Below, in pieces: positions 1-43,378 of a stretch of 43,378 bases of DNA. The notes under the pieces were generated by a model that was not told where the DNA came from, ran no database searches, and saw only the letters and a program-made list of their open reading frames with translations. Source of the stretch: a virus. How positions within the stretch are numbered: position 1 is the stretch's first letter; every line of letters starts with the position of its first letter. The stretch covers positions 1 to 43,378 of IMG/VR virus record IMGVR_UViG_3300009068_004104; one strand, given 5' to 3'. A program made the translations under genes and the position numbers.

Positions 1-88
1 AGCTCATGCATTCAGCACCGAGCCCTTTTTCCCCACAGAAACTTACAGTACATAATAACAACAACAAAAAAGAAAGACCACAAGTAAC

Positions 89-286
89 ATGACACAAGGA
101 ACAGTAAAATGGTTCAATGCCCAGAAGGGTTTTGGATTCATAGCCACAGAAGACAAGGATGTGTTCGTACACATATCAGCAGTGCAGGCAGCAGGCATGG
201 ACACTCTCACGGAGGGTGATGCAGTGATGTTTGACCTGGAGAACACAGCCAAGGGACCAGCCGCAGTCAATCTTGCAGTGCAGTAG
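89..286 (+). CDS. CspA-family cold-shock protein
   Basis: A 65-residue single cold-shock domain, the usual length for bacterial Csp proteins. It opens with [15 protein letters not shown], which holds the RNP1-type motif KGFGFI, and continues with the RNP2-type motif VFVHIS. The family binds single-stranded RNA and DNA and acts as an RNA chaperone or antiterminator in the cytoplasm. In a phage it could keep viral transcripts unfolded or modulate host transcription, which is inference. The C-terminus [10 protein letters not shown] is typical of the family. The start at ATG 89 is the only sensible one, and no strong Shine-Dalgarno is seen in front of it. The gene lies in the GC-rich segment at the left end of the window, transcribed toward the sulfotransferase-like gene. 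Confidence 0.95.
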
Positions 287-346
287 CACTCCCGTTGGGG
301 TCACGCCAGTGGCCCTGTAGAACACACACCACATAACTAGTACAGC

Positions 347-937
347 ATGTTCGTCATCACTACCACTCGTCGCGGATTCGTACACATAGCTCGCACGGGG
401 GGAACCTACGTGAGGCAGCACTGTGAATCATTGCCGGGCTATCATCGTCGCCGCCCCACGCACGGCAGCCAGCTGGCACCACACTGCCTGGGCAAGGGAC
501 AGCCAATTGCATGGTGCTCCATGCTGCGAGATCCCGTGGATCGTTTCATCAGCATGTGGCAGCTGTGCCAGGTGCGAGCACGCAAAGAAAACAATCAATA
601 TTTTTATCTACAGCGGGGGCAGTCAATAAAAACCAACACATTCACTGACTGGGACAGCTGGTGTGACTGGCATCATGACCATCCCACGCAGCCCAGCCGG
701 GGTGGCATTTGGTCATCCCAGAGCAGCCGAGTGACCGCCTCCACGCGACTATATCTATTCCCCCATGAGCTGGATCTCTGTGTGTCCTGGTTGGGTGGAG
801 TGGGCGACCATGTGCCCAGACAAGGCAGCGGCGTGTTCACACAGACAGTCACGCAGGCACAGCGAGCACAGATCGAGCAGCACTATGCCGCAGATGTGAC
901 ACTGTGGCAGGATCTCTGCCACACACGCAGGCACTGA
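347..937 (+). CDS. sulfotransferase-like protein
   Basis: A 196-residue protein that looks like a small sulfotransferase of the phage and bacterial carbohydrate type. Residues 13-20 (HIARTGGT) match the 5'-phosphosulfate-binding loop (HIPKTGGT in the family). Residues 60-69 (LRDPVDRFIS) match the 3'-phosphate-binding motif. These two motifs bind PAPS, so the likely reaction is transfer of sulfate to a hydroxyl or amine of a glycan or other acceptor. The acceptor cannot be read from the sequence. A second member of the same broad family lies at 21260-21832. The gene sits between the cold-shock gene and the AspH-like gene in GC-rich DNA. Codon use (many CTG, GCC and GTG codons) differs from most of the window. 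Confidence 0.72.
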   Translation: MFVITTTRRGFVHIARTGGTYVRQHCESLPGYHRRRPTHGSQLAPHCLGKGQPIAWCSMLRDPVDRFISMWQLCQVRARKENNQYFYLQRGQSIKTNTFTDWDSWCDWHHDHPTQPSRGGIWSSQSSRVTASTRLYLFPHELDLCVSWLGGVGDHVPRQGSGVFTQTVTQAQRAQIEQHYAADVTLWQDLCHTRRH

Positions 938-956
938 AACAACACATTACCAACGG

Positions 957-985
957 TTGCACAAAGAGGCATTTCACAGTATACT
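957..985 (+). promoter_or_regulatory. sigma70-like promoter, predicted start of transcription at the start codon
   Basis: TTGCAC (957-962), a 17-nt spacer and TATACT (980-985). The expected transcription start, about 7 nt after the -10 box, falls at 992, which is the ATG of the next gene. This would give a leaderless or nearly leaderless transcript. Confidence 0.6.
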
Positions 986-991
986 GCAGTG

Positions 992-1714
992 ATGCAGCTG
1001 AAGAAACTGTGGTTGAGATCTGAGATTAGAGTGGCCAATGAGCTCATGAGTCACGTGCCCCTGTTGCGGGCAGAATTCCTGGCTCGGCACACAGATTTCA
1101 TCGCGGGTGCATTCTCTCGCGGAGTGCCCATCGAATTGCCCACTCTGCCCGACCCATCCGCGCTGACCACTCGCATGGAGGCATGGAAGATGGACGGATT
1201 GCAGTATCGCTGGAGCGATGCCGGCATACTGAAAGAACGTTTCCGTGAGCCCAAGATTCGAGCTCGCTATCCCACCGCCTGCGCCCTGTTAGAGCGTTTT
1301 GGAGATCACTGTGGCTGTGCCGGTTATTCAGTGCTGGAACGACAGGCAGTGATCACTCGTCATACCGGCATAGAGAATCGTGACAACGAGTATCTGCGCA
1401 TACACGTGCCACTGATAGTGCCCCCTGGAGACATATTCTTTGAGGTAGAAGGCACCGAGATAGACTGGTCCGATCTGTGGGGATTTGACAATCAGCTGGT
1501 ACACTCGGCTCACAATCTCACGGATCATCGCCGACTGGTGTTCCTGATCGACCTGCGCCGTGACTTCCTGGGCCTGCCCGACCAGCCGCCATTTGACCCC
1601 GAGCGAGAGAAGAACATACCCCCGTTCACTCGAGGAGCTCTGCCACGTCAACTGCACGAGCATCAGCAACAACAGGTGCAACAGCGGCTACTTCGCACAG
1701 TGATCCTGGACTGA
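992..1714 (+). CDS. aspartyl/asparaginyl beta-hydroxylase-like dioxygenase
   Basis: A 240-residue protein with the core of the AspH family (Fe(II)/2-oxoglutarate dioxygenases). In order: a HTG motif near residue 124 (the H-x-G found after the metal region), LRIHVPL near 136-142, then the H-S-A-H-N-L stretch near 171-176 followed by DHRRLVFLIDL. The second metal histidine and the 2-oxoglutarate-binding arginine are expected in that last stretch. The family hydroxylates Asp or Asn side chains or small molecules. The phage substrate is unknown. A GTG at 989 directly precedes ATG 992. ATG is preferred because the promoter at 957-985 predicts transcription starting there. The gene belongs to the GC-rich block. 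A different putative dioxygenase is at 23566-24054. Confidence 0.8.
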   Translation: MQLKKLWLRSEIRVANELMSHVPLLRAEFLARHTDFIAGAFSRGVPIELPTLPDPSALTTRMEAWKMDGLQYRWSDAGILKERFREPKIRARYPTACALLERFGDHCGCAGYSVLERQAVITRHTGIENRDNEYLRIHVPLIVPPGDIFFEVEGTEIDWSDLWGFDNQLVHSAHNLTDHRRLVFLIDLRRDFLGLPDQPPFDPEREKNIPPFTRGALPRQLHEHQQQQVQQRLLRTVILD

Positions 1715-1733
1715 TTGTTTGCTTTACCAAAGG

Positions 1734-1761
1734 TTGACAAACTGGCACAGCATGCTACAAT
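1734..1761 (+). promoter_or_regulatory. strong sigma70-like promoter with extended -10
   Basis: TTGACA (1734-1739), a 16-nt spacer and TACAAT (1756-1761), with TGC directly before the -10 box (extended -10). The downstream gene has a clear AAAGGAG Shine-Dalgarno at 1774-1780 before ATG 1788. Confidence 0.75.
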
Positions 1762-1787
1762 ACACACACAAACAAAGGAGAACATAT

Positions 1788-1952
1788 ATGAAAAGTTTGT
1801 TGACTAAAAGAAACATCATCATTGCCGCAGTGGTAGTGGTAGTGATCGTGATCGGCTACAGCCTAGTGAAGAAGCCCGCAGCGGCTCCGGCACCAGCGGC
1901 CAAGCCAGCAATCACAGCACCGGTAACACCGGCTGCACCGGCCAAGAAGTAA
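1788..1952 (+). CDS. small membrane-anchored Ala/Pro-rich protein
   Basis: A 54-residue protein. A basic N-terminus (MKSLLTKRN) is followed by one strongly hydrophobic helix (about residues 9-25, rich in Ile and Val), then an Ala/Pro/Lys low-complexity tail built from PAAP-like repeats. The layout suggests an inner-membrane anchor with an extended periplasmic tail, but no family is recognised. The start at 1788 was chosen over an upstream in-frame start at 1719 for two reasons. AAAGGAG lies 7 nt before the ATG, and an extended -10 promoter ends at 1761, inside the longer reading frame. It is probably transcribed alone, because a stem-loop follows. Confidence 0.7.
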   Translation: MKSLLTKRNIIIAAVVVVVIVIGYSLVKKPAAAPAPAAKPAITAPVTPAAPAKK

Positions 1953-1968
1953 CAACACTTGACCCGAT

Positions 1969-1994
1969 CACAGGGTGGATTCGTTCACCCTGTG
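1969..1994 (+). terminator. stem-loop after the small membrane protein gene
   Basis: A perfect 9-bp inverted repeat, CACAGGGTG (1969-1977) with CACCCTGTG (1986-1994), and an 8-nt loop. It sits 16 nt after the stop codon. No T-run follows, so it may be a factor-dependent terminator or a 3'-end stabilising hairpin rather than a classical intrinsic terminator. Confidence 0.45.
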
Positions 1995-2113
1995 TGTCAC
2001 TGGCAACAGCATGTTTAGAATATTTCTTCCGCTGCTGTCCTAGTCTTTCCCACACGATCATTGATTTATAACTGGGTGTTTTATTTCACGGCATGCCCAG
2101 TAAATAATCTAGC

Positions 2114-2503
2114 ATGAGGCACAACAGATATTCCCAGAGCAAATTGATCACCCAGCCCGACACATGGTTCTGCCAACGCCGGAGGGTGTTCATGTATCAC
2201 TACCTATACCAGCCGCAGTTTGGGCCACCCAATCAATGGCAGGATCTCGCGGGCACGCACTGCCAGTATCGTGGCTGGCTGCACCTCAGCAACTGGCATC
2301 GCGGTGAGATCTGGACCTATCCCACACAGAAGCATCTCATGATGGTGCAGATGTTGGTCACCCGAGACATGCTGATCACAACGGCCGACTGGAAGCGCCT
2401 GAAAAAAGAGAGCCAGCAGAGGAACCGTCGATGGGAACAGGAGATACGTTCGCTGATGAAGAAACACGGCGAGACTTACACCTGGTGGGGTGAAGATCGA
2501 TAA
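2114..2503 (+). CDS. hypothetical protein
   Basis: A 129-residue protein that I do not recognise. It is rich in Trp, Tyr, Gln and His, with a basic N-terminus. The C-terminal third (DWKRLKKESQQRNRRWEQEI) is highly charged and probably helical. No signal peptide or membrane segment is evident. Codon use is GC-rich like genes 89-1952, and the gene marks the right edge of that compositional block: the sequence turns sharply AT-rich right after its stop. A second in-frame ATG at 2192 would give a protein of about 103 residues. The sequence does not decide between the two starts. Confidence 0.5.
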   Translation: MRHNRYSQSKLITQPDTWFCQRRRVFMYHYLYQPQFGPPNQWQDLAGTHCQYRGWLHLSNWHRGEIWTYPTQKHLMMVQMLVTRDMLITTADWKRLKKESQQRNRRWEQEIRSLMKKHGETYTWWGEDR

Positions 2504-2668
2504 AAATTATGCAATGTCATTGATTTGAAAATATTTATATGAAAAAATTTTTGAATAAATATTTTTGCAATGCTTGGTAATCAACAACATCAAATGTTAC
2601 ATATCTTTCTTTTTTTTGAAGAAGATAAAAAATATTACAAAAATAATACAATAACAGAGAGCCCATAT
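2504..2668. other. AT-rich intergenic junction
   Basis: About 165 bases without a gene, where base composition changes from GC-rich to very AT-rich. It contains an imperfect hairpin around 2602-2626 (TATCTT facing AAGATA around a T-run) and a TACAAT hexamer at 2647-2652 with no convincing -35 partner. It probably carries the promoter of the 2701-5225 cassette, but none can be assigned firmly. Confidence 0.4.
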
Positions 2669-2704
2669 ATGCCGGAATTAAAGATTTGCGATTATTTTAT
2701 ATGA
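2669..2704 (+). CDS. possible 11-codon upstream leader ORF
   Basis: ATG at 2669 opens an 11-residue frame whose TGA stop (2702-2704) overlaps the ATG (2701) of the next gene in an ATGA arrangement. This could couple translation of the following gene. It could equally be chance in AT-rich DNA, and no strong Shine-Dalgarno precedes it. Confidence 0.2.
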   Translation: MPELKICDYFI

Positions 2705-3297
2705 GTAACAGCAAACAAAACGATTATTGCATAGGTTTTTACCAACCATTATTAAATTGTTTCATAACAACAACAAAAAACATTTTAACAGCGAACAAGA
2801 TTCCTTTTTTGTTTTCTTCGCGAATGACTATTGTTTGCTGTGACATATTGTCTGCAAAAAATATAGATATTATCGGAAGTTCAACAGATTGGTCCGGGTG
2901 GACCTTTAATGCTGCAGAACAATTCCAATTTGCCGATCCTTTATATGAAAAGAAATTACAATTGTCTCAAATTTTTAACACGGACGAATTAATAAAAGCA
3001 AACTTAAACGATAAATCCATGACCCTATTACAAGAAACCAGGAAACTACTAGATTGCATAATAAAATGGACCGATTTTTTTAATTTGCTAGAAACTAACC
3101 AAGGAGCATTGTTCATTAAAGATCATTTCGAAATAGTCAGCATATACGACGACGAATTACAAAAGTGCGTGAAAGAATGCGAAAAAATCTTGTACCTCGA
3201 AAACGAGATTACCAAGATACACAATAAAATTTTTAAATTATTAAAAGACAATAAAAAAATTTTAAGAATATATGAAGAATATCGAAATAGCCTTTAA
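2701..3297 (+). CDS. hypothetical protein, first gene of the PP-loop/PRTase cassette
   Basis: A protein of about 198 residues that I do not recognise. The N-terminal half is mixed alpha/beta in character with several aromatic residues and cysteines (for example IVCCDIL and STDWSGWTF). The C-terminal half is strongly charged and likely helical, ending in a Lys/Glu-rich possible coiled coil. ATG 2701 is preferred over the in-frame TTG at 2686. The gene overlaps the PP-loop gene by 26 nt, so the two are probably translationally coupled and act together. It may be an accessory or substrate-binding partner of the PP-loop enzyme, which is inference only. Confidence 0.6.
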   Translation: MSNSKQNDYCIGFYQPLLNCFITTTKNILTANKIPFLFSSRMTIVCCDILSAKNIDIIGSSTDWSGWTFNAAEQFQFADPLYEKKLQLSQIFNTDELIKANLNDKSMTLLQETRKLLDCIIKWTDFFNLLETNQGALFIKDHFEIVSIYDDELQKCVKECEKILYLENEITKIHNKIFKLLKDNKKILRIYEEYRNSL

Positions 3298-4483
3298 TAC
3301 CGAGAGCTGGTTGTTGGAAAAGAATTATTTTAACAGATATGATCCAAAAATTTCTTGTGAACAATGGATCGAAGAAAATATTTTTAAGACTAGCAATTAT
3401 GATTGGAAAAGTTATATTGAATGCAGGAAAAAATTCATAATGAAAAATCATGGAGGATTTGTGGTCAGAGCAGGCAAAAACATAGGACCATGGGATAATA
3501 AAAAAATAATAGACATGTTTGATCTTCACATGCCAGTTAAAAATAAAAATTATAAAAAATCTTTTTCTGACGTCACAGACGAAAGATGCGCATCATTATA
3601 TAAATCTCACAAAAATAAACCGTGGTATGTTTTGTGGAGCGGAGGGACAGACAGCACAGTAATAGTATCTGCCATATTAAAGAACATACCAGTAGCCGAT
3701 AGAGAACACATTCATATTGCCTGCAATCCCGATTCGATATTTGATAATCCTGTTTTTTTCTTTAAATTTATAAAACCCAATTTTAAAATCATCGATAGCA
3801 AGTTATTCAGTGCAGATTATCGTGATCTTTTCGAAACAACAAAACCAAAAGATTCTATCATCATTGACGGGAACCTTAGCGATCAAATTTTTAGAACCAA
3901 AGAATCATATCAGATTATAAGACAGGGCATCAGTGACATCAACCCAAAAAAAAGCCCGGATGTCTTAATTAAATTTTATAAAAATCTATACAGCCTGTCC
4001 TCGGAGGCAGCCAGCTGGTGGTACGATTCTCTGCGGCAAAATATCGAATCTGTAGACCTTCCTATTTCAACTCTGTGTGATTGGTCTCTCTGGAGCTGGT
4101 TTAATTTTTATTGGGGAATGGTGAAATTAAGAACCTTTGAGATTTCAAATATGACTTATAAAAATTTTTTATCTAATTATTTTATATGGTATGATACTCT
4201 AGATTATCAACAATGGGCATTGTCGACCACCTCCGAAGAAAAAATTGGAAAAGACATCTATGAATACAAACGTCCAGCAAAAGATTATATTTTTCAATTG
4301 GATAAAAATATTTATTATTATTATTTTAAACAAAAAGGCTACAGTGATGTTTATAGAAAATATCAAGGAATCGGCGGTGCTATCGCAGCCATTGCAGAGG
4401 ACGGATCGATTCTTCGTTTAGACAAAGACATCGATCAAATATTAATGGCACTACCAAAACATCTTAATAGATACTATGTTTAA
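3272..4483 (+). CDS. PP-loop ATPase, asparagine-synthetase-C-like
   Basis: A 403-residue protein with a PP-loop signature at residues 119-130 (YVLWSGGTDSTV; core SGGTDS at 123-128). Enzymes with this fold adenylate a carboxylate, amide or nucleobase with ATP and release pyrophosphate. A later DGNLSDQIF stretch resembles the GDxGDE(I/L)F motif of asparagine synthetase C-domains. No N-terminal glutaminase domain is present: the first 115 residues are of another type. It could therefore be an amidotransferase-like or ligase enzyme using another nitrogen donor. It overlaps the gene before it (26 nt) and the phosphoribosyltransferase-like gene after it (8 nt), so the three form a tight cassette. 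The real substrate is unknown. Confidence 0.7.
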   Translation: MKNIEIAFNTESWLLEKNYFNRYDPKISCEQWIEENIFKTSNYDWKSYIECRKKFIMKNHGGFVVRAGKNIGPWDNKKIIDMFDLHMPVKNKNYKKSFSDVTDERCASLYKSHKNKPWYVLWSGGTDSTVIVSAILKNIPVADREHIHIACNPDSIFDNPVFFFKFIKPNFKIIDSKLFSADYRDLFETTKPKDSIIIDGNLSDQIFRTKESYQIIRQGISDINPKKSPDVLIKFYKNLYSLSSEAASWWYDSLRQNIESVDLPISTLCDWSLWSWFNFYWGMVKLRTFEISNMTYKNFLSNYFIWYDTLDYQQWALSTTSEEKIGKDIYEYKRPAKDYIFQLDKNIYYYYFKQKGYSDVYRKYQGIGGAIAAIAEDGSILRLDKDIDQILMALPKHLNRYYV

Positions 4484-5225
4484 GAATCTAGATAAACTTT
4501 TCAAATTAGCAAAATATGAAGATCAATACGTAACGGATAGAATCAAATGGTTATTAAAAAATCAAGTTTTAAAATTTCGAGATAATAGTACAACAAAGTG
4601 GGGAGATCCAATACCATTTGACATAAGAGCAGAAGGAGCAAGTTCTACTCTACATATGAACAGCCTAGGCGAACTATTGGCTGATAAGGTAATCTCTATT
4701 GAAAAGGAACAAGGGGTTCGTTTTGACTCGATGTTTTGCTCACTCTATTGCGGTATGTTCACTGGTTTCAGCACTGCTCTATGGCTAGATAAAAAGTATA
4801 ATCGACAAATTAATCTAGCGGTAGGCAGAAGAGACTTTCGGGTAAAACTTGAGGATAAAACAGATTCAGATTTTTTGTGCATTCAATGTAAAGCACGTGC
4901 CCCATATGAGAGTTTATTTTGGTCCAGCCATCCAAAAAAAGACAAAAACATGGTAGGAACATTAGAAGGTAATGTTCTCATACACGACGAGATGGTCAAT
5001 TCGGGGAACACCGTTAGAGAATTGGTAGATATTTGTCGCATGAAAAATGCTAAGCCAAAAGCAATAATGGTAATAGCTGATCGAATATTAGATCCATTAC
5101 CCAAGGGAGTTCATGAAAGAATGATTGATCAAATTCCATGTTATAGTATGATTACACATTATGAATTGATAGAATGGTGCAATAACAACCAAAAAATCTG
5201 TAAAGCATTAGATGATCCCACGTAA
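4476..5225 (+). CDS. type I phosphoribosyltransferase-like protein
   Basis: A 249-residue protein whose middle part fits the type I PRTase fold. Residues 167-179 (VLIHDEMVNSGNT) match the PRPP-binding loop (family pattern hydrophobic x4, D-D/E, x5, G-x-T). A preceding GRRDFR stretch near 117-122 is where orotate-type enzymes have their catalytic loop. The family couples PRPP to a base, or releases it. The long N-terminal helix-rich extension is not typical of pyrE or apt products. The start at ATG 4476 overlaps the PP-loop gene stop by 8 nt. Last gene of the cassette, with about 110 nt and a candidate promoter before tctC. A nucleobase-related reaction for the cassette is an inference. Confidence 0.65.
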   Translation: MFKNLDKLFKLAKYEDQYVTDRIKWLLKNQVLKFRDNSTTKWGDPIPFDIRAEGASSTLHMNSLGELLADKVISIEKEQGVRFDSMFCSLYCGMFTGFSTALWLDKKYNRQINLAVGRRDFRVKLEDKTDSDFLCIQCKARAPYESLFWSSHPKKDKNMVGTLEGNVLIHDEMVNSGNTVRELVDICRMKNAKPKAIMVIADRILDPLPKGVHERMIDQIPCYSMITHYELIEWCNNNQKICKALDDPT

Positions 5226-5284
5226 GATTTATCTTATAGTATAGGTAAAATTTACCAATCTTGTCAAAGAATAGATAGAATTAT

Positions 5285-5313
5285 TGCTATAATAAATGTT
5301 ATATTAGTATAAT
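5285..5313 (+). promoter_or_regulatory. candidate promoter for tctC
   Basis: An extended -10 (TGC plus TATAAT, 5288-5293) lies 47 nt before ATG 5340, with TTGTCA at 5261-5266 as a poorly spaced (21 nt) -35. A second TATAAT is at 5308-5313. An AAAAAGGA ribosome-binding site precedes the ATG. Confidence 0.4.
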
Positions 5314-5339
5314 ATAAAAATCTAAAAAAGGAAAAATAT

Positions 5340-6329
5340 ATGAAATATAAAATAAAACAATTAATCATTATCATCTTTTTTGCATTCTTTTCTTCTCAGG
5401 CAATAGCATGGGAACCAAAAAAAGGCAGCACGATTGATGTGATTATACCTTTTCCTTCTGGAGCCGGCAACGAGATGATTTTCAGAGCAGTTGCAGGCAC
5501 TGTGGAAAATAATACCGGGGTCAAGTTCAACATAATATCAAAACCCGGAGCCGGTGGAGCTGTGGGTACCGAGCTGTTTAAATCTCAACCAGCCGACGGT
5601 CAACACATTGCCGTGCTTTCTATCGGTGGGTTGGCTGCCATGGACAAGACTTCAGAAGACTATCAAAAGAGAAAACCCTACACGGTTGACAGTTTTACTC
5701 ATGTTCTACAATTGGGATATTCTCCGGCTGTGATTATCGCTCACCCGTCCGACCCCGTGAACAACATGCAACAACTCATAAATGTTCTATTAACCGAAAG
5801 AACCACACTGGGACACTCAGGTGGTGGAGGACGTCTCGCATTTGAGGTTCTAGCATCTCGTATTAATCTTGATGAAAAAAATAAATTTTTTACTCGAGTG
5901 GAATACAAAGGACCAGCACAAACCGTACCAGATATTATAGGAAAACAGGTGAGATTTGGAGTACTACCGTTGGCTGTGGCCAGATCTTTCCATCAAGCAG
6001 GACAAATTAAAATAATTGGTTCGTCTAGTGCTAATAAGATTGCGGACCTACCCCAGGTGTCGACCTTTTCTTCTGTAGTGCCCGGAATTGACGTTCCTAT
6101 TGCATTTGGACTTACATTGCCAGCTAACGCAAAACCAGAAGTAGTAGAGTGGTACAGAAAAGAATTCTCCAAAGCTCTACAAGCGGCAGAGGTGAAAGCT
6201 AACTTTGAAAAACAATTTTTCTTTTTAGACGAAAAATTGTTAGATCCAAAAACACAATTAGCCTATATCAAAAAGTTCGAAAAAGATTCCGAACTAGCAG
6301 TGATATCGGTTATAAAATCGAGCCAATAA
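5340..6329 (+). CDS. tctC: TctC: periplasmic substrate-binding protein of a tripartite tricarboxylate transporter
   Basis: A 329-residue protein with a clear signal peptide (residues 1-23, cleavage after AIA) followed by the Bug/TctC signature. VIIPFPSGAGNEMIFR near residues 35-50 and NIISKPGAGGAVGTELF near 63-79 form the two ligand-binding loops of the family. The protein captures a small organic acid or related solute in the periplasm and hands it to TctAB. Length is normal. It heads the set tctC-tctB-tctA (gap 19 nt to tctB) with its own AAAAAGGA ribosome-binding site and candidate promoter. Ligands of Bug proteins vary widely (citrate, dicarboxylates, amino acids, aromatics), so the substrate cannot be named. 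A transporter of this type in a phage is unusual. Confidence 0.93.
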   Translation: MKYKIKQLIIIIFFAFFSSQAIAWEPKKGSTIDVIIPFPSGAGNEMIFRAVAGTVENNTGVKFNIISKPGAGGAVGTELFKSQPADGQHIAVLSIGGLAAMDKTSEDYQKRKPYTVDSFTHVLQLGYSPAVIIAHPSDPVNNMQQLINVLLTERTTLGHSGGGGRLAFEVLASRINLDEKNKFFTRVEYKGPAQTVPDIIGKQVRFGVLPLAVARSFHQAGQIKIIGSSSANKIADLPQVSTFSSVVPGIDVPIAFGLTLPANAKPEVVEWYRKEFSKALQAAEVKANFEKQFFFLDEKLLDPKTQLAYIKKFEKDSELAVISVIKSSQ

Positions 6330-6348
6330 AAGAACTGCTTTTTGTAAA

Positions 6349-6795
6349 ATGACTAACAATCGGATTGCTGGGATATTTTTATCAATAACCGGCAGTCTGG
6401 TTGTAATTTACTCTTTTTATAATTTTCGAATTGGCACTCTACAAAAGATTGGGCCCGGGTGGTATCCTATGATCGTGGGAGCTTTTCTGCTTTGTTTAGG
6501 AATTTTATTGGGCATTTCAAAAAATAAAAAAAATTACACATTCAGCACATTTCCAAACACTAAAATTAAAAGTTTTTTTTTAATTGTGCTCACAATGCCT
6601 TTGTTTGCTTTTACTGTAAATTATTTTGGATTAATTTTATCTATTTTTCTTTTTGTCTTTATAAATTCTTTCTTATGGTCAGGACAAAAAATAAAATCAA
6701 GAATAACATTATCTTTATTTTTTACTCTGATTACTGTTATTTTATTTTCTCTTATTTTAAACTTGAATATAAATCTATTACCAATTATATTTTAA
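6349..6795 (+). CDS. tctB: TctB: small membrane subunit of the tripartite tricarboxylate transporter
   Basis: A 148-residue hydrophobic protein with about four transmembrane helices (roughly residues 8-26, 40-55, 72-92 and 98-145, the last region probably two helices). Length and layout match TctB, the poorly conserved small membrane subunit. FRIGTLQKIGPGWYP near residues 25-40 is a recognisable family stretch (G-P-G-W/F-x-P). It lies between tctC and tctA with 1 nt before tctA, confirming the assignment by context. Confidence 0.9.
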   Translation: MTNNRIAGIFLSITGSLVVIYSFYNFRIGTLQKIGPGWYPMIVGAFLLCLGILLGISKNKKNYTFSTFPNTKIKSFFLIVLTMPLFAFTVNYFGLILSIFLFVFINSFLWSGQKIKSRITLSLFFTLITVILFSLILNLNINLLPIIF

Positions 6796-6796
6796 T

Positions 6797-8272
6797 ATGG
6801 ACTTATTGAATTCTTTATCTATCGGTTTCGATACGGCCTTATCGATTAAAAATTTATTCTGGTGCTTTGCAGGATCTTTTTTGGGCACATTAGTAGGAGT
6901 TCTCCCCGGAATAGGACCAATTACTGCTCTGAGTTTACTGTTGCCCGCGACATATCATATGGAAGTAACCACTGCGATGATATTTTTAGCCAGTGTATAT
7001 TATGGTACACAATACGGAGGTAGCACTGCTTCTATATTAATGAACATACCCGGCACCCCCGGAAATGCGGTAACCTGCATCGACGGATATCCTATGTGTA
7101 AGCAAGGTCGCGCCGGCATAGCACTATCAGTCTCGGCCATATCTTCGGTCATAGGAGGGTTTTTTGGTATATTATTAATAATTTTTATTTCGCCTTATCT
7201 GGCAAACCTTGCATTCCAATTTGGTCCAGCGGAATATTTTTCTTTGATGCTTCTTGGTTTGATCGCGGTGTGCTGCCTCTCTATCAACAAAGATATAGTT
7301 CGTAATATTGCTATGGTGATGTTAGGAGTTTTGATCGGCATCATAGGTATGGATCTCAACACATCAACTCCGAGATTTACATTTGGTTTTTTAGAACTTG
7401 CGGATGGAATTAATATGATTCTAGTAGCGATGGGTCTAATAGGATTGCCTGAAATAATTCAACGTGTTACAAATATTAACTCAAATGTTAAAATTCAAGA
7501 GCTTTCGAGAATTTATCCAAACAAAAAAGAGTACAAAGAATTCCTTCCATCGGCGTTACGTGGAAGCGCTGTGGGAGGTTTTTTTGGACCGTTGCCAGGA
7601 ACAGGTCCGGCGGTGGCCGGGTTTATGAGTTATCTCTTAGAAAAAGCAATAGGTCGTAAAAATAAAAAATTTGGGAAAGGAGAAATACGAGGAGTTGCCG
7701 GTCCGGAAGCAGCAAACAATTCTGGAGCCCAAACAGAATTAGTGCCTACTATGTTGTTGGGATTGCCAGGAGATACTGCCATGCCTCTGATATTAGCCGC
7801 CCTGGTTTTACACGGAATTACTCCCGGCCCTAATCTAATCACAACACATCCAACTTTGTATTGGGGATTGATAGCTAGTTTTTTTATTGGTAATATAATG
7901 CTCCTCTTGTTGAATTTGCCTCTGATCAAACTGTGGATTAAAATTTTAAAAATACCATATCAATATCTTTTTCCAGCGATACTCATCTTCATCATGATGG
8001 GAGCGTACAGTGTGAATAATAGTACATTTGATATCTTTGTGGTTGCGATATTTGGAGTGTTAGGATACTTTTTAAAAGTATTAAATTTTGATACTACTCC
8101 AGTCTTGTTAGGATTGATCATTGGACCATATATGGAAGAATATCTTCGTAGAGCATTACAAATTACCGGGGGAGATTTTTCTTTATTTTTTATTAAACCA
8201 ATATCATTGAGTCTGCTTATTGCGTCTTTAATCATAATTATTTTTACAATAGTAAAAAGAAAAAGGCAATGA
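6797..8272 (+). CDS. tctA: TctA: large membrane subunit of the tripartite tricarboxylate transporter
   Basis: A 491-residue protein with about eleven or twelve membrane segments, the usual TctA size. It holds the two internal-repeat glycine-rich motifs of the family: GVLPGIGPITALSLLLP near residues 34-50 and GPLPGTGPAVAGF near 263-275. The stretch LGLPGDTAMPLILAALVLHGI (about 320-340) is also characteristic. TctA forms the ion-coupled permease that imports the substrate delivered by TctC. No frameshift or lost motif is visible, so the system looks intact and functional. Its stop overlaps the next start in an ATGA arrangement, tying it to the epimerase gene. Confidence 0.95.
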   Translation: MDLLNSLSIGFDTALSIKNLFWCFAGSFLGTLVGVLPGIGPITALSLLLPATYHMEVTTAMIFLASVYYGTQYGGSTASILMNIPGTPGNAVTCIDGYPMCKQGRAGIALSVSAISSVIGGFFGILLIIFISPYLANLAFQFGPAEYFSLMLLGLIAVCCLSINKDIVRNIAMVMLGVLIGIIGMDLNTSTPRFTFGFLELADGINMILVAMGLIGLPEIIQRVTNINSNVKIQELSRIYPNKKEYKEFLPSALRGSAVGGFFGPLPGTGPAVAGFMSYLLEKAIGRKNKKFGKGEIRGVAGPEAANNSGAQTELVPTMLLGLPGDTAMPLILAALVLHGITPGPNLITTHPTLYWGLIASFFIGNIMLLLLNLPLIKLWIKILKIPYQYLFPAILIFIMMGAYSVNNSTFDIFVVAIFGVLGYFLKVLNFDTTPVLLGLIIGPYMEEYLRRALQITGGDFSLFFIKPISLSLLIASLIIIIFTIVKRKRQ

Positions 8273-9243
8273 AAAAAATATTGGTTTGTGGAGCTGGTGG
8301 ATTTATCGGAACACACCTAGTGACCAGTTTAAAAAAATTAGGACACTATGTCATTGGTGCAGATATTAAAAAACCAGAATATAGTACCACCGATGCAGAC
8401 GAATTCCATCTATTAGATTTACGTTCACAAGAATCTGTGAGCAAACTAATCACAACCGACGTCTATGAAATATACCAATTGGCCGCCGATATGGGAGGTG
8501 CGGGATATATCAACACAGGAGACAATGACGCAGAGGTAATGCACAACTCTTTATTAATCAATCTTAACGTAGCACAAGAAATGGTGAATAAAAACGTTAA
8601 ACGTATTCTATACACCAGCAGTGCTTGTGTGTATCCTGAATACAATCAATTGGACCCCAATAATCCTCTATGCAGTGAAGACAGTGTGTATCCTGCAAAA
8701 CCAGACAGCGAGTACGGTTGGGAAAAATTATTCAGCGAGCGACTCTATACAACATTTGCTAGAAATCACGGAATTCGAGCAAGGATAGCAAGATTACACA
8801 ATGTGTTTGGACCACTAGGTTCTTGGAACAATGGCAAAGAAAAAGCCCCTGCCGCTCTATGCAGGAAGGTTGCAGAGAGCAACGGAATCGTAGAAGTATG
8901 GGGACCAGGCACACAAACAAGAAGTTTCTTATTCATAGATGAATGCATAGAAGGCATACATAGAATAATGGCCAGCGAATATAACAAACCACTGAACCTA
9001 GGCAGTGAAAGATTAATAAGCATCAACGGTCTTGCGAGTTTAATAGCCAACCGAGCTAGAAAAAATATAGAAATAAAAAATATAGAAGGACCAGTTGGCG
9101 TTATGGGAAGATGCAGCGACAACAATCTGATTAAAAAAGCGATGGGATGGAGCCCAAACGAAGATCTTGAAAAAGGCATAGATATCACATACAAATGGAT
9201 AGCAGAACAAATAATCAAAGGAAACAAAGATGCATGCAACTAG
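8269..9243 (+). CDS. GDP-mannose 3,5-epimerase-like SDR enzyme
   Basis: A 324-residue extended short-chain dehydrogenase. Residues 8-14 (GAGGFIG) are the NAD-binding glycine loop and Y149-x3-K153 (YGWEK) the catalytic pair. Several stretches look specific to GDP-mannose 3,5-epimerase rather than generic epimerases: QLAADMGGAG, SSACVYPE, the GSWNNGKEKAPAALCRK region and TQTRSFLFIDECIEG. That enzyme makes GDP-L-galactose and GDP-L-gulose, precursors for surface glycans. The gene overlaps tctA (ATGA) and the following methyltransferase (14 nt), so it is co-expressed with the transporter, although the two have no obvious metabolic link. A related NDP-sugar epimerase remains possible. Confidence 0.85.
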   Translation: MKKILVCGAGGFIGTHLVTSLKKLGHYVIGADIKKPEYSTTDADEFHLLDLRSQESVSKLITTDVYEIYQLAADMGGAGYINTGDNDAEVMHNSLLINLNVAQEMVNKNVKRILYTSSACVYPEYNQLDPNNPLCSEDSVYPAKPDSEYGWEKLFSERLYTTFARNHGIRARIARLHNVFGPLGSWNNGKEKAPAALCRKVAESNGIVEVWGPGTQTRSFLFIDECIEGIHRIMASEYNKPLNLGSERLISINGLASLIANRARKNIEIKNIEGPVGVMGRCSDNNLIKKAMGWSPNEDLEKGIDITYKWIAEQIIKGNKDACN

Positions 9244-9742
9244 TATAGAGAATATGCAACGCATGATTTATGAAAATAAAAATAAGTTGCCCAGAGACAA
9301 AGTATTACAAGTTATAGAATTGGGTTCCTACACAGAGACAGGACATGACAGCTACAGAAATCTTTTCAAAAATATAAAAATAGAATATATAGGAGTAGAC
9401 ATGCGAGCAGGACCAAATGTGGACCTAGTGATGACAGATCCTTATGTCATACCACTATCGGATAATAGTCAAGATCTTGTGATATCAGGACAGACCCTAG
9501 AGCACGTAGAGTGGTTTTGGGAAACAATGCGAGAACTTACCAGGGTACTGCGCCCTGGGGGATTAATGTTTATGATAGTGCCCATGAAGGGTGGCGTGCA
9601 TAGACATCCTGTGGATTGTTGGAGGTTTTATCCAGATAGCTGGGCAGCTCTAGCACGTTGGGCTAATTTAGAATTATTAGAGACACACATAGATACACGC
9701 AGTCAATGGCACGATCATTGTGCTGTGCTTAAAAAAAATTAA
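9230..9742 (+). CDS. class I SAM-dependent methyltransferase
   Basis: A 170-residue protein with a small-molecule methyltransferase core: VIELGSY (motif I, near residues 28-34), IGVDMRAGPNVD (motif II), QDLVISGQTLEHVEWF (motif IV/V region, near 84-99) and LRPGGLMFMIVP (post-motif region). It resembles the Methyltransf_11 type often found in sugar-nucleotide and glycan clusters, and probably methylates a sugar or lipid-linked intermediate made with the epimerase. The start at 9230 overlaps the epimerase gene. An internal ATG at 9254 is possible. The gene ends convergent with, and 4 nt overlapping, the next minus-strand gene. Confidence 0.82.
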   Translation: MHATSIENMQRMIYENKNKLPRDKVLQVIELGSYTETGHDSYRNLFKNIKIEYIGVDMRAGPNVDLVMTDPYVIPLSDNSQDLVISGQTLEHVEWFWETMRELTRVLRPGGLMFMIVPMKGGVHRHPVDCWRFYPDSWAALARWANLELLETHIDTRSQWHDHCAVLKKN

Positions 9743-10332
9743 ATTTCTTCGAAGGTTATTAAAGGTAATTTATTCCAATTATTTTTATAAAAATCCCAAG
9801 TGCCATCACAGGAGTGAGAACGAGGGGAAGTATTTGTCTCTTTAGAAATTATTCCGCAACCAAAATCAGAACAAACTAAACGAAAAGTAATGTCGTTTCT
9901 CGACACAAGGTCAAACGAAACTCTCCACACATCTCCATTCCATTCCGATGTGGTTTTCTTCCTCCTTGTGGTGGCCGCCGCTTCTCTAAAAGGTAGTAAA
10001 TCGTGTATAATAATAAATCCATGATCGTTCAGTACCTTAAGGCTGTTATTAATATCTTTAACAATCTGCTCATAATGATGCAGCCCATCCACAAATATAA
10101 TATCAAATTTATCATTATACCTAGAAAAATATTCGTCACTGGTCATTCTTAGAGTGCCTCCACGACGAGGATCCACACCAACTTTTTTAAAAATATTAAT
10201 ATGATCGAAACATTCATTATTGTTGCAACCAATTTCCAAATAAGAAACAGCATTAATACGTTTAGCCAGCGTATTAATAACATCTATCCTACTGTGTTTA
10301 CCATATGGTATGGGCAAGTGCTCTAAGATCAT
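9739..10332 (-). CDS. class I SAM-dependent methyltransferase-like protein
   Basis: A 197-residue protein with YLEIGCNNNECF near residues 30-41 as the SAM-binding glycine loop. It continues with FDIIFVDGLHHYEQIVKDI near 75-93, typical of the Methyltransf_24 type, and GFIIIHDLLP as a later core strand. The C-terminal part (DGTWDFYKNNWN) may contact the acceptor. It is divergent from the SGNH-like gene at 10373, with only 40 bp between them, and that gap carries a T4-late-like motif for each direction. Substrate unknown, though the surroundings (glycosyltransferases, epimerase) suggest a carbohydrate. Confidence 0.75.
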   Translation of the reverse strand: MILEHLPIPYGKHSRIDVINTLAKRINAVSYLEIGCNNNECFDHINIFKKVGVDPRRGGTLRMTSDEYFSRYNDKFDIIFVDGLHHYEQIVKDINNSLKVLNDHGFIIIHDLLPFREAAATTRRKKTTSEWNGDVWRVSFDLVSRNDITFRLVCSDFGCGIISKETNTSPRSHSCDGTWDFYKNNWNKLPLITFEEI

Positions 10333-10339
10333 CTAGAAA

Positions 10340-10347
10340 TATTTATA
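10340..10347 (-). promoter_or_regulatory. T4-late-like promoter TATAAATA (minus strand)
   Basis: The exact T4 late consensus TATAAATA on the minus strand, ending 7 nt before the methyltransferase ATG (10332). The transcript would start at or just before the start codon. Confidence 0.45.
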
Positions 10348-10359
10348 GAAACAAAGTGT

Positions 10360-10367
10360 TGTAAATA
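10360..10367 (+). promoter_or_regulatory. T4-late-like motif TGTAAATA (plus strand)
   Basis: TGTAAATA ends 5 nt before ATG 10373. It forms a back-to-back pair with the minus-strand TATAAATA at 10340-10347. Confidence 0.35.
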
Positions 10368-10372
10368 GATGT

Positions 10373-11071
10373 ATGAATATTTTAATTGCTGGAGATAGTT
10401 GGAGTTGTGGCGAATGGGGAGATCCTCTGCCAGGACAATCATATTATCAAGGCATACAAGGAGTGCGTCACGGGGGACTATCACAGTATCTTAGAGAAGA
10501 TGGACATACAGTAACACTGGTTGGTCAGGGTTCGTCTTCTAACAGTGCCCAAGTGGATCGAATAAGACTGTTGGGTAAAAAATTAAAAGAATTTAATAAA
10601 ATTATATGGTTTCATACAGATCCTTTGAGAGATATCGATCAAACAGAGATGTCCAATTCTCGAGAAGGACTAAAACAACAACGAGAAAAATTAGATAGAT
10701 TTCAATATCAAAAATTACAAGAATTAGGAATAGAAATTTATTGCCTGGGGGGATGCAGCCCTATAGTAACAGAACAGATAAAAGATTATCCAAATCTTAA
10801 AGTTATAATAGCAAATTTACAAACTTGGTTACTACCAAATATAAAAACCATGGATCCTTTGGGCAGATGGTGGAAATATCAGAAACCCGATCTAGAGTTA
10901 TTAAATGATTTTGAGGAACAAGAACGATTAGTAGAAAAACACATATTTAGAGCAAGAGATCAAAAAACAACACAAGAACATTTATTATTTTGGCCCGACG
11001 GATTGCATCCAAACAGAGAAGCTCATTTGCGTTTATACAATTACATGAAAGAATTAAACTTATTTCTGTAA
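10373..11071 (+). CDS. SGNH/GDSL-like hydrolase-type protein
   Basis: A 232-residue protein beginning ILIAGDSWSCGEWG, which matches the GDS block I of SGNH hydrolases (nucleophile Ser8). GQGSSSNSAQVDR near residues 50-62 supplies the Gly/Asn-containing block seen in this phage-type family. A late FWPDGLHPNREAHLRLY stretch gives the D-x-x-H catalytic pair (block V). Members deacylate or deacetylate carbohydrates and lipids. The protein could trim O-acetyl groups from glycans built by the neighbouring enzymes. Three more SGNH-like proteins occur in the window (19560, 24784 and 35090). Confidence 0.7.
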   Translation: MNILIAGDSWSCGEWGDPLPGQSYYQGIQGVRHGGLSQYLREDGHTVTLVGQGSSSNSAQVDRIRLLGKKLKEFNKIIWFHTDPLRDIDQTEMSNSREGLKQQREKLDRFQYQKLQELGIEIYCLGGCSPIVTEQIKDYPNLKVIIANLQTWLLPNIKTMDPLGRWWKYQKPDLELLNDFEEQERLVEKHIFRARDQKTTQEHLLFWPDGLHPNREAHLRLYNYMKELNLFL

Positions 11072-11096
11072 AATTAAATACACAATAATTAATAAT

Positions 11097-11816
11097 ATGT
11101 CCTTACATCTTTTATGTGCAACATTAAACAACGCTGCTCGAGTTTCATCACAAATAGAAAAACACAAAAAATATTCTAAAAATTCTACACTTTGGTATGC
11201 TGTGCAAGATGATGAAACAGAAAAAACATTGATAGATCTAAGATATAAAAATTATATAAAAATAAAAAAAGATAACACAACAAAAGCATGGCAACAGTTG
11301 AGCGAACATGTCAAAGAAGGAACACACATGCTATTGGGTGATGATGTAGAATTCTATCTGCAAGGATGGGATAAAAAAATAGTTCCCACAGAAGAAGTGC
11401 AAATGATTAATTGTATAAATTTTAAACCAAACGGTACGCAGTTAGACATATCAGAAAAAAAATTGCCAGCACCACATTATGCTATAACACAAAAATGGAG
11501 AGAATTATTAGGATGGTTTGTACCCCCGGGTTACGTCCATTATTGTGTTGATTCTTATGTGATAAGGTTAGCAATTGTTACCGATACTTTATTAAATTCT
11601 TCTGCCCAGATTATACACAATAGGAAAGAGCAAAATAACAATGAAACACAAAACAACGATATAAAAAAATTTAAGAATAGTTTTGATACGTTCTATAACG
11701 ATTGTCTTAAAATAGCCAATTATAAAAAAAACACAGATATAGTTACTGCACGATTAAAAATAATTTCAAAACAAAAAGACTGGACAGATCCAAAAAATTT
11801 TAGGAACCTAATATGA
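11097..11816 (+). CDS. glycosyltransferase-like protein (probable GT-A fold)
   Basis: A 239-residue protein. The N-terminus (LHLLCATLNNAARVSSQIEK) is a GT2-like first strand and helix. HMLLGDDVEFYLQGWDK near residues 75-91 contains a DD-V pattern that can serve as the metal/nucleotide-binding DxD. PHYAITQKWRELLGWFVPPGYVHYCVDSY near 115-143 resembles acceptor-region blocks of GT2-type phage enzymes. It overlaps the GT17-like gene by 4 nt, so the two are probably made together and act on the same glycan. The donor sugar cannot be read. A TTAAATA motif lies 16 nt before the ATG. Confidence 0.6.
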   Translation: MSLHLLCATLNNAARVSSQIEKHKKYSKNSTLWYAVQDDETEKTLIDLRYKNYIKIKKDNTTKAWQQLSEHVKEGTHMLLGDDVEFYLQGWDKKIVPTEEVQMINCINFKPNGTQLDISEKKLPAPHYAITQKWRELLGWFVPPGYVHYCVDSYVIRLAIVTDTLLNSSAQIIHNRKEQNNNETQNNDIKKFKNSFDTFYNDCLKIANYKKNTDIVTARLKIISKQKDWTDPKNFRNLI

Positions 11817-12631
11817 ACTACGAATTTTTTAGTTTTTACAACGAGTTTGATATGTTAGAACTTAAATTACAAGAACACAACTCTTACGTGGATCATTTTA
11901 TCATAACTGAAGCCAACAAAACTTATAATCAAATAGACAAACCTTATAGATTAGAATCCCAATGGGATAGGTATAAACAGTGGCATAATAAAATAACATA
12001 TCTTAAATTTGATGCTTCAGGATTGGAAGCTGGATGGCCCACAGAACATGCACAAAGAGAATGGCCAATTAAACAATTTAATTTAAAATCAGAAGATTTA
12101 ATAATAATGAGTGATTTGGATGAATTCCTATTACCCGAAGATTGGAAATGGATCGAAACAAACATTCATAACGTTACTCGAGAAATATTATTCGAAATGC
12201 AATGTTATTGGTGTTATGCCAATATAAAACATAGGGCTCCACAAAAAGCAACAGCAGTGGTATTAAAAAAAAATTATACCAATTCAGTGATGCACAGAAG
12301 ACCACAAAAAGTGTTTGCAGATAAAAAAAACCCGCTGAGCGACACCACGATAAGACAAGGGGGAATACATCTAACATGGATGGGAGATCGAAAAACATTT
12401 GAACAGAAGTTGGACGGATCTATAGAAGGATACCAGTGGTCAAAAGATTGCGCCAAAAAAGACATGTGGGAAAAGAAAAAAGCAAATAGTCTATTTCATT
12501 GGAAAGCAAAATTTAAGAGAACAAAAATAGAATTTGTTCCTTTAGAAAGTAATGTATATTTTACAGAATCAATGAAATCTTATATTCTTAAACACCCCGA
12601 ATGGATACAAACCCTGGATAATTTATCTTGA
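11813..12631 (+). CDS. GT17-family glycosyltransferase-like protein
   Basis: A 272-residue protein resembling glycosyltransferase family 17 (beta-1,4-N-acetylglucosaminyltransferase III type). FYNEFDMLELKLQE (residues 7-20) and YVDHFIITEANKTYN (25-39) match the conserved N-terminal blocks. LIIMSDLDEFLLP near 95-107 holds the D-x-D metal site. The lysine-rich C-terminus (KDMWEKKKANSLFHWK and beyond) is phage-typical. It overlaps the upstream glycosyltransferase by ATGA and is followed by the clpP promoter. It probably adds a hexosamine-type sugar to a surface or virion glycan. Confidence 0.8.
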   Translation: MNYEFFSFYNEFDMLELKLQEHNSYVDHFIITEANKTYNQIDKPYRLESQWDRYKQWHNKITYLKFDASGLEAGWPTEHAQREWPIKQFNLKSEDLIIMSDLDEFLLPEDWKWIETNIHNVTREILFEMQCYWCYANIKHRAPQKATAVVLKKNYTNSVMHRRPQKVFADKKNPLSDTTIRQGGIHLTWMGDRKTFEQKLDGSIEGYQWSKDCAKKDMWEKKKANSLFHWKAKFKRTKIEFVPLESNVYFTESMKSYILKHPEWIQTLDNLS

Positions 12632-12633
12632 AT

Positions 12634-12669
12634 TTGACAATTGACAGTTTTATGTTATCATGTTAAAAT
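12634..12669 (+). promoter_or_regulatory. double sigma70-like promoter of the clpP-heme oxygenase operon
   Basis: Two TTGACA boxes in tandem (12634-12639 and 12641-12646). The second is 17 nt from TAAAAT (12664-12669). The first is 16 nt from TATCAT (12656-12661). With ATG at 12679 the leader would be only about 2-11 nt. No Shine-Dalgarno is visible. Confidence 0.7.
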
Positions 12670-12678
12670 TATTCACAT

Positions 12679-13275
12679 ATGCCACTAATACCAGTAGTAA
12701 TAGAACAAACATCTAAAGGTGAGCGCAGTTACGACATATTCAGTCGACTGTTAAAAGATAGAATCATTGTGCTGGAAGGACCAATCGAAGAGCACTCCGC
12801 TTCTGTGATCTGTGCTCAACTGTTATTTTGTGAATCACAAGCACCCGAGAGAGACATAACCATCTACATTAATTCGCCCGGTGGGCTAGTCACAGCAGGC
12901 ATGGCCATCTACGATACTATGCAGTATATCAAATGTGACGTACAAACCATCGTTATGGGACAAGCATGCTCAATGGGATCATTGTTAGCATCAGCAGGAA
13001 CCAAAGGCAAGAGATTGATACTGCCACACGCTCGACACATGATACACCAACCACTAGGCGGAGCATCAGGTCAAGCCACAGATGTGCAAATTCAAGCAAA
13101 CGAATTACTTCGTTGGAAAGACGAGCTAACTCGAGTTTATGAAAAACATACCGGACAAACTTTAGAAAAACTACGAGCCGACATGGAGAGAGACAACTTT
13201 ATGACTGCAGAACAAGCAGTAGCATATGGATTAGCCGACAAAGTTGTCACTAGCAGAGAAACGGATAATAAATAG
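12679..13275 (+). CDS. clpP: ATP-dependent Clp protease proteolytic subunit
   Basis: A 198-residue protein, full length for ClpP. The catalytic serine is in GQACSMGS near residue 98 and the catalytic histidine in RHMIHQP near residue 123. The family stretches [16 protein letters not shown] and [19 protein letters not shown] are present. ClpP forms a tetradecameric peptidase barrel that needs a ClpA/X/C unfoldase. None is in the window, so it probably uses the host partner or replaces the host subunit. It heads a promoter-driven operon that continues with radical SAM, heme oxygenase and bilin reductase genes. Phage clpP genes are known, and roles in virion maturation or redirecting host proteolysis are inference. 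Confidence 0.96.
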
Positions 13276-13282
13276 GCATTAA

Positions 13283-14605
13283 ATGCCTTTACCTAATAAA
13301 AAAATATTTTGTAATACCCCATGGTATGAATTACATATCTATTGGGATGGAGGTTTGGGAATTTGCTGCCAAGAATATCATCGCTTGTATAACACAGAAC
13401 AAAAAGAAAAATATAATATTTCTAACATGTCCATAGCAGAGTGGTTTAATAGTAAACCTGTTAAGAGAATGAGGATGGATATATGGAACGATAAAAAACT
13501 TTCATTATGTAATAGATGTATGCAAGACGAAGCGGTAGGCGTAACAAGCCGCCGACATAAAAGTAACCAAAAAAGTGTAATATTCACAAAATCAGCATTT
13601 GAAGATAGTATAAGACAAAGTCCACATTACGATAATTTTTTATACAGCAAAAATAATCAAGGAGAAACACAAACGCTGCCTATGGATCTACATGTAGATC
13701 TTGGAAATTTTTGTAATTTGGCCTGCAAAATGTGCAACTCGCAGGCTAGCAGTAAGATTGCTGCTCAAAATGTAAAGTGGGGAAATGAAGAAGATAAAAA
13801 ATATGTAGGATCTGACTGGACACAAAACAAAGAAGTGTGGGACAAATTTTTACAAGAATTATTAAAAATGAAATTACAAAATGTACATTTCATGGGAGGA
13901 GAAACAATACTAACAAAAAGATTTCACGATTTTTTAAATTTTATGATAGAACATAAAAGATTTGATCTTAATTTTAGTTTTGTTACAAACGGCACAACAT
14001 TTGATTTAGAATTAATTAAAAAATTAAAACTTTTTCAACGTGTTGGAATAGAAGTTAGCATAGAAACAATTACACAACACAACGGATATGTTAGACAAGG
14101 AACAGATACAAAAGAAGTATTGGCAAACATAGAAAAATATAGAGAACATTGTGACAACGAGAGAATTTCAGTAACTATAAGACCAGCCCCGAGTGCTTTG
14201 ACTATTGGAAATTATAACACCTTAATAGAATATTGTTTAGAACAAAAACTAACAATAAAATCAAACCCAGTTTATAGGCCAACTTTTTTAAATATTTCAG
14301 TATTACCTATAGATATAAAGAAAGAATATTTAAAAAAATATTATAATCTATTAAAAAAGTATGATTTAGAATCACTAGATATTGTATCAGATTTTAATGA
14401 GAGTGATCCTCAGCAATATAAAAAAATAATTAAAATGGCTATTAATCAAGCAATTGGTTTATTAAATTCCCCTACTCCTAATAACCATACCGAAGAGTTA
14501 ATTAAAATGGTAGAACATTGCAAACGCTGGGATAAAGTATATGGGTATAATGCCACAGACCTTTTTCCAGAATTAAAAGATATATTTGTTAAAAATGGAT
14601 ATTAA
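13283..14605 (+). CDS. radical SAM protein with N-terminal SPASM/twitch-like cysteines
   Basis: A 440-residue protein. The radical SAM cluster motif is CNLACKMC (Cx3Cx2C; C144, C148, C151), which holds the 4Fe-4S cluster that cleaves S-adenosylmethionine. HFMGGETIL follows as the GGE SAM-binding motif. Ahead of it (FCNTPWYELHIYWDG, then GICCQEY, then CNRCMQDE, about residues 9-78) is a cysteine pattern like the auxiliary-cluster SPASM/twitch domain. That domain normally sits C-terminal, so the order is permuted here. Three relatives with the same order lie at 20242, 21825 and 25591. The substrate is unknown: peptide or sugar modification are the family's usual roles. It follows clpP by 7 nt and overlaps the next gene. 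Confidence 0.82.
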   Translation: MPLPNKKIFCNTPWYELHIYWDGGLGICCQEYHRLYNTEQKEKYNISNMSIAEWFNSKPVKRMRMDIWNDKKLSLCNRCMQDEAVGVTSRRHKSNQKSVIFTKSAFEDSIRQSPHYDNFLYSKNNQGETQTLPMDLHVDLGNFCNLACKMCNSQASSKIAAQNVKWGNEEDKKYVGSDWTQNKEVWDKFLQELLKMKLQNVHFMGGETILTKRFHDFLNFMIEHKRFDLNFSFVTNGTTFDLELIKKLKLFQRVGIEVSIETITQHNGYVRQGTDTKEVLANIEKYREHCDNERISVTIRPAPSALTIGNYNTLIEYCLEQKLTIKSNPVYRPTFLNISVLPIDIKKEYLKKYYNLLKKYDLESLDIVSDFNESDPQQYKKIIKMAINQAIGLLNSPTPNNHTEELIKMVEHCKRWDKVYGYNATDLFPELKDIFVKNGY

Positions 14606-15068
14606 AAAATATAGAACAGAAATAAAATTACATGTTACGCCGATCTGGCACAAAGAACCACCAATATGTGTAATACGATTTTCTAAAGATATTTTTTTTA
14701 AGGAAGAGATAAAAGAAAGTAAAGTTTATTCTTATGAAGAATATCTATCAGCTGGAAACTACGATATAATAGTAGAATTTTTAAATAAAAAAAACTCCGA
14801 TACCGTGGATGAGAAAGACAAGGCCGTAAAGATAGATAAAATTATTTTTAACAATATTGAGAGCGAAAAATTTGTTTGGCAAGGAATATATCAACCTAAT
14901 TATCCAGAACCGTGGGCAACTCAACAAAAAAAATTAGGTAAAGAATTAAATTCTGTTCTTACTCCAATAACATATCTAGGATGGAATGGACAATGGAGAT
15001 TAACCTATTCTACGCCTATTTTTACATGGATACATAAAATAAAAAATCACGGATGGATTTATGAATAA
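14595..15068 (+). CDS. hypothetical protein between radical SAM and heme oxygenase genes
   Basis: A 157-residue protein that I do not recognise. The pattern of alternating hydrophobic strands (IKLHVTPIWHKEPPICVIRFS, YDIIVEFLNKKN, KIDKIIFNNI) suggests a beta-sandwich. It ends with an aromatic-rich segment (YLGWNGQWRLTYSTPIFTWIHKIKNHGW) reminiscent of carbohydrate-binding folds. ATG 14595 is chosen over the in-frame TTG 14586. It overlaps the stop of the radical SAM gene and the start of the heme oxygenase gene (8 nt), so it is part of the same translation-coupled operon. Confidence 0.55.
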   Translation: MDIKKYRTEIKLHVTPIWHKEPPICVIRFSKDIFFKEEIKESKVYSYEEYLSAGNYDIIVEFLNKKNSDTVDEKDKAVKIDKIIFNNIESEKFVWQGIYQPNYPEPWATQQKKLGKELNSVLTPITYLGWNGQWRLTYSTPIFTWIHKIKNHGWIYE

Positions 15069-15648
15069 TATAAACATAAAAGAAGCAACCAAAGAGCAGC
15101 ATCGCCGAGCCGAGCAACAAGAGTTTGTAAAGACGTTGATGTCCGGAGAAATACATCCAAAATTATATGCCACGTTCCTCTACAATCAATCACACTGTTA
15201 TGGTGCTCTAGAAAAATGGGCAGGATATCAAGGATTATTAGATCGCTTGCCGGGCATAGCAAGAGCAGAAAAATTAGCCAACGATTGCCAAGGTCTTTGG
15301 GTGCGTATTACTCCCCAACCAGAAATAACAGACAGCACAAAGAGATACATTGAACACATTGATAATATTAGAAGAGAACCGGCAAAATTATTTGCTCATG
15401 TATATGTAAGATATCTAGGGGACCTATACGGAGGACAGATGATAAAAACAAAAACACCCGGCGCTAATACCTGCCTGGAGTTTGATACTGCCATAGAATT
15501 AATACAAACGATCAGAGAAACAATCAACAGTTATATGTCAACAGATACCGACGCTGTAATCGCTGAAGCAAAGATTTGTTTTGGGTATGCCACGGAACTA
15601 TTCAAGGAGATGCATGATTTGGGAAAAACTTATACAATGCAAAGATAA
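15061..15648 (+). CDS. heme oxygenase
   Basis: A 195-residue biliverdin-forming heme oxygenase. The proximal heme ligand is most likely His14 in TKEQHRRAE. The distal helix signature VRYLGDLYGGQMI (about residues 115-128) is the hallmark of the HO-1 family. The reaction opens heme to biliverdin IX-alpha, CO and Fe2+ using reductant and O2. Length is slightly below bacterial and cyanobacterial HO1, and no membrane anchor is present. It overlaps the bilin reductase gene, so its biliverdin is probably passed on directly. Cyanophages carry ho1, but no photosynthesis gene is seen here. Virus-borne heme oxygenase plus PcyX-type reductase pairs have been described from marine metagenomes, and this looks like such a pair. 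Confidence 0.95.
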   Translation: MNNINIKEATKEQHRRAEQQEFVKTLMSGEIHPKLYATFLYNQSHCYGALEKWAGYQGLLDRLPGIARAEKLANDCQGLWVRITPQPEITDSTKRYIEHIDNIRREPAKLFAHVYVRYLGDLYGGQMIKTKTPGANTCLEFDTAIELIQTIRETINSYMSTDTDAVIAEAKICFGYATELFKEMHDLGKTYTMQR

Positions 15649-16297
15649 TATTGTTGACATATTGAATCAACATTGCGAGGAGTATCATGAACCGGGCATG
15701 GAAAGATTTAATAATAGCAAATATGGCTGGACCAATCGTACCTGGAGAAACAATTCCTTAAGGAGAGCTCATGTGGAAGTGGTAGATGCACGTGAGAGTA
15801 AAAAACTGTGGATAATACATGTGTGCATGTTTCCAGTATTGAACAACGGTGGCCCAATCTATGGATTTGACATTGTGTCAGGACAGAATAAGGTTACTGG
15901 AGCATTCCACGATATATCTTCACTGAAAAGAAAAGACCATCCTTTGACTCAATGGTTTATTGACAACACCAAATCTTACAAACCCAACAAAGAAAGAGAA
16001 CTGCCCCAGTGGGCCAAAAACATATTCAGCGATGGAATGATAGCGGCGGGTAACATACAAGAAGAAAAAGAGCTGGATCAGATCTGTGGTATGTCAGAAT
16101 ATACTTTAAAACACTATCTAAAACAATTACCAAATTATAATGGCGATGATCAATCGGAAGAAATAAAACAAGGACAGAATTATTATTGTGAGCAACAGCA
16201 ACAAAATCCACATGTGCCTCGAGCCATGCTGTCTTTGGGATTACCAGAAGATGACGTTAAAGTATTTCTTGCGGACAATCTATTTCCTAAAGTATAA
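15614..16297 (+). CDS. ferredoxin-dependent bilin reductase (PcyA/PebS/PcyX superfamily)
   Basis: A 227-residue protein. RAHVEVVDARESKKLWIIHVCMFP is the edge-strand region of the family. PIYGFDIVSG (around residues 81-90) followed by KVTGAFHDISS (about 93-103) is the core signature. Asp100 in HDISS sits at the position of the essential catalytic aspartate of PcyA. The enzyme reduces biliverdin with ferredoxin electrons to a coloured bilin such as phycoerythrobilin. Which bilin cannot be deduced. ATG 15614 is chosen because AAGGAG lies at 15604-15609 and because it overlaps the heme oxygenase gene by 35 nt, implying coupling. A PcyX-type identity is favoured by context, with PebS-like or PcyA-like as alternatives. 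Confidence 0.85.
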   Translation: MIWEKLIQCKDNIVDILNQHCEEYHEPGMERFNNSKYGWTNRTWRNNSLRRAHVEVVDARESKKLWIIHVCMFPVLNNGGPIYGFDIVSGQNKVTGAFHDISSLKRKDHPLTQWFIDNTKSYKPNKERELPQWAKNIFSDGMIAAGNIQEEKELDQICGMSEYTLKHYLKQLPNYNGDDQSEEIKQGQNYYCEQQQQNPHVPRAMLSLGLPEDDVKVFLADNLFPKV

Positions 16298-16304
16298 TAC
16301 ATTA

Positions 16305-17357
16305 ATGAAAAAAATATTATTGGTAATGTTGTTATTGTCTGCGATTGCACAAGCGGACGAAAAAAAGATTGCCGACTTAGAAAAAAGAATATCAAAACTA
16401 GAATCTAATAAAATCGAATTGCCCACAGGATTTTTTGTAAATGGGAACATAGAAGCATACTATGATGATAGAACCTACGATTCGGGGGTTGATTCTCGAG
16501 CAGAAATACAGATAGGAATCCGTCAGACTCTAGATAACAAATATGTAAACTGGATTGGAGGATCGGCGTTATATGACACGCACTATTCTAAAGATACCAG
16601 CTTAAACAATACACTGGTTGAAAAACAATTGGGCATTGGTGCTGATTACTGGAGATTGTATCTAGGTGAAACCGAAGCACAAAGATTAGGATTTGCAAAA
16701 ACTCCCAAGATAGGAGCACCAATTATTATCACGCAGAACAATTCAAGAATTGACAGCAACGAAAAAATAGTTTTAGCTCTAGGTGGATTTCAATGGGACG
16801 ACGATTTTGATTTTGATTCATATCGTTTAAAGAAAAATATGCCATATGGAGCAGTGTTAGGATACGATAATAATACAAATACGATCTATTCATCAATCAC
16901 TGTGAGTGCATTTGGATTGGCAGACCTATCGTATATGAGAATTGATTCACCGGTATCATCCACATATACCAAAGCAAAACATCAAGAAGGAATATCAGTT
17001 GGAGGCGAATTGTATCGTTTTGGCATTCCTGCTATTTGGGGGATCGAATTATGGGACGACAAAGACACAGGATTAGCGGGTAAAAAAAGATTTGATATTG
17101 GCGGGTTATACAGTTTCAATGAAAACCTATATTTCACAGCACACAGAACCGAACACGATGATTTGGGTTACACCGGCAATTACTATGGTCTTGTTTATCA
17201 AATAATGACACAAGATGACAAAGACAAAAGACCCGATAAAAGAAAAGGTTTAGAATTTGGTTTATACCTGCACGATAAAGAAAAAACATCAGTGTACACA
17301 GGCGCACACACAGATTACGGCAGCCAAATCATAGGCTCAATTCGTTATAAATTCTAA
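16305..17357 (+). CDS. outer-membrane beta-barrel (porin-like) protein
   Basis: A 350-residue protein from ATG 16305. Residues 1-17 are a signal peptide (cleavage after AQA). A short coiled-coil stretch (about 19-36, DEKKIADLEKRISKLES) follows, then alternating amphipathic strands up to a C-terminal IRYKF, whose final Phe is the outer-membrane barrel signal. The size fits a 14-16 strand porin. It differs from the betaproteobacterial-type porin at 26970-28028. A longer frame from 16188 would lack a signal peptide and is rejected. Its place right after the heme oxygenase/bilin reductase pair suggests a role in uptake of a small solute, possibly an iron or heme source, by inference only. Confidence 0.75.
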   Translation: MKKILLVMLLLSAIAQADEKKIADLEKRISKLESNKIELPTGFFVNGNIEAYYDDRTYDSGVDSRAEIQIGIRQTLDNKYVNWIGGSALYDTHYSKDTSLNNTLVEKQLGIGADYWRLYLGETEAQRLGFAKTPKIGAPIIITQNNSRIDSNEKIVLALGGFQWDDDFDFDSYRLKKNMPYGAVLGYDNNTNTIYSSITVSAFGLADLSYMRIDSPVSSTYTKAKHQEGISVGGELYRFGIPAIWGIELWDDKDTGLAGKKRFDIGGLYSFNENLYFTAHRTEHDDLGYTGNYYGLVYQIMTQDDKDKRPDKRKGLEFGLYLHDKEKTSVYTGAHTDYGSQIIGSIRYKF

Positions 17358-17366
17358 TTATTTTTT

Positions 17367-17374
17367 CATAAATA
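17367..17374 (+). promoter_or_regulatory. T4-late-like motif CATAAATA
   Basis: CATAAATA ends 5 nt before ATG 17380, the spacing at which a T4-late promoter would start transcription on the A of the ATG. Confidence 0.4.
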
Positions 17375-17379
17375 GTTTT

Positions 17380-17490
17380 ATGTTTTACTTTTGGCACACA
17401 TTGTTAGTGGCAGCTTTCGTAGCCGTGGCATTTGGACTAGGATATAAACTAGGACAAAAAAAGACCATCGATAAAAAAATTAAATTTTAA
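17380..17490 (+). CDS. tiny single-pass membrane protein
   Basis: A 36-residue protein with one hydrophobic helix (about residues 6-21, LLVAAFVAVAFGLGY type) and a lysine-rich tail (KLGQKKTIDKKIKF). Tiny single-pass proteins of this kind are common in T4-like marine phages, but I cannot name it. A similar size and layout is found at 17797-17907 on the other strand. It directly precedes the next gene (2 nt gap). Confidence 0.6.
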   Translation: MFYFWHTLLVAAFVAVAFGLGYKLGQKKTIDKKIKF

Positions 17491-17492
17491 TC

Positions 17493-17741
17493 ATGAGAAT
17501 CATACTAATTTCGATTGCAGCAACTTTGTTGTTAGTAACTGTTGCTATTGCACAGGTAGCTCCGGGCGCTCCTGTAACTTGTGCGGCACTGATCAAACAA
17601 TTTGATGACAAAACTAAAATCATCCAACCCACAGAAGAAGGTAAAAAATTAAGAGATCAGGCCGAGGTCGATAACAAAGACAACAAAGAAGAAGACTGCA
17701 ACAAAAATATAAAAGCAGCCATTAAAACCTTAAAGAAATAA
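17493..17741 (+). CDS. small secreted periplasmic protein
   Basis: An 82-residue protein with a signal peptide (residues 1-20, ending AIA before QVAPGAP). The mature domain is charged and has two cysteines (C30 and C69, in VTCAALI and EEDCNKN) that could form a disulfide. The C-terminus is lysine-rich and helical. No family recognised. It is the last gene before the stem-loop terminator at 17757-17785. A role with the porin-like protein or in the periplasm is only suggested by position. Confidence 0.6.
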   Translation: MRIILISIAATLLLVTVAIAQVAPGAPVTCAALIKQFDDKTKIIQPTEEGKKLRDQAEVDNKDNKEEDCNKNIKAAIKTLKK

Positions 17742-17756
17742 TTTTATTTTGAAGAG

Positions 17757-17785
17757 TTATCGGGAGAAACAAATTCCCCCGATAA
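17757..17785 (+). terminator. terminator of the clpP-heme oxygenase operon
   Basis: Stem TTATCGGG (17757-17764) with CCCGATAA (17778-17785), extended by GAA/TTC after one mismatch, closing a 5-nt loop. A T-rich stretch (17796-17806) follows after 10 nt. It lies 15 nt after the stop of the secreted protein and just before a convergent gene. Confidence 0.65.
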
Positions 17786-17796
17786 TAGAATGATCT

Positions 17797-17907
17797 TTAT
17801 TTTTTCTTGAACCAATTAAGTGGATTTAACTTTTCGCTGAGATTTTCAACTTTTTCATTGACAAACCAGCCTGCAGCGAAACCTAGAATGAACGCTATAG
17901 TTAACAT
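17797..17907 (-). CDS. tiny single-pass membrane protein
   Basis: A 36-residue protein with one hydrophobic helix (about residues 2-16, LTIAFILGFAAGWFV) and a charged tail ending LNWFKKK. A strong AAGGAG Shine-Dalgarno lies at 17912-17917, 4 nt before the ATG, which supports translation despite the small size. It is downstream of the DUF59 gene on the same strand and may be co-transcribed. Function unknown. Confidence 0.65.
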   Translation of the reverse strand: MLTIAFILGFAAGWFVNEKVENLSEKLNPLNWFKKK

Positions 17908-17944
17908 GTGTTCTCCTTGTTTGTTTGTATCGATATTTAGTATG

Positions 17945-18313
17945 CTACCAACCCAATATCAATTGTCGTATCTCAGGATCTAGGCTCTCAGGACTCCATT
18001 GCGGGAACATGGTAATCCTTACCATGCATTTTTTAATGTCCGGTATCGATTCTACAGCACGTTGTATGTCTACCGGTATAATATCAGCCGCCGGGCAGAA
18101 TGCCGAAGTAAGGGTGTGTAGAATATAACATTCTAAATCTTTGGTCACTTTGATATCATATACCAGTCCAAGATCGTAAATATTGATAGGCAACTCGGGA
18201 TCATACACAGTCCTCAATTTGTCTTTGATAGTTTGAATGTATTGTAATCGAATCTCTTCGTCGTCCTTTATATCATCCAGGGTTTGCGAAACATCTTTGG
18301 AAATATCATTCAT
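17945..18313 (-). CDS. DUF59/MIP18-family Fe-S cluster assembly-type protein
   Basis: A 122-residue protein of the MIP18/SufT-like (DUF59) family. The signature YDPELPINIYDLGLVYDIKV is at residues 37-56. LTSAFCPAAD near 68-77 contains the conserved cysteine (C73). Members assist maturation of Fe-S proteins in the cytoplasm. ATG 18313 fits the family length and the promoter at 18319-18347. A longer frame from 18427 would add an unrelated hydrophobic stretch and run through that promoter. With radical SAM enzymes (4Fe-4S) and iron-related genes in this window, a role in loading clusters is plausible. Confidence 0.88.
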   Translation of the reverse strand: MNDISKDVSQTLDDIKDDEEIRLQYIQTIKDKLRTVYDPELPINIYDLGLVYDIKVTKDLECYILHTLTSAFCPAADIIPVDIQRAVESIPDIKKCMVRITMFPQWSPESLDPEIRQLILGW

Positions 18314-18318
18314 ACTAG

Positions 18319-18347
18319 AGTATAACACGACTTTGACAGAGTCACAA
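18319..18347 (-). promoter_or_regulatory. sigma70-like promoter of the DUF59 gene, leaderless
   Basis: On the minus strand TTGTGA (18347-18342), a 17-nt spacer and TATACT (18324-18319), preceded by TGT (extended -10). The ATG at 18313 is 5 nt after the -10 box, so the predicted transcript starts at about the start codon. Confidence 0.6.
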
Positions 18348-18360
18348 CCTATGTTACAAT
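18333..18360 (+). promoter_or_regulatory. sigma70-like promoter of gene 18372, overlapping a divergent promoter
   Basis: TTGACA (18333-18338), 16-nt spacer, TACAAT (18355-18360) with TGT before it. It overlaps the minus-strand promoter 18319-18347, so the two probably compete. The predicted leader before ATG 18372 is about 5 nt. Confidence 0.7.
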
Positions 18361-18371
18361 AAAAGAAAGAA

Positions 18372-18563
18372 ATGTTTAATAAAAAAAAGAAATTTAAAAA
18401 GAATAAAAATTTTAATGGTAGTTCCACGTACGATTCTAAACTGCATCATCGCAGCAACCGCAGTTCCGGTTACGGCATGAAGCACGGTGTGGAGCAAGAT
18501 CCCGCAGAATTACACGGCAGCTCATTGCAGGGCATGCTGGACAAGTGGAACAGCAAAGATTAA
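18372..18563 (+). CDS. small basic hypothetical protein
   Basis: A 63-residue protein, very basic at the N-terminus (MFNKKKKFKKNKNF), then Ser/Gly/His-rich, ending in a short acidic-to-basic helix (SLQGMLDKWNSKD). It is probably disordered and possibly nucleic-acid binding. No family recognised. Expressed from its own strong promoter. Its stop codon overlaps the stop of the convergent lipoprotein gene by 4 nt. Confidence 0.55.
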   Translation: MFNKKKKFKKNKNFNGSSTYDSKLHHRSNRSSGYGMKHGVEQDPAELHGSSLQGMLDKWNSKD

Positions 18564-18700
18564 AATTTAGGTAAAACGATTTTTTCTAGAGCTTTAACCA
18601 CAGCACCAATTGGGCTGATAGGTTCATCTTTCTTTGATGTGTCTGTGGAAGCACAGCCAACAATTAAAAATAAAGATACAACAATTAATATTTTTTTCAT
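18560..18700 (-). CDS. small lipoprotein
   Basis: A 46-residue protein with a lipoprotein signal peptide. Residues 1-15 are hydrophobic (MKKILIVVSLFLIVG) and Cys16 sits in a lipobox-like FLIVGC context. The mature part is only about 30 residues, with a polar stretch and a short helix (IGAVVKALEKIVLP). It should be lipidated at Cys16 and anchored in the envelope. Small phage lipoproteins often act in superinfection exclusion or lysis, but nothing here decides that. Convergent with gene 18372, divergent from the FTR1 gene. Confidence 0.65.
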   Translation of the reverse strand: MKKILIVVSLFLIVGCASTDTSKKDEPISPIGAVVKALEKIVLPKF

Positions 18701-18737
18701 AGGCAATATTTAACAGTATTATATTATGAAAAACCAA

Positions 18738-18766
18738 TTGACACAACCACAAAATCACCGTACAAT
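18738..18766 (+). promoter_or_regulatory. sigma70-like promoter of the FTR1-type gene and tRNAs
   Basis: TTGACA (18738-18743), 17-nt spacer, TACAAT (18761-18766). ATG 18791 follows with a leader of about 18 nt and no Shine-Dalgarno. Confidence 0.7.
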
Positions 18767-18790
18767 AAATATCACAAATCAAAAAATACA

Positions 18791-19384
18791 ATGACTCCAC
18801 TATTAAGTTCCGCATTTGTGATATTCCGAGAAGGATTCGAAACATGGTTAATTGTGGTACTAGCACTGGCCACAACCAATGGTAATTCTGCTCAAACACG
18901 AGCCGTGTGGATCAGCGTTATAGTGGGTTTTTTAGCCACTCTATTATTGGGTGCTTCAACTATAGCTTGGCTGGGTTCTGACGCAAATTTAGAGCGCTTT
19001 GAAGCTTTAATCGCTATATTAACTGGTGCTTTATTGGCTTGGGTAGCGTGGTATTGTCACGGCGCCGCACAGCACGTAAAAGACCTACCCAAAACCAGCA
19101 TATGGGCATTAGGAATGGCATCATTCTTTATAATCTTTAGAGAAGGTGTAGAAGTACTCTTATTTTTAACAGGCATATATGCTAAACACCCTACTATTAG
19201 TTTGATCGGTTTGGGCATTTTGGTGGGTTTGGTGATTTTGGTAATAGCTATTAAGGTTGCGGACTACCAAATTAAAAAGTTGCCTGTTCAAAAAATATTT
19301 CTATATAGCCGTTGGCTATTTTCAATTCTTGCTGTATACTTTTTATACACAGGCATCCACGAATTAGTGGAGCACGGGTTTTAA
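18791..19384 (+). CDS. FTR1-family iron permease
   Basis: A 197-residue membrane protein carrying two copies of the REGxE iron-binding motif of the FTR1/EfeU family: REGFE at residues 13-17 and REGVE at 117-121, each inside a membrane helix. About six or seven helices are predicted by eye. Known bacterial EfeU/FTR1 permeases are longer (around 270 residues), so this is a compact version. It would move Fe3+ or Fe2+ across the inner membrane. No EfeO/EfeB partners are near. It has its own promoter. The tRNA-Thr gene starts directly at the base after its stop codon, so gene and tRNAs may share a transcript. Confidence 0.88.
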   Translation: MTPLLSSAFVIFREGFETWLIVVLALATTNGNSAQTRAVWISVIVGFLATLLLGASTIAWLGSDANLERFEALIAILTGALLAWVAWYCHGAAQHVKDLPKTSIWALGMASFFIIFREGVEVLLFLTGIYAKHPTISLIGLGILVGLVILVIAIKVADYQIKKLPVQKIFLYSRWLFSILAVYFLYTGIHELVEHGF

Positions 19385-19458
19385 GCCCCTATAGTTAAAT
19401 GGCATAACAAATCCATGGTAAGGATTAGATCCCTGGTCAGTACAGGGTGGGGGCACCA
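19385..19458 (+). tRNA. tRNA-Thr (anticodon GGU)
   Basis: A 74-nt cloverleaf with encoded CCA. Acceptor GCCCCTA pairs with TGGGGGC, D stem GTTA/TAAC, anticodon stem AATCC/GGATT with loop ATGGTAA (anticodon GGT in DNA), T stem CCCTG/CAGGG. G1-C72 and C2-G71 are threonine identity features. The T loop (GTCAGTA) departs from the usual TTC start. It would read ACC and ACU. Confidence 0.9.
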
Positions 19459-19467
19459 CAACACGAA

Positions 19468-19543
19468 GGGGGCGTAGCTCACTTGGTAGAGCGCTTGGCT
19501 GGCAGTCAAGAGGTAGTCAGTTCGATCCTGATCGCCTCCACCA
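19468..19543 (+). tRNA. tRNA-Ala (anticodon GGC)
   Basis: A 76-nt cloverleaf with encoded CCA. Acceptor GGGGGCG pairs with CGCCTCC and includes the G3-U70 wobble, the alanine identity element. Anticodon loop CTGGCAG holds GGC. It lies 9 nt after tRNA-Thr and would read GCC and GCU. Confidence 0.95.
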
Positions 19544-19546
19544 ACA

Positions 19547-19554
19547 TTTAAATA
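19547..19554 (+). promoter_or_regulatory. T4-late-like motif TTTAAATA
   Basis: TTTAAATA, 3 nt after tRNA-Ala, ends 5 nt before ATG 19560. Confidence 0.35.
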
Positions 19555-19559
19555 TTGAT

Positions 19560-20261
19560 ATGAAACACGGTTATTATGCAGACAACGATTTACCTAAATT
19601 TGATCCTGTAGCAGGATATAAAACTAACTCATATGGATATCGTTGCCCCGAATTTCGGCCATTGCCCAACGGTGGCAAAAATGTTGTGGTGCTTGGTTGC
19701 TCTCACACATTTGGAGAAGGATTAGAAGAAAATGAAATATGGGTCAGTCAAGTTGCAAAAGAATCAAATAAAATTCTAAGATGGTGGAATCTGGCACGCC
19801 CGGGAAGCAGTGCCGATCAGATGATTAGAATATTATATGGCACAGAAAAAACAATATTTCCAAAAATTATTATCGCTTGTTGGCCTGCATGGAGTCGAAG
19901 AGAAAGATTAGATGAGTACCCACAAAGTTTGACCAGCGATAATGAATCATTAAAAACGGAAAACAATCATACAGATCAAAATAATTTTTTAAAAAATGTA
20001 TTTTTTTTAGAAAAATTTGCAGAAAAAAACGGAGCCAGTACGTTTCATTGTTTCGCACAAGAAAACTATAAATTAGAAAATAATTTAAAAGTTTTAAAAA
20101 ATTATACAATAAAAAATTGTTGGCCAGAATGGGATATTCGAGATGCCAAAGAAATTATTACAAGACACAGTTTTGCAAAAGATGGCATACATTATGGATT
20201 AGAACATCATCAAGTTTTTGCTAAATTGTTTTTAAGAAATTTCAAAGCAAAACTTCGTTAA
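19560..20261 (+). CDS. SGNH-hydrolase-like protein
   Basis: A 233-residue protein. YKTNSYGYRCPEF near residues 20-32 is a lead-in often seen in phage and bacterial SGNH-type proteins. VVVLGCSHTFGEGLEENE (about 42-59) matches block I with G-C-S-H-T-F-G in place of GDS. NLARPGSSADQMIR near 80-93 supplies the Gly-x-Ser/Asn block. The C-terminal DGIHYGLEHHQVFA has the D-x-x-H pair. The nucleophile would be the serine in GCS. It overlaps the convergent radical SAM gene by 20 nt. Likely an esterase/deacetylase for glycans. Substrate unknown. Confidence 0.65.
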   Translation: MKHGYYADNDLPKFDPVAGYKTNSYGYRCPEFRPLPNGGKNVVVLGCSHTFGEGLEENEIWVSQVAKESNKILRWWNLARPGSSADQMIRILYGTEKTIFPKIIIACWPAWSRRERLDEYPQSLTSDNESLKTENNHTDQNNFLKNVFFLEKFAEKNGASTFHCFAQENYKLENNLKVLKNYTIKNCWPEWDIRDAKEIITRHSFAKDGIHYGLEHHQVFAKLFLRNFKAKLR

Positions 20262-21273
20262 AATATATTTTATAATCAATATTTCTTAAATTGTCTTGAG
20301 AAGAAATAAACTTTTTCAATTCTATATCATTATTTTTTTTAAAAGAACAACATTTATTGGCAATAGAAATTAATAGTTTATTGTTTGTATTGATTAATTT
20401 TTCCTTTGCAATCACAGTAAATTTATTTTCGTGCCTAATGTCTAACACATTGGGTCTAATACAAAAACCATAAGCATGATCTATTTTTTGTTGTGTTGCA
20501 TAATCAACAATATTCTTTAAATCTCCTACATTTAATGAGCTTACAGTAGTCCAAAAATTTAATCTTAAATTAGAATATTCTTTTCGTAATGCAATATATT
20601 TTTTTACATTATTATCAAAGTTTTTCCAAACTACAGGCCATCTTACATAATCATGCACATCGCCTACACCATCGAAACTTAAGGTAACAATTACTCTTAT
20701 GCCTTGAGATAGTAATTCTTCTAACTCTCCAATAATTTTTGAACCATTAGTATTAATTCTAACAATTTTTACAGAAGCTGGTAAATTTTTTAATAGTTTT
20801 TTGTAATTAGGACTGGCGGTAGGTTCTCCGCCGTTGACGTCCACTTCGCAAATTCTATCTTGAGGAAAAGTAAAAAATATTTCGTAGTTGTTGACCTTCT
20901 CATAATCTTTGGAAGACAGGCTGCCTATTTTGGTACTAAGTCCACTATGACAGGTCTGACACGCACTGTTACAGATATTATCTAGCACCCCGCCAACTAT
21001 TAGATAGTCTTTTTTAATTGCACTTAATATTCTATCTCGCTCAATCATATCCAAACGTATGCTGGTGTTGGTTGCCTCTTCAGTCATTCGGCAACGCACA
21101 CATTCAGCAGGCCATTGCTGATCCTCCATTTTATTTTTTATATTTTTTAACCATGTGCTGCTCTGCATCTCATCAAAAGAATTAAATTCTTTGGCCCCAG
21201 TCATATGGCCGCACTTGCCAATCTTGCCATTGTGATTTATTCTAGCGAAATGATCAAGCCTAGGGCAGTGCAT
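20242..21273 (-). CDS. radical SAM protein with N-terminal SPASM/twitch-like cysteines
   Basis: A 343-residue protein from ATG 21273. The cluster motif is CNSACQTC (Cx3Cx2C, about residues 102-109) followed by EVDVNGGEPTASP (GGE motif). The N-terminal region has HCPRLDHF, IGKCGHM and CVRCRMTEE, the same permuted auxiliary-cysteine order as the proteins at 13283, 21825 and 25591. An in-frame TTG at 21291 is also possible but less likely. It overlaps the sulfotransferase-like gene by 14 nt. Substrate unknown. Confidence 0.8.
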   Translation of the reverse strand: MHCPRLDHFARINHNGKIGKCGHMTGAKEFNSFDEMQSSTWLKNIKNKMEDQQWPAECVRCRMTEEATNTSIRLDMIERDRILSAIKKDYLIVGGVLDNICNSACQTCHSGLSTKIGSLSSKDYEKVNNYEIFFTFPQDRICEVDVNGGEPTASPNYKKLLKNLPASVKIVRINTNGSKIIGELEELLSQGIRVIVTLSFDGVGDVHDYVRWPVVWKNFDNNVKKYIALRKEYSNLRLNFWTTVSSLNVGDLKNIVDYATQQKIDHAYGFCIRPNVLDIRHENKFTVIAKEKLINTNNKLLISIANKCCSFKKNNDIELKKFISSQDNLRNIDYKIYFNEVLL

Positions 21274-21832
21274 ATTCAATCTCTGCAACAAGTGATCTTA
21301 TGTTTATTTTTTTGCTAACATAAAAAGTATCGGCAATCTTATACATGTGCCTCTCAAACAGCAGAACATCATATTTTAAATCTTCGTATTTAATTTTGGA
21401 TATTCTTTCTCGTTGCTCGTTGGTTATGTCTGGTATTGCAGGTTTATTTCTGTTTGGGATCCATTCTTTGAGTTCACTCACTCCTCGCAGATCCACCAAT
21501 CCAGTAAAATATTTTGTAAGATTTTTTAGGAAGAAAAATTGTGGCATAAAATGTTCGTTGTGTATCGAATGATTCTCTATACAGTGCAACATTGTGTTAT
21601 AATCTAGATCTTTGTTCTTTCTTTTCTCAAACTCTATAAAACTGTGTACGCCAGACACAAAACGTTCTGCAGGTTCTCGTAAAAACACAGTTATTATATC
21701 TATATTTTTGAGCTGCTCGTTGATTAACCATTTAATATTTTTTTCTTTTGAATAAATCTCTATACTGGACCGACCATTTTTAAATATTGGAAAAACAAAC
21801 TTACCAGGCAATAATTCCGCGACTTTAATCAT
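21260..21832 (-). CDS. sulfotransferase-like protein
   Basis: A 190-residue protein from ATG 21832. FPIFKNGRSSIEIY (about residues 14-27) corresponds to the 5'-phosphosulfate loop and TVFLREPAERFVSG (about 48-61) to the 3'-phosphate-binding motif. The LREP-x-ERF-x-S pattern is nearly the same as in the protein at 347-937, though the two are otherwise diverged. It lies between two radical SAM genes and overlaps both (14 nt and 8 nt), so the three are probably produced together and may act on one product. Acceptor unknown. Confidence 0.7.
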   Translation of the reverse strand: MIKVAELLPGKFVFPIFKNGRSSIEIYSKEKNIKWLINEQLKNIDIITVFLREPAERFVSGVHSFIEFEKRKNKDLDYNTMLHCIENHSIHNEHFMPQFFFLKNLTKYFTGLVDLRGVSELKEWIPNRNKPAIPDITNEQRERISKIKYEDLKYDVLLFERHMYKIADTFYVSKKINIRSLVAEIEYALP

Positions 21833-22967
21833 ACACCTCTCCAAATATTTTTTTACTGTCTAATTTTCTTCTTGTGTCTAATAATTCTAGTCCTTTGTAA
21901 GAATCTTCTAATTTTTTTTCGAAAGGAGTATTTAAATATTTTAAAAGATTTGAATAGCTATTCTCTAAAAAATAACCAGGTTTTTTTTCTATTCTATCTT
22001 TCAATATTTTTTTACATTGATTTATTTTTAATTCTGGCAAGTTTAAAATATTTAAATATTTGGGTTCGTAAACGGGCCCAATAATAAAAGAGTTGTCATG
22101 GAATCCCATATTTTTAAAAAAATCTATGCAATCAAAAATTTTAACATGATTAAGTATAAAATATAACATATTAAAAGATATTTTATGTTGTGATATTTTT
22201 TTAATCTCCGTCAAATTATTATAAAATTTTTCCCAAAATCCTCCATATCTGATATATTCATAGGCATCTCCGATAGATTCTACGCTTACAGTCCAGTGTA
22301 CATTTTTAAATTTTTTTACTAGCTCGGCTACTTTTGTTTCTATGGTAGATAAATTGGTATTCACACGTAAAACTACATCTGGGTTTTCTTTAAATAAAAG
22401 TTCTAAAAATTCTTGATTCTCATTCATGAGCATGGGTTCTCCCCCGGCAAGGTATACATTTTTAAAATTTTTAATATTTAAAAAAATATAATCTTTTAAA
22501 TGTTTTTTCCTGTCATAAGACATGAGTTCACCCCCACCAATTTCTTTAGCCCACATGGTGCTATTGTGGGGGCCACAATAAACACAGGCCTGATTACATT
22601 GGTTGGTCCAACGCAGATCCACAGTGTGTAAATTAAAGTTATCCAAGGAATCATAAAGAGTAGGAACTACCGATTTAAGTTCTTTTAAATAATATATGCG
22701 TTGACTTATAATATCAAAACTGTTTTTATTTTCTTCGAGTTTGTAACAGCCAATACAGCTTGCCGGTTTCTGGTCAGCCAGCATTTTTTGTTTAATATCT
22801 TTATTTTTTTTACCGTTAACTATTTCTAAAATATTTTCTTGTTGAACATTTCCTATAGCGTCTTTTGCTAAAACACAATTTTTAACTTCTCCATTTTGTT
22901 GAACAATAAATCCAGTCCATGGCAAAGGACAAAAACTTTTATTTTTAATAATACTTTTAGCATCCAT
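21825..22967 (-). CDS. radical SAM protein with N-terminal SPASM/twitch-like cysteines
   Basis: A 380-residue protein. The radical SAM motif is CNQACVYC (Cx3Cx2C, near residues 124-131), with a following VYLAGGEPML (GGE). The N-terminal part has FCPLPWTGFIVQQNGEVKNC and CIGCYKLEE as the auxiliary cysteine set. The YC-type last cysteine pair is usual for peptide- and heme-related radical SAM proteins. It starts 1 nt after the SDR gene stop and overlaps the sulfotransferase gene. Among the four relatives this one shows the most canonical core. Substrate unknown. Confidence 0.83.
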   Translation of the reverse strand: MDAKSIIKNKSFCPLPWTGFIVQQNGEVKNCVLAKDAIGNVQQENILEIVNGKKNKDIKQKMLADQKPASCIGCYKLEENKNSFDIISQRIYYLKELKSVVPTLYDSLDNFNLHTVDLRWTNQCNQACVYCGPHNSTMWAKEIGGGELMSYDRKKHLKDYIFLNIKNFKNVYLAGGEPMLMNENQEFLELLFKENPDVVLRVNTNLSTIETKVAELVKKFKNVHWTVSVESIGDAYEYIRYGGFWEKFYNNLTEIKKISQHKISFNMLYFILNHVKIFDCIDFFKNMGFHDNSFIIGPVYEPKYLNILNLPELKINQCKKILKDRIEKKPGYFLENSYSNLLKYLNTPFEKKLEDSYKGLELLDTRRKLDSKKIFGEVYD

Positions 22968-22968
22968 T

Positions 22969-23535
22969 TTAAAGTTCTAATGATTTAATAGTTGGCACCA
23001 AGGAAATTTCATTAATATAAATTTTTTTATTATTAGTAAATGTATCTATAACTAATTTTGCCCACTCGTTTACATCACATTTATTAGTGTTAGAAAAATT
23101 TTCTTGAGTTGCTACACTACCCGGACGTATAATTGATATTACAGGCCATTTTTTCTTATGTCTTAATTGTCGAGCAGCGTCTTCTAGAGCAATTTTTTGA
23201 TTACGATACGCAGACATAATTAAATCATCCTGTCCATCTGGCAGGCTGTTTATCGGATGTTCTGTCATTTGTGTGCTAATATTCCAGATATATTTTCCTT
23301 CTATACCTTGCCATCGACCCCAAACAGCATAGAGCAATTCTGTTTGAGCATATGCCGTTTGTGCATTATTAATAAACATGTCACACGGTTCTATCATATT
23401 AGCAACATGTTCTGTTCTTCTAATATTTTCTCCGGTGCGACGACTAATACCAACGATTTCATGACCCCTAGATTCTAATATCTTGGTAAAGGCTTGTCCT
23501 ATACCTGCCGTATGTCCTGTAATTGCAATTTTCAT
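22969..23535 (-). CDS. short-chain dehydrogenase/reductase (compact)
   Basis: A 188-residue SDR. Residues 6-13 (TGHTAGIG) are the TGx3GxG cofactor loop. INNAQ (55-59) is the NNAG-like motif, Ser87 the candidate catalytic serine, and Y110-x3-K114 (YRNQK) the catalytic pair. IIRPGSVAT is a usual post-catalytic motif. It is shorter than the typical 240-260 residues because the C-terminal substrate part is reduced. It leads a minus-strand set with the radical SAM and sulfotransferase genes and is divergent from the oxygenase-like gene at 23566. Confidence 0.82.
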   Translation of the reverse strand: MKIAITGHTAGIGQAFTKILESRGHEIVGISRRTGENIRRTEHVANMIEPCDMFINNAQTAYAQTELLYAVWGRWQGIEGKYIWNISTQMTEHPINSLPDGQDDLIMSAYRNQKIALEDAARQLRHKKKWPVISIIRPGSVATQENFSNTNKCDVNEWAKLVIDTFTNNKKIYINEISLVPTIKSLEL

Positions 23536-23552
23536 AAGTCCTTGATAAACTA

Positions 23553-23560
23553 TTTAAATA
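23553..23560 (+). promoter_or_regulatory. T4-late-like motif TTTAAATA
   Basis: TTTAAATA ends 5 nt before ATG 23566, in the 30-bp gap between two divergent genes. Confidence 0.35.
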
Positions 23561-23565
23561 CAGGC

Positions 23566-24054
23566 ATGAAATCCTATCATGTTCTAGAGTGTACAGATCA
23601 AAAACAAATAGCACAAGAACTATATTCATTTTTATCAAAAAAGAACGGACCAATAGAAAGAGATAATTTAAAATTTTGGAATTTTTTAAATAAAAAAGAT
23701 CTGTTTAATTGTTTAAAAGAATGCACAACATTATCACAGTGGTTTGAAACATTAGAATTAAAAGTTAGAGAAGCCAGCTTTACCATCTATAATAATGAAA
23801 TAAAAACTCATCCACATGTGGATGCACCACCTGTTGTAGCAAAGATTAATTTTCCTGTACTCAATACCAAAGATACCTATAATGTTTGGTTTGATAAAGA
23901 TAAAAAAGAGATAGATCGAGTAGAATGCATTTATCCAATAGTGCTAAGATCTGACATATTACATACTGTAGAAATAGGAGAATCAGCACAATTTCCTAGA
24001 ATACAGATGAGTTTTTGTTTTTATAAAGAACCTTTAAATTTTTTACAAAATTAA
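23566..24054 (+). CDS. putative HxD-type Fe(II)/2-oxoglutarate oxygenase-like protein
   Basis: A 162-residue protein. THPHVDAPPVVAKINFPVLN near residues 80-99 has the H-x-D metal pair. RSDILHTVEIGESAQFPRIQMSF near 132-154 supplies the distal histidine and a basic residue in the position expected for 2-oxoglutarate binding. The double-stranded beta-helix pattern is plausible but the match is by motif only. ATG 23566 is chosen because of the late-like motif and because the frame upstream overlaps the divergent gene. It stands alone on the plus strand in a minus-strand block. Confidence 0.5.
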   Translation: MKSYHVLECTDQKQIAQELYSFLSKKNGPIERDNLKFWNFLNKKDLFNCLKECTTLSQWFETLELKVREASFTIYNNEIKTHPHVDAPPVVAKINFPVLNTKDTYNVWFDKDKKEIDRVECIYPIVLRSDILHTVEIGESAQFPRIQMSFCFYKEPLNFLQN

Positions 24055-24782
24055 GTTATTTTAAAATATTGAAAAATATTTTCTATACTAAATTTTTTTA
24101 CATCTTTGTAAGGTATATTTAAAATATTAAAATTATTTTTAAGTTTAATGTAACCTTTAAATTCTTTGTTATCATATAAAGAAAAAAATAGTTTTTTCAT
24201 ATTTTTAATAGAAGGTTCTAAATCATTTATTACGCATTGTATTTGTCCAAAAGACAATGTATTTTTATATTTAGATAAAATCTCTTTTGTTAATTTTTTA
24301 ATTTCGTTTTTTGTTTTTTCTTTTTTAAATATTTCTATTTTAGAATAAATTTCTCCAATATATTCTTTTAGACTTGTTGTTTTATATAACCAAAAATTAT
24401 CGTAAAGATGTTGAAGATACTTTTGGTGTTGTTCTTCTGTTTCGGGAGGATTAATTATTATAAAATAAGAATTAAAAAAATATTTTTTTAAAATAATAGC
24501 ATCAATATGAGAAGGAACAATGTTATATTTTTTAATATTATCTATTTTATTTTTAAAATCTTTTATAACTTTCTTGCATAATTTTTCTTTATCTTGAAAA
24601 TTATATTCAAAATTATTATTAAATCCTAAAAATATTTTATTGAATAGATCATTTTTAATAACAGTTCTGCCTTTTTCCGTTTTAACTAACAATTTATCAC
24701 ATAATGCATGATTAGAAATTCTATAAGATAGATTTTCTCCCCCAAACCCGTGTTGATAACAGACAAAAATAAGTTTATTCAT
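24051..24782 (-). CDS. hypothetical protein, possibly sulfotransferase- or P-loop-like
   Basis: A 243-residue protein from ATG 24782 that I do not firmly recognise. It starts LIFVCYQHGFGGENLSYRIS, a beta-loop-alpha start with a Gly-rich turn that resembles the first element of sulfotransferase/kinase-type P-loop folds. A later FIIINPPETEEQHQKYLQ may be an equivalent of a second core strand. The remainder is lysine-rich and helical. The start follows the stop of the upstream SGNH-like gene by 1 nt (TGAGATG), so the two are coupled. Confidence 0.5.
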   Translation of the reverse strand: MNKLIFVCYQHGFGGENLSYRISNHALCDKLLVKTEKGRTVIKNDLFNKIFLGFNNNFEYNFQDKEKLCKKVIKDFKNKIDNIKKYNIVPSHIDAIILKKYFFNSYFIIINPPETEEQHQKYLQHLYDNFWLYKTTSLKEYIGEIYSKIEIFKKEKTKNEIKKLTKEILSKYKNTLSFGQIQCVINDLEPSIKNMKKLFFSLYDNKEFKGYIKLKNNFNILNIPYKDVKKFSIENIFQYFKIT

Positions 24783-24783
24783 C

Positions 24784-25584
24784 TCAGTTTTTTTTATATT
24801 TTTCATAACTTTCTTTGGTAAATTTTTTACACAAAGACTCTAATGATGAATATTTTTTATTTTTTTTGTAACCTTTGTCTAATAGGATAGGAGATATAAT
24901 TTTATCTAACAAAAACCATTGTATATCAGCACAAGGCACAATTGATTCTCTCTCTGTGCTTACGTTATAGATCGAGGAAGGGTGAGCACTAATTATTGCT
25001 TGCAAAGATTGATCAGTCACTTGCAACGACCAATCTATCTCTTTATAAATTGGTTTTGTATTTTTATTTGTTGATAAAAAATCGTGGTCTACATCAGAGT
25101 GTGTAAAGAATCTATAATAGATATTTTTTTTACAACACAGGTTTTGTAATGTCAACATATTCTGCAGATCATCCATTGCTGTGCCTGTTTTACTTTTAAT
25201 TTTTTCATTATAATATTTTTTCCATTCTACGGTATTATCATTGCTACTGCACCAATAACCAGCTTCGTTTGTGGTTTTGCTATTTGCTGGATCCACTATA
25301 AAATTTCTTATGCTTTTGCTATTAAGAACAATATCAATAAATTCTTGATTTTCCACGTAGAGATCAAACTTGCCAAAATTCCATTGCACTAGCACAATGT
25401 CTGGTCGAACTTTTTCCAATTGATTTATGACCGATCGACAGATATAAAGATTACCCGCTGCTGGAGCCGAAACATCGATGTGTTTACAATTAAAATACAA
25501 AGGTAAGAGTTTGGTCCAAGTGGGCCAGTATCGCCATTTGGAGTAACTAGGACCACTACCTGCTGTTATTATTGCTTTTTTCAT
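24784..25584 (-). CDS. SGNH-like protein
   Basis: A 266-residue protein. IITAGSGPSYSKWRYWPTW near residues 5-23 replaces the usual GDS block with GSGPSYS. SAPAAGNLYICRSVI near 39-53 provides the Gly-Asn block III-like element. VQWNFGKFDLY near 66-76 and later AHPSSIYN supply a possible histidine. Overall shape matches the phage SGNH-type proteins at 10373 and 19560, with weak catalytic-block conservation, so activity is uncertain. It is 6 nt after the radical SAM gene 25591-26661 on the same strand. Confidence 0.5.
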   Translation of the reverse strand: MKKAIITAGSGPSYSKWRYWPTWTKLLPLYFNCKHIDVSAPAAGNLYICRSVINQLEKVRPDIVLVQWNFGKFDLYVENQEFIDIVLNSKSIRNFIVDPANSKTTNEAGYWCSSNDNTVEWKKYYNEKIKSKTGTAMDDLQNMLTLQNLCCKKNIYYRFFTHSDVDHDFLSTNKNTKPIYKEIDWSLQVTDQSLQAIISAHPSSIYNVSTERESIVPCADIQWFLLDKIISPILLDKGYKKNKKYSSLESLCKKFTKESYEKYKKN

Positions 25585-25590
25585 ATAATT

Positions 25591-26661
25591 TTATTCAACC
25601 AAATATATATTTTTTTTTAATGTTGGAGTTTCTATCAACATGTTTTTCTTTTCTTTTTTTAATTCTTTACTTTTATTTTTAACTTTTTTAAATTCTTCTA
25701 AGTATTTTTGATGTTCTTGGTGTTCTACATCGGTCACATCTATTTCTTTAAAGTTTTTGTAAGTATTCCAATCCTCAATTTTGTTTAAACACACGTTATC
25801 AACATCATATTTCTCTGCTAACTCTATTATTTTTATCATTTCGTGATAATTGTCTTTTTGTACAACAAAATGAAGATAAAATTTAAAATTGTGTTCTTTT
25901 TTCTTTTCTTTTAAAAAAGAAAGATTTTCTAATATTTTTTCATAAGAGCCCCCCAGACGTAATTTCTCATATGTTTCTTTGGTTGCGCCATCGATGCTCA
26001 CACCGATCTTTTTTGTTCTATCCCATATTTTTTTTGTTCTATTATACATCTGTTTCAATAACAGTCCATTGGTTTGAAAACTAAAATTTAGATTCTTTAT
26101 ATCAGCTGCTTCTCTCATGAAATATCTATAAACTAAACTTGCAAATGGATCACCATCTGATCCTATGTGCACCAGTGCCGAATGATCAAGAGTTTTTAAA
26201 AATTTTATTATTTTATTCACGATTTTAATTCTTGCTTTAAAGTGTGTGCCCGATGTAACAAATATCTGTTTATTACGACAGCTAGGACAACGAAGATTGC
26301 AAGAATCATCGATGGCTAGTTTTATATTTTTTATTTCTGTTACAGGCAGTTCTTCGTTCCAGACTTCTCCGGTTCTAGAGTACAATAACCAAGAACATTG
26401 TTTGTCATTGCAATATCGATAAGAGCCATCACGAATGGATTCTCTCAACATTTTTGCAGAATTGCTGTGTAATATATCCTCGATCTCTTGTAATTGTAGA
26501 TTCCCTACAGATTGTGGCAACCAAGAAGTACACTCGCAAAGATAACAAGAACCAAATTTATCTATCAGCAGAGTATCAAACGGTTTAGGGCATCGAGTCT
26601 TAATAGACAGATTTTTTTGAGTATCTATATTATACCAGTCAAATAATCTTTGATTGATCAC
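25591..26661 (-). CDS. radical SAM/SPASM-like protein
   Basis: A 356-residue protein. The cluster motif CNLRCPSC is near residues 121-128 in the sequence LAIDDSCNLRCPSCRNKQ. GSDGDPF follows in place of the usual GGE motif. IGVSIDGATKETYEKLRLGGSYE is the typical middle stretch of SPASM-type enzymes. The N-terminal part has RCPKPFDTLLIDKFGSCYLCECTSW and YCNDKQCSW as auxiliary cysteines, again before the core. It overlaps the upstream small basic gene by ATGA. The end is lysine-rich. Confidence 0.82.
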   Translation of the reverse strand: MINQRLFDWYNIDTQKNLSIKTRCPKPFDTLLIDKFGSCYLCECTSWLPQSVGNLQLQEIEDILHSNSAKMLRESIRDGSYRYCNDKQCSWLLYSRTGEVWNEELPVTEIKNIKLAIDDSCNLRCPSCRNKQIFVTSGTHFKARIKIVNKIIKFLKTLDHSALVHIGSDGDPFASLVYRYFMREAADIKNLNFSFQTNGLLLKQMYNRTKKIWDRTKKIGVSIDGATKETYEKLRLGGSYEKILENLSFLKEKKKEHNFKFYLHFVVQKDNYHEMIKIIELAEKYDVDNVCLNKIEDWNTYKNFKEIDVTDVEHQEHQKYLEEFKKVKNKSKELKKEKKNMLIETPTLKKNIYLVE

Positions 26662-26858
26662 TTTTTAAGATCCGGATTGGTTAGATGATCCAGTGTTACT
26701 ACTTCGTTGTCGGGCACCACGTAAACATCTGGTGCGGGTTCTGTTTTTTCTCGAGATTGTTTTCGATGCTCGCTGCGCCTACGCAGCTCTTCTTGCTTCT
26801 GCTGTTTGCGCAGGTTTCGCTCGCCACTCTGTGATTTGTATGTGTAGTGTATGCCCAT
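26658..26858 (-). CDS. small basic hypothetical protein, first gene of the radical SAM operon
   Basis: A 66-residue protein that is very rich in Arg, Lys, Glu and Gln in its first half (RNLRKQQKQEELRRRSEHRKQ), probably one long helix. A Pro/Val/Asp-rich tail (APDVYVVPDNEVV) follows. It could be a peptide substrate or adaptor for the radical SAM enzyme encoded right after it, because RiPP precursors are often small and precede the maturase. No leader-core pattern is evident, so this stays speculative. GGAG precedes the ATG, and the promoter is at 26912-26940. Confidence 0.55.
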   Translation of the reverse strand: MGIHYTYKSQSGERNLRKQQKQEELRRRSEHRKQSREKTEPAPDVYVVPDNEVVTLDHLTNPDLKK

Positions 26859-26911
26859 TGTGGATCTCCTGCTCAGTCATCATTGATATTGTAATTATCT
26901 TTTGAAATTTT

Positions 26912-26940
26912 ATTATATAACAACATTGGGCAAAAGTCAA
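26912..26940 (-). promoter_or_regulatory. strong sigma70-like promoter of the 26858-20242 gene set
   Basis: On the minus strand TTGACT (26940-26935), a 17-nt spacer and TATAAT (26917-26912). It is embedded in the inverted repeat 26922-26958: the -35 box lies mainly in the loop and the spacer contains one arm. Confidence 0.75.
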
Positions 26941-26958
26941 TTGCCTCCGCCCAATGTT
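26922..26958 (-). terminator. hairpin after the porin gene, overlapping the next promoter
   Basis: Perfect 10-bp arms AACATTGGGC and GCCCAATGTT with a 17-nt loop, 11 nt after the porin stop on the minus strand. An A/T-rich run follows. A smaller hairpin (CGTTCT/AGAACG, 26964-26977) covers the porin stop codon. Confidence 0.6.
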
Positions 26959-26969
26959 AAAACCGTTCT

Positions 26970-28028
26970 TTAGAACGAGTATACTACTCCGACCATTGCA
27001 AGTTTTGGATCTTTACCTGCTGCTGGAGCCGACATTCCGTTGGTGTACATGGCAGAATTTGCATCGTTATCAACCCAGCTGTAAGCACCGTACAATACCG
27101 CACCTGGTGCAAGCTCTTTGGTTAACCCGATTGTGTAACCTTTGCCCTCGTTGGCAGAAGTTTGTGCACCATCCTTGGCAGTGGAATAAACAGCGTGAGC
27201 AGATAATCCATTATTGTCCAAAGGCAGTTTCACCGAGTACATATTGGCAGTGGATTTCACTGTCGATGTTGTGGAGTTGTCTCCGTAGATGTAAGCAGCA
27301 CCCACAGTCGCCACTCCAAAATTGTAGGCAACACCGATACTCTTCGCATCAGTTTTGGCCGCTTCTGAAGCACCATCTTTCGCTGCATATCCCACACCTG
27401 CTTTTAATGGACCGCTGGCATAGGTCAATGATCCACCTTTGATAGCTGCAGTGGTATCAGTGGTAGCTGATGCAGAGTTACCTGAGTAACCTACTTGTGC
27501 TTGGAATCCACCGATAGTTGGCGAAATATATTTCATCACGTTGTTCACGTCTTCACCAATTTCAATAGCAGATCCGTTCACAGCAAAGTTACCAAATTTG
27601 GCAAATTGTCTACCTAGAGTATCAATCTCAGCAGCATCTGTCAAATCGGTTGTACCGAATCTAACTTCTCCAGCTGCACCGCTGATTCCTACCCATGCTT
27701 CACGAGCAAATATTGCTCCTGTGGTTGTGGTAGAACCCACTTGGGCAGTGTTGGGTTTCAATCCACCTTCCAATTGGAAGTTGAATTTTATACCGCCTAG
27801 GTCCGGTGAGCTGCCTCGGAATCCTAATATGCTAGGAAGTAGGCCACTCTCTCCAGCTCTAATTACAGTTTCTGAACCAGTGTCAAAACTCTGAGCACCG
27901 GCATCTAGTCTACCGTATATAGAAACAGTTGGAGCAGTTGTTTGAGCTTTGGCAGAATCAGTAAAAATCATAGACAATACAATTGTCATTGATACCAACA
28001 CGCCTAAAGCGATAGTTTTTTTATTCAT
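26970..28028 (-). CDS. Gram-negative trimeric porin-type outer-membrane protein
   Basis: A 352-residue protein with a signal peptide (about residues 1-28, SAKA before QTTAP) and the opening strand VSIYGRLDAG. The middle has FGTTDLTDAAEIDTLGRQFAKFG as the likely constriction loop L3 region (after EAWVGISGAAGEVRFG). The C-terminus VVYSF ends in the obligatory Phe. The overall composition (Ala, Gly, Thr, Lys and Asp rich) matches betaproteobacterial general porins. Such porins let small solutes cross the outer membrane. The gene has its own strong promoter, a 5' hairpin, an AAGGAG site and a terminator, so it is a complete host-style unit probably acquired from the host. Phage porins may supplement nutrient entry or block superinfection. 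Confidence 0.9.
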   Translation of the reverse strand: MNKKTIALGVLVSMTIVLSMIFTDSAKAQTTAPTVSIYGRLDAGAQSFDTGSETVIRAGESGLLPSILGFRGSSPDLGGIKFNFQLEGGLKPNTAQVGSTTTTGAIFAREAWVGISGAAGEVRFGTTDLTDAAEIDTLGRQFAKFGNFAVNGSAIEIGEDVNNVMKYISPTIGGFQAQVGYSGNSASATTDTTAAIKGGSLTYASGPLKAGVGYAAKDGASEAAKTDAKSIGVAYNFGVATVGAAYIYGDNSTTSTVKSTANMYSVKLPLDNNGLSAHAVYSTAKDGAQTSANEGKGYTIGLTKELAPGAVLYGAYSWVDNDANSAMYTNGMSAPAAGKDPKLAMVGVVYSF

Positions 28029-28048
28029 TATTTTTCTCCTTGTTTCCT

Positions 28049-28066
28049 ACTTGGATATATCCAAGT
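28049..28066 (-). repeat. 18-bp perfect palindrome in the porin 5' leader
   Basis: ACTTGGATATATCCAAGT is identical on both strands. It lies between the predicted transcription start (about 28071) and the ribosome-binding site (28036-28041). It could be a repressor site or a hairpin protecting the 5' end of the mRNA. Confidence 0.7.
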
Positions 28067-28077
28067 AAAGATTCGCA

Positions 28078-28106
28078 ATTATACTCTAAATTGTAATACT
28101 AGTCAA
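28078..28106 (-). promoter_or_regulatory. strong sigma70-like promoter of the porin gene
   Basis: On the minus strand TTGACT (28106-28101), 17-nt spacer, TATAAT (28083-28078). The leader is about 40 nt and carries the palindrome 28049-28066 and an AAGGAG ribosome-binding site 7 nt before the ATG. Confidence 0.8.
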
Positions 28107-28190
28107 GTGCAAATGCGTGACAATTACCATTTAAATTTTACCAAAAACAATCGGGGTCAAAACCTTTGCACGCTAACTTACGCTGTCGCT

Positions 28191-28218
28191 TATTTTTAAA
28201 AAATGCGCTGACGCTGCG
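28191..28218 (-). terminator. possible weak terminator after the gp41 gene
   Basis: On the minus strand GCGC, a 7-nt loop, GCGC and then ATTTTTT, immediately after the helicase stop codon. The stem is only 4 bp, so this is weak. Confidence 0.3.
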
Positions 28219-28219
28219 C

Positions 28220-29656
28220 TTATTGTTCTTCGTCTGAATGTAGATCGTTGAGCAGTTGTCTTAATTTACTGCCTTCCACAGTGGCTCTAACTTTACCAAT
28301 TTCATCGCCTCTAGTAGGATCAGGTTCTGGTCGTGCATCTGCAGGAGTGTTTTCTCCAGAAATTTTGCTCTTTTGTTTCAATGAATCATACACAGTGGAT
28401 GTTTGTTTTTTAAATTGATGTTGACCTTCTTCTTCAATTAAATCTTTGATTCTTAGAGTGTCCACATCAAATTCAAGATCCACTTTCTGTCCTACACCGC
28501 TGGAACTTCTAGTTTTCATAAACTGTACTTGATATCTTCCACGTTCTTTCATTGCTCGACTTGTGAATATACCAAACACGTTGTCTGCTGTTTGTACTTT
28601 GGATAATCCACCCGCTATGTGTGAGTGATCAAATTCAATCTCTTCCACAGATGCTCTATTCAACTGCGATGCTGTGGCCATTAACATTTTTGATTCTACA
28701 GCTAAATTTCTTAATTCTTCTGACACGTACTTGTCTTTGATAAACAGATCTGCTGGTGATACTTTTTTACTCTTTGGCATCATTAGATCTAGATAGTCAA
28801 TCAATATACAATCTATTTTCTTTTTAGTTTTAAGTTCTAATTCTTTTATGTATGTTTTAATATCTAGCACAGTGCTGCCTGATGGTAGATATTTGATTTG
28901 TAAACCACCTGCTTTTTTAGCAATCATTTTGAGTTTCATTTCAACATTATCAATTTCTGGGAATATCTTTCTTGTGGGTATATTAGTAATCATTGCATCC
29001 AATCTCATCGCTACCAACATCTCACTCAATTCAAAACTGATATAACAACAGTTCAATCCTGCACTAGCCCAGTTAACTGCTAGATTTTGTAAGAACAAAG
29101 ATTTACCTGCTCCAGAGCCTCCTGCAAATATGTTCAACTCTCCACGATTAAATCCGCCAAATAATTTTTTATCAATATTCACCCATCCTGTACTAACCTG
29201 CCCATTGGAATTTTTTAATCTCTCTAATCTACCTCGAGGATCATCAAAATAATCTGTACCTATGTCTCGAGTCAATCCAATATTGACTGCTGCCTTGATT
29301 TTATCTTCCACTGGAGCATAATCACCGTGCTCCAAAAGATCTGCAGATTCTAATATGGCTTTCTCTAATGCCTTGTGTCTAGAGAATGTTTCAAACTCGT
29401 CCAATAACCATGTAAAGTGAGATGGATCTAGATCTTTTGCTGCTTTTAATTTAATATCATGTTTAGCATTGACTTGCTCTACTTCTGGTAACACTTTATA
29501 TTGTTCGACGTAATCTTTAATAAACTTTGCAATAGGTTGTAGTTTTCTATCAAAACTATTGCTGTCGAAAATATTCTGTGCTCGTGCAAATGATTCTGCA
29601 TCTGCCAGCAGCATTTCTAAATATAATTTTTGTACATCAAAACTGTAATCAGCCAT
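28220..29656 (-). CDS. T4 gp41-like replicative DNA helicase
   Basis: A 478-residue DnaB-type (SF4) hexameric helicase of the T4 gp41 kind. It has an N-terminal helical domain (1-110), then Walker A GGSGAGKS at residues 179-186 and Walker B ILID at 284-287. TASQLNR (the motif H3-like Gln region) and KTRSSSG near the arginine-finger region follow. The C-terminal 90 residues (EEGQHQFKKQTSTV and beyond) are polar and probably disordered. It unwinds duplex DNA at the replication fork with the primase encoded just upstream (8-nt overlap). In T4 both form the primosome. Confidence 0.93.
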   Translation of the reverse strand: MADYSFDVQKLYLEMLLADAESFARAQNIFDSNSFDRKLQPIAKFIKDYVEQYKVLPEVEQVNAKHDIKLKAAKDLDPSHFTWLLDEFETFSRHKALEKAILESADLLEHGDYAPVEDKIKAAVNIGLTRDIGTDYFDDPRGRLERLKNSNGQVSTGWVNIDKKLFGGFNRGELNIFAGGSGAGKSLFLQNLAVNWASAGLNCCYISFELSEMLVAMRLDAMITNIPTRKIFPEIDNVEMKLKMIAKKAGGLQIKYLPSGSTVLDIKTYIKELELKTKKKIDCILIDYLDLMMPKSKKVSPADLFIKDKYVSEELRNLAVESKMLMATASQLNRASVEEIEFDHSHIAGGLSKVQTADNVFGIFTSRAMKERGRYQVQFMKTRSSSGVGQKVDLEFDVDTLRIKDLIEEEGQHQFKKQTSTVYDSLKQKSKISGENTPADARPEPDPTRGDEIGKVRATVEGSKLRQLLNDLHSDEEQ

Positions 29657-30665
29657 ATATTTTCCTTCTTAAATCTATCTTCAATGCTGAGGATTCTGTA
29701 GATTTAAGTATTGATTGTAATGTGAACAATCTACCATATTTTAACACAGCTTCTGCCACATCCACAACCGATTCGTGCCATTGTGGAAATGCCACACTCC
29801 AACCAAACTCTTTGGCTTGATCTATGAGTTTTTGTCCTGGTTGATCTCGATCCGGAACCACAATTACCTGTCGGTTTAATCCTTGTATCAGCTCTCTCTG
29901 TGTATTGTTGATCTCTGATCCTAGTATGGCCACACCACCCAATGTTATGGCATCAAATGGTCCCTCCATCACCAACACAAACTTTCTTTGCCAGTCCTGG
30001 GCATCCATATTGAACACATATCCTGGCTGTGTTTCTGTATAATATTTTATCTCTTTATTGCGAGTGTCAAATAATCTTCCTGTGTATCCTACTATTTCAC
30101 CGTGCCAATAGAATGGCACAATCACTCTGCGATGAAAATCAGCAGTTTGATCCGGAGAATAAAAGAAATCATACCACTCGGGTGCTATACCTCTCTTCTT
30201 TAAATAATTTAACAATTGATCTATTTTTTCATACTGTGCAATTGTGAGATCTTCTGCAACATATTTTTCTAACCAATGTTCCAATTTAAAACTGTTCTTT
30301 GGCAATTCTTTTTTTTGAAATGAGACGAATTTCTTTTTCTCATACTTAATATCAGCTTCCTCATGACGCATGGCCTCTATAGCTAATTTTTTGATTGTGT
30401 CTTCAGCGACACCTAACCAACTCATGAGTGTTTTCATTTTGGTAGATAATTTTCTACCAATCACATAAGATGCTGTATAACCACAATTGAAACAATGATA
30501 ACTTAAAGTACCATCCGCTGAAGTCATTACTCCTCCTCGTTTCCTTTTATCTGTGGATTCTCCATTATACACACAACAAGGAGCATTGAAACTCATCCAT
30601 CCTGACGGTGTCTTTTTTCGGCCAGCTGGTAATGATGTCAGAATTGTAGACTGAATCAGATTCAT
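29649..30665 (-). CDS. T4 gp61-like DNA primase
   Basis: A 338-residue primase. The N-terminal zinc-binding domain has CC at residues 30-31 and CFNC at 58-61. The central TOPRIM domain has the catalytic EG in VMEGPFDAI (E234) and the metal-binding DRD in VVPDRDQ (D272, D274). It makes RNA primers for lagging-strand synthesis. Size matches T4 gp61 (342 residues). It follows the virion-type gene by 9 nt and overlaps the gp41 gene by 8 nt. Confidence 0.92.
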   Translation of the reverse strand: MNLIQSTILTSLPAGRKKTPSGWMSFNAPCCVYNGESTDKRKRGGVMTSADGTLSYHCFNCGYTASYVIGRKLSTKMKTLMSWLGVAEDTIKKLAIEAMRHEEADIKYEKKKFVSFQKKELPKNSFKLEHWLEKYVAEDLTIAQYEKIDQLLNYLKKRGIAPEWYDFFYSPDQTADFHRRVIVPFYWHGEIVGYTGRLFDTRNKEIKYYTETQPGYVFNMDAQDWQRKFVLVMEGPFDAITLGGVAILGSEINNTQRELIQGLNRQVIVVPDRDQPGQKLIDQAKEFGWSVAFPQWHESVVDVAEAVLKYGRLFTLQSILKSTESSALKIDLRRKIYG

Positions 30666-30674
30666 TCTTACAGT

Positions 30675-31697
30675 TTAATGCCTATAGAGGATTTTGTCAA
30701 CTCGTCCGGTATTACCACTAGTATTACCCCAACTGAATCTCACGTTCTCGTAAACTCCGTTGAAATTATAATAGGTAACTGGATCACTGTTACTTACAAA
30801 AGAAATATTAGCAATATCAAAATAATCAGCATCGCCCGGAGTAGAAACCATTGTGCCTTGTATTCTCAATGTACCCACGAAAGATTTTTGATATATTGCT
30901 ATGGTATGTAATGCTACATTGTTATTCGCCCCAGGGTTTGCTTCATAGGCAGAGCTAGTATAAGTCAACGGACCCGTGGTACTGGTGAAAGAATCAATCG
31001 CGGTACTGTCAATCATGTCAGGATAAGCACCATCTAATATTTCCACAGTGCCGGCTGCATTATAAGCAGCATCAGCAAAAGTTACTGTCCTCACAGTGGA
31101 ATCATCTGCGTCTACTTCTCTAATGGCATAGTTGTAAAATTTTGCATCAAGTCCTAACAGATCTCCTTCCGTGATGGTGAGGTTTGCGGAACCCCTTGGT
31201 CCTGCTGTAATAGATACAGTTTCTGAAGGAACAGCTTGAGTGTCAAATGTTACTGTTAATGTAGTATACCCAGAAGTTAAACTTTTACTAATATTGCTGA
31301 TTATAACAGGACCTATTAAAGATGTACCTTTTATTTGATAACCAATAATAAAAGATCCTGTGATATTTGCATTAGGAATTCTTATTGTTATAGTTGCGGC
31401 TGCAGTTGATCCATCCCCATTTACCACTGCTCCTGTGGCTTGCACAGTGTTCAGTACTTCTAAATCTTTAAAAATTGCAGATCTTTGATTTTCAGGGTCA
31501 ACTAAAGTAAACTCAAATTTGCTAGATGCTATATCCTGTGCTTTTTGATCTTCGTTTTTAAACGTGAAAGAGAGTGGGTTTGACACTCCTTTGTACAGCT
31601 TTAATCGTCTATCGTACACCATTGGATTCCTTCCATGATAACCAGTTGTGTATACAATTACCACGTTCTTTAGTAAATACCTTGATACAGTTTGCAT
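30675..31697 (-). CDS. putative virion structural protein
   Basis: A 340-residue protein with no enzyme motif. It opens with GYHGRNPMVYDRRLKLYKGVSNPLSF, a start seen in structural proteins of T4-like marine myoviruses. It continues as a Thr/Ser/Ala-rich chain of beta-strand repeats (TITIRIPNANITGSFI, TLTVTFDTQAVPSETVSITAG), typical of Ig-like or fibre-type virion proteins. Expected to be expressed late: an AATAAATA motif lies 16 nt before its ATG. It is upstream of gp61 on the same strand, so late and replication genes are adjacent. The exact part of the virion is unknown. Confidence 0.7.
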   Translation of the reverse strand: MQTVSRYLLKNVVIVYTTGYHGRNPMVYDRRLKLYKGVSNPLSFTFKNEDQKAQDIASSKFEFTLVDPENQRSAIFKDLEVLNTVQATGAVVNGDGSTAAATITIRIPNANITGSFIIGYQIKGTSLIGPVIISNISKSLTSGYTTLTVTFDTQAVPSETVSITAGPRGSANLTITEGDLLGLDAKFYNYAIREVDADDSTVRTVTFADAAYNAAGTVEILDGAYPDMIDSTAIDSFTSTTGPLTYTSSAYEANPGANNNVALHTIAIYQKSFVGTLRIQGTMVSTPGDADYFDIANISFVSNSDPVTYYNFNGVYENVRFSWGNTSGNTGRVDKILYRH

Positions 31698-31713
31698 AGT
31701 TCATTGCTCACTG

Positions 31714-31721
31714 TATTTATT
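31714..31721 (-). promoter_or_regulatory. T4-late-like promoter AATAAATA (minus strand)
   Basis: AATAAATA on the minus strand ends 16 nt before the ATG of the virion-type gene (31697), in the 33-bp gap to a divergent gene. Confidence 0.45.
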
Positions 31722-31730
31722 GAATATACT

Positions 31731-32105
31731 ATGAATGAAATTTTTGAAACCCTAAAGACCAAATTCCCATTCTTATCGCTTATACGTAAAGGTGATTTGG
31801 AATATGTGGGCATAATACAGAATCAAGATAATCAAGTAACGAGCTTCTATGATTACGGTAGGATTATGTTACCAGCTGATAAAATGAAGTTTTTAAGATT
31901 GGGAGAAACTTGGTGGTGGGAATCTAACAGAAAAATACCAATTAATATATTTCTTAAGAAAGATTTTGTTTATTTTAGAAGCACGATAGTCACACTATCC
32001 ACCAAAGATATAAAAATTGTACATGGTCCTGTGGTAAGATTAGATGATATATCCAAGAAAAGAATCAAACGCAGAACTATACAGTTGATGCGCCGACCAG
32101 TTTAA
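31731..32105 (+). CDS. hypothetical protein of T4-like marine phages
   Basis: A 124-residue protein from ATG 31731. KFPFLSLIRKGDLEYVGIIQNQDNQVTSFYDYGRI near residues 9-43 and GETWWWESNRKIPINIFLKKDF near 57-78 look like a compact beta-barrel protein. I recall similar proteins in marine T4-like phages but cannot assign a function. An in-frame TTG at 31692 is unlikely because it would place the start across the divergent gene. It stands alone on the plus strand and overlaps the tiny convergent gene by 4 nt. Confidence 0.6.
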   Translation: MNEIFETLKTKFPFLSLIRKGDLEYVGIIQNQDNQVTSFYDYGRIMLPADKMKFLRLGETWWWESNRKIPINIFLKKDFVYFRSTIVTLSTKDIKIVHGPVVRLDDISKKRIKRRTIQLMRRPV

Positions 32106-32221
32106 TTTTTCTTTTTCTTTTTCTTTTGTTTGGACCATCTGTTATCGTCCATGGTCTTAGCAAAGACAGCAATTGAAAGTGTAATGCACACAACTGTCAA
32201 AATCAATAAAAGTTCACCCAT
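32102..32221 (-). CDS. tiny single-pass membrane protein
   Basis: A 39-residue protein. The N-terminal hydrophobic helix (about residues 3-21, ELLLILTVVCITLSIAVFA) is followed by a polar segment (TMDDNRWSKQ) and a six-lysine run. Its ATG overlaps the stop of the upstream two-helix membrane protein by one base (TGATG), so translation is coupled. This supports a real gene of the same small membrane complex or lysis-related pair. Function unknown. Confidence 0.6.
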   Translation of the reverse strand: MGELLLILTVVCITLSIAVFAKTMDDNRWSKQKKKKKKN

Positions 32222-32439
32222 CAGTCTCGATCCTTGTAATATATATATAGTGCTAGAGCACAGATTAATCCTGTGCTAAGTGCTAACGGTCCTAAACCAA
32301 TGTAGGCAACTTTTTGTGATCCAGAGTTATTCCACACAGTTTGGTACAATAACACAGCGCCAGGACCCAGTAACAACCAAACTATCGGTAATATCACATA
32401 CTCAGGAAGATTTCTTATAAATTCAATAATTTTTTTCAT
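32221..32439 (-). CDS. small two-helix membrane protein
   Basis: A 72-residue protein with two hydrophobic stretches (about residues 14-31, YVILPIVWLLLGPGAVLL, and 44-66, AYIGLGPLALSTGLICALALYIY). A charged C-terminus (YKDRD) follows. ATG 32439 is taken, with a GTG at 32442 directly before it. The exact late-like TATAAATA precedes by 7 nt. Holin-like size, but no evidence of lysis function. It is followed by a coupled tiny membrane gene. Confidence 0.6.
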   Translation of the reverse strand: MKKIIEFIRNLPEYVILPIVWLLLGPGAVLLYQTVWNNSGSQKVAYIGLGPLALSTGLICALALYIYYKDRD

Positions 32440-32446
32440 CACAGTC

Positions 32447-32454
32447 TATTTATA
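32447..32454 (-). promoter_or_regulatory. T4-late-like promoter TATAAATA (minus strand)
   Basis: The exact consensus on the minus strand, ending 7 nt before ATG 32439 of the two-helix membrane protein. Confidence 0.45.
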
Positions 32455-32464
32455 AGAAAGATTT

Positions 32465-33028
32465 CTATGTATTCTTGTGTATGAGATTCATCTGTACTAC
32501 AATGGCTTGAGCGTAGGCCACAGCGTGTGATTTCTTAAAAAAATAACTGTCATCTTTGGGTCTTTGCCAAACTTCTTTCAATATTTCAGACCAATACTTG
32601 TGCATAAGATTTCTTTTGGCCGGTCTTATGATTGCTAATACTGCTGCTAACTGTTCTATATTCTTTGGTTCTAATTTAGATACAATATCAAAATGTCCGT
32701 TGATATGAAACAGCCGATCTACAACATTTTTATCTTTTAACATGTTCCAATCTGGCTCTTCCAACATTAACTCTACTAATTCTTGTTCAGTTTTTATAAC
32801 TTCATAAAGGTTTACATTTAATAAATCTATTTTAAAATAACCACGCTCTTCTGCTTTCTTATAATCAAGACTGCAACAATTATTAATAGGATCCACAGGT
32901 ACCTCTTGAAAGTACACACCTGTCTTATGTTTCTCTACATCGTCGTCCTTGATGATAGCGGCAGGCACATGTTTAAAAAGTTTCAGTGCTTGTTCTCTAT
33001 TTGCAAAATCTATATCTACATCAGGCAT
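32465..33028 (-). CDS. mini protein derived from DNA polymerase III alpha (DnaE)-like sequence
   Basis: A 187-residue protein. It begins MPDVDIDFANR, which matches the DnaE active-site segment PD-x-D-x-DF holding two of the three catalytic aspartates. It ends with FFKKSHAVAYAQAIVVQMNLIH, which matches the DnaE stretch F-x-KSHAxAYA. In full-length DnaE these two stretches are several hundred residues apart, so most of the palm, fingers and other domains are missing. It cannot be a complete polymerase. It may be a regulatory remnant or a new DNA-binding module. It overlaps the next gene upstream by one base. It belongs to the replication operon on the minus strand. Confidence 0.6.
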   Translation of the reverse strand: MPDVDIDFANREQALKLFKHVPAAIIKDDDVEKHKTGVYFQEVPVDPINNCCSLDYKKAEERGYFKIDLLNVNLYEVIKTEQELVELMLEEPDWNMLKDKNVVDRLFHINGHFDIVSKLEPKNIEQLAAVLAIIRPAKRNLMHKYWSEILKEVWQRPKDDSYFFKKSHAVAYAQAIVVQMNLIHKNT

Positions 33029-33252
33029 TAGTTGTATTTCCTTCTATTGGTTGCTGATCTTATCAATGAACCTTTTTCTTTGTCAATAAATTCTAATATG
33101 TCTAGTGTTAATTTATAACCTTTGCTCTCTTGTGCGGGATTGTTCACTTCTGGCAGTATCACTTGACCAATAGACCCATCTTCTTTGATCACTATGATTG
33201 AATCTCCCACAGCAACATCTATACTCTCTTCTATTGCAATCTTACTACTCAA
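33028..33252 (-). CDS. small hypothetical protein of the replication operon
   Basis: A 74-residue protein. The start is taken as TTG at 33252 because GGAGG (33263-33259) lies 6 nt before it. An ATG at 33291 would add 13 residues lying inside the upstream gene. IDVAVGDSIIVIKEDGSIGQVILPEVN suggests a small beta-barrel. The C-terminus is basic (SATNRRKYN). No family recognised. It overlaps the zinc-finger gene in a TTGAGTAG arrangement and touches the DnaE-like gene (1-nt overlap). Confidence 0.6.
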   Translation of the reverse strand: MSSKIAIEESIDVAVGDSIIVIKEDGSIGQVILPEVNNPAQESKGYKLTLDILEFIDKEKGSLIRSATNRRKYN

Positions 33253-33931
33253 TTTTCGCCTCCCGTGCTGTCTCTTGCACAAATAGAGCATCTGCCATAT
33301 TGGTCTTAAATCTGTTTGACCAAAATTCTGGATTAATAAATCTCTGTACCATTTGTAATTGTTCGTCTGTGAATGATTTTAACATTTTTTTACCAGCTGA
33401 ACAACCGAGTACTAACCATGGAGATAATTTGCCAGTTTGTATGTGTTGCACTGCTCGAGGTGTATTAACCAAACGAAAATAATCTGCCCATTGTACATTC
33501 TGTTCCTCGGCCCAATCCATCATGGTTTGTATGCTTCTTTGTAGAGCTGCTTCCACTGGTTCTGTTTTAAGTGTGTCTATGAGATAAGCCTCGTAAAGAT
33601 CATCTCTAGCCCAGTTGTCTAATTTAATTCTAGAGCGTACCACATAGTCCACATACTTCTCTGGATATAGAGGATTAACATGCATGATGTATCTGCCAAA
33701 TTTTACAAAAGCATTATAGTATGCGCTCTTACAAAAGTCTTCGTAAGTTTTTGGTTTTCCATTATTCTGATGTACTTGATAAAATTTTTGAAATACTAAG
33801 AAAGCATTCTGCACCCATTTTTCATTTTTTTGTAAATGTCGACGTTTGGGTTCACACACGTGAACTTGAAGAGTTCTTTCTTTTGTAAAACTCTTGCCGC
33901 AGAATGTACAGGTGTTAAGATTGCTTTCCAT
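33245..33931 (-). CDS. zinc-finger protein of T4-like marine phages
   Basis: A 228-residue protein with an N-terminal zinc finger (C8-x2-C11 then H24 and C26/H32, in NTCTFCGKSFTKERTLQVHVC). A mostly helical body (KWVQNAFLVFQKFYQVHQNNG and the region around DYVVRSRIKLDNWARDD) follows. It is located between the gp62-like and small beta-barrel genes in the replication operon, overlapping both (17 and 8 nt). Nucleic-acid binding in replication or transcription is likely, but the exact role is unknown. Confidence 0.65.
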   Translation of the reverse strand: MESNLNTCTFCGKSFTKERTLQVHVCEPKRRHLQKNEKWVQNAFLVFQKFYQVHQNNGKPKTYEDFCKSAYYNAFVKFGRYIMHVNPLYPEKYVDYVVRSRIKLDNWARDDLYEAYLIDTLKTEPVEAALQRSIQTMMDWAEEQNVQWADYFRLVNTPRAVQHIQTGKLSPWLVLGCSAGKKMLKSFTDEQLQMVQRFINPEFWSNRFKTNMADALFVQETAREAKIE

Positions 33932-34361
33932 GATCCTCTAGCAGTTGTTCTAGTTCGCCGTCGGTTATGATCTTATCTAATGTTTCTAAATCTGACTGTT
34001 TAGTATTAGGATAAATGTCCATTAAAGTTTGTAAAGATTTGTTCGGAGTTTTTTTCATAGGTTTGATCCATGGATGAAACTGTTGTTTTAATCCGCCACA
34101 CATAGAAGTCAACTGCCAACAAAGTTTTTTGTGTTTGCCGCTTAATGTAAAAAGATGTTTATTAACAAATTCATTGATCATTTCTACATAATGTTCTTGA
34201 TAGAATCTTTCTCCCGACACAGCAGAAGCATAACGCATGATCATGTATGGACTATATAAGGATCTCTCATGATCATCTATCCTATCATAGTAATCTTTGT
34301 TACGAAAGTCTATGGCTTTCATGCCATTTCTTAATTCAAAAAATTTTTTCTTTTCACTCAT
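33915..34361 (-). CDS. probable clamp-loader small subunit (T4 gp62-like)
   Basis: A 148-residue protein. SPYMIMRYASAVSG near residues 36-49, followed by a long helix (EHYVEMINEFVNKHLFTLSGKHKKL) and then HPWIKPMKK near 95-103, resembles the conserved pattern of marine T4-like gp62 proteins (x-P-x-MI-x-R, then NE-x-N, then H-P-x-I-x-x-P-K). gp62 forms the clamp loader with gp44 and loads the gp45 sliding clamp. gp44 and gp45 are not in the window. It lies in the replication operon, overlapping the genes before and after by 8 and 17 nt. The call rests on pattern recall, so it is moderately certain. Confidence 0.6.
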   Translation of the reverse strand: MSEKKKFFELRNGMKAIDFRNKDYYDRIDDHERSLYSPYMIMRYASAVSGERFYQEHYVEMINEFVNKHLFTLSGKHKKLCWQLTSMCGGLKQQFHPWIKPMKKTPNKSLQTLMDIYPNTKQSDLETLDKIITDGELEQLLEDHGKQS

Positions 34362-34596
34362 CTTCTTTCCATGTTAGTGCAAACACAGATGCGTGTTTGG
34401 AATTCTTAAAAGTTATTTCTATGTTCTTACCTCGCAATTGATAACCTTGTATGCTTAATTTCTTTTTTTTGGCATGGTCCATTATCCAATCGATATAATG
34501 CCGATTCATCAATACAGGTATCTCTCTGTCCTGTTCATCTGGGACTATGATAACAGGAGCTTCCATACGAACCACATTATCTTTTGTTTTTACCAT
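34354..34596 (-). CDS. small hypothetical protein of the replication operon
   Basis: An 80-residue protein. The segment REIPVLMNRHYIDWIMDHAKKKKLSIQGYQLRGKNIEITF suggests a small alpha/beta domain. The location upstream of the gp62-like gene is where T4-like marine phages often have a translational repressor RegA or other small protein, but no RegA signature is seen. It overlaps its neighbours by 7-8 nt and is probably translated from the replication operon mRNA. Function unknown. Confidence 0.55.
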   Translation of the reverse strand: MVKTKDNVVRMEAPVIIVPDEQDREIPVLMNRHYIDWIMDHAKKKKLSIQGYQLRGKNIEITFKNSKHASVFALTWKEDE

Positions 34597-35093
34597 ACTG
34601 CTCCATATTCTAGAAATTCTGATTGTCTAGATATATCCTTGACAAAATATGCACAAGGGGGATTGTCATCATCTGTGAGAGGTACAGCCAATATTTGTCC
34701 TGATTTAACTTTAGGGAAGTACCATTTAACTTCCTGATATATGTCCACAATATCTACTTCAGCGAAAGTAGGTTTTGAATCTGTAATAGGATTGAACATA
34801 AACGCATTGAATCCTCGGTCATTTAAACTAGTCAACGGTAACACATGTAATTCTCCTTGCTCCGGATCTCCTATGATCATCTTCCAATCTAGAGGCATCT
34901 TGATCTTATACCGACCAATCTGTAACACCGCCGCCGGAGCATTGAATGATTCTAAGAATATCAATGGTATAAAGAAGTAATCTGGGTCAGCAGGATTAGA
35001 ATTATCTAACACTGCAAATCTTAATTTATCATCCACATATTCTGGTATCTTTTCTAGTACGTATGTTTTATTTTCTAATGTGAGGATTTTCAT
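34590..35093 (-). CDS. hypothetical protein of the replication operon
   Basis: A 167-residue protein rich in beta-strand segments (ILTLENKTYVLEKIPEYV, YKIKMPLDWKMIIGDPEQGELHVLPLTSL). A conserved-looking GFNAFMFNPI and a DIYQEVKWYFPKVK segment follow. The domain pattern DWK-MIIGDPE...LHVLPLTSLN may form a beta-barrel. No named family. Overlaps the SGNH-like gene by 4 nt (ATGA) and the next gene by 7 nt. Confidence 0.55.
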   Translation of the reverse strand: MKILTLENKTYVLEKIPEYVDDKLRFAVLDNSNPADPDYFFIPLIFLESFNAPAAVLQIGRYKIKMPLDWKMIIGDPEQGELHVLPLTSLNDRGFNAFMFNPITDSKPTFAEVDIVDIYQEVKWYFPKVKSGQILAVPLTDDDNPPCAYFVKDISRQSEFLEYGAVW

Positions 35094-35815
35094 AATTTAT
35101 TATTCATTATATAAGATTTTAGATAATCAATCAATTTTTTATTAGGTTCTAATCCATAATGATGTGCATTTTTTCCTAAATAATCAATTTTTTCTTCTAC
35201 GTGTTGTTCTGGGGTTAAATTTTGATACATAAAATCATTACCACAAAATTTGAATATGTCTATAATATTTTTATTTTTTGATAGAAATTTTCTTTTTTTA
35301 ATACTAGAATAATTTTTTTTATTAAAATTATTACACATATCAAATATTATATGATTTATATTTTCATTTTTCAACCATCCCGAAAAAGTTATAATTTGTG
35401 TTAACATATTATTAAATGATGAGTCTTCATTATAAACTAAAGTTTTTAATTTTATCAGTTGATTAATTTGTTCAACATCTATTCTAGAATTAAATCGAGT
35501 ATTCATTTCTTCATTGTTTTTTAATGGATCCATAGATGCACAAAGTGTCTCATCAAAAGCATTCCAAACATCATATTTTAATCCAATTGATTCATCATAT
35601 CTGGTAATATGACTAAGAGGAAGTAGCACAAGATCTGGTGGTCCAAAAAATGATATCCATTCTATAACTGCTTTTATTTGTCTGAAAATCGAACTTCCTT
35701 GTTTGCTTATGTTTACTATTCGATCCACCCGAAATTTTTCCTTAACATAATTCTGTAAATTTATTAAAGAAAAAATTTCGCAGTAACTACAACCGCTTAT
35801 TAAAATTGTTTTCAT
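35090..35815 (-). CDS. SGNH-like protein inserted in the replication operon
   Basis: A 241-residue protein. ILISGCSYCEIFSL near residues 4-17 carries GCS, the block I variant shared with the protein at 19560. NISKQGSSIFRQIKAVIEW near 35-53 is the G-x-S/N block. The C-terminus (HYGLEPNKKLIDYL) has a histidine-containing last block without a clear D-x-x-H. The gene is much more AT-rich than its neighbours, uwedged between a helicase gene (29-nt overlap) and a structural-type small gene, so it is probably a mobile accessory (moron) gene. Confidence 0.55.
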   Translation of the reverse strand: MKTILISGCSYCEIFSLINLQNYVKEKFRVDRIVNISKQGSSIFRQIKAVIEWISFFGPPDLVLLPLSHITRYDESIGLKYDVWNAFDETLCASMDPLKNNEEMNTRFNSRIDVEQINQLIKLKTLVYNEDSSFNNMLTQIITFSGWLKNENINHIIFDMCNNFNKKNYSSIKKRKFLSKNKNIIDIFKFCGNDFMYQNLTPEQHVEEKIDYLGKNAHHYGLEPNKKLIDYLKSYIMNNKL

Positions 35816-37259
35816 AATCTATCTTTTCTATATTATAAGGATAATTGGCCTCTTTATAAAATTTTTTTCTTTGTCCAAGATGTCTTTTTGCAAATTTACA
35901 ACTGGAAGTTATATCCCAAATGTTAACGTGATCTTTATCTTCTGCTTTTCTTATACCCCTACCAATGCTTTGGATCACACGCACAAAGCTCTTTCCAGGT
36001 TCTATCAATACCAAATTAAAGATTCTAGGTATGTTTATGCCCACAGCAGCCACACCATAGGTAGCAATGATAACTTTGTGTTGTGCTATGGAAACTTCAT
36101 CATAGTGTTCTTTTCTTTCGGTGTTCTTTGTAGATCCAGATATAAACACACTGTCTGGTATTTTCTTTTCTAATAACTCTCCTGCAGATATTCTATCCAC
36201 GAGTATCATTGTGTTGCCTGTGGCGGCGATATCTTCTATGGTTTTTGCGATCCACGACATTCGAGTTTCGTCCGTGGTTAACCATTTTAATTCTTCTTGA
36301 TAATTTTTAAATTCCGGATGGTCCTGAGTTTGTAATACATTAACATTACATTGTGCCAATACTCCTTTATCTTGTAATTCTTTGGCTGCTATCTTATTGG
36401 CCACTTCTCCTATGCTGCATTTTAATCCGTAGAATTCATAGTCGGCTTTCGGCACAGTGCCTGTAAGTCCCCAACGTATGCCACATCGGGCAAACGGTCC
36501 GGTCAACATTCTTTTTAACACATCTGCCTTCGCCATGTGCACCTCATCCACTATTATGGTATTGATATTTTCTATCGCTTCTAGGAACGCAGTCGTTTCA
36601 TCATCTCGGCTTTTCTTTTCCAATACATTCAATGACTGCCAGGTGGCAATGGTGTTCTGTCGGCCTAACTCTTTTCGGTCACCATAATACACTCCTACAT
36701 CCAAATTGCAAGCCAAGAAGTCATCTTCGGTTTGTGTGACTAGACTTTTGTTAGGTACAATGGTTAGAGTACGTCCATAATTCTCAACCAGTTTGCATAG
36801 AGCTGCTGTGATGATGGTCTTGCCCGCTCCTGTGGCAATCTCCTGAATGCACTGAGGATTTTCTAAAAATTTGTTTATGGTTTCCACTTGATAATCTCTC
36901 AACACTATAGGCTGTCCAGCACAAGGATGATTTTTAGGCCAGTTAATTGTTGATAGATAATTTTGATCAATTAATTTAAATTCAAAGTTGTGAGGAGTTC
37001 TTTGATCTTCTAATTCCACATACACTCCAGCATCTTCCAATATTGGCAGTATCTGCCCAACCAATGCTAGATAAGTGTTACCACCCAATCCAAAGAAACT
37101 GACTTTACCATCCCATCTGCCCAGTTTTACTGCTGGTAGATGTCGAGCATAAGGTATTTCAAATTTAAATTTGTTACTGAGATGCTTTCTATGTTCTAGA
37201 GAAAGATTTTCAAATTTAACATTTACTTCGTCTCGTATTACTAATTTGCATGAACTCAT
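35787..37259 (-). CDS. UvsW-like superfamily 2 DNA/RNA helicase
   Basis: A 490-residue SF2 helicase. The N-terminal ~110 residues are a DNA-binding domain as in T4 UvsW. Then come the Q-like RDYQ (121-124), Walker A TGAGKT (143-148), the DEVH box (238-241), TGT (motif III), and the motif V/VI stretch with GVAAVGINIPR and QSIGRGIRKA. The family unwinds branched DNA and R-loops, promotes branch migration and switches origin initiation to recombination-dependent replication. Its length is similar to T4 UvsW (503 residues). It overlaps the upstream 445-residue gene by ATGA. Confidence 0.9.
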   Translation of the reverse strand: MSSCKLVIRDEVNVKFENLSLEHRKHLSNKFKFEIPYARHLPAVKLGRWDGKVSFFGLGGNTYLALVGQILPILEDAGVYVELEDQRTPHNFEFKLIDQNYLSTINWPKNHPCAGQPIVLRDYQVETINKFLENPQCIQEIATGAGKTIITAALCKLVENYGRTLTIVPNKSLVTQTEDDFLACNLDVGVYYGDRKELGRQNTIATWQSLNVLEKKSRDDETTAFLEAIENINTIIVDEVHMAKADVLKRMLTGPFARCGIRWGLTGTVPKADYEFYGLKCSIGEVANKIAAKELQDKGVLAQCNVNVLQTQDHPEFKNYQEELKWLTTDETRMSWIAKTIEDIAATGNTMILVDRISAGELLEKKIPDSVFISGSTKNTERKEHYDEVSIAQHKVIIATYGVAAVGINIPRIFNLVLIEPGKSFVRVIQSIGRGIRKAEDKDHVNIWDITSSCKFAKRHLGQRKKFYKEANYPYNIEKIDYENNFNKRL

Positions 37260-38593
37260 ATAGATTGTAGTATAATGTCAGATGGCATCTGACTCATATA
37301 ATACAACCTTTTTGGCAAACTTTCAACCAACTTGTCCAATGTATTGGTAGACATAGGCCATCTAGGATAATCCTGCAACATGAATGCAACTCGAGGCTTA
37401 ATACCAGATTTCATAAGAGTTCTTGGTATTTTGTTTCTAACAAATATAATTTTTGTTGCAGCAGTAATTTTACGATTGTTAACACTGAACTCATACAGTT
37501 CTTGCCAGTCTTTGTATATTTTTGATCGTTCTTCTATCGGAGTATCTGCTCCATAAAAGAGGTCGGGAGATGGAAATTGTTCTATTTCAGGATTAGGATC
37601 GATGTTTATGGGACGATCAAATTCAAAACCAAAAGCGATATTATCCTGCGATATGCCCACAGATTCAAATGTTTTTAACCATTCATGAATTGAAACAATT
37701 TCTTCCTTAGACTGTATGTCTCCGCTGAATGGACAAATTGCTGGCAAATTACCCAACTCTATAATTGCTTCTAATAATGTTTTTTTATCATGTGTTTTTC
37801 TATCCACGAATAGATTAGTATTCAAAGAGTAGGCTATCTTCTCTGCTAGAGTGTTTGCTGGCAATGATTTATTCCTTACAGAAGAAATATTGAATTGTTT
37901 TAACTGATCTCTTTGTTTGATATAAGGTAATGATTGGCAATGTTCTTGCCAATATTCTGCGAGAGATTCAGGAGCGTTAATGAATCTTACGGAACTCTCA
38001 TCTATGTCCGCAATAACGGGTTGATATTTTTTCTTTTCTCGTTTGATCTCCTCGTAATCTTCTAATATTTTTGTTTTGAGTATTTTAAAATCATATCTCA
38101 CAGCAATTAGAGTAGCATAGTAGGCCACAGTGTCAGTGTAGTTCATAGTCCATTTTTTAGTCTCTCCATCATACAACATGGGAACCAGTTCTTGTGTTTT
38201 CTTTTTAAGACATCGTATCAATGCAATAATTTTTTCATTGTAAGGAAAACGCATCTCTAATATTTCTCGACCGTCTTCGGCTGCAAAAGTATCTATGCTT
38301 TTCTCAAAACTGATCACTCGAAAAGGTTGATCATAACGAGGATTGTTTATCAATTCATCTGCATCAAATCCAAATTTATTCAGCAGAGTTTTATATCTCT
38401 TTAGGAACATCATGGCTAGATTGGCCTGTTTCTCTGTCCAAGCATAAGGAGCATCAGCGAGACTCTGTATAGTTTTAAAATCTTTATCATGCACCCCAGA
38501 ATTTTGAAAAATACCACCGGTATTATAGGCCAATATTCTGAGAGCAGCCTCCATGGATTCTATAATACGAAGAGGTATGTTTGAATTTGTCAT
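37256..38593 (-). CDS. hypothetical protein upstream of the uvsW-like gene
   Basis: A 445-residue protein that I do not firmly recognise. Residues 50-70 (AWTEKQANLAMMFLKRYKTLL) and 110-135 (LEMRFPYNEKIIALIRCLKKKT) have a pattern found in front of some helicases, reminiscent of HARP-like annealing-helicase regions. The C-terminal half lacks helicase motifs. RINIDPNPEIEQFPSPDLFYG is unremarkable. It may be a UvsW accessory or DNA-binding factor. It heads the long minus-strand replication operon and is the first gene after a strong promoter with a very short leader (about 9 nt). Confidence 0.55.
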   Translation of the reverse strand: MTNSNIPLRIIESMEAALRILAYNTGGIFQNSGVHDKDFKTIQSLADAPYAWTEKQANLAMMFLKRYKTLLNKFGFDADELINNPRYDQPFRVISFEKSIDTFAAEDGREILEMRFPYNEKIIALIRCLKKKTQELVPMLYDGETKKWTMNYTDTVAYYATLIAVRYDFKILKTKILEDYEEIKREKKKYQPVIADIDESSVRFINAPESLAEYWQEHCQSLPYIKQRDQLKQFNISSVRNKSLPANTLAEKIAYSLNTNLFVDRKTHDKKTLLEAIIELGNLPAICPFSGDIQSKEEIVSIHEWLKTFESVGISQDNIAFGFEFDRPINIDPNPEIEQFPSPDLFYGADTPIEERSKIYKDWQELYEFSVNNRKITAATKIIFVRNKIPRTLMKSGIKPRVAFMLQDYPRWPMSTNTLDKLVESLPKRLYYMSQMPSDIILQSI

Positions 38594-38608
38594 TTTTAAG
38601 ATAATTAC

Positions 38609-38636
38609 AGTATAGCACGAAGCAAGAAAAAGTCAA
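38609..38636 (-). promoter_or_regulatory. sigma70-like promoter of the replication operon
   Basis: On the minus strand TTGACT (38636-38631), 16-nt spacer, TATACT (38614-38609) preceded by TGC (extended -10). The leader before ATG 38593 is about 9 nt without a Shine-Dalgarno. It would drive the genes from 38593 down to 32465, which overlap or abut. Confidence 0.7.
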
Positions 38637-38652
38637 CAGTGATGGAACTTTT

Positions 38653-39057
38653 ATGAGAAGGAAAAAAGCACTAAAATTAAGACGCAAAATACAAGCGGAA
38701 ACACTCGGTCATAAAGGTCCTTATCTTACCAGTAGACGTGCCATAGATCTTTGGTTTCGTTATATTAATCGAGCAGTGTTCGATAATCACTTGCCTAATT
38801 TTGACAAGATTATAATCAAAAAATGGTTGAAGCAGGCCATGGGACAGGTGTGTGCTTATCCAGACAAAAATCCTAAAAGATTTGAATTGGAAATGTTAAA
38901 AAAATATAACACCAAGCGAGATTTTATAGAGACATTAGCACACGAGATGATCCATCTATACCAAATGAAATTGAAGAAAGATACTGGCAATCACAACAGC
39001 ATATTCTATAGTTTTAGACCAAGATTTAAATTTATTGGCTTAGGACTTTCTTTGTAA
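38653..39057 (+). CDS. SprT-like zinc metalloprotease
   Basis: A 134-residue protein with the zinc-metalloprotease motif HEMIH (H97, E98, H101) and a third candidate ligand H114 in TGNHNSIF, as in SprT/Spartan (H-x-G-x-x-F variant). The N-terminus is very basic (MRRKKALKLRRKIQ). The family cleaves DNA-bound proteins or binds DNA. A role in protecting phage DNA from crosslinked proteins or in virion maturation is inference. It is transcribed away from the replication operon, starting only 16 nt from its promoter, and overlaps the convergent gene by 26 nt. Confidence 0.85.
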   Translation: MRRKKALKLRRKIQAETLGHKGPYLTSRRAIDLWFRYINRAVFDNHLPNFDKIIIKKWLKQAMGQVCAYPDKNPKRFELEMLKKYNTKRDFIETLAHEMIHLYQMKLKKDTGNHNSIFYSFRPRFKFIGLGLSL

Positions 39058-39775
39058 ATTCTTCGTAAGTTATTAATTGAGTGTTTCCTAAATCTGTTCC
39101 TGTTTGAAGATGGTGTAAGAATTCTGGGGGATTGTCGTGCACCACAGTGAAGTTGCAATAAGGACGTTGTTTTATCAGTGTTCGAAATTGTTTCAGCCAT
39201 CCTCCAAAAACAAGATCGCTATGTCTTTCGTTATAAAAAATAGTGTCTTGATAGATATTATTAAGTTTATTTTTTCCGTATTCTCGAAAATCAAATCCTA
39301 TGAGATGTATATTTTTATGACCGTGAACACAAGCCGTCCACATGGCCTGTTGGCCAGAAACCCAATGAGGATTATTGGGTATAAGATGTAGTTTTCCAGG
39401 ATAACGATTAACTTCCAAAGAAGGAGCATAACATATGCATTTTTCATAAACTCGATCTTCTATTATGCCTTTGGTCATTTTTGAGTCAACCATGAACAAA
39501 TAATCGGGGATAAAATCTCTATAGAGAGCGTTACACCCGTATATCTGCCCAGATGTTTTTAAAAGATTCAAATCAAATCCTTTCCTAGAAGGACCGTTGC
39601 CAATGATATAAGCATTTCCTTGAGGTACTGCTCTAACTCGATCTTCATAGAACGCAGTTTCCTGTATTTTTTTACCTCCTCTTATAATAGTTTTTACTAC
39701 GACGGTCTCTCCTTTATAAGGTTTCCACTCTAGAGGAGTTATTTCTTCTGTATTTCTAATTTTTATATTTTTCAT
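39032..39775 (-). CDS. DUF115/GT42-like protein (putative glycosyltransferase)
   Basis: A 247-residue protein. AYIIGNGPSRKGFDLNLLK near residues 52-70, then YGCNALYRDFIPDYLFMVDSKM near 78-99, match the G-N-G-P-S loop and the C-N-x-x-Y-x-D-F stretch shared by DUF115-type and sialyltransferase-like (GT42) proteins. NIHLIGFDFREYG near 142-154 is a later core strand. The family uses CMP-sugars in some members. Together with the two following genes it makes a three-gene glycan unit with ATGA-type overlaps. The donor is unknown. Confidence 0.65.
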   Translation of the reverse strand: MKNIKIRNTEEITPLEWKPYKGETVVVKTIIRGGKKIQETAFYEDRVRAVPQGNAYIIGNGPSRKGFDLNLLKTSGQIYGCNALYRDFIPDYLFMVDSKMTKGIIEDRVYEKCICYAPSLEVNRYPGKLHLIPNNPHWVSGQQAMWTACVHGHKNIHLIGFDFREYGKNKLNNIYQDTIFYNERHSDLVFGGWLKQFRTLIKQRPYCNFTVVHDNPPEFLHHLQTGTDLGNTQLITYEEFTKKVLSQ

Positions 39776-40644
39776 CTTATGTATTTTTCTTCAAGACGTT
39801 GTCTTATTCTAGCCCATGGCAATCCTTCACGTATCTCTGATACCGTCCATTCTGTATAAGCCAATTTATTTGCCCACTGTTGACGTTCGGGCATTGTAGG
39901 ATTTTCTATTTTTGATAAAGAATGATTGCCCACATCATAGCATAGACTTGATTCGCTCACAAATACAGGTATACCATTGATAACAGATTCTATAGCTGGA
40001 TTAGAAGAATAATTAATTACTGCCCAAGCCGACTTTAAAGTTTTTTTAAAATCTGTGTCATCATAGGTATTTAGATCTCTTTGTGGTTTTCCTATTTTAA
40101 CGTTGGTATATTTTTTTTCGTTAAGATCAAATACATTTCTAGGATGTGGTCTCACCAATATTGGACGATCACTATATTTTCTAATCTCAATTATTTGTTG
40201 TTCAACCCAATCATTCATACTTGGTTTTTCTCTCCACTGATGACTAGCATCGTGTTGTCCACATATTATTATAGTGTTTCCGGTCTGTTTCCATGGTTTC
40301 ATTTCTATATTAAATTTAGGCCATCTTTTATCATCAAACTTATCATTTGCAAAATCAGCATCTCTGTTTATACCATTGATACCTATTTTCCATGTGCTAT
40401 TTCTTTTGAGACCTCCCACTTCCATTACAACAACAGGTTTATTACGTTCTTGAAAATTATTCCATATTTCTCTATTGGCAGACATTCTGCCAGACCATAA
40501 TACAGACCAAATAACAGCAACATCACAGTCTTCATCTTTATTGATAGACATGTTTTCTCCTTTTGATCGTAGATGTTCTATAAAAGCATTAAAAACAGGA
40601 CGGCTATTTAAACTGCCATTTTGTGGGAATATTGCTATTTTCAT
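39772..40644 (-). CDS. capsule-type glycosyltransferase-like protein
   Basis: A 290-residue protein from ATG 40644. It has IAIFPQNGSLNSRPVFNAFIEHL at the N-terminus, then TNTIIICGQHDASHQWR near 135-151 (opening of the C-terminal Rossmann domain). PILVRPHPRNVFDL is next, then YSSNPAIESVINGIPVFV near 235-252, which resembles the donor-binding region of KpsC/KpsS and CDP-glycerol-type transferases. It overlaps the next gene (ATGA) and the upstream one. A GT-B fold is likely. Sugar and acceptor unknown. A longer frame from 40686 would enter the upstream gene. Confidence 0.62.
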   Translation of the reverse strand: MKIAIFPQNGSLNSRPVFNAFIEHLRSKGENMSINKDEDCDVAVIWSVLWSGRMSANREIWNNFQERNKPVVVMEVGGLKRNSTWKIGINGINRDADFANDKFDDKRWPKFNIEMKPWKQTGNTIIICGQHDASHQWREKPSMNDWVEQQIIEIRKYSDRPILVRPHPRNVFDLNEKKYTNVKIGKPQRDLNTYDDTDFKKTLKSAWAVINYSSNPAIESVINGIPVFVSESSLCYDVGNHSLSKIENPTMPERQQWANKLAYTEWTVSEIREGLPWARIRQRLEEKYIR

Positions 40645-41549
40645 TTTAATGAAGGTGGAACTTTTTTCCAATAATCCACGTTCCATATATTTGCTGGAGC
40701 ATCTTTCATGGGTGGTCTCAAATCTGCTTTGGCACTGCTGCCTAGTTTTTTTCTTTTGCCTTTCATATGATCCATATACAATCCTAATTCACTATTAATA
40801 AACACATGATGTCCTTTCACATTCTTACCGTAGCCAATATCATTTACCTGTATGTTGTATTTCTCTTGAAATTTTCTAGCTAGGTGCCAAAATACAAAAC
40901 TATCATGCCATTCTAATAATTGAAATACTTCATTGGTAATGTATAATTTTTCCCATTCAGAAACAAATTCTTGTATGTTAGGATGTCTTAAATTATATCC
41001 CACAAACCCGCATTCGGGATATTTGCCACCATCTTTTAATGCATATCTTTCTCGACCTAGGAAAGTTAACATAGTATCTTTAGGTAGTAGAGTCTCAAGG
41101 AAATTTAATGGTACGGGTCTAAAAGTAAATGTATCAGCATCAATCCAAAGAACATAATCGTAAGCAGCAGAATTTCTCACAGCATTAATAACACAGAAAA
41201 CTTTATTACTGAATCTCACAGCGTCCCAAAGAAAAGATCCTTTATTTTTATCCAATCCTCCTTGTTTTTTTAGAGCGGCCGGTCTTCGAACTCCATTCTC
41301 TATCTCTTGTAATTCTCCACATGCTATAGGATCATTTCTATGTTTGTTTTTAAATTTTAATAATTCTGGCTCGGCAGAGTTAAGATCTATCCAAGTAATT
41401 CTAGGATGATCATAGTTGGGTTTGGGCTCTTCAAGATAGACTACCAGATCCGTTTCATTTGGCCATTGTTCAGCGATGCTCTTGATACCTCTACCTGAAT
41501 AGAGATCCCATGTGCCTGGCTTATAGGAAGTGATTACTTTAATTTTCAT
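40641..41549 (-). CDS. glycosyltransferase (GT-A, DxD)
   Basis: A 302-residue protein. KVITSYKPGTWDLYSGRGIKSI is the first strand and loop. YVLWIDADTFTFRPVP near residues 130-145 contains the DxD metal site. Later CGFVGYNLRHPNIQEFVSEW is typical of family 8/other GT-A glycosyltransferases that act on nucleotide sugars. KGKRKKLGSS near the C-terminus is basic. First gene of the glycan unit reading from the promoter side. A TAAATA motif lies 15 nt before its ATG. Confidence 0.7.
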   Translation of the reverse strand: MKIKVITSYKPGTWDLYSGRGIKSIAEQWPNETDLVVYLEEPKPNYDHPRITWIDLNSAEPELLKFKNKHRNDPIACGELQEIENGVRRPAALKKQGGLDKNKGSFLWDAVRFSNKVFCVINAVRNSAAYDYVLWIDADTFTFRPVPLNFLETLLPKDTMLTFLGRERYALKDGGKYPECGFVGYNLRHPNIQEFVSEWEKLYITNEVFQLLEWHDSFVFWHLARKFQEKYNIQVNDIGYGKNVKGHHVFINSELGLYMDHMKGKRKKLGSSAKADLRPPMKDAPANIWNVDYWKKVPPSLK

Positions 41550-41581
41550 ATTAAATATATGATATATTTACTTGGTATCAA

Positions 41582-42181
41582 ATGCAACGAATTATTCACG
41601 ATTTAACCTATATGCCCAAGGGTCATACAGGACATCTTTGTCCAACCAAAGACGTGGTTGATGCATGGCAAGAATTTTATAAAATATTTCCTTTTACCAA
41701 TATGTTGCAATTTGGCTTCAACACCGGATGGAGCAGTGCATTATTCTTAACTATGTTTCCTGATGTAAAAATAACCAGTATAGAGATTGCAAAAACAGAA
41801 GCGGCTCAAAGAGGAGCGGAGATTTTAGAGAATAAATTTTTTAATAGACACCACATTGTGTGGGGAGACAGTCAAGAAGTAGGTAAAGAAATAATGGAAG
41901 GAAATAAAAAATTACCCTTAGAAAAATATAATATTGCTTTTATAGACGGAGGACATTCTGCTCCTGTTGTAGAGAAAGATATAGAATTATCTCTACATTT
42001 AGGAATTAAAAATTTTGTATTTGATGATGCACAATTACCTCAAATTAATTTACCAACATTAACTAAGTCTAGAAATTTAAGATTAATTAGTAAAAAAATT
42101 TATCAGGCAACAAAATGGAAATATTCGGGTTATCGTCCTTTAGGTAGTAAAATTATTCTTGCATATTATCAAAATCTTTAA
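41582..42181 (+). CDS. class I SAM-dependent methyltransferase-like protein
   Basis: A 199-residue protein. MLQFGFNTGWSSALFL near residues 40-55 is the SAM-binding loop. ITSIEIAKTEAAQRGAEIL near 63-81 is the acidic second strand. YNIAFIDGGHSAPVVEKDI near 115-133 is the substrate-side motif typical of the Methyltransf_24 type, similar to the protein at 9739-10332. It could modify a sugar in the glycan clusters flanking it. It stands alone on the plus strand and abuts the asparagine synthetase gene stop to stop. Confidence 0.7.
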   Translation: MQRIIHDLTYMPKGHTGHLCPTKDVVDAWQEFYKIFPFTNMLQFGFNTGWSSALFLTMFPDVKITSIEIAKTEAAQRGAEILENKFFNRHHIVWGDSQEVGKEIMEGNKKLPLEKYNIAFIDGGHSAPVVEKDIELSLHLGIKNFVFDDAQLPQINLPTLTKSRNLRLISKKIYQATKWKYSGYRPLGSKIILAYYQNL

Positions 42182-43378
42182 TTATTCCATACTATAACAT
42201 TTAATCCAGTCTTTCATTACCCACGACGGAATTAAGGCTTTGCCTGCTTTTTGACTTACTGTAACTTGGTCTAATATAGACTTTTCTCCCATACTATTTG
42301 TATAAAAATTTTTTAAATTTTTATCGACATCCATAGTTAACCATTGTCCAATCGGTACGGTCCACCCAGTTTTTTGTTTGTTAATTATTGCATCGGGTAG
42401 TAATCCTTTATAGGCAATTTTAGTTAACAACTTAGTTTCGTGTTTATTTTTGCCTATTTTATAATTTGTTGGTATGTCTAGACAGTATTGCATAAACATC
42501 TTTGTAGTTAAAGGAAAACGACCTTCCATACCGAATGCCATACCATACTTGTCATTCCTAGCAAAGAATTCATTGGGCGCTTGTGCTACACAATCAAGAG
42601 CCATATAAGATGCTATTGGATCTGCAGGATTCCATAAAGTATCAGGATATAATTTTATCAATTCTTCTCTCAACACTGTTGCTGATAGAGTTGGTACTCC
42701 AACCACTAGTGGTCTTTTTATTCTTTTTAACCATTTATCTATAACGTCACTCCAAGAATTAAATCTTTCATCTCTCATTTTCCAATACTTAGGATATCCT
42801 CCTAATATCTCATCTCCCATATCTCCTGCCATGGTTATAATCGTGCTTGCTTCGGATAATTTACGATTAGTGTGATAGTACATGCTCATGCTAGGATTAT
42901 ATACAGGTTGCTCCATGAAATAGATACTATTATTCCATGATGCAATAATGTCGTTAGGAGTAATAATAATTTCGTTGTGATTAAATTTTTCTTGCTCTGC
43001 TAATATTTTTGCACAAGCAGCATCGCTATTATAATCTTCATCGGTTACGACATTGGGTTCCATTCGATTAGTAAATGTATTCACTGCACCGTGTATCTTC
43101 ATCATCTCATAAGCTACCACACTGCTGTCTAATCCACCACTGAGAAATACTCCCATCTGTCTTCGTCCTATGCTACACATCTGTACAGTCTTTTTAACTT
43201 TATCTCTAAATTCACCAGGATCAAAAGATCCGTTGGATCTAGGAGTGATATAAATTCTCTCTGATGATTTTATTCTTTTATTTGTGCAATCATATGTGAT
43301 TGTTTCTCCAGGCATTAATTGTTTTATGTTAGAGAAGAATGTATTTCGGGTAGCATTAATACCTGTGAGACTCATACA
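42182..43378 (-). CDS. asparagine synthetase (glutamine-hydrolysing), N-terminus cut by the window
   Basis: The last 398 codons of an asparagine synthetase B-type protein. The frame stays open to the window end, so the glutaminase domain with its Cys1 lies outside. Visible parts: the linker NIKQLMPGETITYD, PP-loop FLSGGLDSSVVA with SGGLDSS near residues 79-85 from the first visible Met, and GDMGDEILGGYPKYW (the GDxGDE motif). GMEGRFPLTTKMFMQYCLDIP is characteristic of the C-domain. The enzyme makes asparagine, or amidates a glycan or peptide carboxyl in family variants. The PP-loop protein at 3272-4483 is a distant relative. The true start is beyond 43378. Confidence 0.9.
   Translation of the reverse strand, partial: CMSLTGINATRNTFFSNIKQLMPGETITYDCTNKRIKSSERIYITPRSNGSFDPGEFRDKVKKTVQMCSIGRRQMGVFLSGGLDSSVVAYEMMKIHGAVNTFTNRMEPNVVTDEDYNSDAACAKILAEQEKFNHNEIIITPNDIIASWNNSIYFMEQPVYNPSMSMYYHTNRKLSEASTIITMAGDMGDEILGGYPKYWKMRDERFNSWSDVIDKWLKRIKRPLVVGVPTLSATVLREELIKLYPDTLWNPADPIASYMALDCVAQAPNEFFARNDKYGMAFGMEGRFPLTTKMFMQYCLDIPTNYKIGKNKHETKLLTKIAYKGLLPDAIINKQKTGWTVPIGQWLTMDVDKNLKNFYTNSMGEKSILDQVTVSQKAGKALIPSWVMKDWIKCYSME

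What the first reader, a model, noticed from the sequence alone, without database searches (positions are those of the whole stretch)
2701..5225. Three-gene cassette: unknown protein, PP-loop ATPase, phosphoribosyltransferase-like protein
The genes overlap by 26 and 8 nt, which implies one coupled system. A PP-loop adenylating enzyme without a glutaminase domain, next to a PRPP-binding protein and an unknown partner, does not match any pathway I know. It could build a modified base, nucleotide signal or nucleotide-linked metabolite.
Basis: inference. Interest (0 to 1): 0.72.

Follow-up and report, generated by a model that had tools for sequence, protein, structure and literature searches.

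The report
Phage amide-ligase gene beside carboxylate transporter
A freshwater-type phage carries an asparagine-synthetase-like enzyme that lacks the usual ammonia-supplying half, with a small partner gene; in many unrelated phages the same enzyme sits beside proteins that bind small organic acids, so phages may use it to chemically modify an organic acid, but the product is unknown.

Summary
In detail: three + strand ORFs (2701-3297, 3272-4483, 4476-5225) overlap by exactly 26 and 8 nt. ORF2 is a glutaminase-free synthetase with the AsnB fold (AlphaFold pLDDT 83; AsnB/beta-lactam-synthetase-type structures at Z 12-14). It belongs to a family that is large in phages, also occurs in bacteria, and has no Pfam or NCBIfam model. 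ORF3 is an orotate-phosphoribosyltransferase-like protein.

The reading as a three-gene system is only partly supported. ORF1 is a diverged member of a small-partner family encoded next to ORF2-like genes in other phages. No phosphoribosyltransferase gene lies beside ORF2 relatives in any locus examined.

The recurrent neighbours are carboxylate-binding proteins. DctP or TctC genes lie in 33 of 82 loci (10 of 24 lineages), against 2 of 50 control phage records. The window shows this too: TctC-TctB-TctA follow the trio directly. A related phage carries DctP + partners + two ORF2-like genes between the same flanking genes, so this is an exchangeable cassette.

Best reading: an ATP-dependent acyl-adenylating (amide-forming) ligase acting on a small carboxylate, with ORF3 a lineage-specific extra. 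The substrate is unknown; ORF2 has Asn at the AsnB Glu348 position. New variant of a known kind.

The parts
2701..3297 (+). ORF1, 198 aa: diverged member of the small-partner family encoded just upstream of ORF2-like genes in other phages; predicted small alpha/beta N-terminus plus helical C-terminus (low confidence)
   Evidence: profile match; model pLDDT 64, pTM 0.52; no Pfam/PHROG match
3272..4483 (+). ORF2, 403 aa: glutaminase-free AsnB-fold PP-loop ligase; SGGTDST 123-129, D204, K333, K353, K355 conserved; N201 at the AsnB Glu348-equivalent position
4476..5225 (+). ORF3, 249 aa: orotate-phosphoribosyltransferase-like; PRPP loop VLIHDEMVNSGNT with acidic pair, longer flexible loop; not conserved beside ORF2 relatives
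5340..6329 (+). TctC, tripartite tricarboxylate transporter receptor with signal-like N-terminus
   Evidence: Pfam TctC 1.2e-21; N-terminal hydropathy
6349..6795 (+). TctB, small membrane subunit
   Evidence: Pfam TctB 3e-14
6797..8272 (+). TctA, large membrane subunit
   Evidence: Pfam TctA 9.6e-151
8269..9243 (+). NAD-dependent sugar epimerase/GDP-fucose-synthase-like, overlaps TctA by 4 nt; may be co-transcribed, link to the module uncertain
2114..2503 (+). left flank gene of the exchangeable cassette (by-eye homologue at L199:1997-2377)
12679..13275 (+). right flank gene: ClpP, at the same side of the cassette in L199, L085 and L193

Best explanation
ORF2 is an ATP-dependent carboxylate-adenylating ligase of the AsnB fold without a glutaminase half. 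It would use an ATP pyrophosphatase (PP-loop) reaction to turn a small carboxylate into an acyl-AMP and pass it to an amine, ammonia or another nucleophile. ORF1 is its dedicated small partner, of unknown role. The carboxylate is probably the ligand of the carboxylate-binding protein encoded with it: here the periplasmic receptor TctC with its transporter TctBA, in other phages a leaderless, presumably cytoplasmic DctP-like protein. ORF3 is a lineage-specific addition that might attach a phosphoribosyl group to the substrate or product, or act independently. The unit is a metabolic cargo cassette swapped at a fixed site in the phage genome. Shown: fold, catalytic motif, ORF1 partner homology, association with carboxylate-binding proteins, cassette exchange. 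Inferred: amide formation, identity of substrate and nucleophile, role of ORF1 and ORF3.
For: Fold: TsnB9, beta-lactam synthetase, AsnB and carbapenam synthetase at Z 11.3-14.0, above GMP synthetase, NadE and LarE at 6.8-8.7. Conserved: SGG.DST, K333 and K353 invariant in 46 proteins, D204 in 45; profile alignment to phage AsnB over 321 columns puts D204 and these lysines on the AsnB ones. ORF1 partner match far above controls. DctP/TctC in 33 of 82 loci, 31 within 1.5 kb, 10 of 24 lineages at 50% clustering; record-level DctP 13/50 and TctC 5/50 against 2/50 and 0/50 in T4-like controls. TctA with TctC near the gene in L082, L077 and L048 as in the window. Same flanks, different cassette in L199.
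Against: The AsnB Glu348-equivalent position is E in only half of the family and N201 in ORF2, so ordinary amidation by ammonia may not occur. Many family members (about 60% of loci) have no DctP/TctC nearby. The strongest DctP signal comes from one marine lineage. In bacteria the usual neighbour is a cupin, not a binding protein. The ORF1 homology is remote (13-20% identity). No close relative of ORF2 or ORF3 was found, so conservation of this exact arrangement cannot be tested.
Confidence: 0.45

Rival explanations
1. The three genes are one dedicated pathway: ORF2 activates a substrate and ORF3 adds phosphoribose, giving a modified base or nucleotide-linked metabolite.
For: Tight overlaps and one strand; ORF3 retains an OPRT-type PRPP loop with acidic pair.
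Against: No phosphoribosyltransferase beside ORF2 relatives in 50 records, no ORF3 match near ORF2 relatives in the fetched loci, no ORF3 relative in 13 close-kin records.
Confidence: 0.15
2. The ligase modifies a surface polymer or tail adhesin: an amide or cross-link on a tail-fibre protein or on a sugar acid of host glycan.
For: ORF2-like genes follow tail-fibre or baseplate genes in several unrelated phages: L067 and the L017/L050 group, Xanthomonas Mu-like prophage L205, cultured Pseudomonas phage Cygsa01 after an S74 tail fibre. In the window an epimerase and methyltransferases follow TctA.
Against: Tail-fibre borders are general cargo insertion sites, and no enrichment against a control was measured. 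The window cassette is not next to structural genes, and this does not explain DctP/TctC.
Confidence: 0.18
3. Cassette genes are unrelated cargo that share an insertion hotspot; the co-occurrence of ORF2-like and DctP/TctC genes has no functional meaning.
For: The region between the 2114-like gene and ClpP is clearly an exchange site, and these phages carry much host-derived cargo.
Against: The pairing recurs in about 10 lineages, with two different binding-protein families, in both orientations and in different genomic places, and alternates PP-loop/TctC/PP-loop/TctC in L067. T4-like controls rarely carry such genes.
Confidence: 0.15
4. ORF2 is not a working ligase: with Asn at the catalytic Glu position it adenylates only, or serves as a binding or regulatory protein.
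For: N201 in ORF2 and E/D/N/T/C/Q at that position in the family.
Against: The PP-loop and both lysines are invariant or nearly so in all 46 proteins. Beta-lactam-forming relatives also lack Glu there (from general knowledge, not tested here).
Confidence: 0.1

Closest known systems
Asparagine synthetase B and relatives (AsnB 1ct9, beta-lactam synthetase 1jgt, carbapenam synthetase 1q15, TsnB9 7ylz)
   Same: Synthetase fold over residues ~78-363, SGGxDS PP-loop, Gly-x-x-x-Asp motif, two essential-type lysines
   Different: No N-terminal glutaminase domain; about 10% identity; different residue at the Glu348 position; not recognised by the Pfam Asn_synthase or TIGR01536 models
Uncultured Caudovirales phage proteins A0A6J5LXJ3, A0A6J5LYZ2 and others in BFVD, named 'uncharacterized' or 'asparagine synthase'
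   Same: Same fold over the full length (TM 0.80 and 0.72), 20-28% identity: members of the same family
   Different: Functionally undescribed; no partner or binding-protein association recorded for them
Orotate phosphoribosyltransferase PyrE (1oro, 1lh0) and NF002620 OPRT-like proteins
   Same: ORF3 aligns over both lobes; PRPP loop with acidic pair
   Different: Longer flexible loop, scores far below the PyrE and OPRT-like cut-offs
Tripartite tricarboxylate transporter TctCBA; TRAP receptor DctP
   Same: Window genes 5340-8272 match TctC, TctB, TctA; relatives elsewhere match TctC or DctP
   Different: Phage-borne; the DctP-type proteins beside the ligase lack a signal-like N-terminus in 22 of 22 cases, whereas 12 of 12 TctC-type ones have it
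Bacterial cupin (+127-131 aa protein) + PP-loop gene cassette (Aquimarina, Tenacibaculum, Fulvivirga, planctomycetes and others)
   Same: Same PP-loop family, short overlapping operon with small partners
   Different: Partner is a cupin (26 of 45 loci within 1 kb), no DctP/TctC within the cassette

Membership tests
Asparagine synthetase (AsnB/PF00733, TIGR01536) | AsnB-type synthetase (PP-loop) fold | tested here: met
   Z 11.3-14.0 to the AsnB/beta-lactam synthetase group, next group at or below 8.7
Asparagine synthetase (AsnB/PF00733, TIGR01536) | SGGxDS pyrophosphatase motif and conserved lysines | tested here: met
   S123-G-G-x-D-S-T129, K333 and K353 invariant in 46 proteins
Asparagine synthetase (AsnB/PF00733, TIGR01536) | N-terminal Cys-dependent glutaminase domain | tested here: not met
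   403-aa protein; only ~115 residues precede the PP-loop; structure matches start at residue ~78 for most AsnB-type entries
Asparagine synthetase (AsnB/PF00733, TIGR01536) | Catalytic Glu in the G-E-x-x-D motif | tested here: not met
   N201 in ORF2; E in 23 of 46 family members
Asparagine synthetase (AsnB/PF00733, TIGR01536) | Score above the curated model cut-off | tested here: not met
   No PF00733 or TIGR01536 match for ORF2; the window's own AsnB at 42182-43375 matches TIGR01536 at 3.1e-40, though below its cut-off, as it is cut by the contig end
Orotate phosphoribosyltransferase (PyrE) | PRPP-binding loop with two acidic residues | tested here: met
   VLIHDEMVNSGNT aligned to VMLVDDVITAGTA of 1oro
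Orotate phosphoribosyltransferase (PyrE) | Basic catalytic flexible-loop residues | tested here: inconclusive
   RRDFR seems to align with the R-K-x-x-K loop, followed by a ~35-residue insertion
Orotate phosphoribosyltransferase (PyrE) | Score above TIGR00336 or NF002620 cut-off | tested here: not met
   15.1 of 106.8 bits and 30.4 of 115 bits
ORF1 partner family of phage PP-loop ligases | Profile similarity above shuffles and unrelated proteins, and position just upstream of the ligase gene | tested here: met
   Score 40.8 over residues 11-181 vs maxima 21.2 and 19.6; overlaps ORF2
Tripartite tricarboxylate transporter | TctC, TctB and TctA subunits encoded together | tested here: met
   Pfam TctC, TctB, TctA all over cut-off at 5340-8272
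QueC/MnmA/DndC-type PP-loop enzymes | Family-level match over cut-off | tested here: not met
   Only weak PP-loop-region matches (QueC-like PHROG 0.013, DndC 0.0014)

The most novel reading that the evidence does not exclude
A widespread, undescribed phage metabolic module in which a glutaminase-free AsnB-fold ligase works on a carboxylate captured by its own binding protein, either a periplasmic TctC with its transporter or a leaderless cytoplasmic DctP acting as a substrate carrier. This would give an acylated or amidated small molecule made only in infected cells.
Probability: 0.3. Interest if true: 0.75.

Novelty: new variant of a known kind. Interest (0 to 1): 0.52.

Why it matters
If right, phages from many environments share a hitherto unnamed ligase family coupled to carboxylate capture. 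That would be a kind of auxiliary metabolism beyond the known nutrient-uptake and nucleotide genes, with a testable substrate class. The leaderless DctP proteins would be receptors redeployed inside the cell. It would also clear up the 'asparagine synthase' or 'mnmA' annotations in phage genomes and link them to a cupin-ligase cassette in bacteria.

Tried and rejected
Single-sequence searches found no usable relative: ORF1-ORF3 in IMG/VR, ORF2 in the phage and plasmid records; ORF3 in the phage records gave one weak partial hit (27% identity over 43%, E 9e-3). The exact WSGGTDSTV pattern gave only unrelated structural proteins among the readable hits. A PRTase-motif pattern gave nine loci, none adding evidence. 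A first attempt to equate all ~200-aa upstream genes failed: groups g1 (Xanthomonas-type) and g3 do not match ORF1 (scores 12.8 and 16.9); only the g2/g4/g5 partners together do. Direct hhalign of A1 with the window's AsnB aligned only the PP-loop; a phage AsnB profile was needed. The ORF1 model had no PDB match, as expected at pLDDT 64, so its fold stays open. Paper searches for phage asparagine synthetase, TctC or DctP with these terms found only passing mentions of tctA in SUP05 viruses (PMC4164917, PMC6359870); absence from this library is weak evidence. Promoter and terminator scan was at shuffle level. In the VIA list, families other than PP-loop enzymes do not appear; this excludes nothing.

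Full report
Observation. The three ORFs are present at the stated coordinates on the + strand, with overlaps of 26 nt (3272-3297) and 8 nt (4476-4483). The window is an IMG/VR virus record of 43,378 bases. Its right half carries a phage replication module (DnaB-like helicase, primase, UvsW-like helicase; by eye from the translations), and UvsW relatives up to 97% identical occur in many IMG/VR contigs.

ORF2. No Pfam family matched over its cut-off. A search of IMG/VR for [LIVMF]WSGG[IVM]DST[IVM] gave 88 loci. Most encode 310-440 aa proteins to which ORF2 is clearly related (best blastp E 3e-33). In a 46-sequence alignment SGG.DST, K333 and K353 are invariant, and R66, W122, E158, G200, D204, Q313, W315, Y349 and K355 nearly so. 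The AlphaFold model made with this alignment has pLDDT 83 and pTM 0.87. Its best solved relatives are the AsnB-type synthetases TsnB9, beta-lactam synthetase, AsnB and carbapenam synthetase at Z 11.3-14.0, standing above other PP-loop enzymes at 8.7 and below. Foldseek against PDB gives AsnB first at E 7.7e-4, and in BFVD uncharacterised or 'asparagine synthase' phage proteins first. The N-terminal glutaminase is absent. Profile alignment to phage AsnB proteins over 321 columns places G200-N201..D204 on the AsnB G-[ED]-x-x-D motif and K333 and K353/K355 on the AsnB lysines. The position equivalent to AsnB Glu348 is E in 23, D in 9 and N, T, C or others in the rest; ORF2 has N. From general knowledge of this superfamily that residue helps set the reaction, so ORF2 should not be called an asparagine synthetase.

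ORF1. Most ORF2-like genes have a same-strand ORF directly upstream (62 of 82 loci within 60 nt), often about 200 aa and overlapping. These partners fall in several groups. ORF1 aligns with a combined profile of 11 partners (from L077, L082, L080, L101, L085, L199, L049, L100, L074) over residues 11-181 with score 40.8; 60 shuffles reach at most 21.2 and 20 other window proteins at most 19.6. Two other upstream groups do not match. I take ORF1 as a diverged member of this partner family. Its structure model is poor (pLDDT 64) and has no PDB match.

ORF3. It matches solved orotate phosphoribosyltransferases in two stretches (1oro E 6.5e-6) and NF002620 (2.7e-7), all below curated cut-offs, with a longer flexible loop. 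PF00156 rings in 3 of 50 records with ORF2 relatives, and the stretches around those matches do not overlap the ORF2 loci. ORF3 has no relative in 13 records of close kin (many are fragments). So ORF3 is not a conserved member of the unit.

Neighbours. The commonest neighbour of ORF2-like genes is a DctP-family protein (23 of 89 loci), with two further groups of TctC-type proteins. With profiles of both, 33 of 82 loci carry one, 31 of them within 1.5 kb. At 50% clustering of the ligases, 10 of 24 lineages do. Records with ORF2 relatives: TctC 5/50 (one of them below the family cut-off), DctP 13/50. Records of T4-like phages chosen by UvsW: 0/50 and 2/50. TctA also occurs with TctC in L082 and L048. 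L067 alternates ligase, TctC, ligase, TctC. The window has the complete set TctC-TctB-TctA directly after the trio (Pfam 1.2e-21, 3e-14, 9.6e-151). All 12 full-length TctC-type proteins in the loci, and the window's TctC, have a signal-like hydrophobic N-terminus (Kyte-Doolittle 12-residue maximum at least 2.06); all 22 full-length DctP-type proteins lack one (at most 1.0), so they are probably cytoplasmic.

Cassette exchange. In L199, the first 17 kb of a 75-kb contig, the order is CspA, Asp-hydroxylase-like gene, a homologue of window 2114-2503, then DctP, ORF1-like, two ORF2-like genes, another ORF1-like and split DctP genes, then ClpP, radical SAM and the FTR1-like permease. The window has the same flanks (CspA 89, hydroxylase 989, 2114; ClpP 12679, radical SAM 13283, FTR1 18791) with ORF1-ORF2-ORF3-TctCBA and further genes between. 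L085 is similar. L193, from a contig whose UvsW is 97% identical, has another ORF2-like gene next to ClpP. Gene content at this site is therefore exchangeable, and the shared theme is ligase + ORF1-like partner + carboxylate-binding protein.

Wider distribution. Forty-five bacterial genome loci encode family members. In 26 of them a cupin lies within 1 kb, often with a 127-131 aa protein in an overlapping cassette; the same cupin type is beside the ligase in 10 phage loci. In Xanthomonas L205 the ligase is in a Mu-like prophage after baseplate and tail-fibre genes. In cultured Pseudomonas phage Cygsa01 two genes annotated mnmA, at least one of them a clear member, follow an S74 tail fibre.

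Mechanism. The best reading is an acyl-adenylating ligase acting on a small carboxylate that the encoded binding protein captures. Product, nucleophile and the role of ORF1 are inferred. ORF3 may decorate the product in this lineage or act alone. Caveats: family members were collected with one motif pattern, so the sample is biased (ORF2 itself has T, not I/V/M, in that motif and would not be found by it). One marine lineage contributes many DctP cases. The control set is T4-like phages only. No close relative of the exact trio exists in the collections searched.

Noticed in passing
window 1-2503: GC drops from 0.52-0.55 to 0.28 at about 2500. Relatives L085 and L199 also have a GC-richer arm with CspA at this side, so it is probably native rather than an assembly join.
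   Followed up: partly
window 26970-28028: A Gram-negative porin gene (Porin_4, 7.3e-36) in a phage genome; L193 has a similar gene near its left end.
   Followed up: no
window 13283-14605, 20242-21291, 21825-22967, 25591-26661: Four radical SAM proteins, SPASM or twitch type, several kept in order in relative L193; role unknown.
   Followed up: no
window 15061-15648 and 18791-19384: Phage-borne heme oxygenase (4.2e-24) and FTR1-type iron permease (2e-13), a possible iron-acquisition pair, plus a FeS-assembly P protein at 17945-18427.
   Followed up: no
L199:9603-11138: DctP split into one N-lobe gene and two C-lobe genes in a phage, next to ligase and ORF1-like genes; the same arrangement is in L085.
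   Followed up: no
L206:6884-8930, L211, L216, L224 and other bacterial loci: A cupin + 127-131 aa protein + PP-loop ligase cassette in Bacteroidota; the cupin and ligase also in planctomycetes and others. No NCBIfam name for the ligase.
   Followed up: partly
L203 (PP179332.1) 7721-9870: Two genes annotated as mnmA in cultured Pseudomonas phage Cygsa01 look like members of the ligase family, probably misannotated.
   Followed up: partly
L248:7830-8132: A fragment of an ORF2-like gene at the end of a Polynucleobacter MAG contig; host hint or assembly chimera.
   Followed up: partly
L030:719-5394 and L078:8193-11314: Tandem arrays of three to four diverged ligase paralogues in one phage.
   Followed up: no
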